NCBI GenBank assembly: GCA_032622095.1
Contig: CP136066.1
Location: 9,509,784-9,573,783, forward strand
Direction: 5' to 3'
DNA: 64,000 bases
Source: Siphonodentalium dalli
Lineage: Eukaryota; Mollusca; Scaphopoda; Gadilida; Siphonodentaliidae
Position 1 is the stretch's first letter; each line of letters starts with the position of its first letter. Both the position numbers and the translations under genes were made by a program. Positions 1 through 64,000 of this stretch are shown in pieces. The notes under the pieces are model-generated. The model was not told the DNA's origin, ran no database searches, and worked only from the letters and a program-made list of their open reading frames with translations.

Positions 1-79
1 AGCCGACTAAATCCTGAAAAGTTACCCATAATTCTGCTGTGTTTAAGGAGTCGATTAATTAGAGCATTACTGTACAAGC

Positions 80-434
80 CTCATTATAGTGTGTCTGTCA
101 TTTGCAGAATGAGGTCCTCAGCGGGTGAATTTAGTGACGCTATCCCGCATAGTGGGTTAGCATCACTAAATTCACACTCTGGGGACCTCATTCTGCTCAG
201 GCCTCATAATAATGCAAATGCATAATCGAGGTTCCCAATGAGTGTACCATGCACAACACAATATTCACCATTTTGGAACATCAATCTATGTCTCTCATAG
301 CAGATGAGGCCATGCAGATTGAGGTCCCAAAAGAGGGTGAATTTAGTGATGCTAGCCTGCTATGTGGGATAGCGTCACTAAATTCACCTGCTGAGGACCT
401 CATTCTGCAAATGACAGGCACACTAAACTGAGGC
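80..434. mobile_element. MITE A, copy 1
   Basis: Both ends carry the family terminus (CAAGCCT, a few bases, AGTGTGTCTGTCATTTGCAG) in inverted orientation. Each end folds on itself: a half with GAATGAGGTCC and GGGTGAATTTAGTGA is mirrored across a short GC centre. No transposase frame; short open frames containing [11 protein letters not shown] are translations of the repeat. The superfamily is not clear. Confidence 0.75.
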
Positions 435-647
435 TTGCTAATGTGTTACACCTTTGAATTGTCTATGTGCTCTGTGTCTAAACGGAGGGTAACCTCAAAC
501 AAATTTATTGTGATATTTATGTTACTCATTTCTGTAGCCAACTGCCAGTATTTGACCTTTGCCCTCCGATATCTTAACCCTTTCTGTACTAAACACTCAG
601 GAAAATGTTCAGATAATAAGTTCAGTAATGGGAAAATCCAGGGAAAA

Positions 648-1090
648 TAAGGTGCCTGTCATTTGCAGAATGAGGTCCCCAGAGGGTGAATTTAGTGACG
701 CTATCCTGCATAGCGGGCTAGCATCACTAAATTCACCCTCTGGGGACCTCATTCTGCCTAGGCCTCATCTTCTCTGGAAAGTTTCTTTATTATCAAATTT
801 CTATAGAAACTTCTTCACATTGATTCTATTTCTTGTTTAGTTTTGTTTCTCTAAATCCCCAAATTGGCAGACGACACATTGCATAATCGAGGTTCCCAAT
901 GGGTGTACATCACAATATTTACCGTTTGGGAACTTCAATCTGAGTCTATATCTCCCATAGCAGATGAGGCCATGCAGAATGAGGTCCCAGAGGGTGAATT
1001 TGGTGATGCTAGCCCACTGTGTGGGGTAGCATCACTAAAATCACCCTCAGGGGACCTCATTCTGCAAATGATGGGCAAACTATAATCAGA
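648..1090. mobile_element. MITE A, copy 2
   Basis: Same ends as copy 1 with diverged tips (GTGCCTGTCATTTGCAG on the left; CAAATGATGGGCAAACTATA on the right) and two end palindromes separated by about 200 bp of AT-rich sequence. Confidence 0.72.
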
Positions 1091-1210
1091 CTTGAAAGTT
1101 TGTTGAACTTATTACCTCCCCTTTTCCCCCCTCCCTCTAAATGAATAATAGACTATTCCAATGTATACATGTATGACTGAGTTAGAGAATCCATTTAGTA
1201 TAGAAAGGGT

Positions 1211-1610
1211 TTAACCCTTTACCCACAAACCGGCCAAAAACGGCAAAATAAAGCTGCAAGAGCCTAAATTATCTTGGGTGTGTCTCAATAAAATCATACA
1301 AATATGGATATCATTGGAACCGGCTCATTGACCACATTGTGATGGTTACAGTTATGCCATGTGCCAATGCATTCTCTTATATATGCGAGTCGACCATAGG
1401 TCGCCTCGCATATATAAGAGAATGCATTGGCCTAAAAAACATCTTTTTTTAACACTTTTTACCATTTTTTCTTACATTCTTTAACAATTTTATAATTTTT
1501 AATGTGTTAAGCCAATGCATTCTCTTATATATGCGAGGCGACCTATGGTCGACTCGCATATATAAGAGAATGCATTGGCACAGGGCCGTTCTGTTGGGTA
1601 AAGGGTTTAA
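1211..1610 (+). mobile_element. TTAA MITE B1
   Basis: TTAA on both ends, outer ends CCCTTTACCCA, two copies of the 68-bp palindrome (1357-1426, 1512-1580) separated by an AT-rich spacer, and the AATAAAGC segment near the left end. TTAA target plus a CCC terminus is the pattern of piggyBac-type non-autonomous elements. That assignment is inferred, as no transposase is present. Confidence 0.8.
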
Positions 1611-1728
1611 TGACTCGTGATAAATTAGCTAATGATCTCTTTACATTTTTACTGTTAAGTTCTTGAAATTTGCTATCACAAGTTTGTATGAACCTCAACT
1701 GAAACATATTGGAAAATTTGGACAATAT

Positions 1729-1995
1729 TTAACCCTATCATGATGGAAGTTGTGCTGGTGCAGCATTAAATATCCTGTGCCAGTGCATTCTCTATTATAC
1801 ATATGCAAGTCTCCCATAGGGAGCCTCGAATATATAAGAGAATGTACTGGCTTACAAGATCAAGGTAAATATTGTTAGGCCAATGTATTCTCTTATATCT
1901 GCAAGGCTCCCTATTGGAGACTCGCATATATAAGAGAATGCATTGGCACAGGGTTTTCGCAACATATTAGGAAGCTCCAGTGATGGAAGTGTTAA
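1729..1995 (+). mobile_element. TTAA MITE D2
   Basis: TTAA-flanked (TTAACCCTATCATGATGGAAG left; CCAGTGATGGAAGTGTTAA right). The interior has two diverged copies of the 68-bp palindrome (1773-1850, 1880-1947) with the centre CTCCCTATRGGAG in place of GTCGACCATAGGTCGCC. Confidence 0.65.
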
Positions 1996-2239
1996 AAGAG
2001 CATCACATGACATAGTTTCAACCAACCAAAATCCTGCATTCAAGTACCACAGCACGAAGGGATGCACGAGTATAAATATAATATATTGATAAAAGTTTGT
2101 GATATCATTTATTCCACACCTGCTGGCACGATGCACATGTGTTCAACAGAACCACAGCCATTGATTATGTATCGTTGAATTACAACACATTGAATACTTG
2201 CCAGAACTACTTGTTGGCGTTGTTGCCAAAATCAATAAA

Positions 2240-2346
2240 GTAGATTCAAGCCTTGAAATAGAGTGTCTGTCATTTGCAGAATGAGGTTCCCTCTGGGGAC
2301 CTCATTCTGCAAATGACAGACACCCTATTTCAAGGCTTGAGTAGAT
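2240..2346. mobile_element. Solo palindrome of MITE A with GTAGAT duplication
   Basis: Between two GTAGAT copies (2240-2245, 2341-2346) lies a 94-bp near-perfect palindrome: TCAAGCCTTGAAATAG, GTGTCTGTCATTTGCAG, GAATGAGGT, a short CCCTCTGGGG centre, then the mirror. It is the two termini of family A with the middle lost. Confidence 0.75.
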
Positions 2347-2455
2347 TACGTTAATGACCCGCTTCCGGTGATGCTTGCAAAAATAACTGAAATAACAATT
2401 ATGGCAGTCAAGATTTGAACTTAAAACATGTGGTACAGTGTGGTGTGAAATAAAC

Positions 2456-3320
2456 ACAGAACACAACTTGCATCAAATTCTTAAATCTTTTAACGAACTC
2501 TTTGCAGATGCCATATACATGTAGTTACATCTCCGCTCTCATGAAATATATCCTTGCGCCATCCGCAACTCGATCTCCGCTCTCATGAAATATATCCTTG
2601 AGGTATCCGCAACTCGATCTCCGCTCTCATGAAATATATCCTTGAGGTATCTGCAACTCGATCTCCGCTCTCATGAAATATATCCTTGAGGTATCCGCAA
2701 CTCGATCTCCGCTCTCATGAAATATATCCTTGAGGCATCCGCAACTCGATCTCCGCTCTCATGAAATATATCCTTGAGGCATCCGCAACTCGATCTCCGC
2801 TCTCATGAAATATATCCTTGAGGCATCCGCAACTCGATCTCCGCTCTCATGAAATATATCCTTGAGGTATCCGCAACTCGATCTCCGCTCTCATGAAATA
2901 TATCCTTGAGGCATCCGCAACTCGATCTCCGCTCTCATGAAATATATCCTTGAGGTATCCGCAACTCGATCTCCGCTCTCATGAAATATATCCTTGAGGT
3001 ATCCGCAACTCGTTCTCCGCTCTCATGAAATATATCCTTGAGGTATCCGCAACTCGTTCTCCGCTCTCATGAAATATATCCTTGAGGTATCCGCATCTCG
3101 TTCTCCGCTCTCATGAAATATATCCTTGCGCCATCCGCAACTCGATCTCCGCTCTCATGAAATATATCCTTGAGGCATCCGCAACTCGATCTCCGCTCTC
3201 ATGAAATATATCCTTGAGGCATCCGCAACTCGTTCTCCGCTCTCATGAAATATATCCTTGCGGCATCCGCAACTCGTTCGACAAAAGATTCTTGATTAAG
3301 ATGCGTGTTGTGTTCTTTCT
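2456..3320. mobile_element. MITE J1 with an amplified interior
   Basis: The ends ACAGAACACAACTTGCATC (left) and GATGCGTGTTGTGTTCT (right) are inverted and match the compact copy J2 at 9727-9889. The whole interior is now the 44-bp tandem array 2529-3285. Sequence 2135-2455 also matches 9890-10140 in reverse, so J belongs to a larger repeat. Confidence 0.7.
2529..3285. repeat. 44-bp minisatellite, about 17 copies
   Basis: Unit CTCCGCTCTCATGAAATATA then TCCTTGAGGCATCCGCAACTCGAT. Variants are GCGCCATC / GAGGTATC / GAGGCATC and CGAT / CGTT. The CATCCGCAACTCG half is the inner arm of MITE J, so the array grew inside that element. Confidence 0.95.
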
Positions 3321-3385
3321 ATGTAATAAGATTCTATGTAATAAGATTCTATGTGTAAGATTCTATGTATACAGTTCTGTTTTGT

Positions 3386-3402
3386 AGCTCAGTTGGTAAG
3401 GT
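3386..3402 (+). other. Pol III A-box-like sequence
   Basis: TTGTAGCTCAGTTGGTAAGG resembles a tRNA D-arm/A box. No B box follows at tRNA distance; a B-box-like TGTTCGATTCCCC occurs only at 4209-4221. It may be the trace of a tRNA-derived repeat and is not a tRNA gene. Confidence 0.3.
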
Positions 3403-3404
3403 AC

Positions 3405-4200
3405 TTAGTATATTAGTGCTGAAGCGGCCATTGTTACCACATTTTGGTGTACTGGGTACCCAGCTTTAGGAAAAGGTGTTTTGGGTTACCAGCTTGATCT
3501 TTGTAATGTTGGAGCACACAGTTGTTAACCCTTTACCCAACAGAACGGCCCTGTGCCAATGCATTCTCTTATATATGCGAGTCGACCATAGGTCGCCTCG
3601 CATATATAAGAGAATGCATTGGCTTAACATATTAAAAATGATAAAATTGTCAAAGAATGTAGAAAAATATTATAAAAATTGTTAAAAAATGTAAGAACAA
3701 ATTATAAAATTGTTATAGAATGTAAGAAAAAATGGTAAAAAGTGTTTAAAAAAGAATATTTTTAGGCCAATGCATTCTCTTATATATGCGAGGCGACCTA
3801 TGGTCGACTCGCATATATAAGAGAATGCATTGGCACAGGGCATAACTGTAACTATCACAATGTGGTCAAGGAGCCGGTTCCAATGATATCCATATTTGTA
3901 TGGTTCTATTGAGACAGATCGAATATATTTTAGGCTGTTGAAGCTTTATTTGGGCGTTTTTGGCCGTTTTGTTGGGTAAAGGGTTAAATAAATATATAGC
4001 ATGCTATCAAGTGGCGCACACTAATCTGTGACTAATAATTACTTTTTCTCGGCACTATAACGTTATTATTTACGATAACATAATCATATAACATAAAACC
4101 ACAAAGGTCAAGCTAGGTATGCAAAACACCTTTTCGTAAAGCTGGGTACACAACACATCAAAATGTGGCGACAATGGCCCCTTCAGCTATATTAGTCCAT
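3405..4200. repeat. Inverted-repeat pair surrounding MITE B2
   Basis: 3405-3510 and 4085-4200 are inverted copies of about 100 bp, both with GGCCATTGT, CCACATTTTG, GGTACCCAGCTTTA-like and AAAAGGTGTTTTG segments. B2 lies between them, so it appears inserted into an older fold-back repeat. Confidence 0.65.
3525..3987 (-). mobile_element. TTAA MITE B2 (longest copy)
   Basis: TTAACCCTTTACCCAACAGAAC on the left and TTTGTTGGGTAAAGGGTTAA on the right, two 68-bp palindromes (3556-3624, 3764-3833), and a spacer of tandem-like AAAAATTGTTAAAGAATGTAAG units. This is the best reference copy of family B (463 bp). Confidence 0.82.
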
Positions 4201-4561
4201 CATAAAGCATCTGTTCGATTCCCCGATAAGTGTGGAATTGTTATTCATGTCAATGATAAACGAAACTAAAAACATTCAATCTGGGAGAATACATATATAC
4301 TGATACAGACGGCGTATGGTTACATTTCACTTGACCTCCGCTCTCCGGGAGAATACATGTATCATGTTACGGACAGCAAATTGATTCATCATTAATCACT
4401 TTTCAGCAACTATCTATAAAGACATTTCAGCATCAAGACCTAGTCTTCTCGGTCCACAGCAGATTGGGATATCGGGGTGATGCTGTTTTGGACCGAGTCC
4501 CGCCCCATTGCTCTTGTATAACATACTTTCATTCAAAAGATATACTACATGTACATGTGGA

Positions 4562-5011
4562 GTCCAGGCAATAGTGTGTCTGTCATTAGCAGAATGAGGT
4601 AGGTCCCCAGAGGATGAATTTAGTGACGCTACCCAGCATAGCGGGCTAGCATCACTAAATTCACCCTCTGGGGACCTCATTCTGCTTAGGCCCTCAACTA
4701 CTATGTTAGATCTAGGATCAGATCGAAGTTCCCCAGTTGAAGTTGGTGATGTTCACCCATTGGGCACCTCAATTATGAATTTTATCTTCTGCAAATTAGG
4801 GGGATATAGAAACTTCCTAGAAGGGAAAACGTAACTAAAAACAATGTTAATTTGATACTATAGATACTTCCCAGAAGATGAGGCCTAAGCAGAATGAGGT
4901 CTTCAGAGGGTGAATTTGGTGATGCTAACCCGCTGTGCGGGATAGCATCACTCGATTCACCCTCTGGGGACCTCATTCTGCAAATGACAGACACACTATT
5001 TGCAGGTTTGA
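4562..5011. mobile_element. MITE A, copy 4
   Basis: Left end AGTGTGTCTGTCATTAGCAG, right end TGCAAATGACAGACACACT, each with an internal palindrome holding GGTGAATTTAGTGA or its mirror. Confidence 0.72.
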
Positions 5012-5015
5012 GTGA

Positions 5016-5098
5016 TTAACCCTTTCAGTTAAGCTGATGGAGCATTATAGATCCTGTGGCAGTGCATTCTCTTATAAGAAAATGCACTGGCTTACAAG
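5016..5098 (+). mobile_element. 5' fragment of a D-type TTAA element
   Basis: TTAACCCTTTCAGTTAAGCTGATGG and half of a palindrome (GCAGTGCATTCTCTTATAAG). No matching right end was found. Confidence 0.5.
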
Positions 5099-5186
5099 TC
5101 AATATCGTATAATCGCTATACATTTTTCTATCACGGTAAATGATCGATCATTTTAACGACAGATTAATCACGGACATGTCAGATGA

Positions 5187-5586
5187 TTAACCCTTTACCG
5201 AACAAACCGGCCAAAACCGGCCAAATAAAGCTTCAACAGCCTAAAATATCTTCGGTCTGTCTCAATAGAACCATACACATATGGATATCATTGGAACCGG
5301 CTCCTTGACCACATTGTGATAGTTACAGTTATGCCCTGTGCCAATGCATTCTCTTATATATGCGAGTCGACCATAGGTCGCCTCGCATATATAAGAGAAT
5401 GCATTGGCCTAAAAAAAATCTTTTTTAAACACTTTTTACCATTTTTTCTTACATTCTTTAACAATTTTATAATTTTTAATGTGTTAAGCCAATGCATTCT
5501 CTTATATATGCGAGGCGACCTATGGTCGACTCGCATATATAAGAGAATGCATTGGCATAGGGCCCTTCTGTTGGGTAAAGGGTTAA
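5187..5586 (+). mobile_element. TTAA MITE B3
   Basis: Same structure as B1, with palindromes at 5338-5407 and 5488-5556; ends CCCTTTACCGAACAAACC and TTCTGTTGGGTAAAGGG; TTAA on both sides. Confidence 0.82.
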
Positions 5587-5605
5587 TCATGGACATGTCA
5601 GATTA

Positions 5606-5776
5606 TTAACCCTTCCATTACTGGAGGTTCTTGAAATTTTGCGAAAACCCTGTGCCAATATATTCTCTTATATACATGTATGTGAGGCTCCCTATGGGAG
5701 ACTCGTATATATAAGAGAATACATTGGCACAGGGTTTTCGCAAAATTTCAGGAAGCTCCAGTAATGGAAGGGTTAA
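5606..5776. mobile_element. TTAA MITE D1
   Basis: 171 bp. The inverted ends TTAACCCTTCCATTACTGGAG / CTCCAGTAATGGAAGGGTTAA are perfect, followed by AAATTTTGCGAAAACCCTGTGCCA-type arms and one central palindrome. The whole element can fold into one long hairpin. Confidence 0.82.
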
Positions 5777-6129
5777 TCATCGGACATGTCCATGATTAAT
5801 CTGTCGTTAAAATGATCGACCATTTACCATGATAGAAAAAGGTATAGCGATTATATGATCGTTTAATGTATTATTAGTGCAACAAATCAAATATAAATCT
5901 TGTTGCTTTGACATTTAACGGACATCTGATATATGCATGTCTGAAATCATGCTTTGGAAAGGCTGCCCTCTTTGTTCATATATGCAATGCTTCCATTTGA
6001 CCTAAATCGAAGACAAACGAGCAAGAGAAGTCCTGCCCATGATTCTGGGCATAAAGTATGTTAAAGAAGAGTAATGGGATGGGACTCAGTCTAAAACAGC
6101 ATCAACCCAATCGATATCCCAAGCTGTTG

Positions 6130-6487
6130 TGGACAAGTCTGAATTTAGAGTGTCTGACATTTGCAGAATGAGGTCCCCAGAGGGTGAATTTAGTGATGCT
6201 ATCCCGAATAGCGAGCTAGCGTTACCAAATTCACTGCTACTGGAGACCGAGGGTCAGATTGGAGTTCCAAAGTTTAATTTGGTGAAGTTCACCGATTGTC
6301 ACCTCGATTATGCAATTTATCCTCTGCAAATTCGGCCATATAGAAATTGAACAGAAGGTGTAACTAAAAACAATGTTAATTTATATTTACTTCCCAGAAA
6401 ATGAAGCCTAAGCAGATTGAGGTCCCCAGATTCACCCTCTGGGGGGACCTCATTCTGCAAATGTCAGACACACTAAATTCAGGCTTG
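6130..6487. mobile_element. MITE A, copy 5
   Basis: Left end CAAGTCTGAATTTAGAGTGT; right end CAGACACACTAAATTCAGGC. The right palindrome is shortened (GATTCACCCTCTGGGG). Confidence 0.72.
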
Positions 6488-6670
6488 GTTATGGATCGAG
6501 AAGACGTGGTCTATTGACGACCATCACATCGCCAACATCTTCTTTCCATAAAATTCTCATTTGTTTTATATATCATTTTTAAAATGTAAAATGAAATTTA
6601 TTTGCACGAGTTATCATTTATACAGTCCACAGAAACGCCAAAAAAAACAACAACCAACAGATCACGCCGT

Positions 6671-6822
6671 GTTAACTATTGTGTTCATACATCGTATGAA
6701 AACCATGAAATCACAACATGTTTGTTATCGTGTTCATACATCGTATGAAAACCATGAAATCACAACATGTTTGTTATCGTGTTCATACATCGTATGAAAA
6801 CCATGAAATCACAACATGGTTG
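6671..6822. repeat. 49-bp tandem repeat, 3 copies
   Basis: Unit TGTTTGTTATCGTGTTCATA then CATCGTATGAAAACCATGAAATCACAACA; nearly identical copies. Confidence 0.9.
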
Positions 6823-6881
6823 TTACATCACATGAAATTTAGACATGTTAGTGCTTCTATCACGTAAATGTTATATTTTGT

Positions 6882-7165
6882 TTAACCCTTTACCCAACAG
6901 AACGGCCCTGTGCCAATGCATTCTCTTATATATGCGAGTCGACAATGTAGAAAAATATTATAAAAAATGTAAGAAAAAATTATAAAATTGTTAAAGAATG
7001 AAAGAAAAAATGGTAAAAAGTGTTAAAAAAAGATTTTTTTAGGCCAATGCATTCTCTTATATATGCGAGGCGACCTATGGTCGACTCGCATATATAAGAG
7101 AATGCATTGGCACAGGGCATAACTGTAACCATCACAATGTGGTCAATGAACCGGTAAAGGGTTAA
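6882..7165 (-). mobile_element. TTAA MITE B4, internally deleted
   Basis: Both TTAA ends are present, but the first palindrome is cut to one arm at about 6945 and the right end jumps from GTCAATGAACCGG straight to TAAAGGGTTAA, losing about 120 bp that other copies have. Confidence 0.78.
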
Positions 7166-7322
7166 TATTATAATGACTCACGATTTCTTCATAGTTCAAA
7201 CACAGTGGAAAGCCTGCAAAGTTGCCATTTCCACACAGAAATTATCCCCCTTAGCATTCCCGATCATCTCATCCATGGATTTTGATCAGATAATGAATAA
7301 AAATTCTGTTTCTTCCAAGAAT

Positions 7323-7400
7323 GGATATAGTGTTTCTGACATTTGCAGAATGAGGTCCCCAGAGGGTGAATTTACTGATGCTACCTCGCACAGCATGATA
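7323..7400 (+). mobile_element. Half copy of MITE A
   Basis: Only the left terminus and one arm (GTGTTTCTGACATTTGCAG through GGTGAATTTACTGATGCTA). Confidence 0.6.
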
Positions 7401-7549
7401 ACATCATCAAAATCAACTGCCACAATGGTTAAAATCACTGACAAAAATAGATTCTATATTGTGCTTGGAAAAGTAGATTATACCATAAAATGTTCTAGAT
7501 TTGGAAAAGATGTGTATACCATAAAATTTTCTAGATTTGGAAAAGAAGT

Positions 7550-8001
7550 TTAACCCTTTCAGTGCCAGGGGTCGATCTCATTGGCCCTAATTTACGGTCT
7601 GTAAAATCGGCCCTAAAAAAATATAATTTTTTTTTTTTAAAGATTTTTTTGGGTTGAATTTGTTTTGGGTATTCTTAAGCATGCTATAGCGAAATTAAAA
7701 ACAAACTGGATAAAACCTTAGGGGCATGTTATAACTCAAAACTATCACCAAGTATTCATAATAATAATTTTGATGCCCATGAAAAACGTAAGATTCCCTG
7801 GCACTAAACCTACAAAATAAGAATATAAGAACAAATTATTAAAATTGTAAAAAATAATAACAAATGATGAAAAATTGTTAGGCCAATGCATTCTCTTATA
7901 TATGCGAGGCGACCTATGGTCGACTCGCATATATAAGAGAATGCATTGGCACAGGGTATCTGGGTTGATACAAAAATCAGACCTGGCACTTAAAGGGTTA
8001 A
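7550..8001 (+). mobile_element. TTAA MITE C1
   Basis: TTAACCCTTTCAGTGCCAGG left; CCTGGCACTTAAAGGGTTAA right. One 68-bp palindrome (7882-7949) identical in type to that of family B. A paralogous empty site is present at about 30407-30411. Confidence 0.82.
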
Positions 8002-8189
8002 ACCATAAAATGTTCTAGATACTGATATCTGGAATTCTTTTGGGAAAAAATGAATTAGAATTGCCCAAGAACATTTAATTTACTGTATTAATATTTAACA
8101 TTTTATGCTGTGTTTTAAGGAACTCGGGGCCTTCGAAGTGGGTTCATGTGTTGTAACATAAATTGTATAAAAGTCAGTAATACAACTCA

Positions 8190-8987
8190 TTAACCCTTTG
8201 AACCCTGACGTCCTGAACATTAAATGGTCCACACCCGAGGCGCCTGATGTTATATAGCGCTTCCGACGACGTAACTCGTAATGCTCTTCAATGGGACGTA
8301 TATACATGTATACACACTCAACTATATGGCAATCTACTATGCTAACTGAACTAGTGTTTGGTGAAATATGTCAAGGTATTTCAGCGAGACAGTCTATTCC
8401 ACGTTCAATATACATGTAGATTATATTGCGGCTCCTACTGATCGCGCTATATATTTATAACAAAATTCTTATCCTTTGCCAATGATGAAAGGCATTTCTC
8501 AAAATACACCTCTATGCATGCGTGAAGAAACAACCCCCTGTCACCACCAATTTGGCTGCTAAAATCAGAGTTATGAACATACATGTGACTCATTCGTGCA
8601 AAGTAGAAGCACAATTCTAGGTAATTTGTGCTTTGATCCCAAAATTTCTAATGTAATACTTCCCCTTTCAGTTTCCGAAAATAAAATGTGAATGTTTTTT
8701 TCTCAAAATAGGCATCTGCGCATGCGCAAAGAAACAGACCCTCTGTCATCAGTTTGTCGGTCAAAGTCACATGGGTAAACATGTGACGAATGTGTGCAAA
8801 GTAGAAGGACAACTCTAGTTTATATGTGCATTTATTGTGCAGTAATTTCGTGGCAAATATTGTATGATTTCCGGACCGGTCTCCTGGGATATAGGAATAT
8901 AAGGCTTGGACCGGTATTGCGGTCTCCCGGGATATAGGAATATAAGGCTTCGACCGGTATTCCGGTCTCTCACGTTCAAAGGGTTAA
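8190..8987. mobile_element. TTAA element E1
   Basis: 798 bp with 14-bp inverted ends TTAACCCTTTGAAC. The interior has no B/C palindrome. It contains an internal duplication (CAAAGTAGAAG blocks at about 8599 and 8798) and two 45-bp GGAATATAAGGCTT / ACCGGTATT units near the right end. No transposase frame. Confidence 0.72.
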
Positions 8988-9391
8988 CCCTTTACCCAAC
9001 AGAACGGCCCTGTGCCAATGCATTCTCTTATATATGCGAGTAGACCATAGGTCGCCTCGCATATATAAGAGAATGCATTGGCTTAACATATTAAAAATGA
9101 TAAAATTGTCAAAGAATGTAGAAAAATATTAGAAAAATTGTTAAAAAATGTAAGAAAAAATTATAAAATTGTTAAAGAATGTAAGAAAAAATGGTAAAAA
9201 GTGTTTTAGGCCAATGCATTCTCTTATATATGCGAGGCACAGGGCATAACTGTAACCATCATAATGTGGTCGATGAACCAGTTCCAATGATATCCATATT
9301 TGTATGGTGTTATTGAGACAGACCGAAGATATTTTAGGCTGTTGTAGCTTTATTTGGGCGTTTTTGGCCGTTATGTTGGGTAAAGGGTTAA
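8984..9391 (-). mobile_element. TTAA MITE B5, abutting E1
   Basis: Its left TTAA (8984-8987) is also the right TTAA of E1. First palindrome 9015-9083; the second is cut to one arm at about 9236. Confidence 0.8.
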
Positions 9392-9726
9392 GAATCGCAG
9401 GTAGAAATATATCTGCAAATAATGAAATTTTGCATATCAAGAGCATTGAAAAATATTTGAACTTACTATACTATCAGTGACTAGTTTTATTTACATAATG
9501 GTTTCAACATGTGAATATTTTTCTTTAGTTGTGATGTTTTAACAGACTTCTCTATTTCTTGCCCATTTGTCTACTGTGTGCCTTGGGTTCCTGTCATTCT
9601 GGGCTTTCCACAGTATCAATGTCAAAACTTAATCTATATATCTCTCTTCCTGCTATATTTTCAGAATGTTTTCACGTCATCAGATATGGCTGATCCTAAA
9701 TTCAACTGTAATATAGTACTATATAG

Positions 9727-9889
9727 ACAGAACACAACGCGCATCTTAATCAAGGCTCTTTTATCAAATGAGTTGCGGATGGCGCAAGGATATATTTCGC
9801 GAGAGTGCAGCTCGAGCGAAATATAACTTTGCGCGGTCCGCAACGAGTTCGATAAAAGATTCGAGATTATGATGCAAGTTGTGTTCTGT
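9727..9889. mobile_element. MITE J2 (compact copy)
   Basis: 163-bp fold-back: ACAGAACACAACGCGCATC, TTTTATCAAATGAGTTGCGG, GCGCAAGGATATATTTCGC and their mirror around CAGCTCGAG. It gives the unexpanded form of J1. Confidence 0.75.
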
Positions 9890-10299
9890 ATTTATTCTAC
9901 ACCGTTCTGTCAGATAAGTTCAATCCATGAATGTCACCTTCATTGTTATTATAGCTACCTTTATTGTGATTTAAGTCTGACAAATAACCAGTAATTATGG
10001 GGGGATCACCGGAAGCGGATGATTGACGTAATGTACGTCATCTTTATTGGCGACAACGTCAACAAGAATAGTTCCGGCTTGTATTCCACTAGAGGTATAC
10101 ACTAATATGTATTCAATGGCTGGGATTCCGTTGAATACACGTGACTCACGTCAATGGGTGTGGAATAAAATTGTTAATATTCTACTACCTTACTCGTATT
10201 TAAATTCGCGCAGTACTTTAAAACTGAGCGAAAATCTTACGACTCCCAAGTTTAATCTAAACCGCAGTCCATATGAAATAAAAGAGTGCTATGTTCATA

Positions 10300-11020
10300 T
10301 ATTATGAACGGTTGAATAGACAATTACGTCGAAACATGTATGCATATATTTACATTCGGCTAACCGCCATCAAGACCATTGCTCACAATTCAAGCGACAA
10401 TTCGCAGTAACATAGGTATTGTTAAAATGCTTGTATAAGAAATAGTAATAGTCCAAGTGCCACAACATTATGATGAATGTAGTTACTAGTGTATTATCTA
10501 CACGATGTAAATCCACCGCGATGGTGTTTAATATACACATAAATTATACTATCTCCCGCAATGACTAAGAGTCGTAACTGTCATTAGCTCCAAGATATAG
10601 GAAAATATCACAGAAATATTAAGAAAATAGTTTTCTCAGTTTTGAATTCGCGCAGCTAGGTGCGCGAATTTAAAATTAAAAGTCATCTTCAACCCACAAT
10701 AATGACAAGATATACATGTAATCCTATAATGCCAAGGATGATTCAATAATATTTTAATCCTATAATCGAATCAAATAAAATTGGCGGCCCATTCAAAAAT
10801 AAAATATTGAAGCTTTTGTAAGGCCCTACTATTGAAGCTTTTGTAAGGCCCTGTTATTGAACTATAATAGGACTATAATAGTTGAATTTAGTTTGTGTCA
10901 GACCTGGTTCAAGCTTTCAGAGTATTAATTTCATACCTTGAGCACAATCAAATGAGTTGTAACTTTTGTGACTTGATTTTCATCTGATTTCAGAGTCGGT
11001 GAGAAACATTAGTCTTCCAC
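10300..11020. other. No gene seen; minor repeats
   Basis: AT-rich intergenic sequence. A perfect ATTCGCGCA / TGCGCGAAT hairpin sits at about 10649-10673, and a 28-bp direct repeat with TGAAGCTTTTGTAAGGCCCT is doubled at about 10806-10860. Confidence 0.6.
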
Positions 11021-11024
11021 AAAA

Positions 11025-12165
11025 TGTTTAGTCATGTATTGCATTATTTAATACCATTCGAAGCTAGGCCTCTCATGGGTTAGTCATGTATTTAATACCA
11101 TTAGAAGCTAGGCCTCTCATGGGTTAGTCATGTATTTAATACCATTCGAAGCTAGGCCTCTCATGGGTTAGTCATGTATTTAATACCAATCAAAGCTAGG
11201 CCTCTCATGGGTTAGTCATGTATTTAATACCAACAAAGCTAGGCCTCTCATGGGTTAGTCATGTATTTAATACCATTCGAAGCTAGGCCTCTCATGGGTT
11301 AGTCATGTATTTAATACCATTCGAAGCTAGGCCTCATGGGTTAGTCATGTATTTAATACCAATCAAAGCTAGGCCTCTCATGGGTTAGTCATGTATTTAA
11401 TACCATTCAAAGCTAGGCCTCTCATGGGTTAGTCATGTATTTAATACCATTCGAAGCTAGGCCTCTCATGGGTTAGTCATGTATTTAATACCATTCGAAG
11501 CTAGGCCTCTCATGGGTTAGTCATGTATTTAATACCATTCGAAGCTAGGCCTCTCATGGGTTAGTCATGTATTTAATACCATTCGAAGCTAGGCCTCTCA
11601 TGGGTTAGTCATGTATTTAATACCATTCGAAGCTAGGCCTCTCATGGGTTAGTCATGTATTTAATACCATTCGAAGCTAGGCCTCTCATGGGTTAGTCAT
11701 GTATTTAATACCATTCGAAGCTAGGCCTCTCATGGGTTAGTCATGTATTTAATACCATTCGAAGCTAGGCCTCTCATGGGTTAGTCATGTATTTAATACT
11801 AATCAAAGCTAGGCCTCATGGGTTAGTCATGTATTTAATACCATTCGAAGCTAGGCCTCTCATGGGTTAGTCATGTATTTAATACCATTCGAAGCTAGGC
11901 CTCATGGGTTAGTCATGTATTTAATACCAATCAAAGCTAGGCCTCTCATGGGTTAGTCATGTATTTAATACCAATCAAAGCTAGGCCTCTCATGGGTTAG
12001 TCATGTATTTAATACCATTCGAAGCTAGGCCTCTCATGGGTTAGTCATGTATTTAATACCATTCAAAGCTAGGCCTCTCATGGGTTAGTCATGTATTTAA
12101 TACCATTCAAAGCTAGGCCTCTCATGGGTTAGTCATGTATTTAATACCATTCGAAGCTAGGCCTC
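11025..12165. repeat. 44-bp minisatellite, about 26 copies
   Basis: Unit TTAGTCATGTATTTAATACC then ATTCGAAGCTAGGCCTCTCATGGG. Variants are CCAATCAAAG for CCATTCGAAG and 42-bp units lacking TC. Confidence 0.95.
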
Positions 12166-12345
12166 TCTGGTCGGTGATTCAGTCTTGTGGTTTAGTCATG
12201 CATTACATGTATTACCATTGTAACCTGGGCCTCTTTGGCTGGTGATTCAGTCTCATGATTTAGTCATGTATTACATGTATTTATATCATTGGAACCTGGG
12301 CCGCTCTGGCTGGTGATTCAGTCTCGTGGTTTAGTCATTTTTACC
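12166..12345. repeat. Longer diverged units at the right edge of the 44-bp array
   Basis: About 75-bp units with TCTGGYYGGTGATTCAGTCTYR between the parts kept in the 44-bp unit (TTTAGTCATG, ACCATTGTAACCTGGGCC). They look like the ancestral form. Confidence 0.75.
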
Positions 12346-12471
12346 TGTTCAGTTTATATATCCACTTTATCAATAAAAAACTGCACCGTTCTGTCTGGCC
12401 CAGAGGGGGGAATTTCAACATTTCTTGCCAAAATGGGATTTATATGCCAATTTATTTGAAACTTGCCTAGT

Positions 12472-12890
12472 TGAAGGTACTCAATCCGATTCAATGGTCC
12501 CCATATCATCAGATTCCAATAACTTTTTTTGAAATGTCGCTTCAGTTATTAGAATAGATTAATTGCTCAAAAATAATGCTAACCACAGTCAGCTATATAG
12601 TATAAAATTCCCAAAACCTCAACATTTTGTTCAATCAAAAGCCACTTGCTTTTAGAGTTATCAATCATCATACGCAATTTGGTCCGAGACCGTCGGCTTG
12701 TAAACATTTTATCAGCTACTAATAAGTCCTGACGGTGAAAAATAACAAGATTAAAAAAATTTATATCTATTAAATAACTCTGAGCTTTAATGGGTGGGTT
12801 TTTTTACTCGAATCAAATTTTTTTTTTTTACCCCTGAAGCCAAATAAATAGTAATTGAGGGGCATTTAATCGGATTATGCATCTTTAAGT
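12472..12890. mobile_element. MITE M1
   Basis: Diverged inverted ends AAGGTACTCAATCCGATT and AATCGGATTATGCATCTT. The interior matches M2 (60042-60457) in reverse orientation, including AATAATGCTAACCACAGTC and TTTGGTCCGAGACC. Confidence 0.6.
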
Positions 12891-13122
12891 GACTTGCCAG
12901 GATTCATTTGTTCTATTTTATATCCAGTAAACAGGTCAGGACATCTTTAAGTGACTTGCCAGGATTCATATGTTCTATATATATCCAGTAAACAGGTCAG
13001 GACATCTTTAAGTGACTCGCCAGGATTTATATGTTATTTTATATCCAGTAAACAGGTCAGGACATCTTTAAGTGACTTGCCAGGATTCATATGTTATTTT
13101 ATATCCAGTAAACAGGTCAGGA
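12882..13122. repeat. 60-bp tandem repeat, 4 copies
   Basis: Unit GACATCTTTAAGTGACTTGC then CAGGATTCATATGTTATTTT and ATATCCAGTAAACAGGTCAG. Confidence 0.92.
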
Positions 13123-13129
13123 CATCCTC

Positions 13130-14118
13130 TATTCAGCTATTATACATGTAGTCATAGTTGACAGTGCCAATTTACAGCCAAATCCACCACGTTGCTGTTT
13201 TCTGTGAAAAATGGGTTCACGCATGCCAGCCAAAGTGCACTCTGGTGAATGAATTCCAAATAAAATCTATTTTTTAACTGTTTGAGCCAGCAAACTTGGC
13301 CTTTCTAAATGACATGACAATCCCAATTGAATTGAAAATACAGTTCTGAACCATGATATCCCCATAACAATCCTCATATAAAAAAACATTTCATTTTCTT
13401 GCGCCTCCCCAAATTTTCCCTGGTCAAAAGTGTTCCTAAGATTTAATATGATGCAGGAGGGTCCTGCTGAAGACATAACAGTAATTTTACTTAACCAGGT
13501 CTGGCTCATTTGCAAATCGAGCTATACAGTTTTGGTATGAAATATTTTATTTCTACCAAATACCAATTACTTTGAAATCGAATTGGTTATATCTCAATCT
13601 TTTTCCACCAATTGATGCTGAGGACAATCAGTTTCCAAAATAAAGTGAATTTATGAAGTTTGAAGAAGATTACAAAACTGTCCCAAATATCAGTGAGTAT
13701 GGCGAAAGTAATCATCAAAAGTCCATTTTCGGTTTAAAAAATTATTCCTGCTGGAAAATATTGATTATTCTCACATCAACATAATTATTGAAATCAAACA
13801 ATTAGTGACAGAAAATAAACTGATCTTTGTACCAATAAAATCTGATGATACACTGGTATAGCTCCATTCACACATTATGTGCAAATCGGACTATAAAGTC
13901 AGATCTGCACATCATCCAGACCTGTTAACAGCATCAGTTTGACCTACCAGCATCATTTCAGCAGGACTCACCAACATCATAGCAAATTAGAAGGATCCTT
14001 GCCCGGGGTGAAACATTAGGGTTTGAATACCCGGCTATATTTTATCATTTATTACACGGTATAAAATGTGTTGATGAATTTGTTTAGTGCATCGTTTTTT
14101 ATTTTGTTGTATTATGCT
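13130..14118. other. No gene or clear repeat seen
   Basis: AT-rich sequence. No frame looks coding and no tandem or inverted structure stood out. Confidence 0.5.
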
Positions 14119-14487
14119 AAGGATGCATATATTATGCTGAGCTGGGAGTGTTCAGATGATCATGATTCAATCGTAAGTGGAAGGATGTTCACATCAATAT
14201 CGCAAGTCAAAAAATAATATCAAGTGCTGTTCGATTTTAGATTTGAAATCATGGATACCTTGGATACTTCCACTGGCGACGTAATCGCGGTCGTGTGTAT
14301 GTAAAATCTTAGCTGGAAAGATCGCAAGGTAATCAATCACATGCTTACGAACAACCTAAGATATCATCATGTATGACGACATCACAATCGTGTGAACAAA
14401 CTATCCACGATTTTTGTCGGGCCCGATTCCTCCACTCAGATTGAATTTTGGTCATCTGAACGTTCATTAAGGATGCATATATTATGT
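14119..14487. repeat. Inverted-arm element between long direct repeats
   Basis: An identical 18-bp AAGGATGCATATATTATG occurs at both edges. Inside, GTTCAGATGATCATGATTCA and its diverged complement (14427-14460) form inverted arms. Confidence 0.5.
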
Positions 14488-14570
14488 CAGATATGGTTGT
14501 TATTTATTCATATTCATCATTAAGAACAATGCATCAATAAAAATATGAAAATCCACCGTGTTAGGTCTTC

Positions 14571-15914
14571 TTAACCCTTTCAGTGCCAGGTCAGATTTTT
14601 GTATCAACCCATATACCCTGTGCCAATGCATTCTCTTATATATTCGAGTCCACCATAGGTCGCCTCGCATATATAAGAGAATGTATTGGCCTAACAATTT
14701 TAATAATTTTTTCTTATATTCTTTAACAGACTTATTTTGTAGGTTTAGTGCCAGGGAATCTTACGTTTTTCATGGGCATCAAAATTATTACTATGAATAC
14801 TTGGTGATTGTTTTGAGTTATAACATGCCCCTAAGGTTTTATCCAGTTTGTTTTTATAAGCCCTTTTGAAAAAAGGCCGTATTATAGTATTGGTCTGTCT
14901 AGCCGGGCGGGCGTCCGTCCGTTAACCTGTTGTCCGGATGATAACTTTAGTTAGAGTGAACCAAAATTAGTAAAATTTGGTATGTGGGTTTATTAGCCGA
15001 AAAGTAAGTTCAAGTTCGAATTTGGGTTCCGCCCGCCAATTTTCACCGGAGTTATGCCCCTTATTTAACGTTTTTTGACTTAGAAAATCCTTGAAATTTG
15101 TTGTCCGGATGATAACTTTAGTATAGTTTATCGGAATTAATCCAAATTTGGTATATTACTTTCTCCCACCAAAACACAGGTCAAGTTCGAACTTGGGGTT
15201 TTGTCCGACCATTTTTGGCAGAGTTATGCCCCTTTTTCGACTCAGAAAATTCAGTTTTTCTTATGTTTTTTGGTTTCCGGATGATAACTTGATTTTGGAA
15301 TGTTTATACGCAAAACCGTTTTTTTTATGGATTACATATATCGAAATACAGCTCAAGTCCGAATTTCGTTTTAATACGATAATGTTTGCGAGAGTTATGG
15401 CCCCTTTTTTTACGTAATTTGACTTAGAAAATCCCTGAAATTTGTTAGAATGAACCGATTTCAATCAAATTTGGTATGTGGGTTTATTAGGAGAAAAGAC
15501 AGCTCAAGTTCGAATTTGGGTTCCGTCCGCCAATATTCACCGGAGTTATGCCCCTTAATTGACGTAATTTGACTTAGAAAATCCCTGAAATTTGTTGTCC
15601 GGATGATAACTTTACTACAGCTTATCGGATTCAATGATAATTTGGTATATTACTTTCTCCCACCAAAACACAGGTCAAGTTCAAATTTGAGTTCCGTCCG
15701 CCAATTTTTACCAGAGTTATGCCCCTTTTTTTTACCAGTTTCCGCCGACCCAAGAGAGGGCGTATATTGCACGCCCAGCGTAGCTCTTGTTAAATTTGCT
15801 ATAGCATGCTTAAGCATACCCAAAATAAATTCAACCCAAAAACATCTAAAATCGGCCGATTTTACAGACTAAATTAGGGCCGATGAGATCGGCCCCTGGC
15901 ACTGAAAGGGTTAA
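14571..15914 (-). mobile_element. TTAA MITE C2, enlarged by an insertion
   Basis: Ends TTAACCCTTTCAGTGCCAGG (left) and CCTGGCACTGAAAGGGTTAA (right). One palindrome (14620-14690). Subtracting F1 (14855-15790) leaves about 410 bp, the size of C1, with the C1 sequence continuing on both sides of the insertion. Confidence 0.82.
14855..15790 (-). mobile_element. HINE-like element F1, inside C2
   Basis: On the minus strand it begins ACAAGAGCTACGC, has ATACGCCCTC shortly after, a core of about 150-170-bp tandem units (ATAACTCYGGTGAAAATTGG, GTTATCATCCGGACAACA), a GGACGGACGCCCGCCC tract, and ends in a hairpin ATACGGCC...GGGCTTATA. This layout is that of helentron-associated elements; the assignment is inferred. 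Confidence 0.65.
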
Positions 15915-16107
15915 ATCCACCGTGTCAGGTCTTCTTAACCCTTTAGGTCTACTTATCAATTTCTTTAATAAATGCATTCTCCCATTCAGTTATAAAAAGT
16001 ATACATTCGAATTATTTATTATTCATTTGGAGGGGTGTTCCGATAACATTAACATTATCTGAACATTTTCTAAGGGAATTTCCCGACAATGGGTATTTAG
16101 TATATAT

Positions 16108-16160
16108 TATAAAATACACCCATATTAGCCGAGAGAACAACATTTTCACCACTTGTGGTA
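16108..16160 (+). repeat. Single arm of repeat P
   Basis: AATACACCCATATTAGCCGAG and the following ACCACTTGTGGTATTAA match the arms of the inverted repeat at 35968-36358. No partner arm was seen here. Confidence 0.45.
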
Positions 16161-16377
16161 TTAACCAATATTCCACTAACACTGAAAGAACTCCAATTTA
16201 AATTTTACAATGAGAGGCAGTCTGTTGTGCATTCGGCAAAGTTGAAAAGGGCAATCAGAGATGGTCATACAGGCCACTGGTACATGACAAAAATATTGAA
16301 TTTAAAGATTTTTTTTCCACAGGGTGGATGGTTGATTCAGTAGGCCAGGGATAAGCCTAGAGGTTGACAGTGTATTT

Positions 16378-16475
16378 AACCTTTCCATATATATAACACA
16401 TTGGCCTAACAATATTTACCATCGCCTTGTAAGCCATGCATTCTCTTATATATGCGAGGCTCCCTAAAGGTGTTC
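16378..16475. mobile_element. Fragment of a D-type TTAA element
   Basis: TTTAACCTTTCCATATATAT at the left, then ACACATTGGCCTAACAATATT and one palindrome arm (GCCATGCATTCTCTTATATA, GCGAGGCTCCCT). Confidence 0.5.
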
Positions 16476-16522
16476 TTTACTCGCTACAATGGTTTTATAA
16501 ATGGGTAGCATAATTCTCTTTG

Positions 16523-16640
16523 GATCATGGAAGGGTGATGGGGTGTAAATTGATCATGGAAGGGTGATGGGGTGTAAATTGATCATGGAAGGGTGATGGG
16601 GTGTAAATTGATCATAGAATGGTGATGTTGAGGTGTAAAT
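16523..16640. repeat. 29-bp tandem repeat, 4 copies
   Basis: Unit GATCATGGAAGGGTGATGGG then GTGTAAATT. Confidence 0.9.
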
Positions 16641-16734
16641 TGAACTTGAGCCATTTTGACTTCTTCCTAATAACCGAATGGGGAGAACTGACTTCTCCAA
16701 AATTTAAACCTCAGTCAGTCAGTAGGGGGATAAC

Positions 16735-16980
16735 CCAATGTATAACATGGACTACACCGACAGCCAGTGACAAACCACAGTATCACTGGAGGGGGTGTCG
16801 GTCAGTTGGGGGAACAACCTGCTGTATACCATGGGTATAACATTGGACTACACGGACAGCCAGCATCAAACCACTGTATCACTGGAGGGGGTGTCGGTCA
16901 GTTGGGGGAACAACCTGCTGTATACCGTGGGTATAACATGGACTACACCGACAGCCAGTGACAAACCAGTATATCACTCA
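16735..16980. repeat. 96-bp tandem repeat, about 2.5 copies
   Basis: Unit contains GGTATAACATGGACTACACC, GACAGCCAG, CACTGGAGGGGGTGTCGG and TCAGTTGGGGGAACAACC. Confidence 0.88.
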
Positions 16981-17089
16981 AGGTGAGTATCTTATGTGCA
17001 ACACCAGGGGGCATCAGTTGCAGATTGCAGCACAAATCGACGATAATCTTACCAGAATTAGTATCCAGATCCTATATATGGGACGACGG

Positions 17090-17275
17090 GGCCCTCGACA
17101 GGATCTATCACAAGATGACTTTATGACAACGGGGCTATCCCAAGATGACTTAATGATGACGGGGCTATCACAAGATGACTTAATGATGACGGGGCTATCA
17201 CAAGATGACTTAATGATGACGGGGCTATCCCAAGATGACTTAATGACAACGGGGCTATCCCAAGATGAATTAATA
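17090..17275. repeat. 30-bp tandem repeat, about 6 copies
   Basis: Unit GGGGCTATCACAAGATGACT then TAATGATGAC. Its length is a multiple of three, so it reads as GLSQDDLMMT repeats in one frame, with no other sign of coding. Confidence 0.9.
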
Positions 17276-17351
17276 AATTGTTTATAAATATTGAGCGCAT
17301 GCCTGGTGTAGGAAATATTTGTAAGAATTGTAGAAATTCAATAATAATAAA

Positions 17352-17867
17352 ACAAGAGATGGACTGTCGTCCGGTGCATACCCCCTTGTGGCATACCGCC
17401 TAGTGTGGGCATATCTATAACATATGACTGCTATACTCAGACAGATGGACCCAAAAATCAGCATTTTCATATAAATAAAGATGAATAACTATAGAACAAA
17501 AAAACAAAACAGTTCAATGTGCCATTAAATGTCGTCATAGTGGTGAACATCCATACAAAATTTCATTGAGATCCGAGTATTACTGTTCAAGTTATGACAT
17601 GAACAGACACCAGACGGACCAAAAAGCCAACATTTCCAGATAAACAAAGGTGAATAACTCTAGAATTAAAAATCCAAACAAAACAATGGAACCCTCTATT
17701 TAATGACCTCATATAATTGAACATCCATACCTAATTTTATTGAGATCCGAGCTCTACTGTTCAAGTTATGACATGAACAGATATCGGACGGACGTATGGT
17801 ACGACACGCGCACAGACGGACAGGTGCAAAACAGTATATCCCCCCTTTTTTTTTAAAAGGGGGTATA
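17352..17867 (+). mobile_element. HINE-like element F3
   Basis: Begins ACAAGAGATGGACTGTCG with ATACCCCCTT at about +25. Two core units (AACATCCATACMWAATTT, TGAGATCCGAG, TTCAAGTTATGACATGAACA), then CGGACGGACG and CGCGCACAGACGGAC tracts. Ends in a TATATCCCCCC / GGGGGTATA hairpin. Confidence 0.65.
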
Positions 17868-17869
17868 AT

Positions 17870-19080
17870 AACAGGATGCATACAATAATCAGTAATATTT
17901 ATATAGCCCGTCTGTTACACTAAATACTGTTCAGTGATTGGTCAACTGCCAATTGGGTCACCCGTTTTATATCCCAATAACACATACAACATGAACACAA
18001 CATAAATTGTTGACATAATCTGACCTAATTATTAAAAGCGGTCAGCAGATTAATTGGGTGTGATTTTAAAAGTTCAGCCAAATTGCATCTGAAGCCAGTT
18101 ATTTATATCAATCACGTTATCATTACTAAGTGTTTAGAAATCTTATATTGGGTGACTTAATATGCTGCGTGGGCTAGTCTCAAACTCTTGGCAGATTTTG
18201 TGAAAATAAATAATATAATCAGCTTTTTATGGGATTACATCATCAAAAAGCAAAATAAATATAAAAAAATAATGTATTGGGTGTGTGTGTTATTGGGGGA
18301 TATGGCGCTGTGGTCGTTGGGGGAACATTTTGTGATTCGCAGTTCACAAAATGTACCTCAACGACGACAGTGCCATATCTCCAATAACTCACACACCCAC
18401 TACATTCATTTCTTAAATAAATATCATTTGTGTGTTAAAAACTAGAAGATAATAGCAACCACCAAGGGTGCTTATACCTAAGGCAGGTGAATGACGTCAT
18501 ATAATTTTTTCTATATCCATCAGTGATTTTTCAAGATCGCGGGTATAGATTTTGGAGAAATTGTCACGTGACGTCCGGTTAGATTGCAAAAAACGCGGAA
18601 TTGGAAATGAAGCATCACGATAAAAATGAAAGTAACTGCTTCACAACTTATGAAGAATATTTCACATGTGATTTAAGTTTATTAATTTAATTTAGAGCAA
18701 TTTCGTTGGTCAGCTTAATGAAAATGAAAAATGAAGAAGTCAAGACGATAATCCAGACAAGATTTTAAAATCCACGACACGTCTTGTCAATTCGGCATGT
18801 CGTCTCCATCGTGACCACTGCATGATGTTACATAAATTATCCTTAGCGTTACGTCGCCGAATAAAGGCAAATTTGATTGCTCCACTACGTGTTACGTACG
18901 ATTCATATTATCTAGATGACGAGTAAATTTGATCACATTCAATTTATCATCTGTATTATAAAATGTATCGTGTTTCACAATGAGTGAGAAAATTGTCAAC
19001 ACGTCATTGACATCCGATCTCACAATTTACATATAACCAATCATGAAATGGTGTTCCACATTACAATGAGTTGTTACATA
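17870..19080. other. No gene seen; contains one large hairpin
   Basis: AT-rich intergenic sequence. The only structure noted is the inverted repeat at 18271-18406. Confidence 0.5.
18271..18406. repeat. 136-bp inverted repeat (hairpin)
   Basis: Arms of about 63 bp: AATGTATTGGGTGTGTGTGT, TATTGGGGGATATGGCGCTG, TCGTTGGGGGAACATTTTGT and their complements, with a 7-nt loop around TTCGCAG and only a few mismatches. Confidence 0.9.
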
Positions 19081-19199
19081 ACTAACAGAATAAAAGGTCG
19101 GCCGACCACAGTGTCCCCCCACAACGTGGCAAGTCGATGCCGCTTTGTTAAAGAAATTCGAAAGGGTTAATAATTCCGTAAAGAAATAATTTTTCCGTC

Positions 19200-20034
19200 A
19201 TCTATATACATGTTGCACATCTCCAATCTGTGGGTAACAATACCCTGAAGTTTCAAATATCTACGATCAAAACTGTAGGAGGAGTTGATTACACCATGAA
19301 GGTGCCCTCATACAGAAAATTATAAAAAAATAAGTCGATTGGCCCATAACTCTGGGAAAAATCATTGGATCAAACTCAAATTCGAACTTGACCTGTATTT
19401 TGATATGAATGACCCACAAAAAAAAAGAATTTCCAATTAAACAATCCAAACTTGAGTTATCATCCGGAAACCAAAGAAAAACAAGAAAAAAAAATTTTGT
19501 AAGTCGAAAAGCCCATAACTCTGAGAAAAATCTTCGGATCAAACTCAAATTCGAACTTGACCTGTATTTTGATATCAATGACTCACAAAAAAACGGAATT
19601 TTCAATTGAACAATCCAAACTTGAGTTATCATCCGGAAACCAAAGAAAAAAGAAAGTAAAAAAAAGTCCATAACTCATAAAAATCATCGGATCAAACTCA
19701 AATTCGAACTCAGCCTGTATCTTGTTATGACTGATCCACATAAAAACGGTATTTGCAATTAACGGATCCAAACTTGAGATATCATCCGGAACCTAAAAAG
19801 TGAGAAATTTTCTAAGTAAAAAAAAAAATTGAAAAAAGGGAAATAACTCCATAAAAGAACATCGGATCAAACCCAGAATTGCAGAGCACATGTGTTCTTG
19901 GTTGAGACACCTACATACCAAGTTTCAATCAAATCGGATGATCATTACTGGAGTTATAACTCCGGACGGACGGACGGTACGACGCACGCACAGAAGATTA
20001 CAATAGTCCCCCGAAAATAAATTTTACGGGGGAC
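19200..20034 (+). mobile_element. HINE-like element F4
   Basis: At least three core units of about 150-165 bp (CCATAACTCTGGGAAAAATC, CAAACTCAAATTCGAACTTG, GAGTTATCATCCGGAAACCA), then GGACGGACGGACGG and a terminal hairpin GTCCCCCG...ACGGGGGAC. The left end was not located. Confidence 0.6.
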
Positions 20035-20355
20035 AATGAAATGGTACCCAGTCTGAGAGATGACCAATGGAATTAAGGGATTCCCATCAATACAGAATCA
20101 CAATTTCAGACGTAAATCTGACAATATTATGTCAGAGACTAGCTGCAACACTCCTGCAAATTGCCAGAATTGTGAAGCACATGAATAATTATGAATCAAT
20201 TAGTGATGTGTGGTTTTACGGTTTCTCGGTTTTCTGTCGGTTTTATTTCAAAACCAAACCACAAGATACCGATATATTCTATAAAACCTGTTCTTCCTGC
20301 TTCAATTAACCGACACCACTGGTTGCTGAATTGTCGCTTTTACAAGACGTGTGGT

Positions 20356-21244
20356 CAGGGACCAGCCTAGACCTGATTTTCAGGGCGAAGTGACTTCTCC
20401 CTGTCACAAAAATAAGGTGAAGTGGGCGTTCAATAGGGCAAAGTGGTCTTTTCAAAATCTACCTGTACAATAGTCACCTATAATAGCTATATGACGAAAA
20501 TAGGAGATATCATGTAATATCTATATTAAAACGGTGAAACAATTGTTCAAATATGGAATCTTTATGTTCAAATCATGACTCAACATGACTCAATAACTAT
20601 GAATAATCTCCAAACATAATTGTGAGAGAATGGTAGAATTTTATATAATAATTTTGGCAGAACAGCAGTTTTACAACCGCTTATGAATACAAAAAAATAA
20701 AATAAATTAAACAATGCTTATGATTACGAAAAAAATTGCTGTCAATTTACGGTAGAACGAAACGAAATCTTGAATATTCTCACTTATTATTAAGTTAGGT
20801 GTAGATATTAATATGTTACACAAATGAATTTGTGTTCAAAGTTGTTCTGGCCTTCACAAAGGGTTGATGAACTGACACATGTTAGGGTGTATGAGTTGTA
20901 ATCTTCATCTATTGGATTCGGAAGGTGTGATATACAATCGTCACTGTAGACACCTTATACAATGTTTTCACAGCTGTCTGCAATCAACGCTAAGGTGTGA
21001 ATAGGCCCCCAAATCGGATTAATATAGATGTTAATAAGAATTATGGTGTTTTATGAGACCCTATGAATGGATAACTGGGTTCAATCAATGTTGGCAGTAA
21101 ATTAGAAGGAATATTTCGCCGATTTTCATTGGTCAAATTCGGAAATTTCAGGGCGACTAAAACTTCGCCCAGCTGCAAAATTAGGGCGAAGTGAGCAGGA
21201 ATAGGGAGACTTCCCGCCCACATCTCCCTCTCGGCTGGTCCCTG
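20356..21244. mobile_element. hAT-like non-autonomous element
   Basis: Inverted ends CAGGGACCAGCC / GGCTGGTCCCTG, flanked by an 8-bp duplication with one mismatch (CGTGTGGT at 20348-20355, CATGTGGT at 21245-21252). An 8-bp duplication and a CAGGG end are hallmarks of hAT elements. Near both ends are GGGCGAAGTGA-type segments. No transposase frame. Confidence 0.75.
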
Positions 21245-21438
21245 CATGTGGTTAGTGTTCTTGTCAGTTGCTATTTGCCACCATTACTAGTAGCAGTTTA
21301 AATTTGGAACATTTGGGCGTCATATGAGTGATACTGGCACATATTGTCACATAGACTATGGAGAAATTACTAGAAAATGGCTGGAAATATTATGTCAAAT
21401 ATGATACCATCAGCTCTATAAATATAGTCATTGGTTTA

Positions 21439-21837
21439 TTAACCCTTTACCCAACATAAGGGCCCTGTGCCAATGCATTCTCTTATATATGCGAGTCGAC
21501 CATAGGTCGCCTCGCATATATAAGAGAATGCATTGGCTTAACACATTAAAAATTATAAAATTGTTAAAGAATGTAAGAAAAAATGGTAAAAAGTGTTAAA
21601 AAAAGATTTTTTTTAGGCCAATGCATTCTCTTATATATGCGAGGCGACCTATGGTCGACTCGCATATATAAGAGAATGCATTGGCACAGGGCTAACTGTA
21701 ACTATCACAGTTTGGTCAAGGAGCCGGTTCCAATGATATCCATATGTGTATGGTTCTATTGAGACAGACCGAAGATATTTTAGGCTGTTGAAGCTTTATT
21801 TGGCCGGTTTTGGCCGGTTTGTTGGGTAAAGGGTTAA
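21439..21837 (-). mobile_element. TTAA MITE B6, in the FAM50 3' region
   Basis: TTAACCCTTTACCCAACATA left; GTTTGTTGGGTAAAGGGTTA right; palindromes 21465-21538 and 21617-21687. It starts about 167 nt after the FAM50 stop and carries the candidate AATAAA. Confidence 0.82.
21795..21800 (-). terminator. Candidate FAM50 polyadenylation signal AATAAA inside a MITE
   Basis: On the minus strand this is the first AATAAA after the stop at 22004 (about 204 nt downstream); none occurs between 22003 and 21838. It lies in the conserved AATAAAGCTTCAACAGCC segment of MITE B6. Use of the signal is inferred. Confidence 0.45.
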
Positions 21838-22003
21838 GTAAAACCATAACGGAAACCAAAACCTGTTTTTTCCACAAAAACATACCAAAACCAAAACCAA
21901 AATGATACTTTAAAACCACACAAAACTAATTTCTATCTGTCCATCGAATGCCATCCCACAATCTGGATGGGAGGAAATTAACAAGATAAAATGTTACATG
22001 CTT

Positions 22004-22514
22004 TCATTTGACAGTAATTTTCGCAGCGTTTTTGTCTGATACAGTATAATGATCCCAACTCTTCTCTGGGTCATAAGCTTCCCACCGACTTGCAGGAAAA
22101 ATATGCTTATTACGATCATACCACGATCGTGAACAGACTTTCCCGGCATGCGATTCGTCCTTCTCGACTCGAGCGTCACTAATCACTCTCACATCACAAT
22201 GAACGTCAAAGTTAAATAAAGGTCCACTTTTACCTCGCGCTTTTGTCACAATGAAATCATAGAATGAATAATGATGTGGAATTATAAGATCTTCTTTAAT
22301 GTACATTAGTTGGTCGACAGTCATCGTTTTCATGTCATTGAATTCCTTTCGTAAACTTTCTAAACACCGTTGCAGGAATTGCTGAATAGAGTTGCCTTTC
22401 CTCATTCTGAGCTGCCGTCGATGGCCGGATCCATCCCAGTAACTGTACGTTATCTCAATCTCCTCGTTCTTCATATCCTCTTGTTTCTGAACCCATTCTT
22501 GTCTCAACTTCTCT
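22004..22514 (-). CDS. FAM50A: FAM50 exon 5: XAP5 domain and stop
   Basis: 511 nt: one base finishing Arg183, then 169 codons and TGA, after the acceptor CTCTGCTTTAACAG. It carries the most conserved part of the protein: [30 protein letters not shown], a run of [60 protein letters not shown] and [18 protein letters not shown]. An open frame continues upstream to 22573, but those 19 residues are intron. The C-terminal [12 protein letters not shown] is unlike the mammalian end. Confidence 0.96.
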
Positions 22515-25500
22515 CTGTTAAAGCAGAGCAAATATAAATAGTTAGATTCAAGGTTTTGCCAGGGCAGGGACAAGGATATAGATCGTTTCCGTTGTGTGGT
22601 GGAGGGGGGAGGGGCGGTTCCAACTTAGAATTTCCAACTGCACCTCCCTCCCTTGAACCAGACCAAAAACAAAATGATAACAAATGATAACATCGTTAAA
22701 GAATGTGAGAAAAAATTATAAAAATTGTTAAAGAATGTTAGAAATGTTTTTAAAAAAGATAAAAATTTATAAAAAATGTAAGAAAAATTTATAAAAAATG
22801 ATAAACAATTGTTAGGCCAATGCATTCTCTTATAAATGTGAGGCGACCTATGGTCGACTCACATATATAAGCATGCAGTGGCACAGGGTCTTTAATGTTT
22901 GTCCAATATAAAAAAATTACCTTGATTTACATCCCATCCCGACCCTATGTTTAATCCCCTCCAATTTTGTTTTTATTTGGGTATCATTTATATAAACTTT
23001 TTTCTCATGCCTTAACCCTCAAATTACATTTGAATGACCCATTAATCAGTCTATTTTGATCAAATTGACATCTAAATCAAGTTGTATTATATAAGATAGG
23101 ATATTGCTCCAATATCTAAAACTGTCCATGACCAACAATTTATTTATATTGGCCTTGGGAAGTCCACACACTCATTCTTGTCTCAACTTCTCTCTGTTAA
23201 CCCTTTCAGTGCCAAGTCCGATTTTTGTATCAACCCATATTTCCTTGATCATTTTTCAAATTTATTGATTATAATAACTGAAAGGGTTAAAGCAGAGCAA
23301 ATATAATTAATTAGCTTCAAGATTTCCCCAGGTCAGGGACAATGACAAATTCTGTGATATTCTGTGGATATTCATCATTTACTCTAAGAAACCAACATTA
23401 CCCCTTTTATGCCATAATTATCATAATTGCAATTAGAGGATGCTGTCTGGTCTGCCCCCCCCCCCCACTCCCCCAATACCAATGTGACCACAATAGAAAT
23501 GAAAGTGTCAATGACACTGTAGCTCAACTTAGGTAGGGGAATAATTTAATGGTTGACAGTAAATGGAGGAATAGGAAAGGTTTTTTTTTTATAATTTTTA
23601 TTTCTTTTTGTTACAATTTGTCATAATGTAATATATAAGGCCAAAAGGAAGAATACCTGAGTTTAGGGTAACATGAAGGAAAAAAACAGAGGCGGGCGGG
23701 CGGTACTTCATTTTATTTTATTTTTCACGGGGGATAGTATTTAAGTATTCGTGCCTTCTAATCGTCTGCCAGTGTCACTCGTATAAAGCTTCGGCAAGTC
23801 ATTGTCACACTAATCAATGTCATGGTAGCTTTAATCAGTTTAATGGTGTTACAGAAGTTCAATGACATGTATACAGCATGATATTAAATGATATTATATA
23901 TAGAACTAGAAGGTGACCCGACTTCGTCCGGGCTTTGACCTTGAATTGACCATTTTGAAGGTCAAGGTCAGTTTGACCCGTCGAAAAACTCCCCCGATAA
24001 AAGTATCCGAGGGTATCAAATTTCGTCGAAATCCGTTAATTGTTTAATTTATTTTGAGTTAATTCTGCCTTTTTAATCAAGAGACATGATGGTAGCCGTC
24101 CCGTGATGGTACCCGTCCCTAAAATAGGTACGTTTGTGGGTACCCGTTTCAAGGTGAAGATCACCTCGGGCGGAAAGCCCCAAGTACGTCACACAACACG
24201 CTCATGTCTGGATGCAGTCATACACGCACACGCCCAGATGTAATAATCACATTACACACATACGCTCTTTATCGACGACACTGCGGATACGAACGCTCTT
24301 TAACTATCAACGCGATTAACCCCACCGTGCCAATGGCGGTAATTTTTGTGACTGGGGGTGGAGAATGGGTGCTCTGACGTTCTCAGAAGCGATGCGATGC
24401 CACTTCATCTGGTATTTTACCCTTAGATAGGAAGTTTGGGCTCAATCCGTCCGGCAGTTTTCGAGTTCATCGCGATCACACACACACATATCTTCCAAAA
24501 TATATAATAGATAAGTGTCTAGTGTTGGAAATTAAACAGTTTATGTTCACGCTGAAGCTCGGATATTACAGGCCAAATCCTACGAGTGGACATATTACTG
24601 TTAAATTTCCCACACAAGACACTTATGATATTTTGTTTATCCACCGACTCGAATACTAAGAAATTTTGCGAAATATTCAACTCAGAAGGTGAATTTAACA
24701 AGAGTTCCTCCATTGGAAATGGCACATACATGCGGCAAGGCGAACGTGACGTACAGAATTATTTTTAATCTGACATTTTATTACTATGTCTTTTTCTGTC
24801 AGTTCAGAATCCGTGTGGTACCGGTTCACGCACGACAACATGTCTGTGCTATAGTTGACAGGCGCCATGTTTCTATTCTGATTCATATGAACGCATTTGT
24901 GAAGTTTAATAGCTAAAACGCAGGATCTATCCGCACACGGAAGTGTTTCCGCCATATTCAATCGGCAAAATATCCGGTTACTTTCGATTTGCTAGTTAAT
25001 ACATATCGCGTGTTTTCTGGTTTCCGCTTTCGAGAAATCGGCGAGGTTTGCCGAACAATGACGAGGGAATACGAATATACTACAACAACAATGGCAGCAC
25101 TTCCGTTTTTCGTGAATTGACGATATTTGCAAGGAAATGGTTTACTTGTTTAAGCTAATTCCGTAGTCGCGAATTCCTAATTACAAAAAAATAAAATGAA
25201 GTCGGAGGAAATTTTTGAAAAACGATAAAATGGAATTTGGCGGCAGGTTTTGAGTAGGGGCGGGCGGGTTACCCTAAACACAGGTATTCTTCGTTTTGGC
25301 CTAATGGATATAACAAAAACAATGGCGTCACAGTGCACAGTTGCTCTTATCCTGGCCATGTTTTTTGGCCGAGCGACCCCAAAATGACTCGTTCCCATGT
25401 ACATGTCATTGTTAACATCCATGACAAATTTCATGAACATCCAACCAAAGCTACGACCTGTAGCCCGCGCCAAAGGATTTAGTCATGCAAAGAGTAAAAT

Positions 25501-28500
25501 CAAAAAAGGATGTTTTTTGGCCGAATGACCCCAAAATGACTCGTTCCCATCTACATGTCAATGTCAACATTCATGACAAATTTCATTAAGATTAGACCAA
25601 AGGTACGACCTGTAGCCCGCACCAAAGGAAATAGTTGACGGACACACAGACAGACGGACGACGGACGCCAACCCATGGCAATAGCTCAAACTTACAAAGT
25701 AAGTTGAGCTAATAAATGGTTGTTAGACTGTTTTTTATGCTATCCCGATGGGTTTTGGTCACCTGATAGCCTCGAACAACCTCATTACAGAGCCAATTCT
25801 ATAGTAAAACCTGTGACATTTATATTTACACATATATTGCCATACAGCTATGCTCTCAGTAAGCGACCTGTTTAACGAGGTTATGGGCCGGTACTTAACG
25901 CGGTGTTACCACTAAAATACCGCGGTTATCATTCTGTACCGCGACGGAGGGCGGTTGACCCGCGGTACTGGTACGGTATTTTTACCGTTGGTTACCGCAG
26001 GTCACCGCGTTATTGGTGTTCGTTACCGCCGTACACCGCGGTATTTTTTTCGTAACCGCGTTCAAATTACCGCTAACGGCCCTCCACCGCGGAGAGAACA
26101 CGACTGAAACAAGGCGTCACACGGTAGGTAAATGATTATGAATAACTTTTGTATTGAATGAATACCTGTAAGCTGCACGTAATTATGTATACGTAATGAA
26201 TATAAATGAATAATAATGCAATCGGATTACATATGAACATGTCTGGTTTACATGTAACATATTACAAATGTACACGTACATCACGTTTAATCACGTCGGC
26301 GGTTTTTGAACTCAGCTATAATTGCTTACGGCGACTGGATTACGCAAAACACCGTGGACTCAGGAGTAATAGTTTTGTTGTTAGCATCTATCTTACATAT
26401 CGTCAAATGATTTACGCACCCGATTCCTATATCGGTTTCCACTCATGCGGATTTTTTTTTTTTTTTTGTGTTTCCGAAATCTAAATTTCTTATCAAAATT
26501 GGAAAAGTAAATCCTCCATTTATCTGAATTTGGTCGAAACCAGCGTGGACGGTGCATTAGTAACACTGAGTCCGAGTTTAGTCTTGGAGGCCAGGGCGGC
26601 GATCGTTGCAGAAATGTTCATATTCGTTCAAATCTATAGTTGTGTTCATATGCCAAACATAATCGTCGCGTAAATAGTATATTATCGCCAAGACGTATGA
26701 TTGTACGCATTCGTGAAATAGTAAAGCAATTTAAAAACATTTGCGCCTGAAGATTTCTTGTCGGTGGGAATAAAATGTGTAACTAAGAAAGCGTTGCACA
26801 TGTCATGCAGCAAAGTAAAGTTGTTATCATCACCAATGTGCGCGACAAAAGACACACGCAAAACACCAAACATTGAAAGACACAACGTTGTCAAATCAGT
26901 CTTTGATTTTGTTACGTGAACATTCATTGTGCTCACGAGTGCGTGTCGGGCGGCATCGTTTGATGTGAAATTGCAACTTTTGGCGAGGGCGTGCATTTGT
27001 AGTTCTCGGTGGGTAGCAGTATAAATTATATCACATACCGGTATTCCTATCTAATCGTTATTCGGAAAAAAACATGCATGGTGTTGGAAAGATAAAATAT
27101 GTTTCTTTGGTTATACACAGAGGTTAACATTGTAACATAATTATTTCAAGTGATCGAATTTTTTATTCCCGATACGGTAGCAATAAAGAGCGTTTGTCTC
27201 ACTTTTGTGCGACAAATATTTATAAAATAGCTATTACGTGCACAACATTTTAAAGATCGAATGAGACTTGTCTGTTTAAAGCCACGTGGCGGTTCGCACA
27301 TAATATTATTCCCAATACCAAAATAGATCGATAAATATCTGAACTACCTTCTGCGAGCCAAACGGACGCATTGAAGTAATGGAAATACAAGTGCCCAAAA
27401 CACAAAACAGCCATTCGCGCGTGCGTCACGTGTGTAGTTTTACTATATAATAGCACCATCAACAAAACACAAATATTTATTTCACCCATTGAGGCAAGTT
27501 ATAACAAGAGCTACGCTGGGCGTGCAATATACGCCCTCTCTTGGGTCGGCGGAAACTGGTAAAAAAGGGGCATAACTCTGGTAAAAATTGGCGGACTGAA
27601 CTCAAATTTGAACTTGACCTGTGTTTTGGTGGGAGAAAGTATTATTCCAAATTATCATTGAATCCGATAAGCTCTAGTAAAGTAATCATCCGGACAACAA
27701 ATTTCAGGGATTTTCTAAGTCAAATTACGTCAAATAAGGGGCATAACTCCGGTGAAAATTGGCGGACGTAACCCAAATTCGAACTTGAGCTGTCTTTTAT
27801 CCTAATAAACCCACATACAAAATTTTATTGAAATCGGTTCATTTACTAAAGTTATCATCCGGACAACAAATTACGTCAAAAAAGGGGCCATAACTCTCGC
27901 AAACATTATCGGATTAAAACGAAATTCGGACTTGAGCTGTATTTCGACATATGTAATCCACAAAAAAACGGGTTTTGCGTATAAACATTCCAAATCGAGT
28001 TATCATCCGGAAACCAAAAAACATAAGGAAAACTGAATTTTCTGAGTTGAAAAAGGGGCATAACTCTGCCAAAAATGGTCGGACAGAACCCAAGTTCGAA
28101 CTTGACCTGTGTTTTGGTGGGAGAAAGTAATATACCAAATTTGGATTCATTCCGATAAACTATACTAAAGTTATCATCCGGACAACAAATTTCAAGGATT
28201 TTCTAAGTCAAAAAACGTTAAATAAGGGGCATAACTCCGGTGAAAATTGGCGGGCAAAACCCAAATTCGAACTTGAACTTACTTTTTGGCTAATAAACCC
28301 ACATACCAAATTTTACTAATTTTGGTTCACTCTAACTAAAGTTATCATCCGGACAACAGGTTAACGGACGCCCGCCCGGACGCCCGCCCGGACGCCCGGA
28401 CGGACAGACCAATACTATAATACGGCCTTTTTTTCAAAAGGGCGTATAAAAAGACATGACGACATCTTAATTTAAGTGCCCCGTGACCTATATTAACAAA

Positions 28501-31500
28501 GTCTGCCAGCTGCAGTATGACGTAATCAGTGACACGTGCTTTTGCCAGAATGTGTTTTTTTTCCTGGATATACGGGAGTTCCACGTTGTGTCTTTTATTG
28601 CTAAGACAATAATTCCCGTTATACGAACAAATGGTGTTTGTGATTTGCAGTTAATGAATGTCAATAAAGTTAATAACGATATTTATTCTGGGGACTATTT
28701 AAATAGTGTCGTTATAATGCATTCAATTTAGGGATCACGCACATCTGAACATTGATATAAACTGTAGATACGGGATTTATCGAGCTGTCTAAAATGGCCG
28801 AAATCATTTGTTCCCTTCCCGATAACCAACACTGATTACAAATAGTGTCATTTATGGGCATTTTAGGCAATAAAACGAGACTAGAAATGTTATTGTAATA
28901 TTTTAATATTCACATTAATTGAAAAATGACTTTCTCAAAGTAACTTATACTTACCTTTACTTAATCTGGAAGCCCGTTATAATGGGCATATTTCCCCGAT
29001 ACTCGGCTTTCATCTATTTCAATATTTTAATAATACACTTCACGGTACACAAACATGGACGGAGATCGTGAGAACGGCCGTCCTATTTTGGAAGATTGAC
29101 GGTCAGCCATCGAATCCCGTCATTAACCTCGTTACAAAAATGCTACCGCGTAGCGGTAATGTCACCGCGTTTGTGCGGTGCATTACCGCGTGCCACCGCG
29201 CTACCAACATTCGTTACCGCTGGTAGTGCGGTGGTACCGTGAACGTCGCGGTGGTACCGCGGTACGCGCGTGGTAGTGCAACCGCAAATCGGCGGTATGT
29301 CGCGGTATTGCACCGCGGTATTAACGCATGTACACCTCGTTAAAACAGGTCGCTTAATTTGAGCAGTGCTGTATGTACATGTACCGGTATGCTACATGTA
29401 ACTCAACTTTACTACACTACACATTGTTCTCGATATATCATATTTTTTCTAAAAGCTGGCTCTTGCAATTGTCATTTTATTTGTATTGTTGTCTGTTGTT
29501 ATGGTTATTCAAAGACCATTAAAAGTATCTTATCTTAAGGATAAGCTCAGGGTTTCTGTTTGGGGGGGGGTGAATATTTCCAAAATCCACTCTCTCTTGT
29601 GCTTGAATTTTCCAACTAGTACCTCAAGATTTCCATACGTGGGAAAATTTCAATCTGATAGTATTGGATAATTGTTCAACATTTGGAAATCATGAGGTGA
29701 CAAGTGATTGGAGGTCACTAGTTCAAAAAACTTTCGGTCTGAAAACATCCCAGTAACTACGTTATCAAGTCTGGATATAGTGTGTCTGACATTTGCAGAA
29801 TGAGGTCCCCGGAGGGTTAATTTAGTGACACTATCCTGCACTGCAGGCTAGCATCACCAAATTCACCCTCTGGGGACCTCAATCTGCTTAAGCCTCAACT
29901 ATTATGGGAGACCTACGGTAAGATCAGATTGAAGTTCCCCAGTTGAAGTTGGTGATGTTCACCCATTAGTTACCTCAATTATGCATTTTATCTTTTTAAA
30001 ATTAAGGGATATAAAAACTGAAGAGAAGGGAAGAATTACTAAAAACATTGTTAATTTGAGACTATAGATACTTCCCAGAAGATGAGGCCTAAGCAGAATG
30101 AGGACGCCACAGGGTGAATTTGATGATGCTAGCCCACTGTGCCTGACTGTGCGGGAAATTCTGGAATTATCACACACTATATCCAGGCTTCTATTTGACA
30201 ATATTCCAAGAGTTCAAAACCAGATCCCAAAGATTTCCATCGTTACAAATTCAGATGTTCCGAAATCACCTGCCGAAATTCAGATGTTCCGAAATCACCT
30301 GCCGAAGTTCAGATGTTCCGAAATCGCCTGCCAAAGTTCAGATGTTCCGAAATGGCTAACATTTCGGGAAAAATAGATTCTAAAGAATGCTTGGTAAAGA
30401 AAGAAGTTTACACCATAAAATGTTCTAGATACTGATGTCTGGAATTATTTGGGGAAAACATTAATTGGGCTGTTTTTCTCATTGATTTCTATTCTATGTA
30501 TAATTTTCTATGTATAATTTTCTATGTATAATTACCCAAGAACATTTAATTTACTGGCCGTGACATTTTATGCTGTGTTTCAATGGACTCAAGGCTTTTA
30601 AAGAGACTTGATGTTCACACATAAGATTACCTCAATTTGTTTTCTTCGGCCTCTCGATCACGATCTGGGAGAAAACTTGTATCAACATTTGGGTTTTTAC
30701 CTGTGAATAAATGAACATTTACTAGTAACAGAATATTGTGCAATGAAAAGGTGAGTACATATATACCTGTAGAACCAGGGAATGGAATAAATGGTGAAGT
30801 GAATATAGGTAATTGCTAAACAATTAAGTATTTCCTTGAGCATGTTGCTACCCACTGTATATTGTTAACCCTTACATGATGGGAGCTGCGCTGGTGCAGC
30901 ATTAAAGATCCTCGTATATATGCGAGTTTCCCATAGGTCAATTGCTGATGTGTTGTGGGTGCATCGGCATGTGGTAACGAGAGGCCGATCATGATCGGCA
31001 GATGTTTAACCCATACCTTGGCGATAGCGATTAGCTATAACTGATAATTGGTCAAAGATATGATAACAGTAATACATATATCAGTACCTAACTTAAAATC
31101 AAAAGGTCAAATAATTTGTCTTAAGAAGGGGTTAAAGTAATTGGGGTGGGGGAGGAGTCGTTTTAAATCTCATAACTCTGTCCCTATTCACACAAGGACC
31201 TCTCATTGTGAGATCCAATTGTTTAGCCATTAATAAATTTGACAGATAGGATAAACAATTATCCAGCCAGCAGGTTGTTCATCTTTACCTTCATACAACC
31301 ACCCCCCTAGAGCTATGTAACATATGTCATCACTCAATTAATAACAGATTTTGCTTGGAATGACATCTATTAAAGGTATTCTCATACTCTGGATATTGGA
31401 TGTTCACATGGCAATTTATTGATATCATTATATTACATGCAACTATTGCAATAAAATCTTCACATTTTCAATACAGGACATCACACCTTATTAATGGAAT

Positions 31501-34500
31501 ACAACTAAAACAAATTAGTGTCAATGACAATTTTTTTTTTTTAATTAAATAATTTTTTTATTATTATAAAAGTTTTTTAACTCTTTCGCTGCCAAACGCG
31601 CATAAATGCGAACTTCGTAGACGCTGCCAATCGCGCATTTTTGCGAATTTGGTATGTAGTCTAATGTATGGGATATAACTCTATTCTTTCCGGCATGTTT
31701 GACAGTGTACAATGTATTTATCTGTAGTACTGTTGCGCGCGAACAATTTATAGCGACAATGTCCTCAAGGTCATGCTATTTCTGACGTTATGGAGGTACA
31801 GTCAGAGCCGGAATATTGCGTCATTGTTATTAGCACGTGGTTATCAGTCGAAAGTGGCTGCTCGCAAAAGACTCAGAACTGAAGAAGTTATTGTTATTAC
31901 CTCTATACTCTAATGATCGAGGAGCGCCTGTTGCGCATAAGTTACTTATACCTATTATTTGTGTGGGCAGTAGCCTCTATTATAGGGGCGCCTGCGGCGC
32001 ATAAGATACTATGGGTGGCGGGATGGGGTGGTGGATGGGTAACTAACCTCTATACTATAATGATCGAGGGGCGCCTGCGGCGCATAAGATACTTATACCT
32101 ATTATTTATGTGGGCAGTAGCCTCTATAGGGGCGCCTGCGGCGCATAAGATACTATGGGTGGCGGGATGGGGTGGTGGGTGGATAACTAACCTCTATACT
32201 CTAATGATCGAGGGGCGCCTGCGGCGCATAAGATACTTATACCTATTATTTATAATACACCTTTACTGGTTTTGAACAACCCTCGTCTATTGTGTCGTTT
32301 TCCAGTGGTGATAACAGGCAACTAAATTAATACTGCTGGTGAGTTGACCATGCGTACGCCCGCGTGACCCATATAATTCACATAAATCATCGTAAAACCC
32401 AATTTTCCTGAAATTCAAGATGGCCGTCAAGATCACGTGACTTATAAGGGGCGGAGCAGGGTCATATATCCCCCTGCAGGTATATATACATATGGGTATG
32501 GTTATATTATATATATCTACATGTATATTTGGAATTGTACCTATCAGGGAATATTCATGCAACAAAAGCACGAACTCAACAAAGTGCGGCATTGTATCTC
32601 ATTTTACTACAAATAGGTGGCAACTTGCATAAATCCAAGATGGACGCCAAGGTCACATGACCTATTTTATGTCCAAAGTGGGTTCATATAGGTTACTCCC
32701 GTGTACCTTACTGTTGGACATCGTATAATTGGGTTGAAAATTGGAAATCAAACAACACACCCATTCATACCCACACAAACTGTACATATACAGGCAAATA
32801 GCCACTAATCCAAGATGGCCGCCAATGTCACGTGACCTTGGTGGGCGTGTCCACGGCGGCATTCGACAGGGTATACCTATGTCTATATACATGTGAAGTT
32901 TCAACTAATTATATTAGAAACTGCTTGAGATATAATGTATTACCCATATATACCTGAAATACATGGATATATGTACAGGATGCGTGGCACTGGGGATACG
33001 TCTGTGGTGGCGGGTGGCAGCGAAAGAGTTAATATTTGTTTATGTTAAATTGAGCATCTAAAAAAATATGAAAAATCCAAATTTCAAATTTAAAAAAAGA
33101 AAGAAGGGTCATAACTCCTTTAAAATAAATCGGATCAAACCCATATTCAAACTTGAACTGTATTTTGGGATGAGAAACCTATATACAAAATTTGGTTCCG
33201 ATCAAATAGAAAATGTTAGAGTTATCGCATTATACCTAAAGTGTCTACGAACTGACAGACAGACAGATATAGATGGATGGACAGACGAGTGGTCAATCCG
33301 GACATTGACGCTATGTGTACCATACTATGGTATAGGTACACATAAAAAGTTTTATCTCATGCAGAGTACAGGAAAAATACATCAAACCTGGTGTGCCCCT
33401 TTAATTTTTCAATTCACATATGTAATCAATTGAAATCAATGTTGAAAAAGCTTCCCATTAATATATAGATAAAACAAACTAGACCTACAGTACTAAAAGT
33501 GTTATGAACAATTATTTTGTTCCCATAGACTGATACAGAGCTCTAAAGTTTTTTAAACTTTGAAAACCAAAGTTGTCTTCCCATGCAACCAACAAAATTC
33601 CAATGGTAATGCTATCAAACAATGAAACCAGATTATGCCTTTAAGATGAAATTTAAATAACCATGCATATAAAATATAATAGTATAAACATTCCACCTAT
33701 GATATGGCCAGAGATACTTATAGAGTATAAAGTATATCTGATATAGCCAACACATCTCCTAGCAGTTAATTAACTCAATACAAGAGAGAACCAACTTCAT
33801 GGTATTGTAATGGGATACTATCTCTGTGTGAGAAGACAACTTCATAGCATCCTGAACTTGATTTATTAGATACTATCTAGACAGTGCCACCTGTGTATCT
33901 TTGATATATTTTAGCGATGAATAAAATAATCAAAGGGCCATAACTCCAGTAAAAAGTACCGGATCAAACCCATATTCGAACTCGATCTGTATTTTGAGTT
34001 GAGAAACTCACATACAAAATTTGGTTCCTATCAGTTGAAAAATTGTTGAATTATCAAAGCATTCATGAATTCTATGTCAAAGGGCCATAACTCCATTAAA
34101 AAATATCGGATCAAACCCATAAATCGAACTCGATATGTATTTTGGGCTGAGCAACTCACATACCAAATTTGGTTATGGTCAGATAATTTCTTTTTGAGTT
34201 ATGGCAGCATGCATAAATTCTAAGTTGAAAAAGGGCCATAACTCCGTAAAAAAATCTCAGATCAAACCCATATTTGAACTCGATCTGTATTTGGTGCTGA
34301 GAAATTCATATACAAAATTTGGTTCCGATCAGATAGAAAATATTTCAGTTATCGCACCATGCGTAAAGTGTCTACAGACAGACAGCCAGACAGACAGACG
34401 GACGGACTAACGACGAGTGGTCAATCCGGGCAACGACACTATGTTTACCATACTATGGTATGGGTAAACATAAAAATGTTGAATCATAGTGACAGGACAA

Positions 34501-37500
34501 TCACTCACAGATGGCGACCAGACAATCCAGGCTTCTTAACGGTACCAGTACCGGTAACGCAACCGTCAGTACTTGGACAATTTCCATTGTACTGGTACTG
34601 AGTTTTCACAGTACACGGTACTAGGCAGTACTCAAATTAGTAGTCTATGTATGTTTGTTTAAGCAATGAATAACTTGATTTAGATGTTATTTGCAGTGTT
34701 AACAAAACCAAATTTCAACCAGTTTGTTATTGCTAAATAAATGGTGCTTGTATACATATTGTGACAATATTCACATAGAAGCAAACCTGATTTGCAACTT
34801 GCCCTGACCAAAACGGAAGGCAATAGGATCTATCGGTAGACGCAAAGAGTAGCAAAAAGTACTTATTTTGTCGCAAAGTTGGATAATTTAAATTATGCAC
34901 ATCGTCTGCATATATCATCGGGTGCCACGGTAACCTCCACCCAAAGTGACTAATTAGCGACGCTTCTATGAGTGTTGAAACATACACATACTGTGACCTA
35001 AACATAAAAGACAATTACAAATCACCAATCGCTGACTGAGCAACAGGTCTTGACTGACAGCATGTGCTGTAACTGCAGCTGAATCAATGTTGAGGGGATA
35101 TATCATGTATCATTTCTATTCTTCAAAGACACCAAATAATCAATCTGTAACGGACATGCACCATTCCTCGAGGCTCGATTTGATATGTTGTAATAAGTTA
35201 ACCCTTTACCCGACAGAACGGCCCTGTGCCAATGCTTCTCTTATATATGCGAGTCGACCATAGGTCGCCTCGCATATATAAGAGAATACATTGGCTTAAC
35301 ATATTAAAAATGATAAAATTGTCAAAGAATGTAGAAAAATATTATAAAAATTGTTAAGAACTGTAAGAAAAAATTATAAAATTGTTAAAGAATGTAAGAA
35401 AAAATGGTAAAAAGAGAATGCATTGGCACAGGGCATAACTGTGACCATCACAATGTGGTCAATGAACCGGTTCCAATGATATCCATATTTGTATGGTGTT
35501 ATTGAGACAGACCAAATATATTTTAGGCTGTTGAAGCTTTATTTGGGCGTTTTTGGCCGTTTTGTTGGGTAAAGGGTTAAATGATTGATCAATACAGACA
35601 GCTTTAGATGTCCATTATTGTATTATATTTATTTCAATCGGATTCCATAATCACAATTTTAATAGTCAGTGAACCTGTGTTTGTGAATATAAACTGCTCA
35701 TCATTAATATGTTCAAAGTTGAGGAAGCTTTTTCAACCGCTTTGTAAAAATACCAAAGCAGAAAAGCTTACCGACCTGCCAACCATCTTGAATCTTCGCT
35801 ACATATCATATTCATACATAGGAACAACGTTGCCTGTTACCAATTTGGATATAAGATCAATTACATTTATGGCGACTATGATCACTCAGTGAGGATACAC
35901 AGCGGAGTGGTTGCATGAACTCACAGAACAAATAACAAAAATATATAATAATTATGACATAAATAAAATACACCCATAGTAGTCGAGAGCACCAAATATA
36001 CCACACTCGTGATATTGTGGATTTAATCACCCACCAAAAGGCTCATGGTTAACCCATTGAGTGCCAGGGGCCGATCTCATCGGCCCTAAACATACAAAAT
36101 AAGTCTGTTAAAGAATATAAGAATAAATTATTAAAATTGTAAAAAATTGTTAAAAAAAAAAAAAGGAAAAAAAAATTGTTAGCCCAATGCATTCTCTTAT
36201 ATATGCGAGGCGACCTATGGTCGACTCGCATATATAAGAGAATGCATTGGCACAGGGTATATGGGTTGATACAAAAATCGACCTGGCACTCAAAGGGTTA
36301 AAACCACAATTCCACATGTAGTGAAAACTCGGTACTCTGAGCTATTATGGGTGTATTCTATATGATCCAATCTACTCATCAAATAGTTAAATATAATGAA
36401 TTTGATGATGCTGCTTACCAAATCTTTTCTTTTTCATCACAGATGTCGTTGGCACCATTTGAGCATACCCCTCCTCCTCTTCTTCTTCTTCTGCCTCCTC
36501 CTCCTCTACCCCCTCATCCTCCTCACAGTCGTCTTCATTCGGATTGAATGATAGATTCGCAATCTGAATATCAGATAATGTTTTAAGATAATGTTTTAAA
36601 GGGGGACTGTACCCTAAATTTGACCATTTATGGGACCATCTCCTTTTATACTCAACAGAATGTAACAAATAATGATAAAAAAAAATGATAAAAATTGTTA
36701 AAATAGATTGTAAGAAATCATGATAAAAATGATAAAAATTGTTAAAGAATATAAAAAAAAAACAAATAATAAAAAAATGATAAAAATTGTTAAAGAATGT
36801 AAGAAAAATTGATAAAAAAATATATAATTTTGTTAGGCCAATGCATTCTCTTATATATGCGAGGCGACATATGGTCGAAACAACATGGCAATTATAATGA
36901 AAATGAATTTATGACTCCAGCCATTTATTCATTTTCATTATAATTACCATGTTATTTGATCGTTCATAGAGCACACAAGAGTATTTTGCACTAATCCATG
37001 GCTCAAATTCATTCACTTGTTCATAAATGGCCGGATTTAGTGTACAGTCCCCCTATTTAAGCATTTTTATTGAGAGAAAAAAACAGCAAATGATTGAAAT
37101 AAATAAGTGACAAAAGACAATTTTCCTGATTTCAACAATATATAATGTATTCAAGCCTTCAAATAGTATGTCTGCCATTTGCAGAATGAGGTCCCCAGTG
37201 GGCTAGCATCACCAAATTCACCCTCTGGGGACCTCATTCTGATCAGGTCGCATCTTCTGGGAAGCATCTATAATCTATAGTTTCAAAGCAACATTGTTTT
37301 TAGTTACATTTCCCTTCTGGTCAGTTTCTATATCCCCTAATTTGCTGAAGGTAAATTGCATAATCGAGGTGACTAATGGGTGAATATCACCAACTTCAAT
37401 TGCGGAACTTCAATCTGATCCTAGATCTCTCAAAGCAGTTGAGGCCTAAGCAGAATAATGTCCCCAAAGGGTGACTTTGGTGATGCTAGCCCGCTCTGTG

Positions 37501-40500
37501 GCGAAGCATCACTAAATTCATCTTTATTCAGAAAATGTCAAACAGACTATTTCAAATCTTGAATGTTACAACGTAATTCAGCAATTGAAGTTGATATTAT
37601 AAGTTACAGTGTTTCCAATAGAGTGATAAAAGGCTCAGCGGGACCAATACCATCCGTTGTGAAGCGGAGTGTTGTATTGTTGTGAAGCGGAGTGTTGTAT
37701 TGTTGTGAAGCGGAGTGTTGTATTGTTGTGAAGCGGAGTGTTGTATTGTTGTGAAGCGGAGTGTTGTATTGTTGTGAAGCGGAGTGTTGTATTGTTGTGA
37801 AGCGGAGTGTTGTATTGTTGTGAAGCGGAGTGTTGTATTGTTGTGAAGCGGAGTGTTGTATTGTTGCCGCCGAGCTTTATATCATGGTGGAGACACATTA
37901 AGGTATTCACCATGTCAACAATTCTAACCAATTGGAAATAATTCCCCACATGCGAGTGTGCTTGCTGAATGTCAAACATTAAGTTTTGAACAAATGGCTT
38001 CACATTAAATCTGATATATTCGGGTTTATTGATGTGACTTTACATACTATGTATATACATGTACTCATAAAATGACAAAGACTGCCAAAACTAATTGCAA
38101 ACTGTCAAAATTAAAAACTACATGTTAAAAGTACAAACATGAAGATTGTTCGAATTATTCACAGAACTTTTCCATTTCTTATTTAGTTTCAGTAAAAAAA
38201 AGTTGTTGGTGGGTTGGTAAATTGGTGTCGGCTTAGCCAATCAATTTCTCAAAAATAAATGAACTATCGTACAATTTTGTTTTTAGTGCTTGTAAATTAT
38301 CAGATGCTGAATTTAAGTTAGACACCTGTGACTCAGATTAATATATTATAAAGAAATGCAGAAATATGACTGATGAAAGTTAATGCTTCTTTTTAGATGA
38401 AATTCTTATTGTGACCAATAAATATCTTCTGCTGATATTTTCAGCCTATAGTATTTTATACCAACAATAGTAAAATTGAGATTGTATTAAAAAAATGTTG
38501 ATTCTTGATTACAGTGTCATAATGATTTCAGTTCACACTTACCAGGTCAGGCACATCCTGAATTCCACTATTATAGTGGTACCGGTATATGACTATAACA
38601 TATTCATATTTCCTTTATTTGCGTTGGGAATAGAAGACGGCGCAAACCAGTGCACTAAATGAACAGTCTTCCGACAAAATTTGTTGTGCAATCTTTTGCG
38701 CCAGGTTTGTTATTCAATAATATTATATTATTACGAATATATGTCTATCTAAATGACAATAACATGATGACTCAATCGCTCATTCATAACAACATTTCAA
38801 CTAATTGCATGCTAATTGAGTTGTGCCATCATGATTAATCATTCTCATGGACAAATTATATGTTACTTGTATGATACCGAATTAGAGCGACACTGATTTT
38901 GAATAATATTTTTGTGAAATATGATTTAGGATTATCCCTCTTTTATCAAATTAACAAAACGGTAATGGGCATATACCACTATAATAGTGGAACTCAGGAT
39001 GTGCCTGACCTGCTCACACTAACACCCATCTCCTGTAAAACAGTTTTATGATATACTAGCTGGGGTACCCAACATCATGATTACAGTCCACACTCACACC
39101 CATCTCCTGTAAAACAGTTTTATGATATACTAGCTGGGGTACCCGGCATCATGATTACAGTCCACACTCACACCCATCTACTGTAAACAGTTTTATGTCA
39201 GATATACTCGATACTAGCTGGGGTACCCGGCATTGTTCGGGTAAAGATTAGAAACAACTTGAAGTGTTTTGACAAACATTTACTCAATTTCAAAGAACTT
39301 ATTTGGTAACCGCATTGGTGGTCTTTCCTTCTGCTACTAGTATATGGATGAAGAGGTTTTTCTATCATCCTGATATGGTATAATAAAGAGCGTTACAGTC
39401 GCTTATGCTATTTGAGGCAATGTCTGACGTTGAGTGCGGTCTCTGTGGAGACTAGTGATAAAGAGTGTTCACTGTTGATCTATTCCTGGTATGGTATGAA
39501 TAAAGAGCGTTATGGTCGCTTATGCTATTGGAGGCAATGTCTGACGTTGAGTGCGGTCTCTGTGGAGACTAGTGATAAAGAGCGTTCACTGTTGATCTAT
39601 TCCTGGTATGGTATGAATAAAGAGCGTTATGGTCGCTTATGCTATTCGAGGCAATGTCTGACGTTGAGTGCGGTCTCTGTGGAGACTAGTGATAAAGAGC
39701 GTTCACTGTTGATCTATTCCTGGTATGGTATGAATAAAGAGCGTTCTGCTCGATTATGTGCAGCAACTTGTTAACAACATTCCGTGCGAAGTCTCAGCTG
39801 GACTTTTTAAGGTAGGGCCCTGCGAATCGGAAATTCGGCAACCGAATTGAATCTCAAATCGAATCTCAAATCGAATCGAATTTTGCGACTCAGACTGACA
39901 TCGTTCTCAGCATTATTTTTGAACGAAAATCAAAACTGTATATCACTTAGTCTAACATGTGAAATATATGCAATCTAAAGATTTCTAAGCAGACCTTGAC
40001 ACCGACTATAAAATGAATAATTACTACTGAAAATACACTACTCGACTACTCCAGCAGTGAGTATATATATAGTATAGCGTTTATTAATTTGATATTACCA
40101 AAGACTACGACTGTATATTGCAAGGATTTCAGGACTGATGTGTGTTGTATTGTATCATAAACAATGGCATGCATATTGATGTGTATGACCCACCGCATCA
40201 GTACCCGGATGGCTACTTATAATAATGTATTCCGTTTTGATGGGCGGTAACTCTATATAATCATCATGTGTGTTCATCCTTGAATTTAATAAAATATTGC
40301 GATACCTGGCTTTCTTGTAAATCTGAAAGCGTTTATGTGAGGGACCAGAGTAACATGTTAATATATGTGGATCGTTGGACATTAACAGTGTGGGGGAATA
40401 TAAATGTATTAATATTCACTTAATATTCAACAATCTGATCTTGACACCGAATCAAATCTTCGAAGCTTCGCAAGCGCTAATCTGAGGTCAATGGGACCTA

Positions 40501-43500
40501 TCTAATAAGATTCTCAACGTAAAATGACCACTATAACAAATAATCATCTTCGAGGGTCTGTCAAGGGTCCATCCATTTGGTCGCCTACAGCCAGACAAAC
40601 AAACGAACAAACAGAATTGAGTTTTATTAGTATAGATCATGGACTCGCACCCATCTCCTGTGAAGCAGTTTTATGATATATCATACCTTCATTTTTTCTC
40701 TTTTTTTCATGTCTTGTTTCTGTTTTTCAAGCAGTCTTGCCTCGGCATCTTTTTTAGCAAGTTGTTTTTCTCGTTCGTTTATTACATGTTCCTGTTTGGC
40801 TTTCATCTCATCTAGGGTAACCAATCCTGGAACAAACACAAAAACAAACTTTAACCCTTTGAGTGCCAGGGGCCGATCTCATCGGCCCTAAACCTACAAA
40901 ATAAGTCTGTTAAAGAATATAAGAATAAATGATTAAAATTGTATAAAAAAAAATAAAAAAAATAAAAAAAAAGGTTAGGCCAATGCATTCTCTTATATAT
41001 GCGAGGCGACCTATGGTCGACTCGCATATATAACAGAATGCATTGGCACAGGGTATATGGGTTGATAAAAAAATCGGACCTGGCACTCAAAGGGTTAATA
41101 TTGTTCCTGAATGGTATCTTCCATTCAGTCCTAAAAGTAAGCAGTGAACTTTCATACATTGTACTTGTTACATGTTTTCAGTTATACTATTACTGCAGGC
41201 GCGATGGAGATATTATACTATTACTGCAGGCGCGATGGAGATATTATACTATTACTGCAGGCGCGATGGAGATATTATACTATTACTGCAGGCGCGATGG
41301 AGATATTATACTATTACTGCAGGCGCGATGGAGATATTATACTATTACTGCAGGCGCGATGGAGATATTATACTATTACTGCAGGCGCGATGGAGATATT
41401 ATACTATTACTGCAGGCGCGATGGAGATATTATACTATTACTGCAGGCGCGATGGAGATATTATACTATTACTGCAGGCGCGATGGAGATATTATACTAT
41501 TACTGCAGGCGCGATGGAGATATTATATATATTAATTATACTATTACTGCAGGCGCGATGGAGATATTAGATATATTAATTATACTATTACTGCAGGCGA
41601 TGGAGATATTAGTTATACTATTACTGCAGGCGATGGAGATATTAGTTATACTATTACTGCAGGCGATGGAGATATTAGTTATACTATTACTGCAGGCGAT
41701 GGAGATATTAGTTATACTATTACTGCAGGCGATGGAGATATTAGTTATACTATTACTGCAGGCGCGATGGAGATATTAGTTATACTATTACTGCAGGCGA
41801 TGGAGATATTAGTTATACTATTACTGCAGGCGCGATGGAGATATTAGTTATACTATTACTGCAGGCGCGATGGAGATATTAGTTATACTATTACTGCAGG
41901 CGATGGAGATATTAGTTATACTATTACTGCAGGCGATGGAGATATTAGTTATACTATTACTGCAGGCGATGGAGATATTAGATTATTACTGCAGGCGATG
42001 GAGATATTAGTTATACTATTACTGCAGGCGCGATGGAGATATTAGTTATACTATTACTGCAGGCGCGATGGAGATATTAGTTATACTATTACTGCAGGCG
42101 ATGGAGATATTAGTTATACTATTACTGCAGGCGATGGAGATATTATATATACTATTACTGCAGGCGCGATGGAGATATTAGTTATACTATTACTGCAGGC
42201 GCGATGGAGATATTAGTTATACTATTACTGCAGGCGCGATGGAGATATTAGTTATACTATTACTGCAGGCGATGGAGATATTAGTTATACTATTACTGCA
42301 GGCGATGGAGATATTAGATTATTACTGCAGGCGATGGAGATATTAGATTATTACTGCAGGCGATGGAGATATTAGATTATTACTGCAGGCGATGGAGATA
42401 TTAGTTATACTATTACTGCAGGCGATGGAGATATTAGTTATACTATTACTGCAGGCGATGGAGATATTAGTTATACTATTACTGCAGGCGATGGAGATAT
42501 TAGTTATACTATTACTGCAGGCGATGGAGATATTAGATTATTACTGCAGGCGATGGAGATATTAGTTATACTATTACTGCAGGCGATGGAGATATTAGAT
42601 TATTACTGCAGGCGATGGAGATATTAGTTATACTATTACTGCAGGCGATGGAGATATTAGTTATACTATTACTGCAGGCGATGGAGATATTAGTTATACT
42701 ATTACTGCAGGCGATGGAGATATTAGTTATACTATTACTGCAGGCGCGATGGAGATATTAGTTATACTATTACTGCAGGCGCGATGGAGATATTAGTTAT
42801 ACTATTACTGCAGGCGCGATGGAGATATTAGTTATATTAATTATACTATTACTGCAGGCGATGGAGATATTATATATACTATTACTGCAGGCGATGGAGA
42901 TATTATATATACTATTACTGCAGGCGATGGAGATATTATATATACTATTACTGCAGGCGATGGAGATATTAGTTATACTATTACTGTAGGCGATGGAGAT
43001 ATTAGTTATACTATTACTGCAGGCGATGGAGATATTAGTTATACTATTACTGCAGGCGATGGAGATATTAGTTATACTATTACTGCAGGCGATGGAGATA
43101 TTAGTTATACTATTACTGCAGGCGATGAAGATATTAGTTATACTATTACTGCAGGCGATGGAGATATTAGATTATTACTGCAGGCGATGGAGATATTAGA
43201 TTATTACTGCAGGCGATGGAGATATTAGTTATACTATTACTGCAGGCGATGGAGATATTATATATACTATTACTGCAGGCGATGGAGATATTATATATAC
43301 TATTACTGCAGGCGATGGAGATATTATATATACTATTACTGCAGGCGATGGAGATATTAGTTATACTATTACTGCAGGCGATGGAGATATTAGTTATACT
43401 ATTACTGCAGGCGATGGAGATATTAGATTATTACTGCAGGCGCGATGGAGATATTAGTTATACTATTACTGCAGGCGATGGAGATATTAGTTATACTATT

Positions 43501-46500
43501 ACTGCAGGCGATGGAGATATTATATATACTATTACTGCAGGCGCGATGGAGATATTAGTTATACTATTACTGCAGGCGCGATGGAGATATTAGTTATACT
43601 ATTACTGCAGGCGCGATGGAGATATTAGTTATACTATTACTGCAGGCGATGGAGATATTAGTTATACTATTACTGCAGGCGATGGAGATATTAGATTATT
43701 ACTGCAGGCGATGGAGATATTAGATTATTACTGTAGGCGATGGAGATATTAGATTATTACTGCAGGCGATGGAGATATTAGTTATACTATTACTGCAGGC
43801 GATGGAGATATTAGTTATACTATTACTGCAGGCGATGGAGATATTAGTTATACTATTACTGCAGGCGATGGAGATATTAGTTATACTATTACTGCAGGCG
43901 ATGGAGATATTAGATTATTACTGCAGGCGATGGAGATATTAGTTATACTATTACTGCAGGCGATGGAGATATTAGATTATTACTGCAGGCGATGGAGATA
44001 TTAGTTATACTATTACTGCAGGCGATGGAGATATTAGTTATACTATTACTGCAGGCGATGGAGATATTAGTTATACTATTACTGCAGGCGATGGAGATAT
44101 TAGTTATACTATTACTGCAGGCGCGATGGAGATATTAGTTATACTATTACTGCAGGCGCGATGGAGATATTAGTTATACTATTACTGCAGGCGCGATGGA
44201 GATATTAGTTATATTAATTATACTATTACTGCAGGCGATGGAGATATTATATATACTATTATTGCAGGCGATGGAGATATTATATATACTATTACTGCAG
44301 GCGATGGAGATATTATATATACTATTACTGCAGGCGATGGAGATATTAGTTATACTATTACTGTAGGCGATGGAGATATTAGTTATACTATTACTGCAGG
44401 CGATGGAGATATTAGTTATACTATTACTGCAGGCGATGGAGATATTAGTTATACTATTACTGCAGGCGATGGAGATATTAGTTATACTATTACTGCAGGC
44501 GATGAAGATATTAGTTATACTATTACTGCAGGCGATGGAGATATTAGATTATTACTGCAGGCGATGGAGATATTAGATTATTACTGCAGGCGATGGAGAT
44601 ATTAGTTATACTATTACTGCAGGCGATGGAGATATTATATATACTATTACTGCAGGCGATGGAGATATTATATATACTATTACTGCAGGCGATGGAGATA
44701 TTATATATACTATTACTGCAGGCGATGGAGATATTAGTTATACTATTACTGCAGGCGATGGAGATATTAGTTATACTATTACTGCAGGCGATGGAGATAT
44801 TAGTTATACTATTACTGCAGGCGATGGAGATATTAGTTATACTATTACTGCAGGCGATGGAGATATTATATATACTATTACTGCAGGCGATGGAGATATT
44901 AGTTATACTATTACTGCAGGCGATGGAGATATTAGTTATACTATTACTGCAGGCGATGGAGATATTATATATACTATTACTGCAGGCGATGGAGATATTA
45001 TATATACTATTACTGCAGGCGATGGAGATATTAGTTATACTATTACTGCAGGCGATGGAGATATTAGTTATACTATTACTGCAGGCGATGGAGATATTAG
45101 TTATACTATTACTGCAGGCGATGGAGATATTAGTTATACTATTACTGCAGGCGATGGAGATATTAGTTATACTATTACTGCAGGCGATGGAGATATTATA
45201 TATACTATTACTGCAGGCGATGGAGATATTATATATACTATTACTGCAGGCGATGGAGATATTAGTTATACTATTACTGCAGGCGATGGAGATATTAGTT
45301 ATACTATTACTGCAGGCGATGGAGATATTAGTTATACTATTACTGCAGGCGATGGAGATATTAGTTATACTATTACTGCAGGCGATGGAGATATTAGTTA
45401 TACTATTACTGCAGGCGATGGAGATATTAGTTATACTATTACTGCAGGCGATGGAGATATTAGTTATACTATTACTGCAGGCGCGATGGAGATATTAGTT
45501 ATATTAATTATACTATTAGTATTACTGCAGGCGATGGAGATATTATATATACTATTACTGCAGGCGATGGAGATATTATATATACTATTACTGCAGGCGA
45601 TGGAGATATTAGTTATACTATTACTGCAGGCGATGGAGATATTAGTTATACTATTACTGCAGGCGATGGAGATATTAGTTATACTATTACTGCAGGCGAT
45701 GGAGATATTAGTTATACTATTACTGCAGGCGATGGAGATATTAGTTATACTATTGCTGCAGGCGATGGAGATATTAGTTATACTATTACTGCAGGCGATG
45801 GAGATATTAGATTATTACTGCAGGCGATGGAGATATTAGATTATTACTGCAGGCGATGGAGATATTAGTTATACTATTACTGCAGGCGATGGAGATATTA
45901 TATATACTATTACTGCAGGCGATGGAGATATTATATATACTATTACTGCAGGCGATGGAGATATTATATATACTATTACTGCAGGAGATATTAGTTATAC
46001 TATTACTGCAGGCGATGGAAATATTAGTTATACTATTACTGCAGGCGATGGAGATATTAGTTATACTATTACTGCAGGTGATGGAGATATTAGTTATACT
46101 ATTACTGCAGGCGATGGAGATATTATATATACTATTACTGCAGGCGATGGAGATATTATATATACTATTACTGCAGGCGATGGAGATATTAGTTATACTA
46201 TTACTGCAGGCGATGGAGATATTAGTTATACTATTACTGCAGGCGATGGAGATATTAGTTATACTATTACTGCAGGCGATGGAGATATTAGTTATACTAT
46301 TACTGCAGGCGATGGAGATATTAGTTATACTATTACTGCAGGCGATGGAGATATTATATATACTATTACTGCAGGCGATGGAGATATTATATATACTATT
46401 ACTGCAGGCGATGGAGATATTAGTTATACTATTACTGCAGGCGATGGAGATATTAGTTATACTATTACTGCAGGCGATGGAGATATTAGTTATACTATTA

Positions 46501-49500
46501 CTGCAGGCGATGGAGATATTAGTTATACTATTACTGCAGGCGATGGAGATATTAGTTATACTATTACTGCAGGCGATGGAGATATTAGTTATACTATTAC
46601 TGCAGGCGATGGAGATATTAGTTATACTATTACTGCAGGCGATGGAGATATTATATATACTATTACTGCAGGCGATGGAGATATTATATATACTATTACT
46701 GCAGGCGATGGAGATATTATATATACTATTACTGCAGGCGATGGAGATATTAGTTATACTATTACTGCAGGCGATGGAGATATTAGTTATACTATTACTG
46801 CAGGCGATGGAGATATTAGTTATACTATTACTGCAGGCGATGGAGATATTAGTTATACTATTACTGCAGGCGATGGAGATATTAGTTATACTATTACTGC
46901 AGGCGATGGAGATATTAGTTATACTATTACTGCAGGCGATGGAGATATTAGTTATACTATTACTGCAGGCGCGATGGAGATATTAGTTATACTATTACTG
47001 CAGGCGATGGAGATATTAGTTATACTATTACTGCAGGCGATGGAGATATTAGTTATACTATTACTGCAGGCGATGGAGATATTAGTTATACTATTACTGC
47101 AGGCGATGGAGATATTAGTTATACTATTACTGCAGGCGATGGAGATATTAGTTATACTATTACTGCAGGCGCGATGGAGATATTAGATATACTATTACTG
47201 CAGGCGATGGAGATATTAGATATACTATTACTGCAGGCGATGGAGATATTAGTTATACTATTACTGCAGGCGATGGAGATATTAGTTATACTATTACTGC
47301 AGGCGATGGAGATATTAGATTATTACTGCAGGCGATGGAGATATTAGTTATACTATTACTGCAGGCGATGGAGATATTAGTTATACTATTACTGCAGGCG
47401 ATGGAGATATTAGTTATACTATTACTGCAGGCGATGGGGATATTAATTATACTATTACTGCAGGCGATGGAGATATTAGTTATACTATTACTGCAGGCGA
47501 TGGAGATATTAGTTATACTATTACTGCAGGCGATGGAGATATTAGTTATACTATTACTGCAGGCGATGGAGATATTATATATACTATTACTGCAGGCGAT
47601 GGAGATATTAGTTATACTATTACTGCAGGCGATGGAGATATTAGTTATACTATTACTGCAGGCGATGGAGATATTATATATACTATTACTGCAGGCGATG
47701 GAGATATTATATATACTATTACTGCAGGCGATGGAGATATTAGTTATACTATTACTGCAGGCGATGGAGATATTAGTTATACTATTACTGCAGGCGATGG
47801 AGATATTAGTTATACTATTACTGCAGGCGATGGAGATATTAGTTATACTATTACTGCAGGCGATGGAGATATTAGTTATACTATTACTGCAGGCGATGGA
47901 GATATTATATATACTATTACTGCAGGCGATGGAGATATTATATATACTATTACTGCAGGCGATGGAGATATTAGTTATACTATTACTGCAGGCGATGGAG
48001 ATATTAGTTATACTATTACTGCAGGCGATGGAGATATTAGTTATACTATTACTGCAGGCGATGGAGATATTAGTTATACTATTACTGCAGGCGATGGAGA
48101 TATTAGTTATACTATTACTGCAGGCGATGGAGATATTAGTTATACTATTACTGCAGGCGATGGAGATATTAGTTATACTATTACTGCAGGCGCGATGGAG
48201 ATATTAGTTATATTAATTATACTATTAGTATTACTGCAGGCGATGGAGATATTATATATACTATTACTGCAGGCGATGGAGATATTATATATACTATTAC
48301 TGCAGGCGATGGAGATATTAGTTATACTATTACTGCAGGCGATGGAGATATTAGTTATACTATTACTGCAGGCGATGGAGATATTAGTTATACTATTACT
48401 GCAGGCGATGGAGATATTAGTTATACTATTACTGCAGGCGATGGAGATATTAGTTATACTATTGCTGCAGGCGATGGAGATATTAGTTATACTATTACTG
48501 CAGGCGATGGAGATATTAGATTATTACTGCAGGCGATGGAGATATTAGATTATTACTGCAGGCGATGGAGATATTAGTTATACTATTACTGCAGGCGATG
48601 GAGATATTATATATACTATTACTGCAGGCGATGGAGATATTATATATACTATTACTGCAGGCGATGGAGATATTATATATACTATTACTGCAGGAGATAT
48701 TAGTTATACTATTACTGCAGGCGATGGAAATATTAGTTATACTATTACTGCAGGCGATGGAGATATTAGTTATACTATTACTGCAGGTGATGGAGATATT
48801 AGTTATACTATTACTGCAGGCGATGGAGATATTATATATACTATTACTGCAGGCGATGGAGATATTATATATACTATTACTGCAGGCGATGGAGATATTA
48901 GTTATACTATTACTGCAGGCGATGGAGATATTAGTTATACTATTACTGCAGGCGATGGAGATATTAGTTATACTATTACTGCAGGCGATGGAGATATTAG
49001 TTATACTATTACTGCAGGCGATGGAGATATTAGTTATACTATTACTGCAGGCGATGGAGATATTATATATACTATTACTGCAGGCGATGGAGATATTATA
49101 TATACTATTACTGCAGGCGATGGAGATATTAGTTATACTATTACTGCAGGCGATGGAGATATTAGTTATACTATTACTGCAGGCGATGGAGATATTAGTT
49201 ATACTATTACTGCAGGCGATGGAGATATTAGTTATACTATTACTGCAGGCGATGGAGATATTAGTTATACTATTACTGCAGGCGATGGAGATATTAGTTA
49301 TACTATTACTGCAGGCGATGGAGATATTAGTTATACTATTACTGCAGGCGATGGAGATATTATATATACTATTACTGCAGGCGATGGAGATATTATATAT
49401 ACTATTACTGCAGGCGATGGAGATATTATATATACTATTACTGCAGGCGATGGAGATATTAGTTATACTATTACTGCAGGCGATGGAGATATTAGTTATA

Positions 49501-52429
49501 CTATTACTGCAGGCGATGGAGATATTAGTTATACTATTACTGCAGGCGATGGAGATATTAGTTATACTATTACTGCAGGCGATGGAGATATTAGTTATAC
49601 TATTACTGCAGGCGATGGAGATATTAGTTATACTATTACTGCAGGCGATGGAGATATTAGTTATACTATTACTGCAGGCGCGATGGAGATATTAGTTATA
49701 CTATTACTGCAGGCGATGGAGATATTAGTTATACTATTACTGCAGGCGATGGAGATATTAGTTATACTATTACTGCAGGCGATGGAGATATTAGTTATAC
49801 TATTACTGCAGGCGATGGAGATATTAGTTATACTATTACTGCAGGCGATGGAGATATTAGTTATACTATTACTGCAGGCGCGATGGAGATATTAGATATA
49901 CTATTACTGCAGGCGATGGAGATATTAGATATACTATTACTGCAGGCGATGGAGATATTAGTTATACTATTACTGCAGGCGATGGAGATATTAGTTATAC
50001 TATTACTGCAGGCGATGGAGATATTAGATTATTACTGCAGGCGATGGAGATATTAGTTATACTATTACTGCAGGCGATGGAGATATTAGTTATACTATTA
50101 CTGCAGGCGATGGAGATATTAGTTATACTATTACTGCAGGCGATGGGGATATTAATTATACTATTACTGCAGGCGATGGAGATATTAGTTATACTATTAC
50201 TGCAGGCGATGGAGATATTAGATTATTACTGCAGGCGATGGAGATATTAGTTATACTATTACTGCAGGCGATGGAGATATTAGTTATACTATTACTGCAG
50301 GCGATGGAGATATTAGATATATTAATTTGCAGCCTATCATTTACTTTTCAAATTCTCAACACTAACTGGGTCATTCGTAGTTAATAAGACTCTTATAGAG
50401 TTGAGTAGCCTTCAGAGCTGTTGGTCCGTATGCATTGACATGATACATTGTCTGTGTTTAACAATTCACATGGGTATATTGTGTTATAACTCAGGCTTCA
50501 CACGGGAGCGTATATTGTGTTATAACTCAGGCTTCACAAGGGAGCGTATATTGTATTATAACTCAGGCTTCACACGGGAGCGTATATTGTGTTATAACTC
50601 AGGCTTCTCACACGGGAGGGTATATTGTGTTATAACTCAGGCTTCTCACACGGGAGCGTATATTGTGTTATAACTCAGGCTTCACACGGGAGCGTATATT
50701 GTGTTATAACTCAGACTTCTCACACGGGAGCGTATATTGTGTTATAACTCAGGCTTCTCACACGGGAGCGTATATTGTGTTATAACTCAGGCTTCTCACA
50801 CGGGAGCGTATATTGTGTTATAACTCAGGCTTCACACGGGAGCGTATATTGTGTTATAACTCAGGCTTCACACGGGAGCGTATATTGTGTTATAACTCAG
50901 GCTTCACACGGGAGCGTATATTGTGTTATAACTCAGGCTTCTCACACGGGAGCGTATATTGTGTTATAACTCAGGCTTCACACGGAAGCGTATATTGTGT
51001 TATAACTCAGGCTTCTCACACGGGAGAGTATATTGTGTTATAACTCAGGCTTCACACGGGAGCGTATATTGTGTTATAACTCAGGCTTCTCACACAGGCG
51101 AGTATATTGTGTTATAACTCAGGCTTCACACGGGAGCGTATATTGTGTTATAACTCAGGCTTCTCACACGGGAGAGTATATTGTGTTATAACTCAGGCTT
51201 CCGATTCACACGGGAGCGTATATTGTGTTATAACTCAGGCTTCCGATTCACACGGGAGCGTATATTGTGTTATAACTCAGGCTTCCGATTAATAATTGCA
51301 GCTAATAAGTTTGATATTGGAATAAATGCAAATCAGTCTATCTGTTATAAATGAATTCTATGATAATATCAAACCTGTCAAATCCCAACAACTAACATTT
51401 TATTGATATAAAAATACAAGCTGATTTACGTTCACTTCAATTAAAGCTGCCATATTTATCGATTGAAAGCAAGAAACGTCAGGATGTATACCAAATAAGG
51501 TACTAGTATGCATTACGCCTTATGTTGCGTTAAAAATAGAATATCTCCATTATTGTCTGAAATTCAATTTCAATGCAAATGACTCATCTCAACACTGCTT
51601 TAGGAATAAAAAAAATGTTTATAATTTGAACGAAAACGACTTGTGGTAGTGAGCGATTGAGTGAAGCAAGGCAGAGAACTAGTACACATGTAGCCCTTAC
51701 CGGGGGTATCATAGTAACGGGGTGAAAATATTAGGGTAGGTACATGTAGGTAGGTAATTTTCCTTATTTTTTTTTATTTTTTATCCAGCTGCAGAAATAT
51801 ATTGAACTGCCTGGACCGAAGTGACATAAAATCCCAACCCATGCTGTGGGGAAAGTATTGCTTGAACAACACAGTGGAAATATATATTAAGATTGAATAA
51901 AAGATAAAACTTGGTTTATGCTTAAGTGTGTGATTTGTTATTCACATGCCAAATTTTCATAATTTTGTCTATATTACTTGGTATGAAATTGAACTTTTTT
52001 TTTATTTTTAACTTTTGAGGTCTAGCTGTCACTTTATGGTCACTTTACGCAGGGAAATGTTGGAAACCATGTGTTTTGCACACTGATGAACATCATTATG
52101 TAGGTGCTTTGGTGGTAAAAAACAGTATTTTTTTTTTAAAATTTCAATTTTTCTCAAAATATCAATAAAAAGATTAGGGTCGGCATTATTTTTAGGGTCG
52201 GTCGATGTGCGGAAAGGTATCTTTTTTTTGCCTTACCGATAGTGTCCGATTTAAGTTGCTGCTCGATAGCGTCATAATGTGCAGCGAATTTGTTTTCTAT
52301 GCTGCCTATTTTTAGATCCTCTTCTATCTTTTTCTTCTTCACTTCTATTTCTTCTTGTTCCTTCTGTCTTTTTTTTATGAGGATCATGGCCCGACCGGCC
52401 TCTGAGGCCGCACCTTTGTAGAATGCCAT
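22004..52429 (-). CDS. FAM50A: FAM50/XAP5-family protein, five coding exons (352 aa)
   Basis: Join, read on the minus strand: 52429-52237, 40826-40687, 36563-36419, 30700-30631, 22514-22004. The exons sum to 1,059 nt (352 codons plus TGA). All introns are GT-AG with matching phases (1, 0, 1, 2). Seen in the sequence: an N-terminal [15 protein letters not shown] block; a charged, probably coiled-coil stretch at about residues 18-111; an acidic run at 121-142; a basic KKKRFGKNP nuclear-localisation-like motif at 155-163; and a C-terminal XAP5 domain at about 184-340 with [31 protein letters not shown] and [14 protein letters not shown]. Known of the family: nuclear, found with spliceosomes (C complex) and needed for normal mRNA processing; the plant relative XCT affects the clock and splicing. 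Human FAM50A is 339 aa, so this is full length with a short C-terminal tail (341-352). FAM50A and FAM50B arose within mammals, so a plain 'FAM50' name fits equally well. No frameshift or internal stop was seen. Confidence 0.94.
22670..22890 (+). mobile_element. Fragment of a C-type TTAA element (intron 4)
   Basis: AATTGTTAAAGAATGT-type spacer and one palindrome (22817-22883) ending GTGGCACAGGGTC; no TTAA ends found. Confidence 0.6.
23173..23343 (-). pseudogene. Duplicated exon-5 acceptor fragment, split by a MITE
   Basis: In intron 4, about 680 nt upstream of exon 5, roughly 80 nt is a near copy of the exon-5 boundary: intron sequence ending TTTGCTCTGCTTTAA, then AACAG and about 21 nt of exon (AGAGAAGTTGAGACAAGAATG). 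The copy then diverges, so it has no usable coding exon. The TTAA just upstream of the AG is duplicated around a 94-bp element (23197-23290). Comparison with the intact site at 22518-22521 shows the insertion is exact. The insertion replaces the pyrimidine tract with purine-rich sequence. Confidence 0.85.
23197..23290 (-). mobile_element. Minimal TTAA MITE C3 in the duplicated acceptor
   Basis: Only 94 bp: TTAACCCTTTCAGTGCCAAG then TCCGATTTTTGTATCAACCC (one C end), and AACTGAAAGGGTTAA at the other. The palindrome is absent, so it is a deletion derivative of family C. Confidence 0.82.
23639..25303. repeat. Fold-back repeat in intron 4
   Basis: 23639-23745 and 25178-25303 are inverted copies: GGCCAAAAGGAAGAATACCT / AGGTATTCTTCGTTTTGGCC, GTTTAGGGTAAC / GTTACCCTAAAC, GGGCGGGCGG, CTTCATTTTATTTT / AAAATAAAATGAAG. 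No gene was seen between the arms. Confidence 0.6.
23890..24515 (+). mobile_element. Unclassified dispersed repeat
   Basis: Begins TAGAACTAGAAGGTGACCCG, with CGGACGAAGTCGGG-type sequence, and ends in TCCGTCCGGCAGTTTTCGAG, (CA)n and AATATATAATAGATA. Such ends are typical of dispersed non-autonomous elements. The class is unknown to me. Confidence 0.45.
27504..28448 (+). mobile_element. HINE-like element F2
   Basis: Best complete copy: ACAAGAGCTACGCTGGGCGT, ATACGCCCTC, then six or so core units of about 150-170 bp, CGCCCGCCCGGACGGACAGACC, and the terminal hairpin ATACGGCCTTTT / AAAAGGGCGTAT. Confidence 0.7.
28450..29095. other. No gene seen (interior of H, intron 4)
   Basis: AT-rich sequence; the open frames are short and show no recognisable domain. 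Confidence 0.5.
29376..29765. other. No gene or clear repeat seen (intron 4)
   Basis: AT-rich sequence with a short G run at about 29562-29571. Confidence 0.5.
29770..30190. mobile_element. MITE A, copy 7 (intron 4)
   Basis: Left end AGTGTGTCTGACATTTGCAG with its palindrome; the right palindrome is disrupted after GATGCTAGCCCACTGTGC and ends TCACACACTATATCCAGGCT. Confidence 0.65.
30250..30355. repeat. 29-bp tandem repeat, 4 copies (intron 4)
   Basis: Unit TTCAGATGTTCCGAAATCAC then CTGCCGAAA. Confidence 0.92.
30360..30620. repeat. Paralogue of 7430-8130, next to exon 4
   Basis: Shares ACCATAAAATGTTCTAGATA, CTGATRTCTGGAATT, CCCAAGAACATTTAATTTAC and ACATTTTATGCTGTGTTT with the region around C1, in the same order and orientation. 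It lacks C1, which gives an empty site at 30407-30411. Confidence 0.75.
30631..30700 (-). CDS. FAM50A: FAM50 exon 4 (residues 160-183)
   Basis: Only 70 nt, between the acceptor TATTCACAG and the donor GTAATC. It encodes [20 protein letters not shown] then NKL, with a split Arg codon (AG + A of exon 5). This is the very conserved [13 protein letters not shown] stretch of the family and completes the NLS-like KKKRFGKNP across the exon 3/4 junction. Repeat sequence shared with 7.3-8.1 kb lies close downstream of its donor. Confidence 0.93.
30864..30940 (+). mobile_element. 5' fragment of a D-type TTAA element (intron 3)
   Basis: TTAACCCTTACATGATGGGA then CTGGTGCAGCATTAAAGATCC, as in D2; cut off after TTTCCCATAGG. 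Confidence 0.5.
30945..31575. other. No gene or clear repeat seen (intron 3)
   Basis: AT-rich intron sequence with a T run at about 31532-31541. Confidence 0.5.
31577..33032. mobile_element. TTAA element E2 (intron 3)
   Basis: 1,456 bp with 18-bp inverted ends TTAACTCTTTCGCTGCCA flanked by TTAA. It contains a 146-bp tandem repeat (31905-32265) and three AAGATGGMCG...TCACRTGAC modules (32416, 32636, 32811). No transposase frame; the 120-codon frame at 31913-32275 is the tandem repeat. Confidence 0.75.
31905..32265. repeat. About 146-bp tandem repeat, 2.5 copies, in E2
   Basis: Unit contains CTCTAATGATCGAGGGGCGC, CTGCGGCGCATAAGATACTT and GTGGCGGGATGGGGTGGTGG. Confidence 0.9.
33080..33345 (+). 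mobile_element. HINE-like fragment F5 (intron 3)
   Basis: One core unit (GGTCATAACTCCTTTAAAAT, CCATATTCAAACTTGAACTG), ACAGACAGACAGATATAGATGG and the hairpin TATGTGTACCATACTATGGT with its mirror. Confidence 0.6.
33350..33910. other. No gene or clear repeat seen (intron 3)
   Basis: AT-rich intron sequence without a recognisable frame or repeat. Confidence 0.5.
33915..34475 (+). mobile_element. HINE-like element F6 (intron 3)
   Basis: Three core units of about 160 bp (GGGCCATAACTCCAGTAAAA, ATCAAACCCATATTCGAACT, CATACAAAATTTGGTTCC), then CAGACAGACAGACGGACGGAC and the hairpin TATGTTTACCATACTATGGT. Confidence 0.62.
34480..35195. other. No gene or clear repeat seen (intron 3)
   Basis: Intron sequence with a few GGTACCAGTACCGG-like short repeats at about 34540-34620. 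Confidence 0.5.
35198..35580 (-). mobile_element. TTAA MITE B7 (intron 3)
   Basis: TTAACCCTTTACCCGACAGA left; TTTGTTGGGTAAAGGGTTAA right. First palindrome 35227-35297; the second is reduced to a single arm end (GAGAATGCATTGGCACAGGG). Confidence 0.8.
35968..36358. repeat. Inverted repeat P with nested MITE C4 (intron 3)
   Basis: AATACACCCATAGTAGTCGA at 35968 and its complement AGCTATTATGGGTGTATT at 36358 are outer ends. ACCACAATTCCACATGTAG mirrors the left inner arm. C4 sits at a central TTAA. Confidence 0.65.
36049..36301 (+). mobile_element. TTAA MITE C4 (intron 3)
   Basis: TTAACCCATTGAGTGCCAGG left; CCTGGCACTCAAAGGGTTAA right; palindrome 36185-36250. A 253-bp C derivative lacking the part present in C1. 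Confidence 0.8.
36419..36563 (-). CDS. FAM50A: FAM50 exon 3 (residues 112-159, acidic run and NLS)
   Basis: 145 nt between the acceptor GATATTCAG and the donor GTAAGC. It encodes [12 protein letters not shown], a Glu-rich run, then [15 protein letters not shown], matching the 'SSLSF - acidic - KKRKLG' layout of animal FAM50. The GAG/GAA/GAC-rich tract reads on the plus strand as a CTC/CTT polypyrimidine run. MITE N (36601-37053) ends 37 nt upstream of the acceptor. Confidence 0.92.
36601..37053. mobile_element. MITE N with nested fragments (intron 2)
   Basis: Inverted ends GGGGGACTGTACCCTAAATT / GGATTTAGTGTACAGTCCCC, extending to CCATTTATG on both sides. Inside are a C-type fragment (36660-36880) and an inverted CATGGCAATTATAATGAAAA pair (36887-36955). 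Its left edge is 37 nt from FAM50 exon 3. Confidence 0.72.
37155..37560. mobile_element. MITE A, copy 8 (intron 2)
   Basis: Left end CAAGCCTTCAAATAGTATGT, right end GTCAAACAGACTATTTCAAA. The left palindrome lacks its outer GGTGAATTTAGTGA arm. Confidence 0.68.
37655..37868. repeat. 24-bp tandem repeat, about 9 copies (intron 2)
   Basis: Unit TGTTGTGAAGCGGAGTGTTG then TATT, almost invariant. On the minus strand it reads as NNTTLRFT-type repeats in open frame only because 24 is a multiple of 3. Confidence 0.95.
37870..38540. other. No gene or clear repeat seen (intron 2)
   Basis: AT-rich intron sequence. Confidence 0.5.
38543..39012. mobile_element. MITE L (intron 2)
   Basis: Inverted ends of about 40 bp: CAGGTCAGGCACATCCTGAA, TTCCACTATTATAGTGG and their complement at 38970-39012. 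AT-rich interior with no frame. Confidence 0.78.
39016..39237. repeat. 74-bp tandem repeat, about 2.7 copies (intron 2)
   Basis: Unit CACCCATCTCCTGTAAAACA, GTTTTATGATATACTAGCTG, GGGTACCCGGCATCATGATT, ACAGTCCACACT. The first 36 bp matches 40648-40683 beside the exon-2 donor. Confidence 0.9.
39375..39765. repeat. 117-bp tandem repeat, about 3.3 copies (intron 2)
   Basis: Unit includes GAGGCAATGTCTGACGTTGA, GTGCGGTCTCTGTGGAGACT and TATGAATAAAGAGCGTTATG. The length is 39 codons, so a repetitive open frame results. Confidence 0.92.
39780..40640. other. No gene or clear repeat seen (intron 2)
   Basis: AT-rich intron sequence; short AATCGAATCTCAAATCGAA duplication at about 39845-39890. Confidence 0.5.
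40687..40826 (-). CDS. FAM50A: FAM50 exon 2 (residues 65-111)
   Basis: 140 nt between the acceptor TTTGTTCCAG and the donor GTATGA. It encodes [14 protein letters not shown], then [20 protein letters not shown] and a Lys-rich tail: the strongly charged helical segment found at this place in FAM50 proteins. It lacks an ATG-initiated frame of its own and was found by matching phase and family sequence. A TTAA-type MITE (40851-41098) begins 24 nt upstream of its acceptor. Confidence 0.92.
40851..41098 (+). mobile_element. TTAA MITE C5, 24 nt from exon 2 (intron 1)
   Basis: TTAACCCTTTGAGTGCCAGG left; CCTGGCACTCAAAGGGTTAA right; palindrome 40979-41047. On the coding strand its end abuts the pyrimidine tract of the exon-2 acceptor. 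Confidence 0.82.
41180..50325. repeat. 9.1-kb satellite of 29-33-bp units in FAM50 intron 1
   Basis: About 280 units. Main unit (33 bp): TTATACTATTACTGCAGGCG then ATGGAGATATTAG. Variants: 31-bp units with GCGCGATGG and no TTAG (pure block 41190-41525), 33-bp TTATATATAC units, and 29-bp TTAGATTATTAC units. The 33-bp form gives open frames reading [11 protein letters not shown], an artefact of period 33. Variant order shows large duplications (see findings). Confidence 0.97.
50470..51293. repeat. 36-40-bp satellite, about 22 units (intron 1)
   Basis: Unit GTATATTGTGTTATAACTCA then GGCTTCACACGGGAGC. Variants insert TC (CTTCTCACAC) or CGATT (CTTCCGATTCACAC). The last units all carry the CGATT form. 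Confidence 0.95.
51300..52230. other. No gene or clear repeat seen (start of intron 1)
   Basis: AT-rich intron sequence, with GTAGGTAGGTAATTTTCC at about 51744 that has an inverted relative at 54555-54575. Confidence 0.5.
52237..52429 (-). CDS. FAM50A: FAM50 exon 1 (residues 1-64 plus 1 nt)
   Basis: Starts at ATG with a good context (A at -3, G at +4) and ends ATC-G before the donor GTAAGG. It encodes the hallmark N-terminus [15 protein letters not shown] followed by a Lys/Glu-rich helix and the conserved [19 protein letters not shown]. The start is fixed by family conservation of [15 protein letters not shown] and by the stop-rich AT-rich sequence upstream. The single leftover G joins GA of exon 2 to make Gly65. 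Confidence 0.94.
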
Positions 52430-52553
52430 TTTTGGGTTTTAGCTATCCTCTATTACCTGTAAAACAGGAAGCCTGGTACAGTCAATTTCAGTTAATTGCA
52501 TCTCGGTTAAATGAATCATTCAGATATTTGCATAAAATAAGATGTTGCAAATA
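52430..52553 (-). promoter_or_regulatory. FAM50 5' flank / 5' UTR
   Basis: About 120 nt separate the start codon from a HINE-like element (52554-54272). A pyrimidine-rich CTGTTTTACAG ends at 52457, 28 nt before the ATG, and could be a 3' splice site of an untranslated leader exon. Followed by GTAATA it could equally be read as a donor. I see no TATA box. The transcription start cannot be placed. Confidence 0.35.
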
Positions 52554-54272
52554 ACAAGACAGTCAAAGACTGTGGGGTCGCTCACCAGACTGCAAAGACT
52601 GATAAGACTGGGACTCTTGAGACCATAACAGTCAGAACTTTTCATAATCACTTTAAAAGAAGCGGATCTACACAGGATATGTGGCTAGAGAGGCTTCATG
52701 TCGATCAGCGAATATCTACCTTTAAATTACCAATGGAACACTACAGATCCCCCTCCAGCTCAACATATCCCCTCCTGACCGGGCTCCAGATTCCCAAGTC
52801 TTAGGTTAGAATTTCACAACTGACGTCTCAAACTTTCTCAATTGTTCGAAATTTCCAATCTCACAAGCACCGTTTTATAAACTATTTAGACATGTTTGAA
52901 GCCCAATTATCCATGAACCCGAAAACAACATATATATGTCAAGATTAATCAGTCAGGTAGTTCCAAGGTAGATGTTTTAAGTGAAGTCCCCATAGCCCCG
53001 TCATTTCTTGACAGGTTGACCTCATGTTAACAAATCTGAATCTCAGTCACTAAAGGATCCTCCATACTATATGTAAGCTAAATAGTCCAACCTCTCTTGA
53101 GAAGACATTTTTAAGTATTACTATAGAGACATACAGTTATGTCCCTGGTCCCAGTCTATTTAATCTGGTGACCCCATCTGAATAAATTTGAATCCCAGAT
53201 ACCAAAGAACCCTTCATACTAAATATCAATAAAATAGACCTGATGGTCTGTGTGAAGGAAGCATATTAAGAGGAAAACTTTCCTTTGCTTGACCCCTAGT
53301 TGACAAGTTGACCCCATTTAAAACCAATGACCCCATTTGAAAAAAAAATCTGAACTCCAGGTCACCCAAGGACTGTTCATACCAAATATGAACCCGTTCA
53401 ACCTGATGGTACAGCAGAAGAGGTAGTTTTTAAGAATTACTATGGAGAGCAAGAGTTATGGCCCTGCCTTCATAACCATTTGATAGAGTGACCTCATTTG
53501 AACAAATATGAATGTAAGTCACCTAGGGAACATCTACACCAAATATGAACCCATTCAGTCTAGAGAAGATGTGAGCTCAAAAATTACATTTCATTGAACA
53601 AATCTGTAAATCACCCCCCCCCCCCCCCCAACACAGTGGCGACATCCCTGCAAGAATATGACATACATCATTTATTTGGATGCCTATTGCCTTAACAAAA
53701 TTACCATGACCTGGAAAGCCAGTGCATTCTCTTTTATATGGGAGGCTTCCCATGGGAGCATATATAAGAGAATGCACAAGCACAGGGTCTCACCAGCACA
53801 ACGCTGGTCATGAAATGGTTAATATTAATAGTAAAAATAAACTTTATCTTTCAAACAGGCAATTTGTATCTGAGATAAACATGGGATAAAATTCCATTCA
53901 TAAAGCCACTATCAGCAACAAGAATGTCTGGGAGACCTGTTGACATGAAGATAATTAATGATGGCACAAACATTTGCCCAGTGATACCAATGTATTGTGT
54001 TACTCCTACAGCTGTGTTCAAAACAAGGAATAGAGTTATGACCCTGGTTTGGCAACTATTTGACCCAGTGACCTCATTTGAACAAATCTGAATGAGAGTC
54101 ACCTAGGGAACATCCACACCAAATATGAACCAATTTGGTATGATGGTTTCAGAGGAGAAGATGTTTTTAAAAAAGTTGACGGACGGACAGACGGACAGAC
54201 AGACAGACGGATGGACGACGGACGAGGAGTGATGACTATAGCTCCACCGGAGACTTCGTCTCAGGTGAGCTA
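52554..54272 (+). mobile_element. HINE-like element F8, upstream of FAM50
   Basis: Begins ACAAGACAGTCAAAGACTGT with GTCGCTCACC soon after. Core units of about 150-200 bp (GACCCCATTTGAAYAAATYTG, CACCWAGGGAACATCYACACC, AAATATGAACC). Ends ACGGACGGACAGACGGACAG and a hairpin TAGCTCCACCGG / CAGGTGAGCTA. Interrupted by a D-type fragment (53705-53822). Confidence 0.65.
53705..53822 (+). mobile_element. D-type TTAA fragment inside F8
   Basis: A diverged palindrome (GCCAGTGCATTCTCTTTTAT, GGCTTCCCATGGGAG) then CACAGGGTCTCACCAGCACA and ATGGTTAA. The left TTAA end was not located. Confidence 0.5.
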
Positions 54273-54274
54273 AA

Positions 54275-55130
54275 AAGGAAAATATGAACATCACCATTTG
54301 ACACTTCATTGAAAGCCCTTGTGATGTGTTCTACCAAATTCTTCATAACGGCCATTTTATCTAATTTCGTATGTAAGCTGAAATAACGTTACACTAATTT
54401 GTCATTGGTTAAATATAAATACAATACACTGTGAATGGCTTTAAATTGTTGGTATAAATTTTTGTGGTTCAGCCATTTAATATGACTTTTTTTGGGTTCG
54501 TAAGGCCAAAATTAATAAATTGTTTGTTTGTCCACACCCCTACCCAAAAATTTTCAGGTGGGTAGGTAGGTAGGGGATTTTTTTTTTTTGCAAGGTGGAA
54601 TGGCATATTAAGGGTCCCCTCCATGGTGCAGGCCGAGGGTATCAATATTAATAAATAGTCAGGGATTAATTTGATAACAAATTAAAATTTTAATAGTTGG
54701 AAAAACACAACAAGAACAATAAATAATTATGCTGTTCAGTCACAGTTGCTGGAGTTTCTGACCGAAAATGAGCTTCTCAGACAACATACCACTACTAAAA
54801 AACAAAACAAATTAAAATTAAAAAAAACAAAAATCTCAATCTCAATAAAAGAATTTCCAGTCGGCCGTTAAAATCGAGTCGGTCGGGGCGAGGACAAACA
54901 AATACCTTTTTAATTATGGCCTAAATACATGGGTCTGCTGGTACTAACTGTCCAAACCCCCAATAATAACAATAAAATCCAACTAATAGAAGTGCAGCCA
55001 CCTCGGCGAGCTGTCGGAAATTGTGCATCCGCACTGTAGGATTAATTAGCACGTCGCATGTCCTAGCTTTTGTTGCCAACTATCGAGAATGTTAACAACA
55101 GGATTTTATTACATTTATATTAAAGCTACA
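54275..55130. other. No gene or clear repeat seen
   Basis: AT-rich sequence upstream of FAM50. I saw no coding frame. Confidence 0.5.
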
Positions 55131-55132
55131 TG

Positions 55133-55499
55133 TACCCTGCAGGACAAAACAAGTGTATTGGCACCGCAGTGTATTTGCCGTTCGGTCGCGGTGTCAGAGT
55201 TTGTAACTGCAGTTGAGCACCATGGCCGAGCGGCAAGTACACTGTGGCAGAACAGCAAGTACACTGCAGCCGAAAGGCAACTACACTGCGACCAAATGGC
55301 ATGTACACCATGGTAGGATTTCAGGTTTGTATCAGTTTAATGGACGTACACCGCAGCAACTACACCATGGCCGAATGGCAAGTACACCGCGGCCCAACTG
55401 TACGTAGCCGGTGGAGCCGCGGTGTAGTTGAATTTCAGCCGCGGTGGCAACGCTAACCACACCGCGGTTAAGTGGACACCTGTTTTGTCCAGCAGGGTA
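55133..55499. mobile_element. CCGCGG-rich TIR element G1
   Basis: Inverted ends CCCTGCAGGACAAAACAAGTGT / GGACACCTGTTTTGTCCAGC, flanked by TA. The interior has diverged 22-bp units of the type CGGCAAGTACACCGCGGCCG. TA flanks suggest a TA target; superfamily unknown. Confidence 0.72.
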
Positions 55500-56246
55500 A
55501 GTGAAAGTCACTCTCTTCTCAAAACAATCAAAGCGAGAATGGGGGATTATTTACAGAAGCCAACATCTGATTAATCTGCACCATATAAAATATACCCACA
55601 ATCAGTCAACTATATAATGCAAATATGTCTCGTAAAAGCTGGTTACAAAAGACTTGTGATTGTGTCGGGTTTCACAAAAGCTGTCCAGACTGTGATGTAA
55701 CTGTTAATAGTTAATACTTCAAACACTTGTTATTTATTGTTATTAAGTCAGATTGATTACACATTGTAATTAGACCAGAGCATCTCTTCCATTAATATAC
55801 TCGCAGATCGAGTTAGATAGAGTTACATGCCTTATTTGAATGTACATCGGGTCAATAGAGTTACCTCCCGCATGACATTTATCAAATTGGCGACCGTGAT
55901 AGTTTCGAAGATAATTTTTATTTAAAGTAATTTATTGTATTTGCCAATATATATATTAGGCCTACTTATTGTTGATAGTGTCTTTGAGGCGCGAGTAGAT
56001 ACAAATTACATAACCGGGAACTACTATAGACTATATTCTTATTATAAATATTTAAATATATTATTATACATTAATATATTGTCTTTCTTCAAAAAGTTTA
56101 ATGAAAACAAATAAAAAAGACAATTGTGGAAAATTAAATGCTATTCCCATTGTATATACATGTATAACTTATTATAAGAGTTTCGCGATGTATGCCCGCG
56201 ATCCACTGTGAGTGAGTGTGACTGTGTATCCCGGTGATTCGTGGTC
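55500..56246. other. No gene or clear repeat seen
   Basis: AT-rich sequence. Confidence 0.5.
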
Positions 56247-57390
56247 GTACTCTTGGGCTCCAAATAAACATGCATGCACTTTTATTATTTTTCTTGAGAA
56301 ATCCCCCTCAGTGCTTATTTGGGTCTGCACGTTTATTAATATTTTGAAGCTATGAAAATTTAAATCAGCACAAATTCAAGATTTCTATATGATTCTGATG
56401 TAAAAATGATGGGCTTTACTTTTGCATGTACTCTTGAGTGCCTAATAAAAGTACAGGGTGGAATAATAGTACAGGTTGGAATAAACGTACAGACTGGAAA
56501 TATTAGTACCATACATCCCAACAAAACGCACCATCTGACTGGTTTACTGATGCCATGTGACAGAAATAGTTTCGATGGATAGCCAGGTCTGTGAATCTAC
56601 AGTGTGCTGATCACTGTCAACAATCAGAGTTCATTTATCTATGAATAACACAATTTAAGATTGGTGAATTATTTCTTTTGGTTAATTTAATAAACGTACA
56701 GGACCAAATAACGATCGTACAGGTGGGAATTTTACCTCAATTTTAATAATCGTACATGTATATATGTTTATTAGGCACTCAAGAGTACATATTCAAGTAC
56801 CCCCGCTGGACAAAACAAGTGTCCACTGCCACCGCGGTGTACTTGCCGTTCGGCCCGCGGTGTCACTTTGTGTAACTGCGGTTGAGCACCGCGGTCGAAC
56901 GGCAAGTACACTGCGGCCGAACGGCAAATACACCGCGGTCAAACGGCAAGTACACCGCGGTCGAACGGCAAGTACACCGCGGCCGAACGGCAAGTACACC
57001 GTGGCCTAACGGCAAGTACACCACGGCCGAACGGCAAGTACACTGCGGCCGAATGGCAAGTACACTGCGGCCGAACTGCAGTCAGCCGGTGGAGCCGCGG
57101 TGTAGTTGCAGTTCGGCCGCGGTGGCAGCGCAAACCGCACCGCGGTTAAGTGGACACTTGTTTTGTCCAGCGGGGTATGTGGCAAACCAAAACACCACAT
57201 GATACATACATGTACCTGTACTACTAGTACATGTTGACTCGTATACTTGAACCTGATATAAAAATTATTTGGTTAACCACAGCTGATGTTTTGCTCAGAG
57301 TTCCCCCTGCACTATTATTTGGCTCCGTACTTTTATTAACTTTCAATGGAATTTCCCTCCCTGCACTTTTATTTGGAGCCCGAGAGTATG
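56247..57390. repeat. Nested fold-backs S1 and S2
   Basis: Outer arms GTACTCTTGGGCTCCAAATA (56247) and TATTTGGAGCCCGAGAGTAT (57371-57390). Inner arms GTACTCTTGAGTGCCTAATA (56428) and TATTAGGCACTCAAGAGTAC at 56769-56788. G2 lies between the two right arms. Confidence 0.6.
56798..57177. mobile_element. CCGCGG-rich TIR element G2
   Basis: Inverted ends CCCCGCTGGACAAAACAAGT / ACTTGTTTTGTCCAGCGGGG with TA on both sides. About eight 22-bp units AACGGCAAGTACACCGCGGC; better preserved than G1. Confidence 0.78.
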
Positions 57391-57394
57391 TAGT

Positions 57395-58120
57395 GAGGTG
57401 TGAAGTTACTGCCATCACCATGCTGATTACACAATTAATAGCGCCTTGCTAATCATCTCCACTCAACCTTTCGGTGTTGAGTGGGCCACCGTGAATCACT
57501 CTCCCAAAAACATCCCCACGGTGTTGAGTGTTTTCCTTATCATCGCACACGCTTTCTGTACTGCATGTGAAAAATTGAAAATCATCTAGAATAACCTAAA
57601 AACAAATTGCTGATGTGTGTGACACTTTTTTTTCCAGAGGCCTCTGAGCAGTGAGCGGGTGCCCAACATTATTTTACTTCACCTAATTTCGTTGTACAAT
57701 ATTTCAATTGTAGCGTAGGGCCTAAAATTCTTCATTTTATCTTTCAACAATTTGAAAGAATTATCTTCTAACAAAACTATTAAATCACCTATGATCTGGA
57801 TATCTAAACCAGAATGGTGGAGCTTAGTTTGTTGTTTTTGTTCTCTCGTGGGGAAAACGCTAACTGCGATCATGAAATGAAACTATACCGATGACCTTGA
57901 CATTGAATATTCTACAAAACCTTCACCTTTGAGTTCTATCAAAAGAAGAACCACAAGACAAATCTGATTAGAAGCCTAAAATTTAAAGGTGTTTGGTTTT
58001 CCCCGGTTTATGGTGGATCAAAATAGATCGGTAAGACCACACTTTAAATTCACTTCTGTATCTGTATCTGTATGTGGTTTCAGTGCAGGATCCTGTCGGA
58101 TGTATTAGCACACGGGATGA
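57395..58120. other. No gene or clear repeat seen
   Basis: AT-rich sequence. Two ACGGTG-type segments around ACTCAACCTTTCGGTGTTGA at about 57460-57530 form a weak inverted pair. Confidence 0.45.
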
Positions 58121-58122
58121 GA

Positions 58123-58533
58123 CTATGACGTGGTGTTAGACGTTGTTTCGTCCTCTGATGGAAGTAGAGAGCGCATAGAATCCTCTTCAAGATGGTTCCA
58201 GTCAAGAATAGTCCGTGGAAAGTAGGAATTTCGGAATTCTGCACGATCGGCCTTAATAATTTCGTATGGTTTAGAGTTTATACACTCTAGGCTTTGCACA
58301 AAGTTATTTGCAGTGAAGCCGTCGATTTTTTTGGCCTTGATTTTTCTCCCACTTTGATGTTTAGGTCTCAAGAGTCCTTTGGTGTTGATAGCTGGGACCA
58401 GTCCATCCACTATCTTGCCAAACAATATGGACATTATACATGCATATGCCACAGGCAGAGTTATCCGAATTAGAAATTTAGAAAAAATCGGATCCAGACT
58501 TTTCCCCATGAAGCATGAAAAAATAAAGAGCAT
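58123..58533 (-). pseudogene. LINE relic: C-terminal end of a reverse-transcriptase ORF
   Basis: The minus frame reads ...LFGKIVDGLVPAINTKGLL, then FVQSLECINSKPYEI and RNSYFPRTILDWNHLEED before TAA. A 'LxKIVxGLVxI' block followed by 'RNSYFPRTIxDWNxL' is the usual C-terminal tail of non-LTR retrotransposon polymerases in animals. No catalytic part lies upstream within the window: the frame closes near 58533 and tandem repeats follow, so this is a 5'-truncated copy. From family pattern, not a search. Confidence 0.7.
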
Positions 58534-58665
58534 TTCTGTCTCCTGATATGATGGGAATAAAGAGCGTTTTTGTCATCTTGTCCCCGATATGGTGAAAATA
58601 AAGAGGGTTTATTGTCATTCTGTACCCGATATGGTGAAAATAAAGAACGCGTGTCTCGATTATTT
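58520..58665. repeat. About 53-bp tandem repeat, 3 copies
   Basis: Unit has GATATGGTGAAAATAAAGAG, CGTTTTTGTCATCTTGTCCC. The AATAAAGAGCGTT core is also in the 117-bp repeat at 39.4 kb. Confidence 0.8.
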
Positions 58666-58689
58666 ACGAAAATTGAAACCAGCTGGAAC

Positions 58690-59205
58690 ATGATGTGGCT
58701 ATAACAAGTTTTTAAAGTACCGGTATAACAGATTTCTTGTTTTATCTGCGTGTGAATTTACTCATGAGCACATAGGCCTACCGGTACGCACTTATAATAA
58801 ATTGTAATTATATATATAATTGAGATGTTGTACGGAACATTTTATATGCCTCCTAATTTGGGAGTTTAATTATCTAACTGACGTACCGGTACGTAGGCCT
58901 ACCATTATATGAAGGAGTTGTGAAATGGTTTTATATACATCCTTGAAATATTTTATCAAAATTTCACAAATTTATTTGACAAAATTCACCATTTTCACAT
59001 TTCATGATACCTTTTTATGTGTACTATGTTGTTTACAATGGGTTAATTAATGCACCTATTCCTGATAAGAAACATTGTGTTGAAATCATAAGTCACTGGA
59101 CTACGTATCTGGTCATGACCGATGTCTGTATTTTAGAGCTACGTGGATCCTATCACTGCCTGTGCTGTACGTTACAGTGTTATGTTCACAAACAATGGTT
59201 TTAAC
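58690..59205. other. No gene or clear repeat seen
   Basis: AT-rich sequence with TACCGGTACG-like short repeats at about 58780 and 58882. Confidence 0.5.
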
Positions 59206-59216
59206 ATGCGGACTCT

Positions 59217-59822
59217 TGATACATCACCACCACCACCATCATCCATCCATCATGATCATCATAATCACCATCATCACCATCATCATCATCATCAGCATCA
59301 TCGTCGTCGTCATCACCACCATCACCCACCACCAGCATCATCCACCATCAGCATCATCCATCATCGGCATCATCATCATGATCACCACCATCATCATTAT
59401 CACCATCATCACCATCATCATCAGCAGCAGCAGCATCATCGTCGTCGTCATCATCACCACCATCATCAGCATCATCCACCATCAGCATCACTACCACCAT
59501 CATCATCATCATCATCATCATCACCACCACCATCATCATCGTCCATCATCGGCATCACCACCATCACCATCATCAGCAGCAGCAGCAGCACAACCACCAC
59601 CATAAGCATCACCATCATCAGCATCGAGCATAATCATCATAATCATCACCATCATCATCATTATCATCAGCAGTACCACCACCACCATCAGCATCATCAT
59701 CATCCATCACCGGCATCACCATCATAATCATCATCATCATCACCACCACCATCATTCATCCATCATCATCATCATCATCATCAGCATCGATCATCATCCA
59801 CCATCATCATCATCATCAATAT
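59217..59822. repeat. CAT/CAC trinucleotide microsatellite, about 600 bp
   Basis: Interrupted (CAT)n, (CAC)n with CAG and CGT units, strictly pyrimidine-biased. It produces open frames rich in His/Ser on the plus strand and Asp/Met on the minus strand; these are not treated as genes. Confidence 0.95.
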
Positions 59823-60041
59823 CACGGAACAAGTCTTGTGACTTTTAGTTCCATTAGAACTGGTGGTATTTGGAGTTTTTGGTCGTGGCCTCTAGTCATA
59901 TTAGATAAAATTTTCTGGGAAAAAACATGCTTGGCTCAACGTTATAGCATCCATTTAGAATCTTATATACCTCTATGGGGTCAACCGGAATCTCATGAAT
60001 TTCAGGTTTAGTCTTATTCATCGTTCTTTGTGTGACTCTTG

Positions 60042-60457
60042 TCTTAAAGGTCCTCAATCCGATCAGACGCTCCTAAATTACCATTTCTTTGACTTCTGGG
60101 GTAAAAAATATTTTCGAAGAACCCACCCATCAAAGTTCAGAGTGATCAGATATCGATTTTTGAAGTTTGTTATTTCTCGAGATGTGTAATAATATGTGAC
60201 CCAGAAACGTGTGGTCAAACGGAGGGTCTCGGACAAAATTGCGGATGAAGATGGATCACTCTAAAATCAAGTGGTAATACGGTCAAATTTCGTGATACTT
60301 TAGTGATAATACGGCCATATTTAGTTGAACAAAATGTTGATGAATAACAAGTTTTGGGAAATTTTATAACATTATAGTTGACAGTGGTTAGCATTATTTT
60401 GGTGTTGTATCGTGATGGTATGGGGACCGATTGATCGGATTGAGTACCTTTAATTGT
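60042..60457. mobile_element. MITE M2
   Basis: Inverted ends TTAAAGGTCCTCAATCCGAT / ATCGGATTGAGTACCTTTAA. Related to M1 in reverse orientation. Confidence 0.7.
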
Positions 60458-60535
60458 GGAACTAACTTTGTCACCATTCGTTGAATTCTTTCAAGTGTTA
60501 TATACTTTGGTACTTCAGGTATGGGTTCCAAATTG

Positions 60536-63500
60536 TGTTACTACCACCATGGAGTGATATCTACCATGCATGCGCATGATACTATACCACGATACATGTT
60601 ACACTTGTTACTACCACCATGGAGTGATATCTACCATGCATGCGCATGATACTATACCACGATACATGTTACACTTGTTACTACCACCATGGAGTGATAT
60701 CTACCATGCATGAGCATGATACTATACCACGATACATGTTACACTTGTTACTACCACCATGGAGTGATATCTACCATGCATGAGCATGATACTATACCAC
60801 GATACATGTTACACTTGTTACTACCACCATGGAGTGATATCTACCATGCATGAGCATGATACTATACCACGATACATGTTACACTTGTTACTACCACCAT
60901 GGAGTGATATCTACCATGCATGAGCATGATACTATACCACGATACATGTTACACTTGTTACTACCACCATGGAGTGATATCTACCATGCATGAGCATGAT
61001 ACTATACCACGATACATGTTACACTTGTTACTACCACCATGGAGTGATATCTACCATGCATGAGCATGATACTATACCACGATACATGTTACACTTGTTA
61101 CTACCACCATGGAGTGATATCTACCATGCATGAGCATGATACTATACCACGATACATGTTACACTTGTTACTACCACCATGGAGTGATATCTACCATGCA
61201 TGAGCATGATACTATACCACGATACATGTTACACTTGTTACTACCATATGGTACTACCACGGTAAAGTAATATTTAGTACTATTGTACTACAATGCAGTG
61301 GAACTGTACTATAGGGCACTCTACCATGGTACTATGGAGTGATATCTACCATGCATGCGCATGATACTATACCACGATACATGGCACTGTACTATGGTGG
61401 TGTACCATGTTACACTTGTTACTACCACTATGGAGTGATATCTACCATGCATGCGCATGATACTATACCACGATACATGTTACACGTGTTACTACCACCA
61501 TGGAGTGATATCTACCATGCATGCGCATACTATACCACGATATATGTTACACTTGTTACTACCACCATGAAGTGATATCTACCATGCATGCGCATGATAC
61601 TATACCACGATACATGTTACACGTGTTACTACCACCATGGAGTGATATCTACCATGCATGCGCATGATACTATACCACGATACATGTTACACTTGTTACT
61701 ACCACCATGGAGTGATATCTACCATGCATGAGCATGATACTATACCACGATACATGTTACACTTGTTACTACCACCATGGAGTGATATCTACCATGCATG
61801 AGCATGATACTATACCACGATACATGTTACACTTGTTACTACCACCATGGAGTGATATCTACCATGCATGAGCATGATACTATACCACGATACATGTTAC
61901 ACTTGTTACTACCACCATGGAGTGATATCTACCATGCATGAGCATGATACTATACCACGATACATGTTACACTTGTTACTACCACCATGGAGTGATATCT
62001 ACCATGCATGAGCATGATACTATACCACGATACATGTTACACTTGTTACTACCACCATGGAGTGATATCTACCATGCATGAGCATGATACTATACCACGA
62101 TACATGTTACACTTGTTACTACCACCATGGAGTGATATCTACCATGCATGAGCATGATACTATACCACGATACATGTTACACTTGTTACTACCATATGGT
62201 ACTACCACGGTAAAGTAATATTTAGTACTATTGTACTACAATGCAGTGGAACTGTACTATAGGGCACTCTACCATGGTACTATGGAGTGATATCTACCAT
62301 GCATGCGCATGGTACTATACCACGATACATGGCACTGTACTATGGTGGTGTACCATGTTACACTTGTTACTACCACTATGGAGTGATATCTACCATGCAT
62401 GCGCATGATACTATACCACGATACATGTTACACGTGTTACTACCACCATGGAGTGATATCTACCATGCATGCGCATGATACTATACCACGATACATGTTA
62501 CACTTGTTACTACCACCATGGAGTGATATCTACCATGCATGCGCATGATACTATACCACGATACATGTTACACTTGTTACTACCACCATGGAGTGATATC
62601 TACCATGCATGCGCATACTATACCACGATACATGTTACACTTGTTACTACCACCATGAAGTGATATCTACCATGCATGCGCATGATACTATACCACGATA
62701 TATGTTACACTTGTTACTACCACCATGAAGTGATATCTACCATGCATGCGCATGATACTATACCACGATACATGTTACACTTGTTACTACCACCATGGAG
62801 TGATATCTACCATGCATGCGCATGATACTATACCACGATACATGTTACACTTGTTACTACCACCATGGAGTGATATCTACCATGCATGAGCATGATACTA
62901 TACCACGATATATGTTACACTTGTTACTACCACCATGAAGTGATATCTACCATGCATGAGCATGATACTATACCACGATACATGTTACACTTGTTACTAC
63001 CACCATGGAGTGATATCTACCATGCATGCGCATACTATACCACGATACATGTTACACTTGTTACTACCACCATGGAGTGATATCTACCATGCATGCGCAT
63101 ACTATACCACGATACATATTACACTTGTTACTACCACCATGGAGTGATATCTACCATGCATGCGCATACTATACCACGATATATGTTACACTTGTTACTA
63201 CCACTATGGAGTGATATCTACCATGCATGCGCATGATACTATACCACGATACATGTTACACTTGTTACTACCACCTTGGAGTGCTATCTACCATGCATGC
63301 GCATGATACTATACCACGATACTTGTTACACTTGTTACTACCACCATGGAGTGATATCTACCATGCATGCGCATACTATACCACGATACATGTTACACTT
63401 GTTACTACCACCATGGAGTGATATCTACCATGCATGCGCATACTATACCACGATACATGTTACACTTGTTACTACCACCATGGAGTGATATCTACCATGC

Positions 63501-64000
63501 ATGCGCATACTATACCACGATACATGTTACACTTGTTACTACCACTATGGAGTGATATCTACCATGCATGCGCATGATACTATACCACGATACATGTTAC
63601 ACTTGTTACTACCACCATGGAGTGCTATCTACCATGCATGCGCATGATACTATACCACGATACATGTTACTACCACCATGGAGTGATATCTACCATGCAT
63701 GAGCATGATACTATACCACGATACATGTTACACTTGTTACTACCACCATGGAGTGATATCTACCATGCATGCGCATACTATACCACGATACATGTTACAC
63801 TTGTTACTACCACCATGGAGTGATATCTACCATGCATGCGCATACTATACCACGATATATGTTACACTTGTTACTACCACCATGGAGTGATATCTACCAT
63901 GCATGCGCATGATACTATACCACGATACATGTTACACTTGTTACTACCACCATGGAGTGATATCTACCATGCATGCGCATGATACTATACCACGATACAT
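60536..64000. repeat. 70-bp satellite with 948-bp higher-order repeat, runs off the window
   Basis: Unit TTACTACCACCATGGAGTGA, TATCTACCATGCATGCGCAT, GATACTATACCACGATACAT, GTTACACTTG; 67-bp forms lack GAT. An irregular segment (TACCATATGGTACTACCACG, TACTATAGGGCACTCTACC) occurs at 61241 and 62189. Nearly 50 units are in view. Confidence 0.96.

Follow-up and report, generated by a model that had tools for sequence, protein, structure and literature searches.

Among animal piggyBac elements, most of which target TTAA, CCCTT is described as the best-conserved motif of the ends (PMC10813416). The human MER85 has a length of 140 nt, TTAA as its site and inverted ends of 13 nt (PMC2268245); PGBD3, a piggyBac element in intron 5 of CSB, is portrayed in the same source as a natural exon trap with an internal 3' splice site (PMC2268245). 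Splice sites are also brought or recruited by introners, which are DNA transposons; some of their families are reported to carry a 3' splice site and to draw the 5' site from the duplicated target (PMC9860276). Literature searches, at the level of titles and the first lines of abstracts, returned no work on splice sites in the ends of piggyBac-type MITEs.

The locus described here lies in intron 4 of a FAM50/XAP5 gene of the scaphopod Siphonodentalium dalli, within a window (the whole analysed stretch) of 64,000 nucleotides (assembly GCA_032622095.1, contig CP136066.1, positions 9,509,784 to 9,573,783, forward strand). A 94-bp element in this intron resembles piggyBac-type MITEs such as MER85 in its TTAA duplication, its short inverted ends and its small size, with no room for a gene; it departs from them in its second half, which is unlike the local family. 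Its likeness to PGBD3, as far as the cited description goes, is that of an intronic TTAA element bringing a 3' splice site in the direction of the host gene. In PGBD3 the splice site is described as internal, placed before the ORF, accompanied by a poly(A) signal and used, whereas in the 94-bp element the AG lies in the terminal repeat, the tract and the branch point derive from the copied acceptor of the host gene, and the site is a predicted one. Introners, as characterized in the source above, are likewise non-autonomous, and some have terminal repeats and target duplications, but they create new introns, whereas the 94-bp element is one insertion inside the existing intron 4; for this reason it was not classified as an introner. 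Both systems are varied slightly here, in that a terminal repeat completes the acceptor copied from the host.

Because a single gene carries both the filled and the empty TTAA site, at a distance of 0.7 kb, the insertion is readable at base resolution. Should the element-end acceptor be used, it would show that TTAA transposons can land in acceptors while carrying the last part of the site, and it would link MITEs to poison exons; should it not be used, the locus would constitute a clean case of harmless intronic debris.

The FAM50/XAP5 host gene

The FAM50/XAP5 gene in the window has five exons on the minus strand. Exon 5 encodes the XAP5 C-terminal domain (Pfam XAP5, E 1.4e-56, 191.5 bits vs a cut-off of 25) and matches human FAM50A in PDB (structures 8c6j and 9fmd) with E 6.9e-84 in phmmer. 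With a human FAM50A sequence for the query, tblastn recovered exon 1 at 52235-52429, exon 2 at 40696-40827, exon 4 at 30630-30701, and exon 5. An acidic candidate for exon 3, read by eye, fits at about 36420-36570 and ends in AAAAGATTTG/gtaagc (TTTG/gtaagc); together with the four exons from tblastn, it bears out the earlier numbering of the last exon as the fifth. Exon 5 starts with A GAG AAG, so the frame from exon 4 is kept. The two exons that flank intron 4 are the following.

22007-22514, minus strand: coding part of FAM50/XAP5 exon 5 without the stop codon (XAP5 domain), from phmmer, Pfam and frame continuity from exon 4
30631-30700, minus strand: FAM50 exon 4, spliced to exon 5, end AAATTGAG/gtaatc, from tblastn and the sequence

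A connection of FAM50A with the spliceosome is described in PMC7378245; this makes a curious setting and is not evidence.

A second copy of the exon-5 acceptor

An 86-bp segment around the exon-5 acceptor, of which 24 nt are exonic and 62 nt intronic, occurs twice. The second copy lies 679 bp upstream, in intron 4, and is split by the inserted element.

22491-22576, minus strand: copy 1, without insert, from the alignment
22515-22576, minus strand: true exon-5 acceptor within copy 1, with CTAAC branch-point candidate, tract, TTAA (22518-22521) and CAG
22577-23169: spacer of 593 bp between the copies, partly like the interior of the window's TTAA elements (blastn within the window)
23170-23200, minus strand: exon-side half of copy 2, with 21 identical nt of exon copy (23173-23193), AG (23195-23194) and left TTAA
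23197-23290, no strand assigned: piggyBac-type MITE including both TTAA target copies, with 14-bp perfect inverted ends and the shared 44 nt
23278-23279, minus strand: AG of the element-end acceptor-like site (CCCTTTCAG/T), with a hypothetical exon start at 23277
23287-23345, minus strand: intron-side half of copy 2, with right TTAA, CTCTGCTT tract and CTAAT branch-point candidate

For the alignment, the insert was set aside and the flanks of copy 2 were joined to represent the empty site. Segment 22491-22576 then aligns with 23170-23200 plus 23291-23345 over 86 columns, with 0 gaps and 9 mismatches. The score of 127, against a maximum of 53 when random stretches of the window were compared with block-shuffled ones (391 comparisons), rules out chance similarity, which an earlier reading made from the sequence alone (hereafter, the sequence-only reading) had named as a possible refutation. 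The same reading had placed a second exon-5 acceptor with about 21 nt of exon in intron 4, in agreement with the 21 identical nt at 23173-23193; the junction coordinates it gave, 23197/23196, are a few bases off the copied AG.

Eight of the mismatches are intronic and distant from the acceptor, the ninth being at the exon-side edge. The longest identical run, 44 nt, spans the splice site (p 0.0099 in 100,000 random placings of 9 mismatches); it could reflect constraint on a copy that does not drift freely, gene conversion, or chance. In blastn within the window (E up to 0.01), no third copy of the segment was found. A longer tandem duplication is unsupported, as 22577-23169 and 23346-23940 gave no match in the same search, and no transposon ends were seen by eye at the borders of the 593-bp spacer.

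The inserted TTAA element

The length of 94 bp counts both TTAAs (23197-23200 and 23287-23290), and the insert proper is 86 bp. Its empty counterpart is the single TTAA at 22518-22521, so that the proposed precise insertion of a MITE at TTAA, with the 4-bp target duplication visible beside its empty site, is supported. The coordinates given earlier for the empty site are correct; its assignment to the exon is not, the TTAA being intronic and three bases before the exon. The inverted ends are perfect over 14 bp, TTAA included; the insert starts with TTAACCCTTTCAGTGCCAAG and ends with the complement of TTAACCCTTTCAGTTATTAT.

The element is related to a local family. Its first 44 nt agree at 95, 93, 93 and 91% with TTAA-bounded ends at 14571, 41098, 36301 and 8001, respectively, these four other elements sharing the end at 40 to 42 of 44 columns. 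Allowing at most three mismatches, the window contains 14 matches to the element's opening 17 bases (0.21 expected), two of which are its own ends, and TTAACCCTTT is matched 45 times with at most one mismatch (5.71 expected). The second half differs from the local family, its sole other match in the window being 16 nt at 5016-5031, and the window contains no second copy of the whole 94-bp element. The shared end, searched as one exact pattern in viral contigs, gave 0 matches. In a search for transposase, Pfam applied to six chosen translated stretches (two of them FAM50 exons) gave only XAP5, in exon 5. The TTAA duplication with its visible empty site, the CCCTT inverted ends and the family repeated in the window support a classification as a MITE of the piggyBac superfamily.

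Since piggyBac elements excise without a footprint, the sequence of events does not follow from the intact TTAA of copy 1 by itself; duplication first and insertion into copy 2 second would be the simplest order.

Splice sites before and after the insertion

Acceptors were scored with human-type splice-site tables, the host not being human. With its flanks joined, copy 2 has the same CTCTGCTTTAACAG/A as the true site and a score of 7.42. The true exon-5 acceptor, also at 7.42, ranks only 8th among the 342 AGs of intron 4, and matrix scores alone thus do not pick out real acceptors. As present, the copied AG scores -3.75 (rank 232 of 342). The sequence before its CAG has changed from CTCTGCTTTAA to GAAAGGGTTAA, as the sequence-only reading described, and its tract and branch point are now about 90 nt away. 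The copied AG is very probably dead, judging by these features. If used from exon 4, it would be read as REKLRQE followed by a stop, and the un-inserted copy would similarly lead to a stop after 7 residues.

The insertion deleted nothing, and CTCTGCTTTAA runs on into the element's CCCTTTCAG/T. The tract and branch-point candidate of the copied acceptor are retained, abutting an element end that supplies a CAG; at the level of sequence, the acceptor has therefore been shifted by 84 nt and not removed. The resulting site, CTCTGCTTTAACCCTTTCAG/T, scores 6.53 against 7.42 at the true acceptor and ranks 15th of 342. The earlier description of the copy as silenced holds in part: its AG is weakened (7.42 to -3.75), but its tract and branch-point candidate persist next to a new CAG. 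Used from exon 4, the element-end site would give SYYNQ and a stop; for both sites, the stop would come no later than the 8th codon. A donor-like AAG/GTAATT at 22921, at the 98.9th percentile of the window's minus-strand GTs, would close a 357-nt exon.

A branch-point rule based on consensus tables requires a yURAy candidate 18-45 nt upstream with no AG between. At scores of at least 6.0, a threshold chosen after the element-end score was known, two of the 342 AGs pass, namely that of the true acceptor, with CTAAC at 28 nt, and that of the element end, with CTAAT at 34 nt. Passers number four at 2.0, three at 3.0, 4.0 and 5.0, two at 5.5, 6.0 and 6.5, and one at 7.0; under the looser yUNAy they number 14, 12, 9, 6, 3, 3, 2 and 1 at 2, 3, 4, 5, 5.5, 6, 6.5 and 7. 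The predicted element-end acceptor thus has branch point, tract and AG in order, by a rule that is unspecific. With yURAy at 6.5, 247 of the 6564 AGs on the two strands of the window pass, 223 of them in a tandem array at 41.4-51.3 kb. Outside it and another array that begins at 60536, the count is 24 of 4894, including the true acceptor, the element-end site and one at the end of a different element (15901). This rate of about 0.5% is the same as in intron 4, and passing is therefore no proof of a splice site. Moreover, the branch-point candidate of the element-end site is inherited from the copied acceptor and so adds no independent surprise. Among 11 element ends scored, the six with CAG range from 4.4 to 6.6 and the five with GAG or AAG from -3.5 to 1.2.

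Predicted RNA hairpin of the element ends

Folding predicts that the two ends of the element pair in a hairpin of -21.9 kcal/mol (z -3.19; 3 of 200 shuffles equally stable), a fold that the RNA need not adopt in the cell. In contexts of 40-150 nt, the unpaired probability is 0.00 for the element-end AG, 0.00-0.11 for the copied AG and 0.17-0.34 for the tract, compared with 0.27-0.38 for the AG and 0.41-0.45 for the tract of the true acceptor. The predicted stem is lengthened by CUCUG/CAGAG. The hairpin may hide the new AG and in this way silence the site by a route other than that proposed in the sequence-only reading.

The true acceptor (22513-22528) is itself a small palindrome, CTCTG-CTTTAA-CAGAG, with TTAA in the loop. 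In the inserted copy, its arms CTCTG and CAGAG extend the predicted hairpin of the element.

Origin and possible effects of the split acceptor

The locus is probably an intronic relic, split by a MITE, whose net effect is most likely none. The 86 bp around the exon-5 acceptor are duplicated 0.7 kb upstream within intron 4, and a non-autonomous piggyBac-type element lies in the TTAA of the second copy, separating the copied AG from its tract. The duplication, the insertion and the element's kinship with a local family are shown by the sequence; the order, with the duplication before the insertion, is inferred. The surviving tract and branch point run into the element end, which contributes a new CAG that the paired element ends probably conceal in the RNA. 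Splicing of the intron would use the true acceptor and at most rarely the element end, in which case early-stop transcripts would arise. Both the copied AG and the element-end AG are presumably inactive, and the whole feature can be taken as putatively neutral intronic debris.

Use of the element end is conceivable because its score is near that of the true acceptor, the branch-point rule is passed and a good donor-like site lies downstream. The acceptor would then have been moved instead of silenced, the copied branch point and tract serving the element-end CAG and creating a cryptic poison exon with its first base at 23277 and a stop after five codons. The site's rank of 15 and its place as one of two yURAy AGs at 6.0 or above (three at 5.0), together with the donor-like sequence that would complete the exon, speak for such a shift; yet the AG and some of the tract are paired within the predicted hairpin, 14 of the 342 AGs rank higher by matrix alone, and the threshold of 6.0 was post hoc, with AGs outside the arrays passing at a similar rate at 6.5. 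On balance, a moved and used acceptor is unlikely. A broader proposal is a doubtful one, and we would give it little credit: elements with TTAACCCTTTCAG ends landing in the TTAA of a TTTAACAG acceptor might be acceptor-preserving, keeping branch point and tract and adding their own CAG, such that the splice site moves into the transposon end and is not lost; the duplicated acceptor would here have become a transposon-ended poison exon of a spliceosome-associated gene.

The sequence-only reading held that the insertion silenced a decoy acceptor that could harm the mRNA; a stronger version adds retention by selection. The drop in the score of the copied AG, the early stop that the un-inserted copy would cause and a hairpin that could conceal the whole site speak for it, but it requires both that the decoy was used and that the insertion was favoured, which are unsupported, and the insertion brought a new CAG. 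Furthermore, the window is so rich in TTAA ends of this kind that a chance insertion suffices and selection for silencing need not be assumed. Silencing is accordingly plausible for the copied AG and unproven for the whole site, selection for it is unsupported, and the complete scenario is very unlikely. Still more improbable, to the point of being hardly credible, is a loop-out in which the hairpin removes the element from the path, rejoins tract and branch point with the copied AG and restores the old decoy. In the predicted fold, the stem is indeed flanked by the tract and, on its opposite side, by the copied CAG; however, the fold continues through CUCUG/CAGAG, where the copied AG is itself paired with the tract (0.00-0.11 unpaired).

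Other repeats in the window

A palindrome of about 70 nt at 21617-21685 has 33-nt arms that are 97% complementary, and similar sequences are found at 22816-22882, 14615-14690, 7882-7957, 40979-41054 and 36184-36258. It sits within TTAA elements with otherwise different ends, beside AT-rich repeats, and may be a module common to or nested in several MITE families. The spacer between the acceptor copies contains a decayed version; the palindrome is absent from the 94-bp element.

A second TTAA-ended family, 383-463 bp long with TTAACCCTTTACC ends, is present at 21439-21837, 3525-3987, 5187-5586, 8984-9391 and 35198-35580, one copy lying about 170 bp beyond the FAM50 stop codon. Intron 1 of FAM50 contains a tandem array (41573-50321) of about 265 copies of a 33-bp unit with long open frames; the 223 AGs in or beside it that pass the acceptor-plus-branch-point rule are those counted above. 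A 1456-bp stretch with TTAACTCTTTCGCTGCCA inverted ends (31577-33032) is likely another TTAA element.
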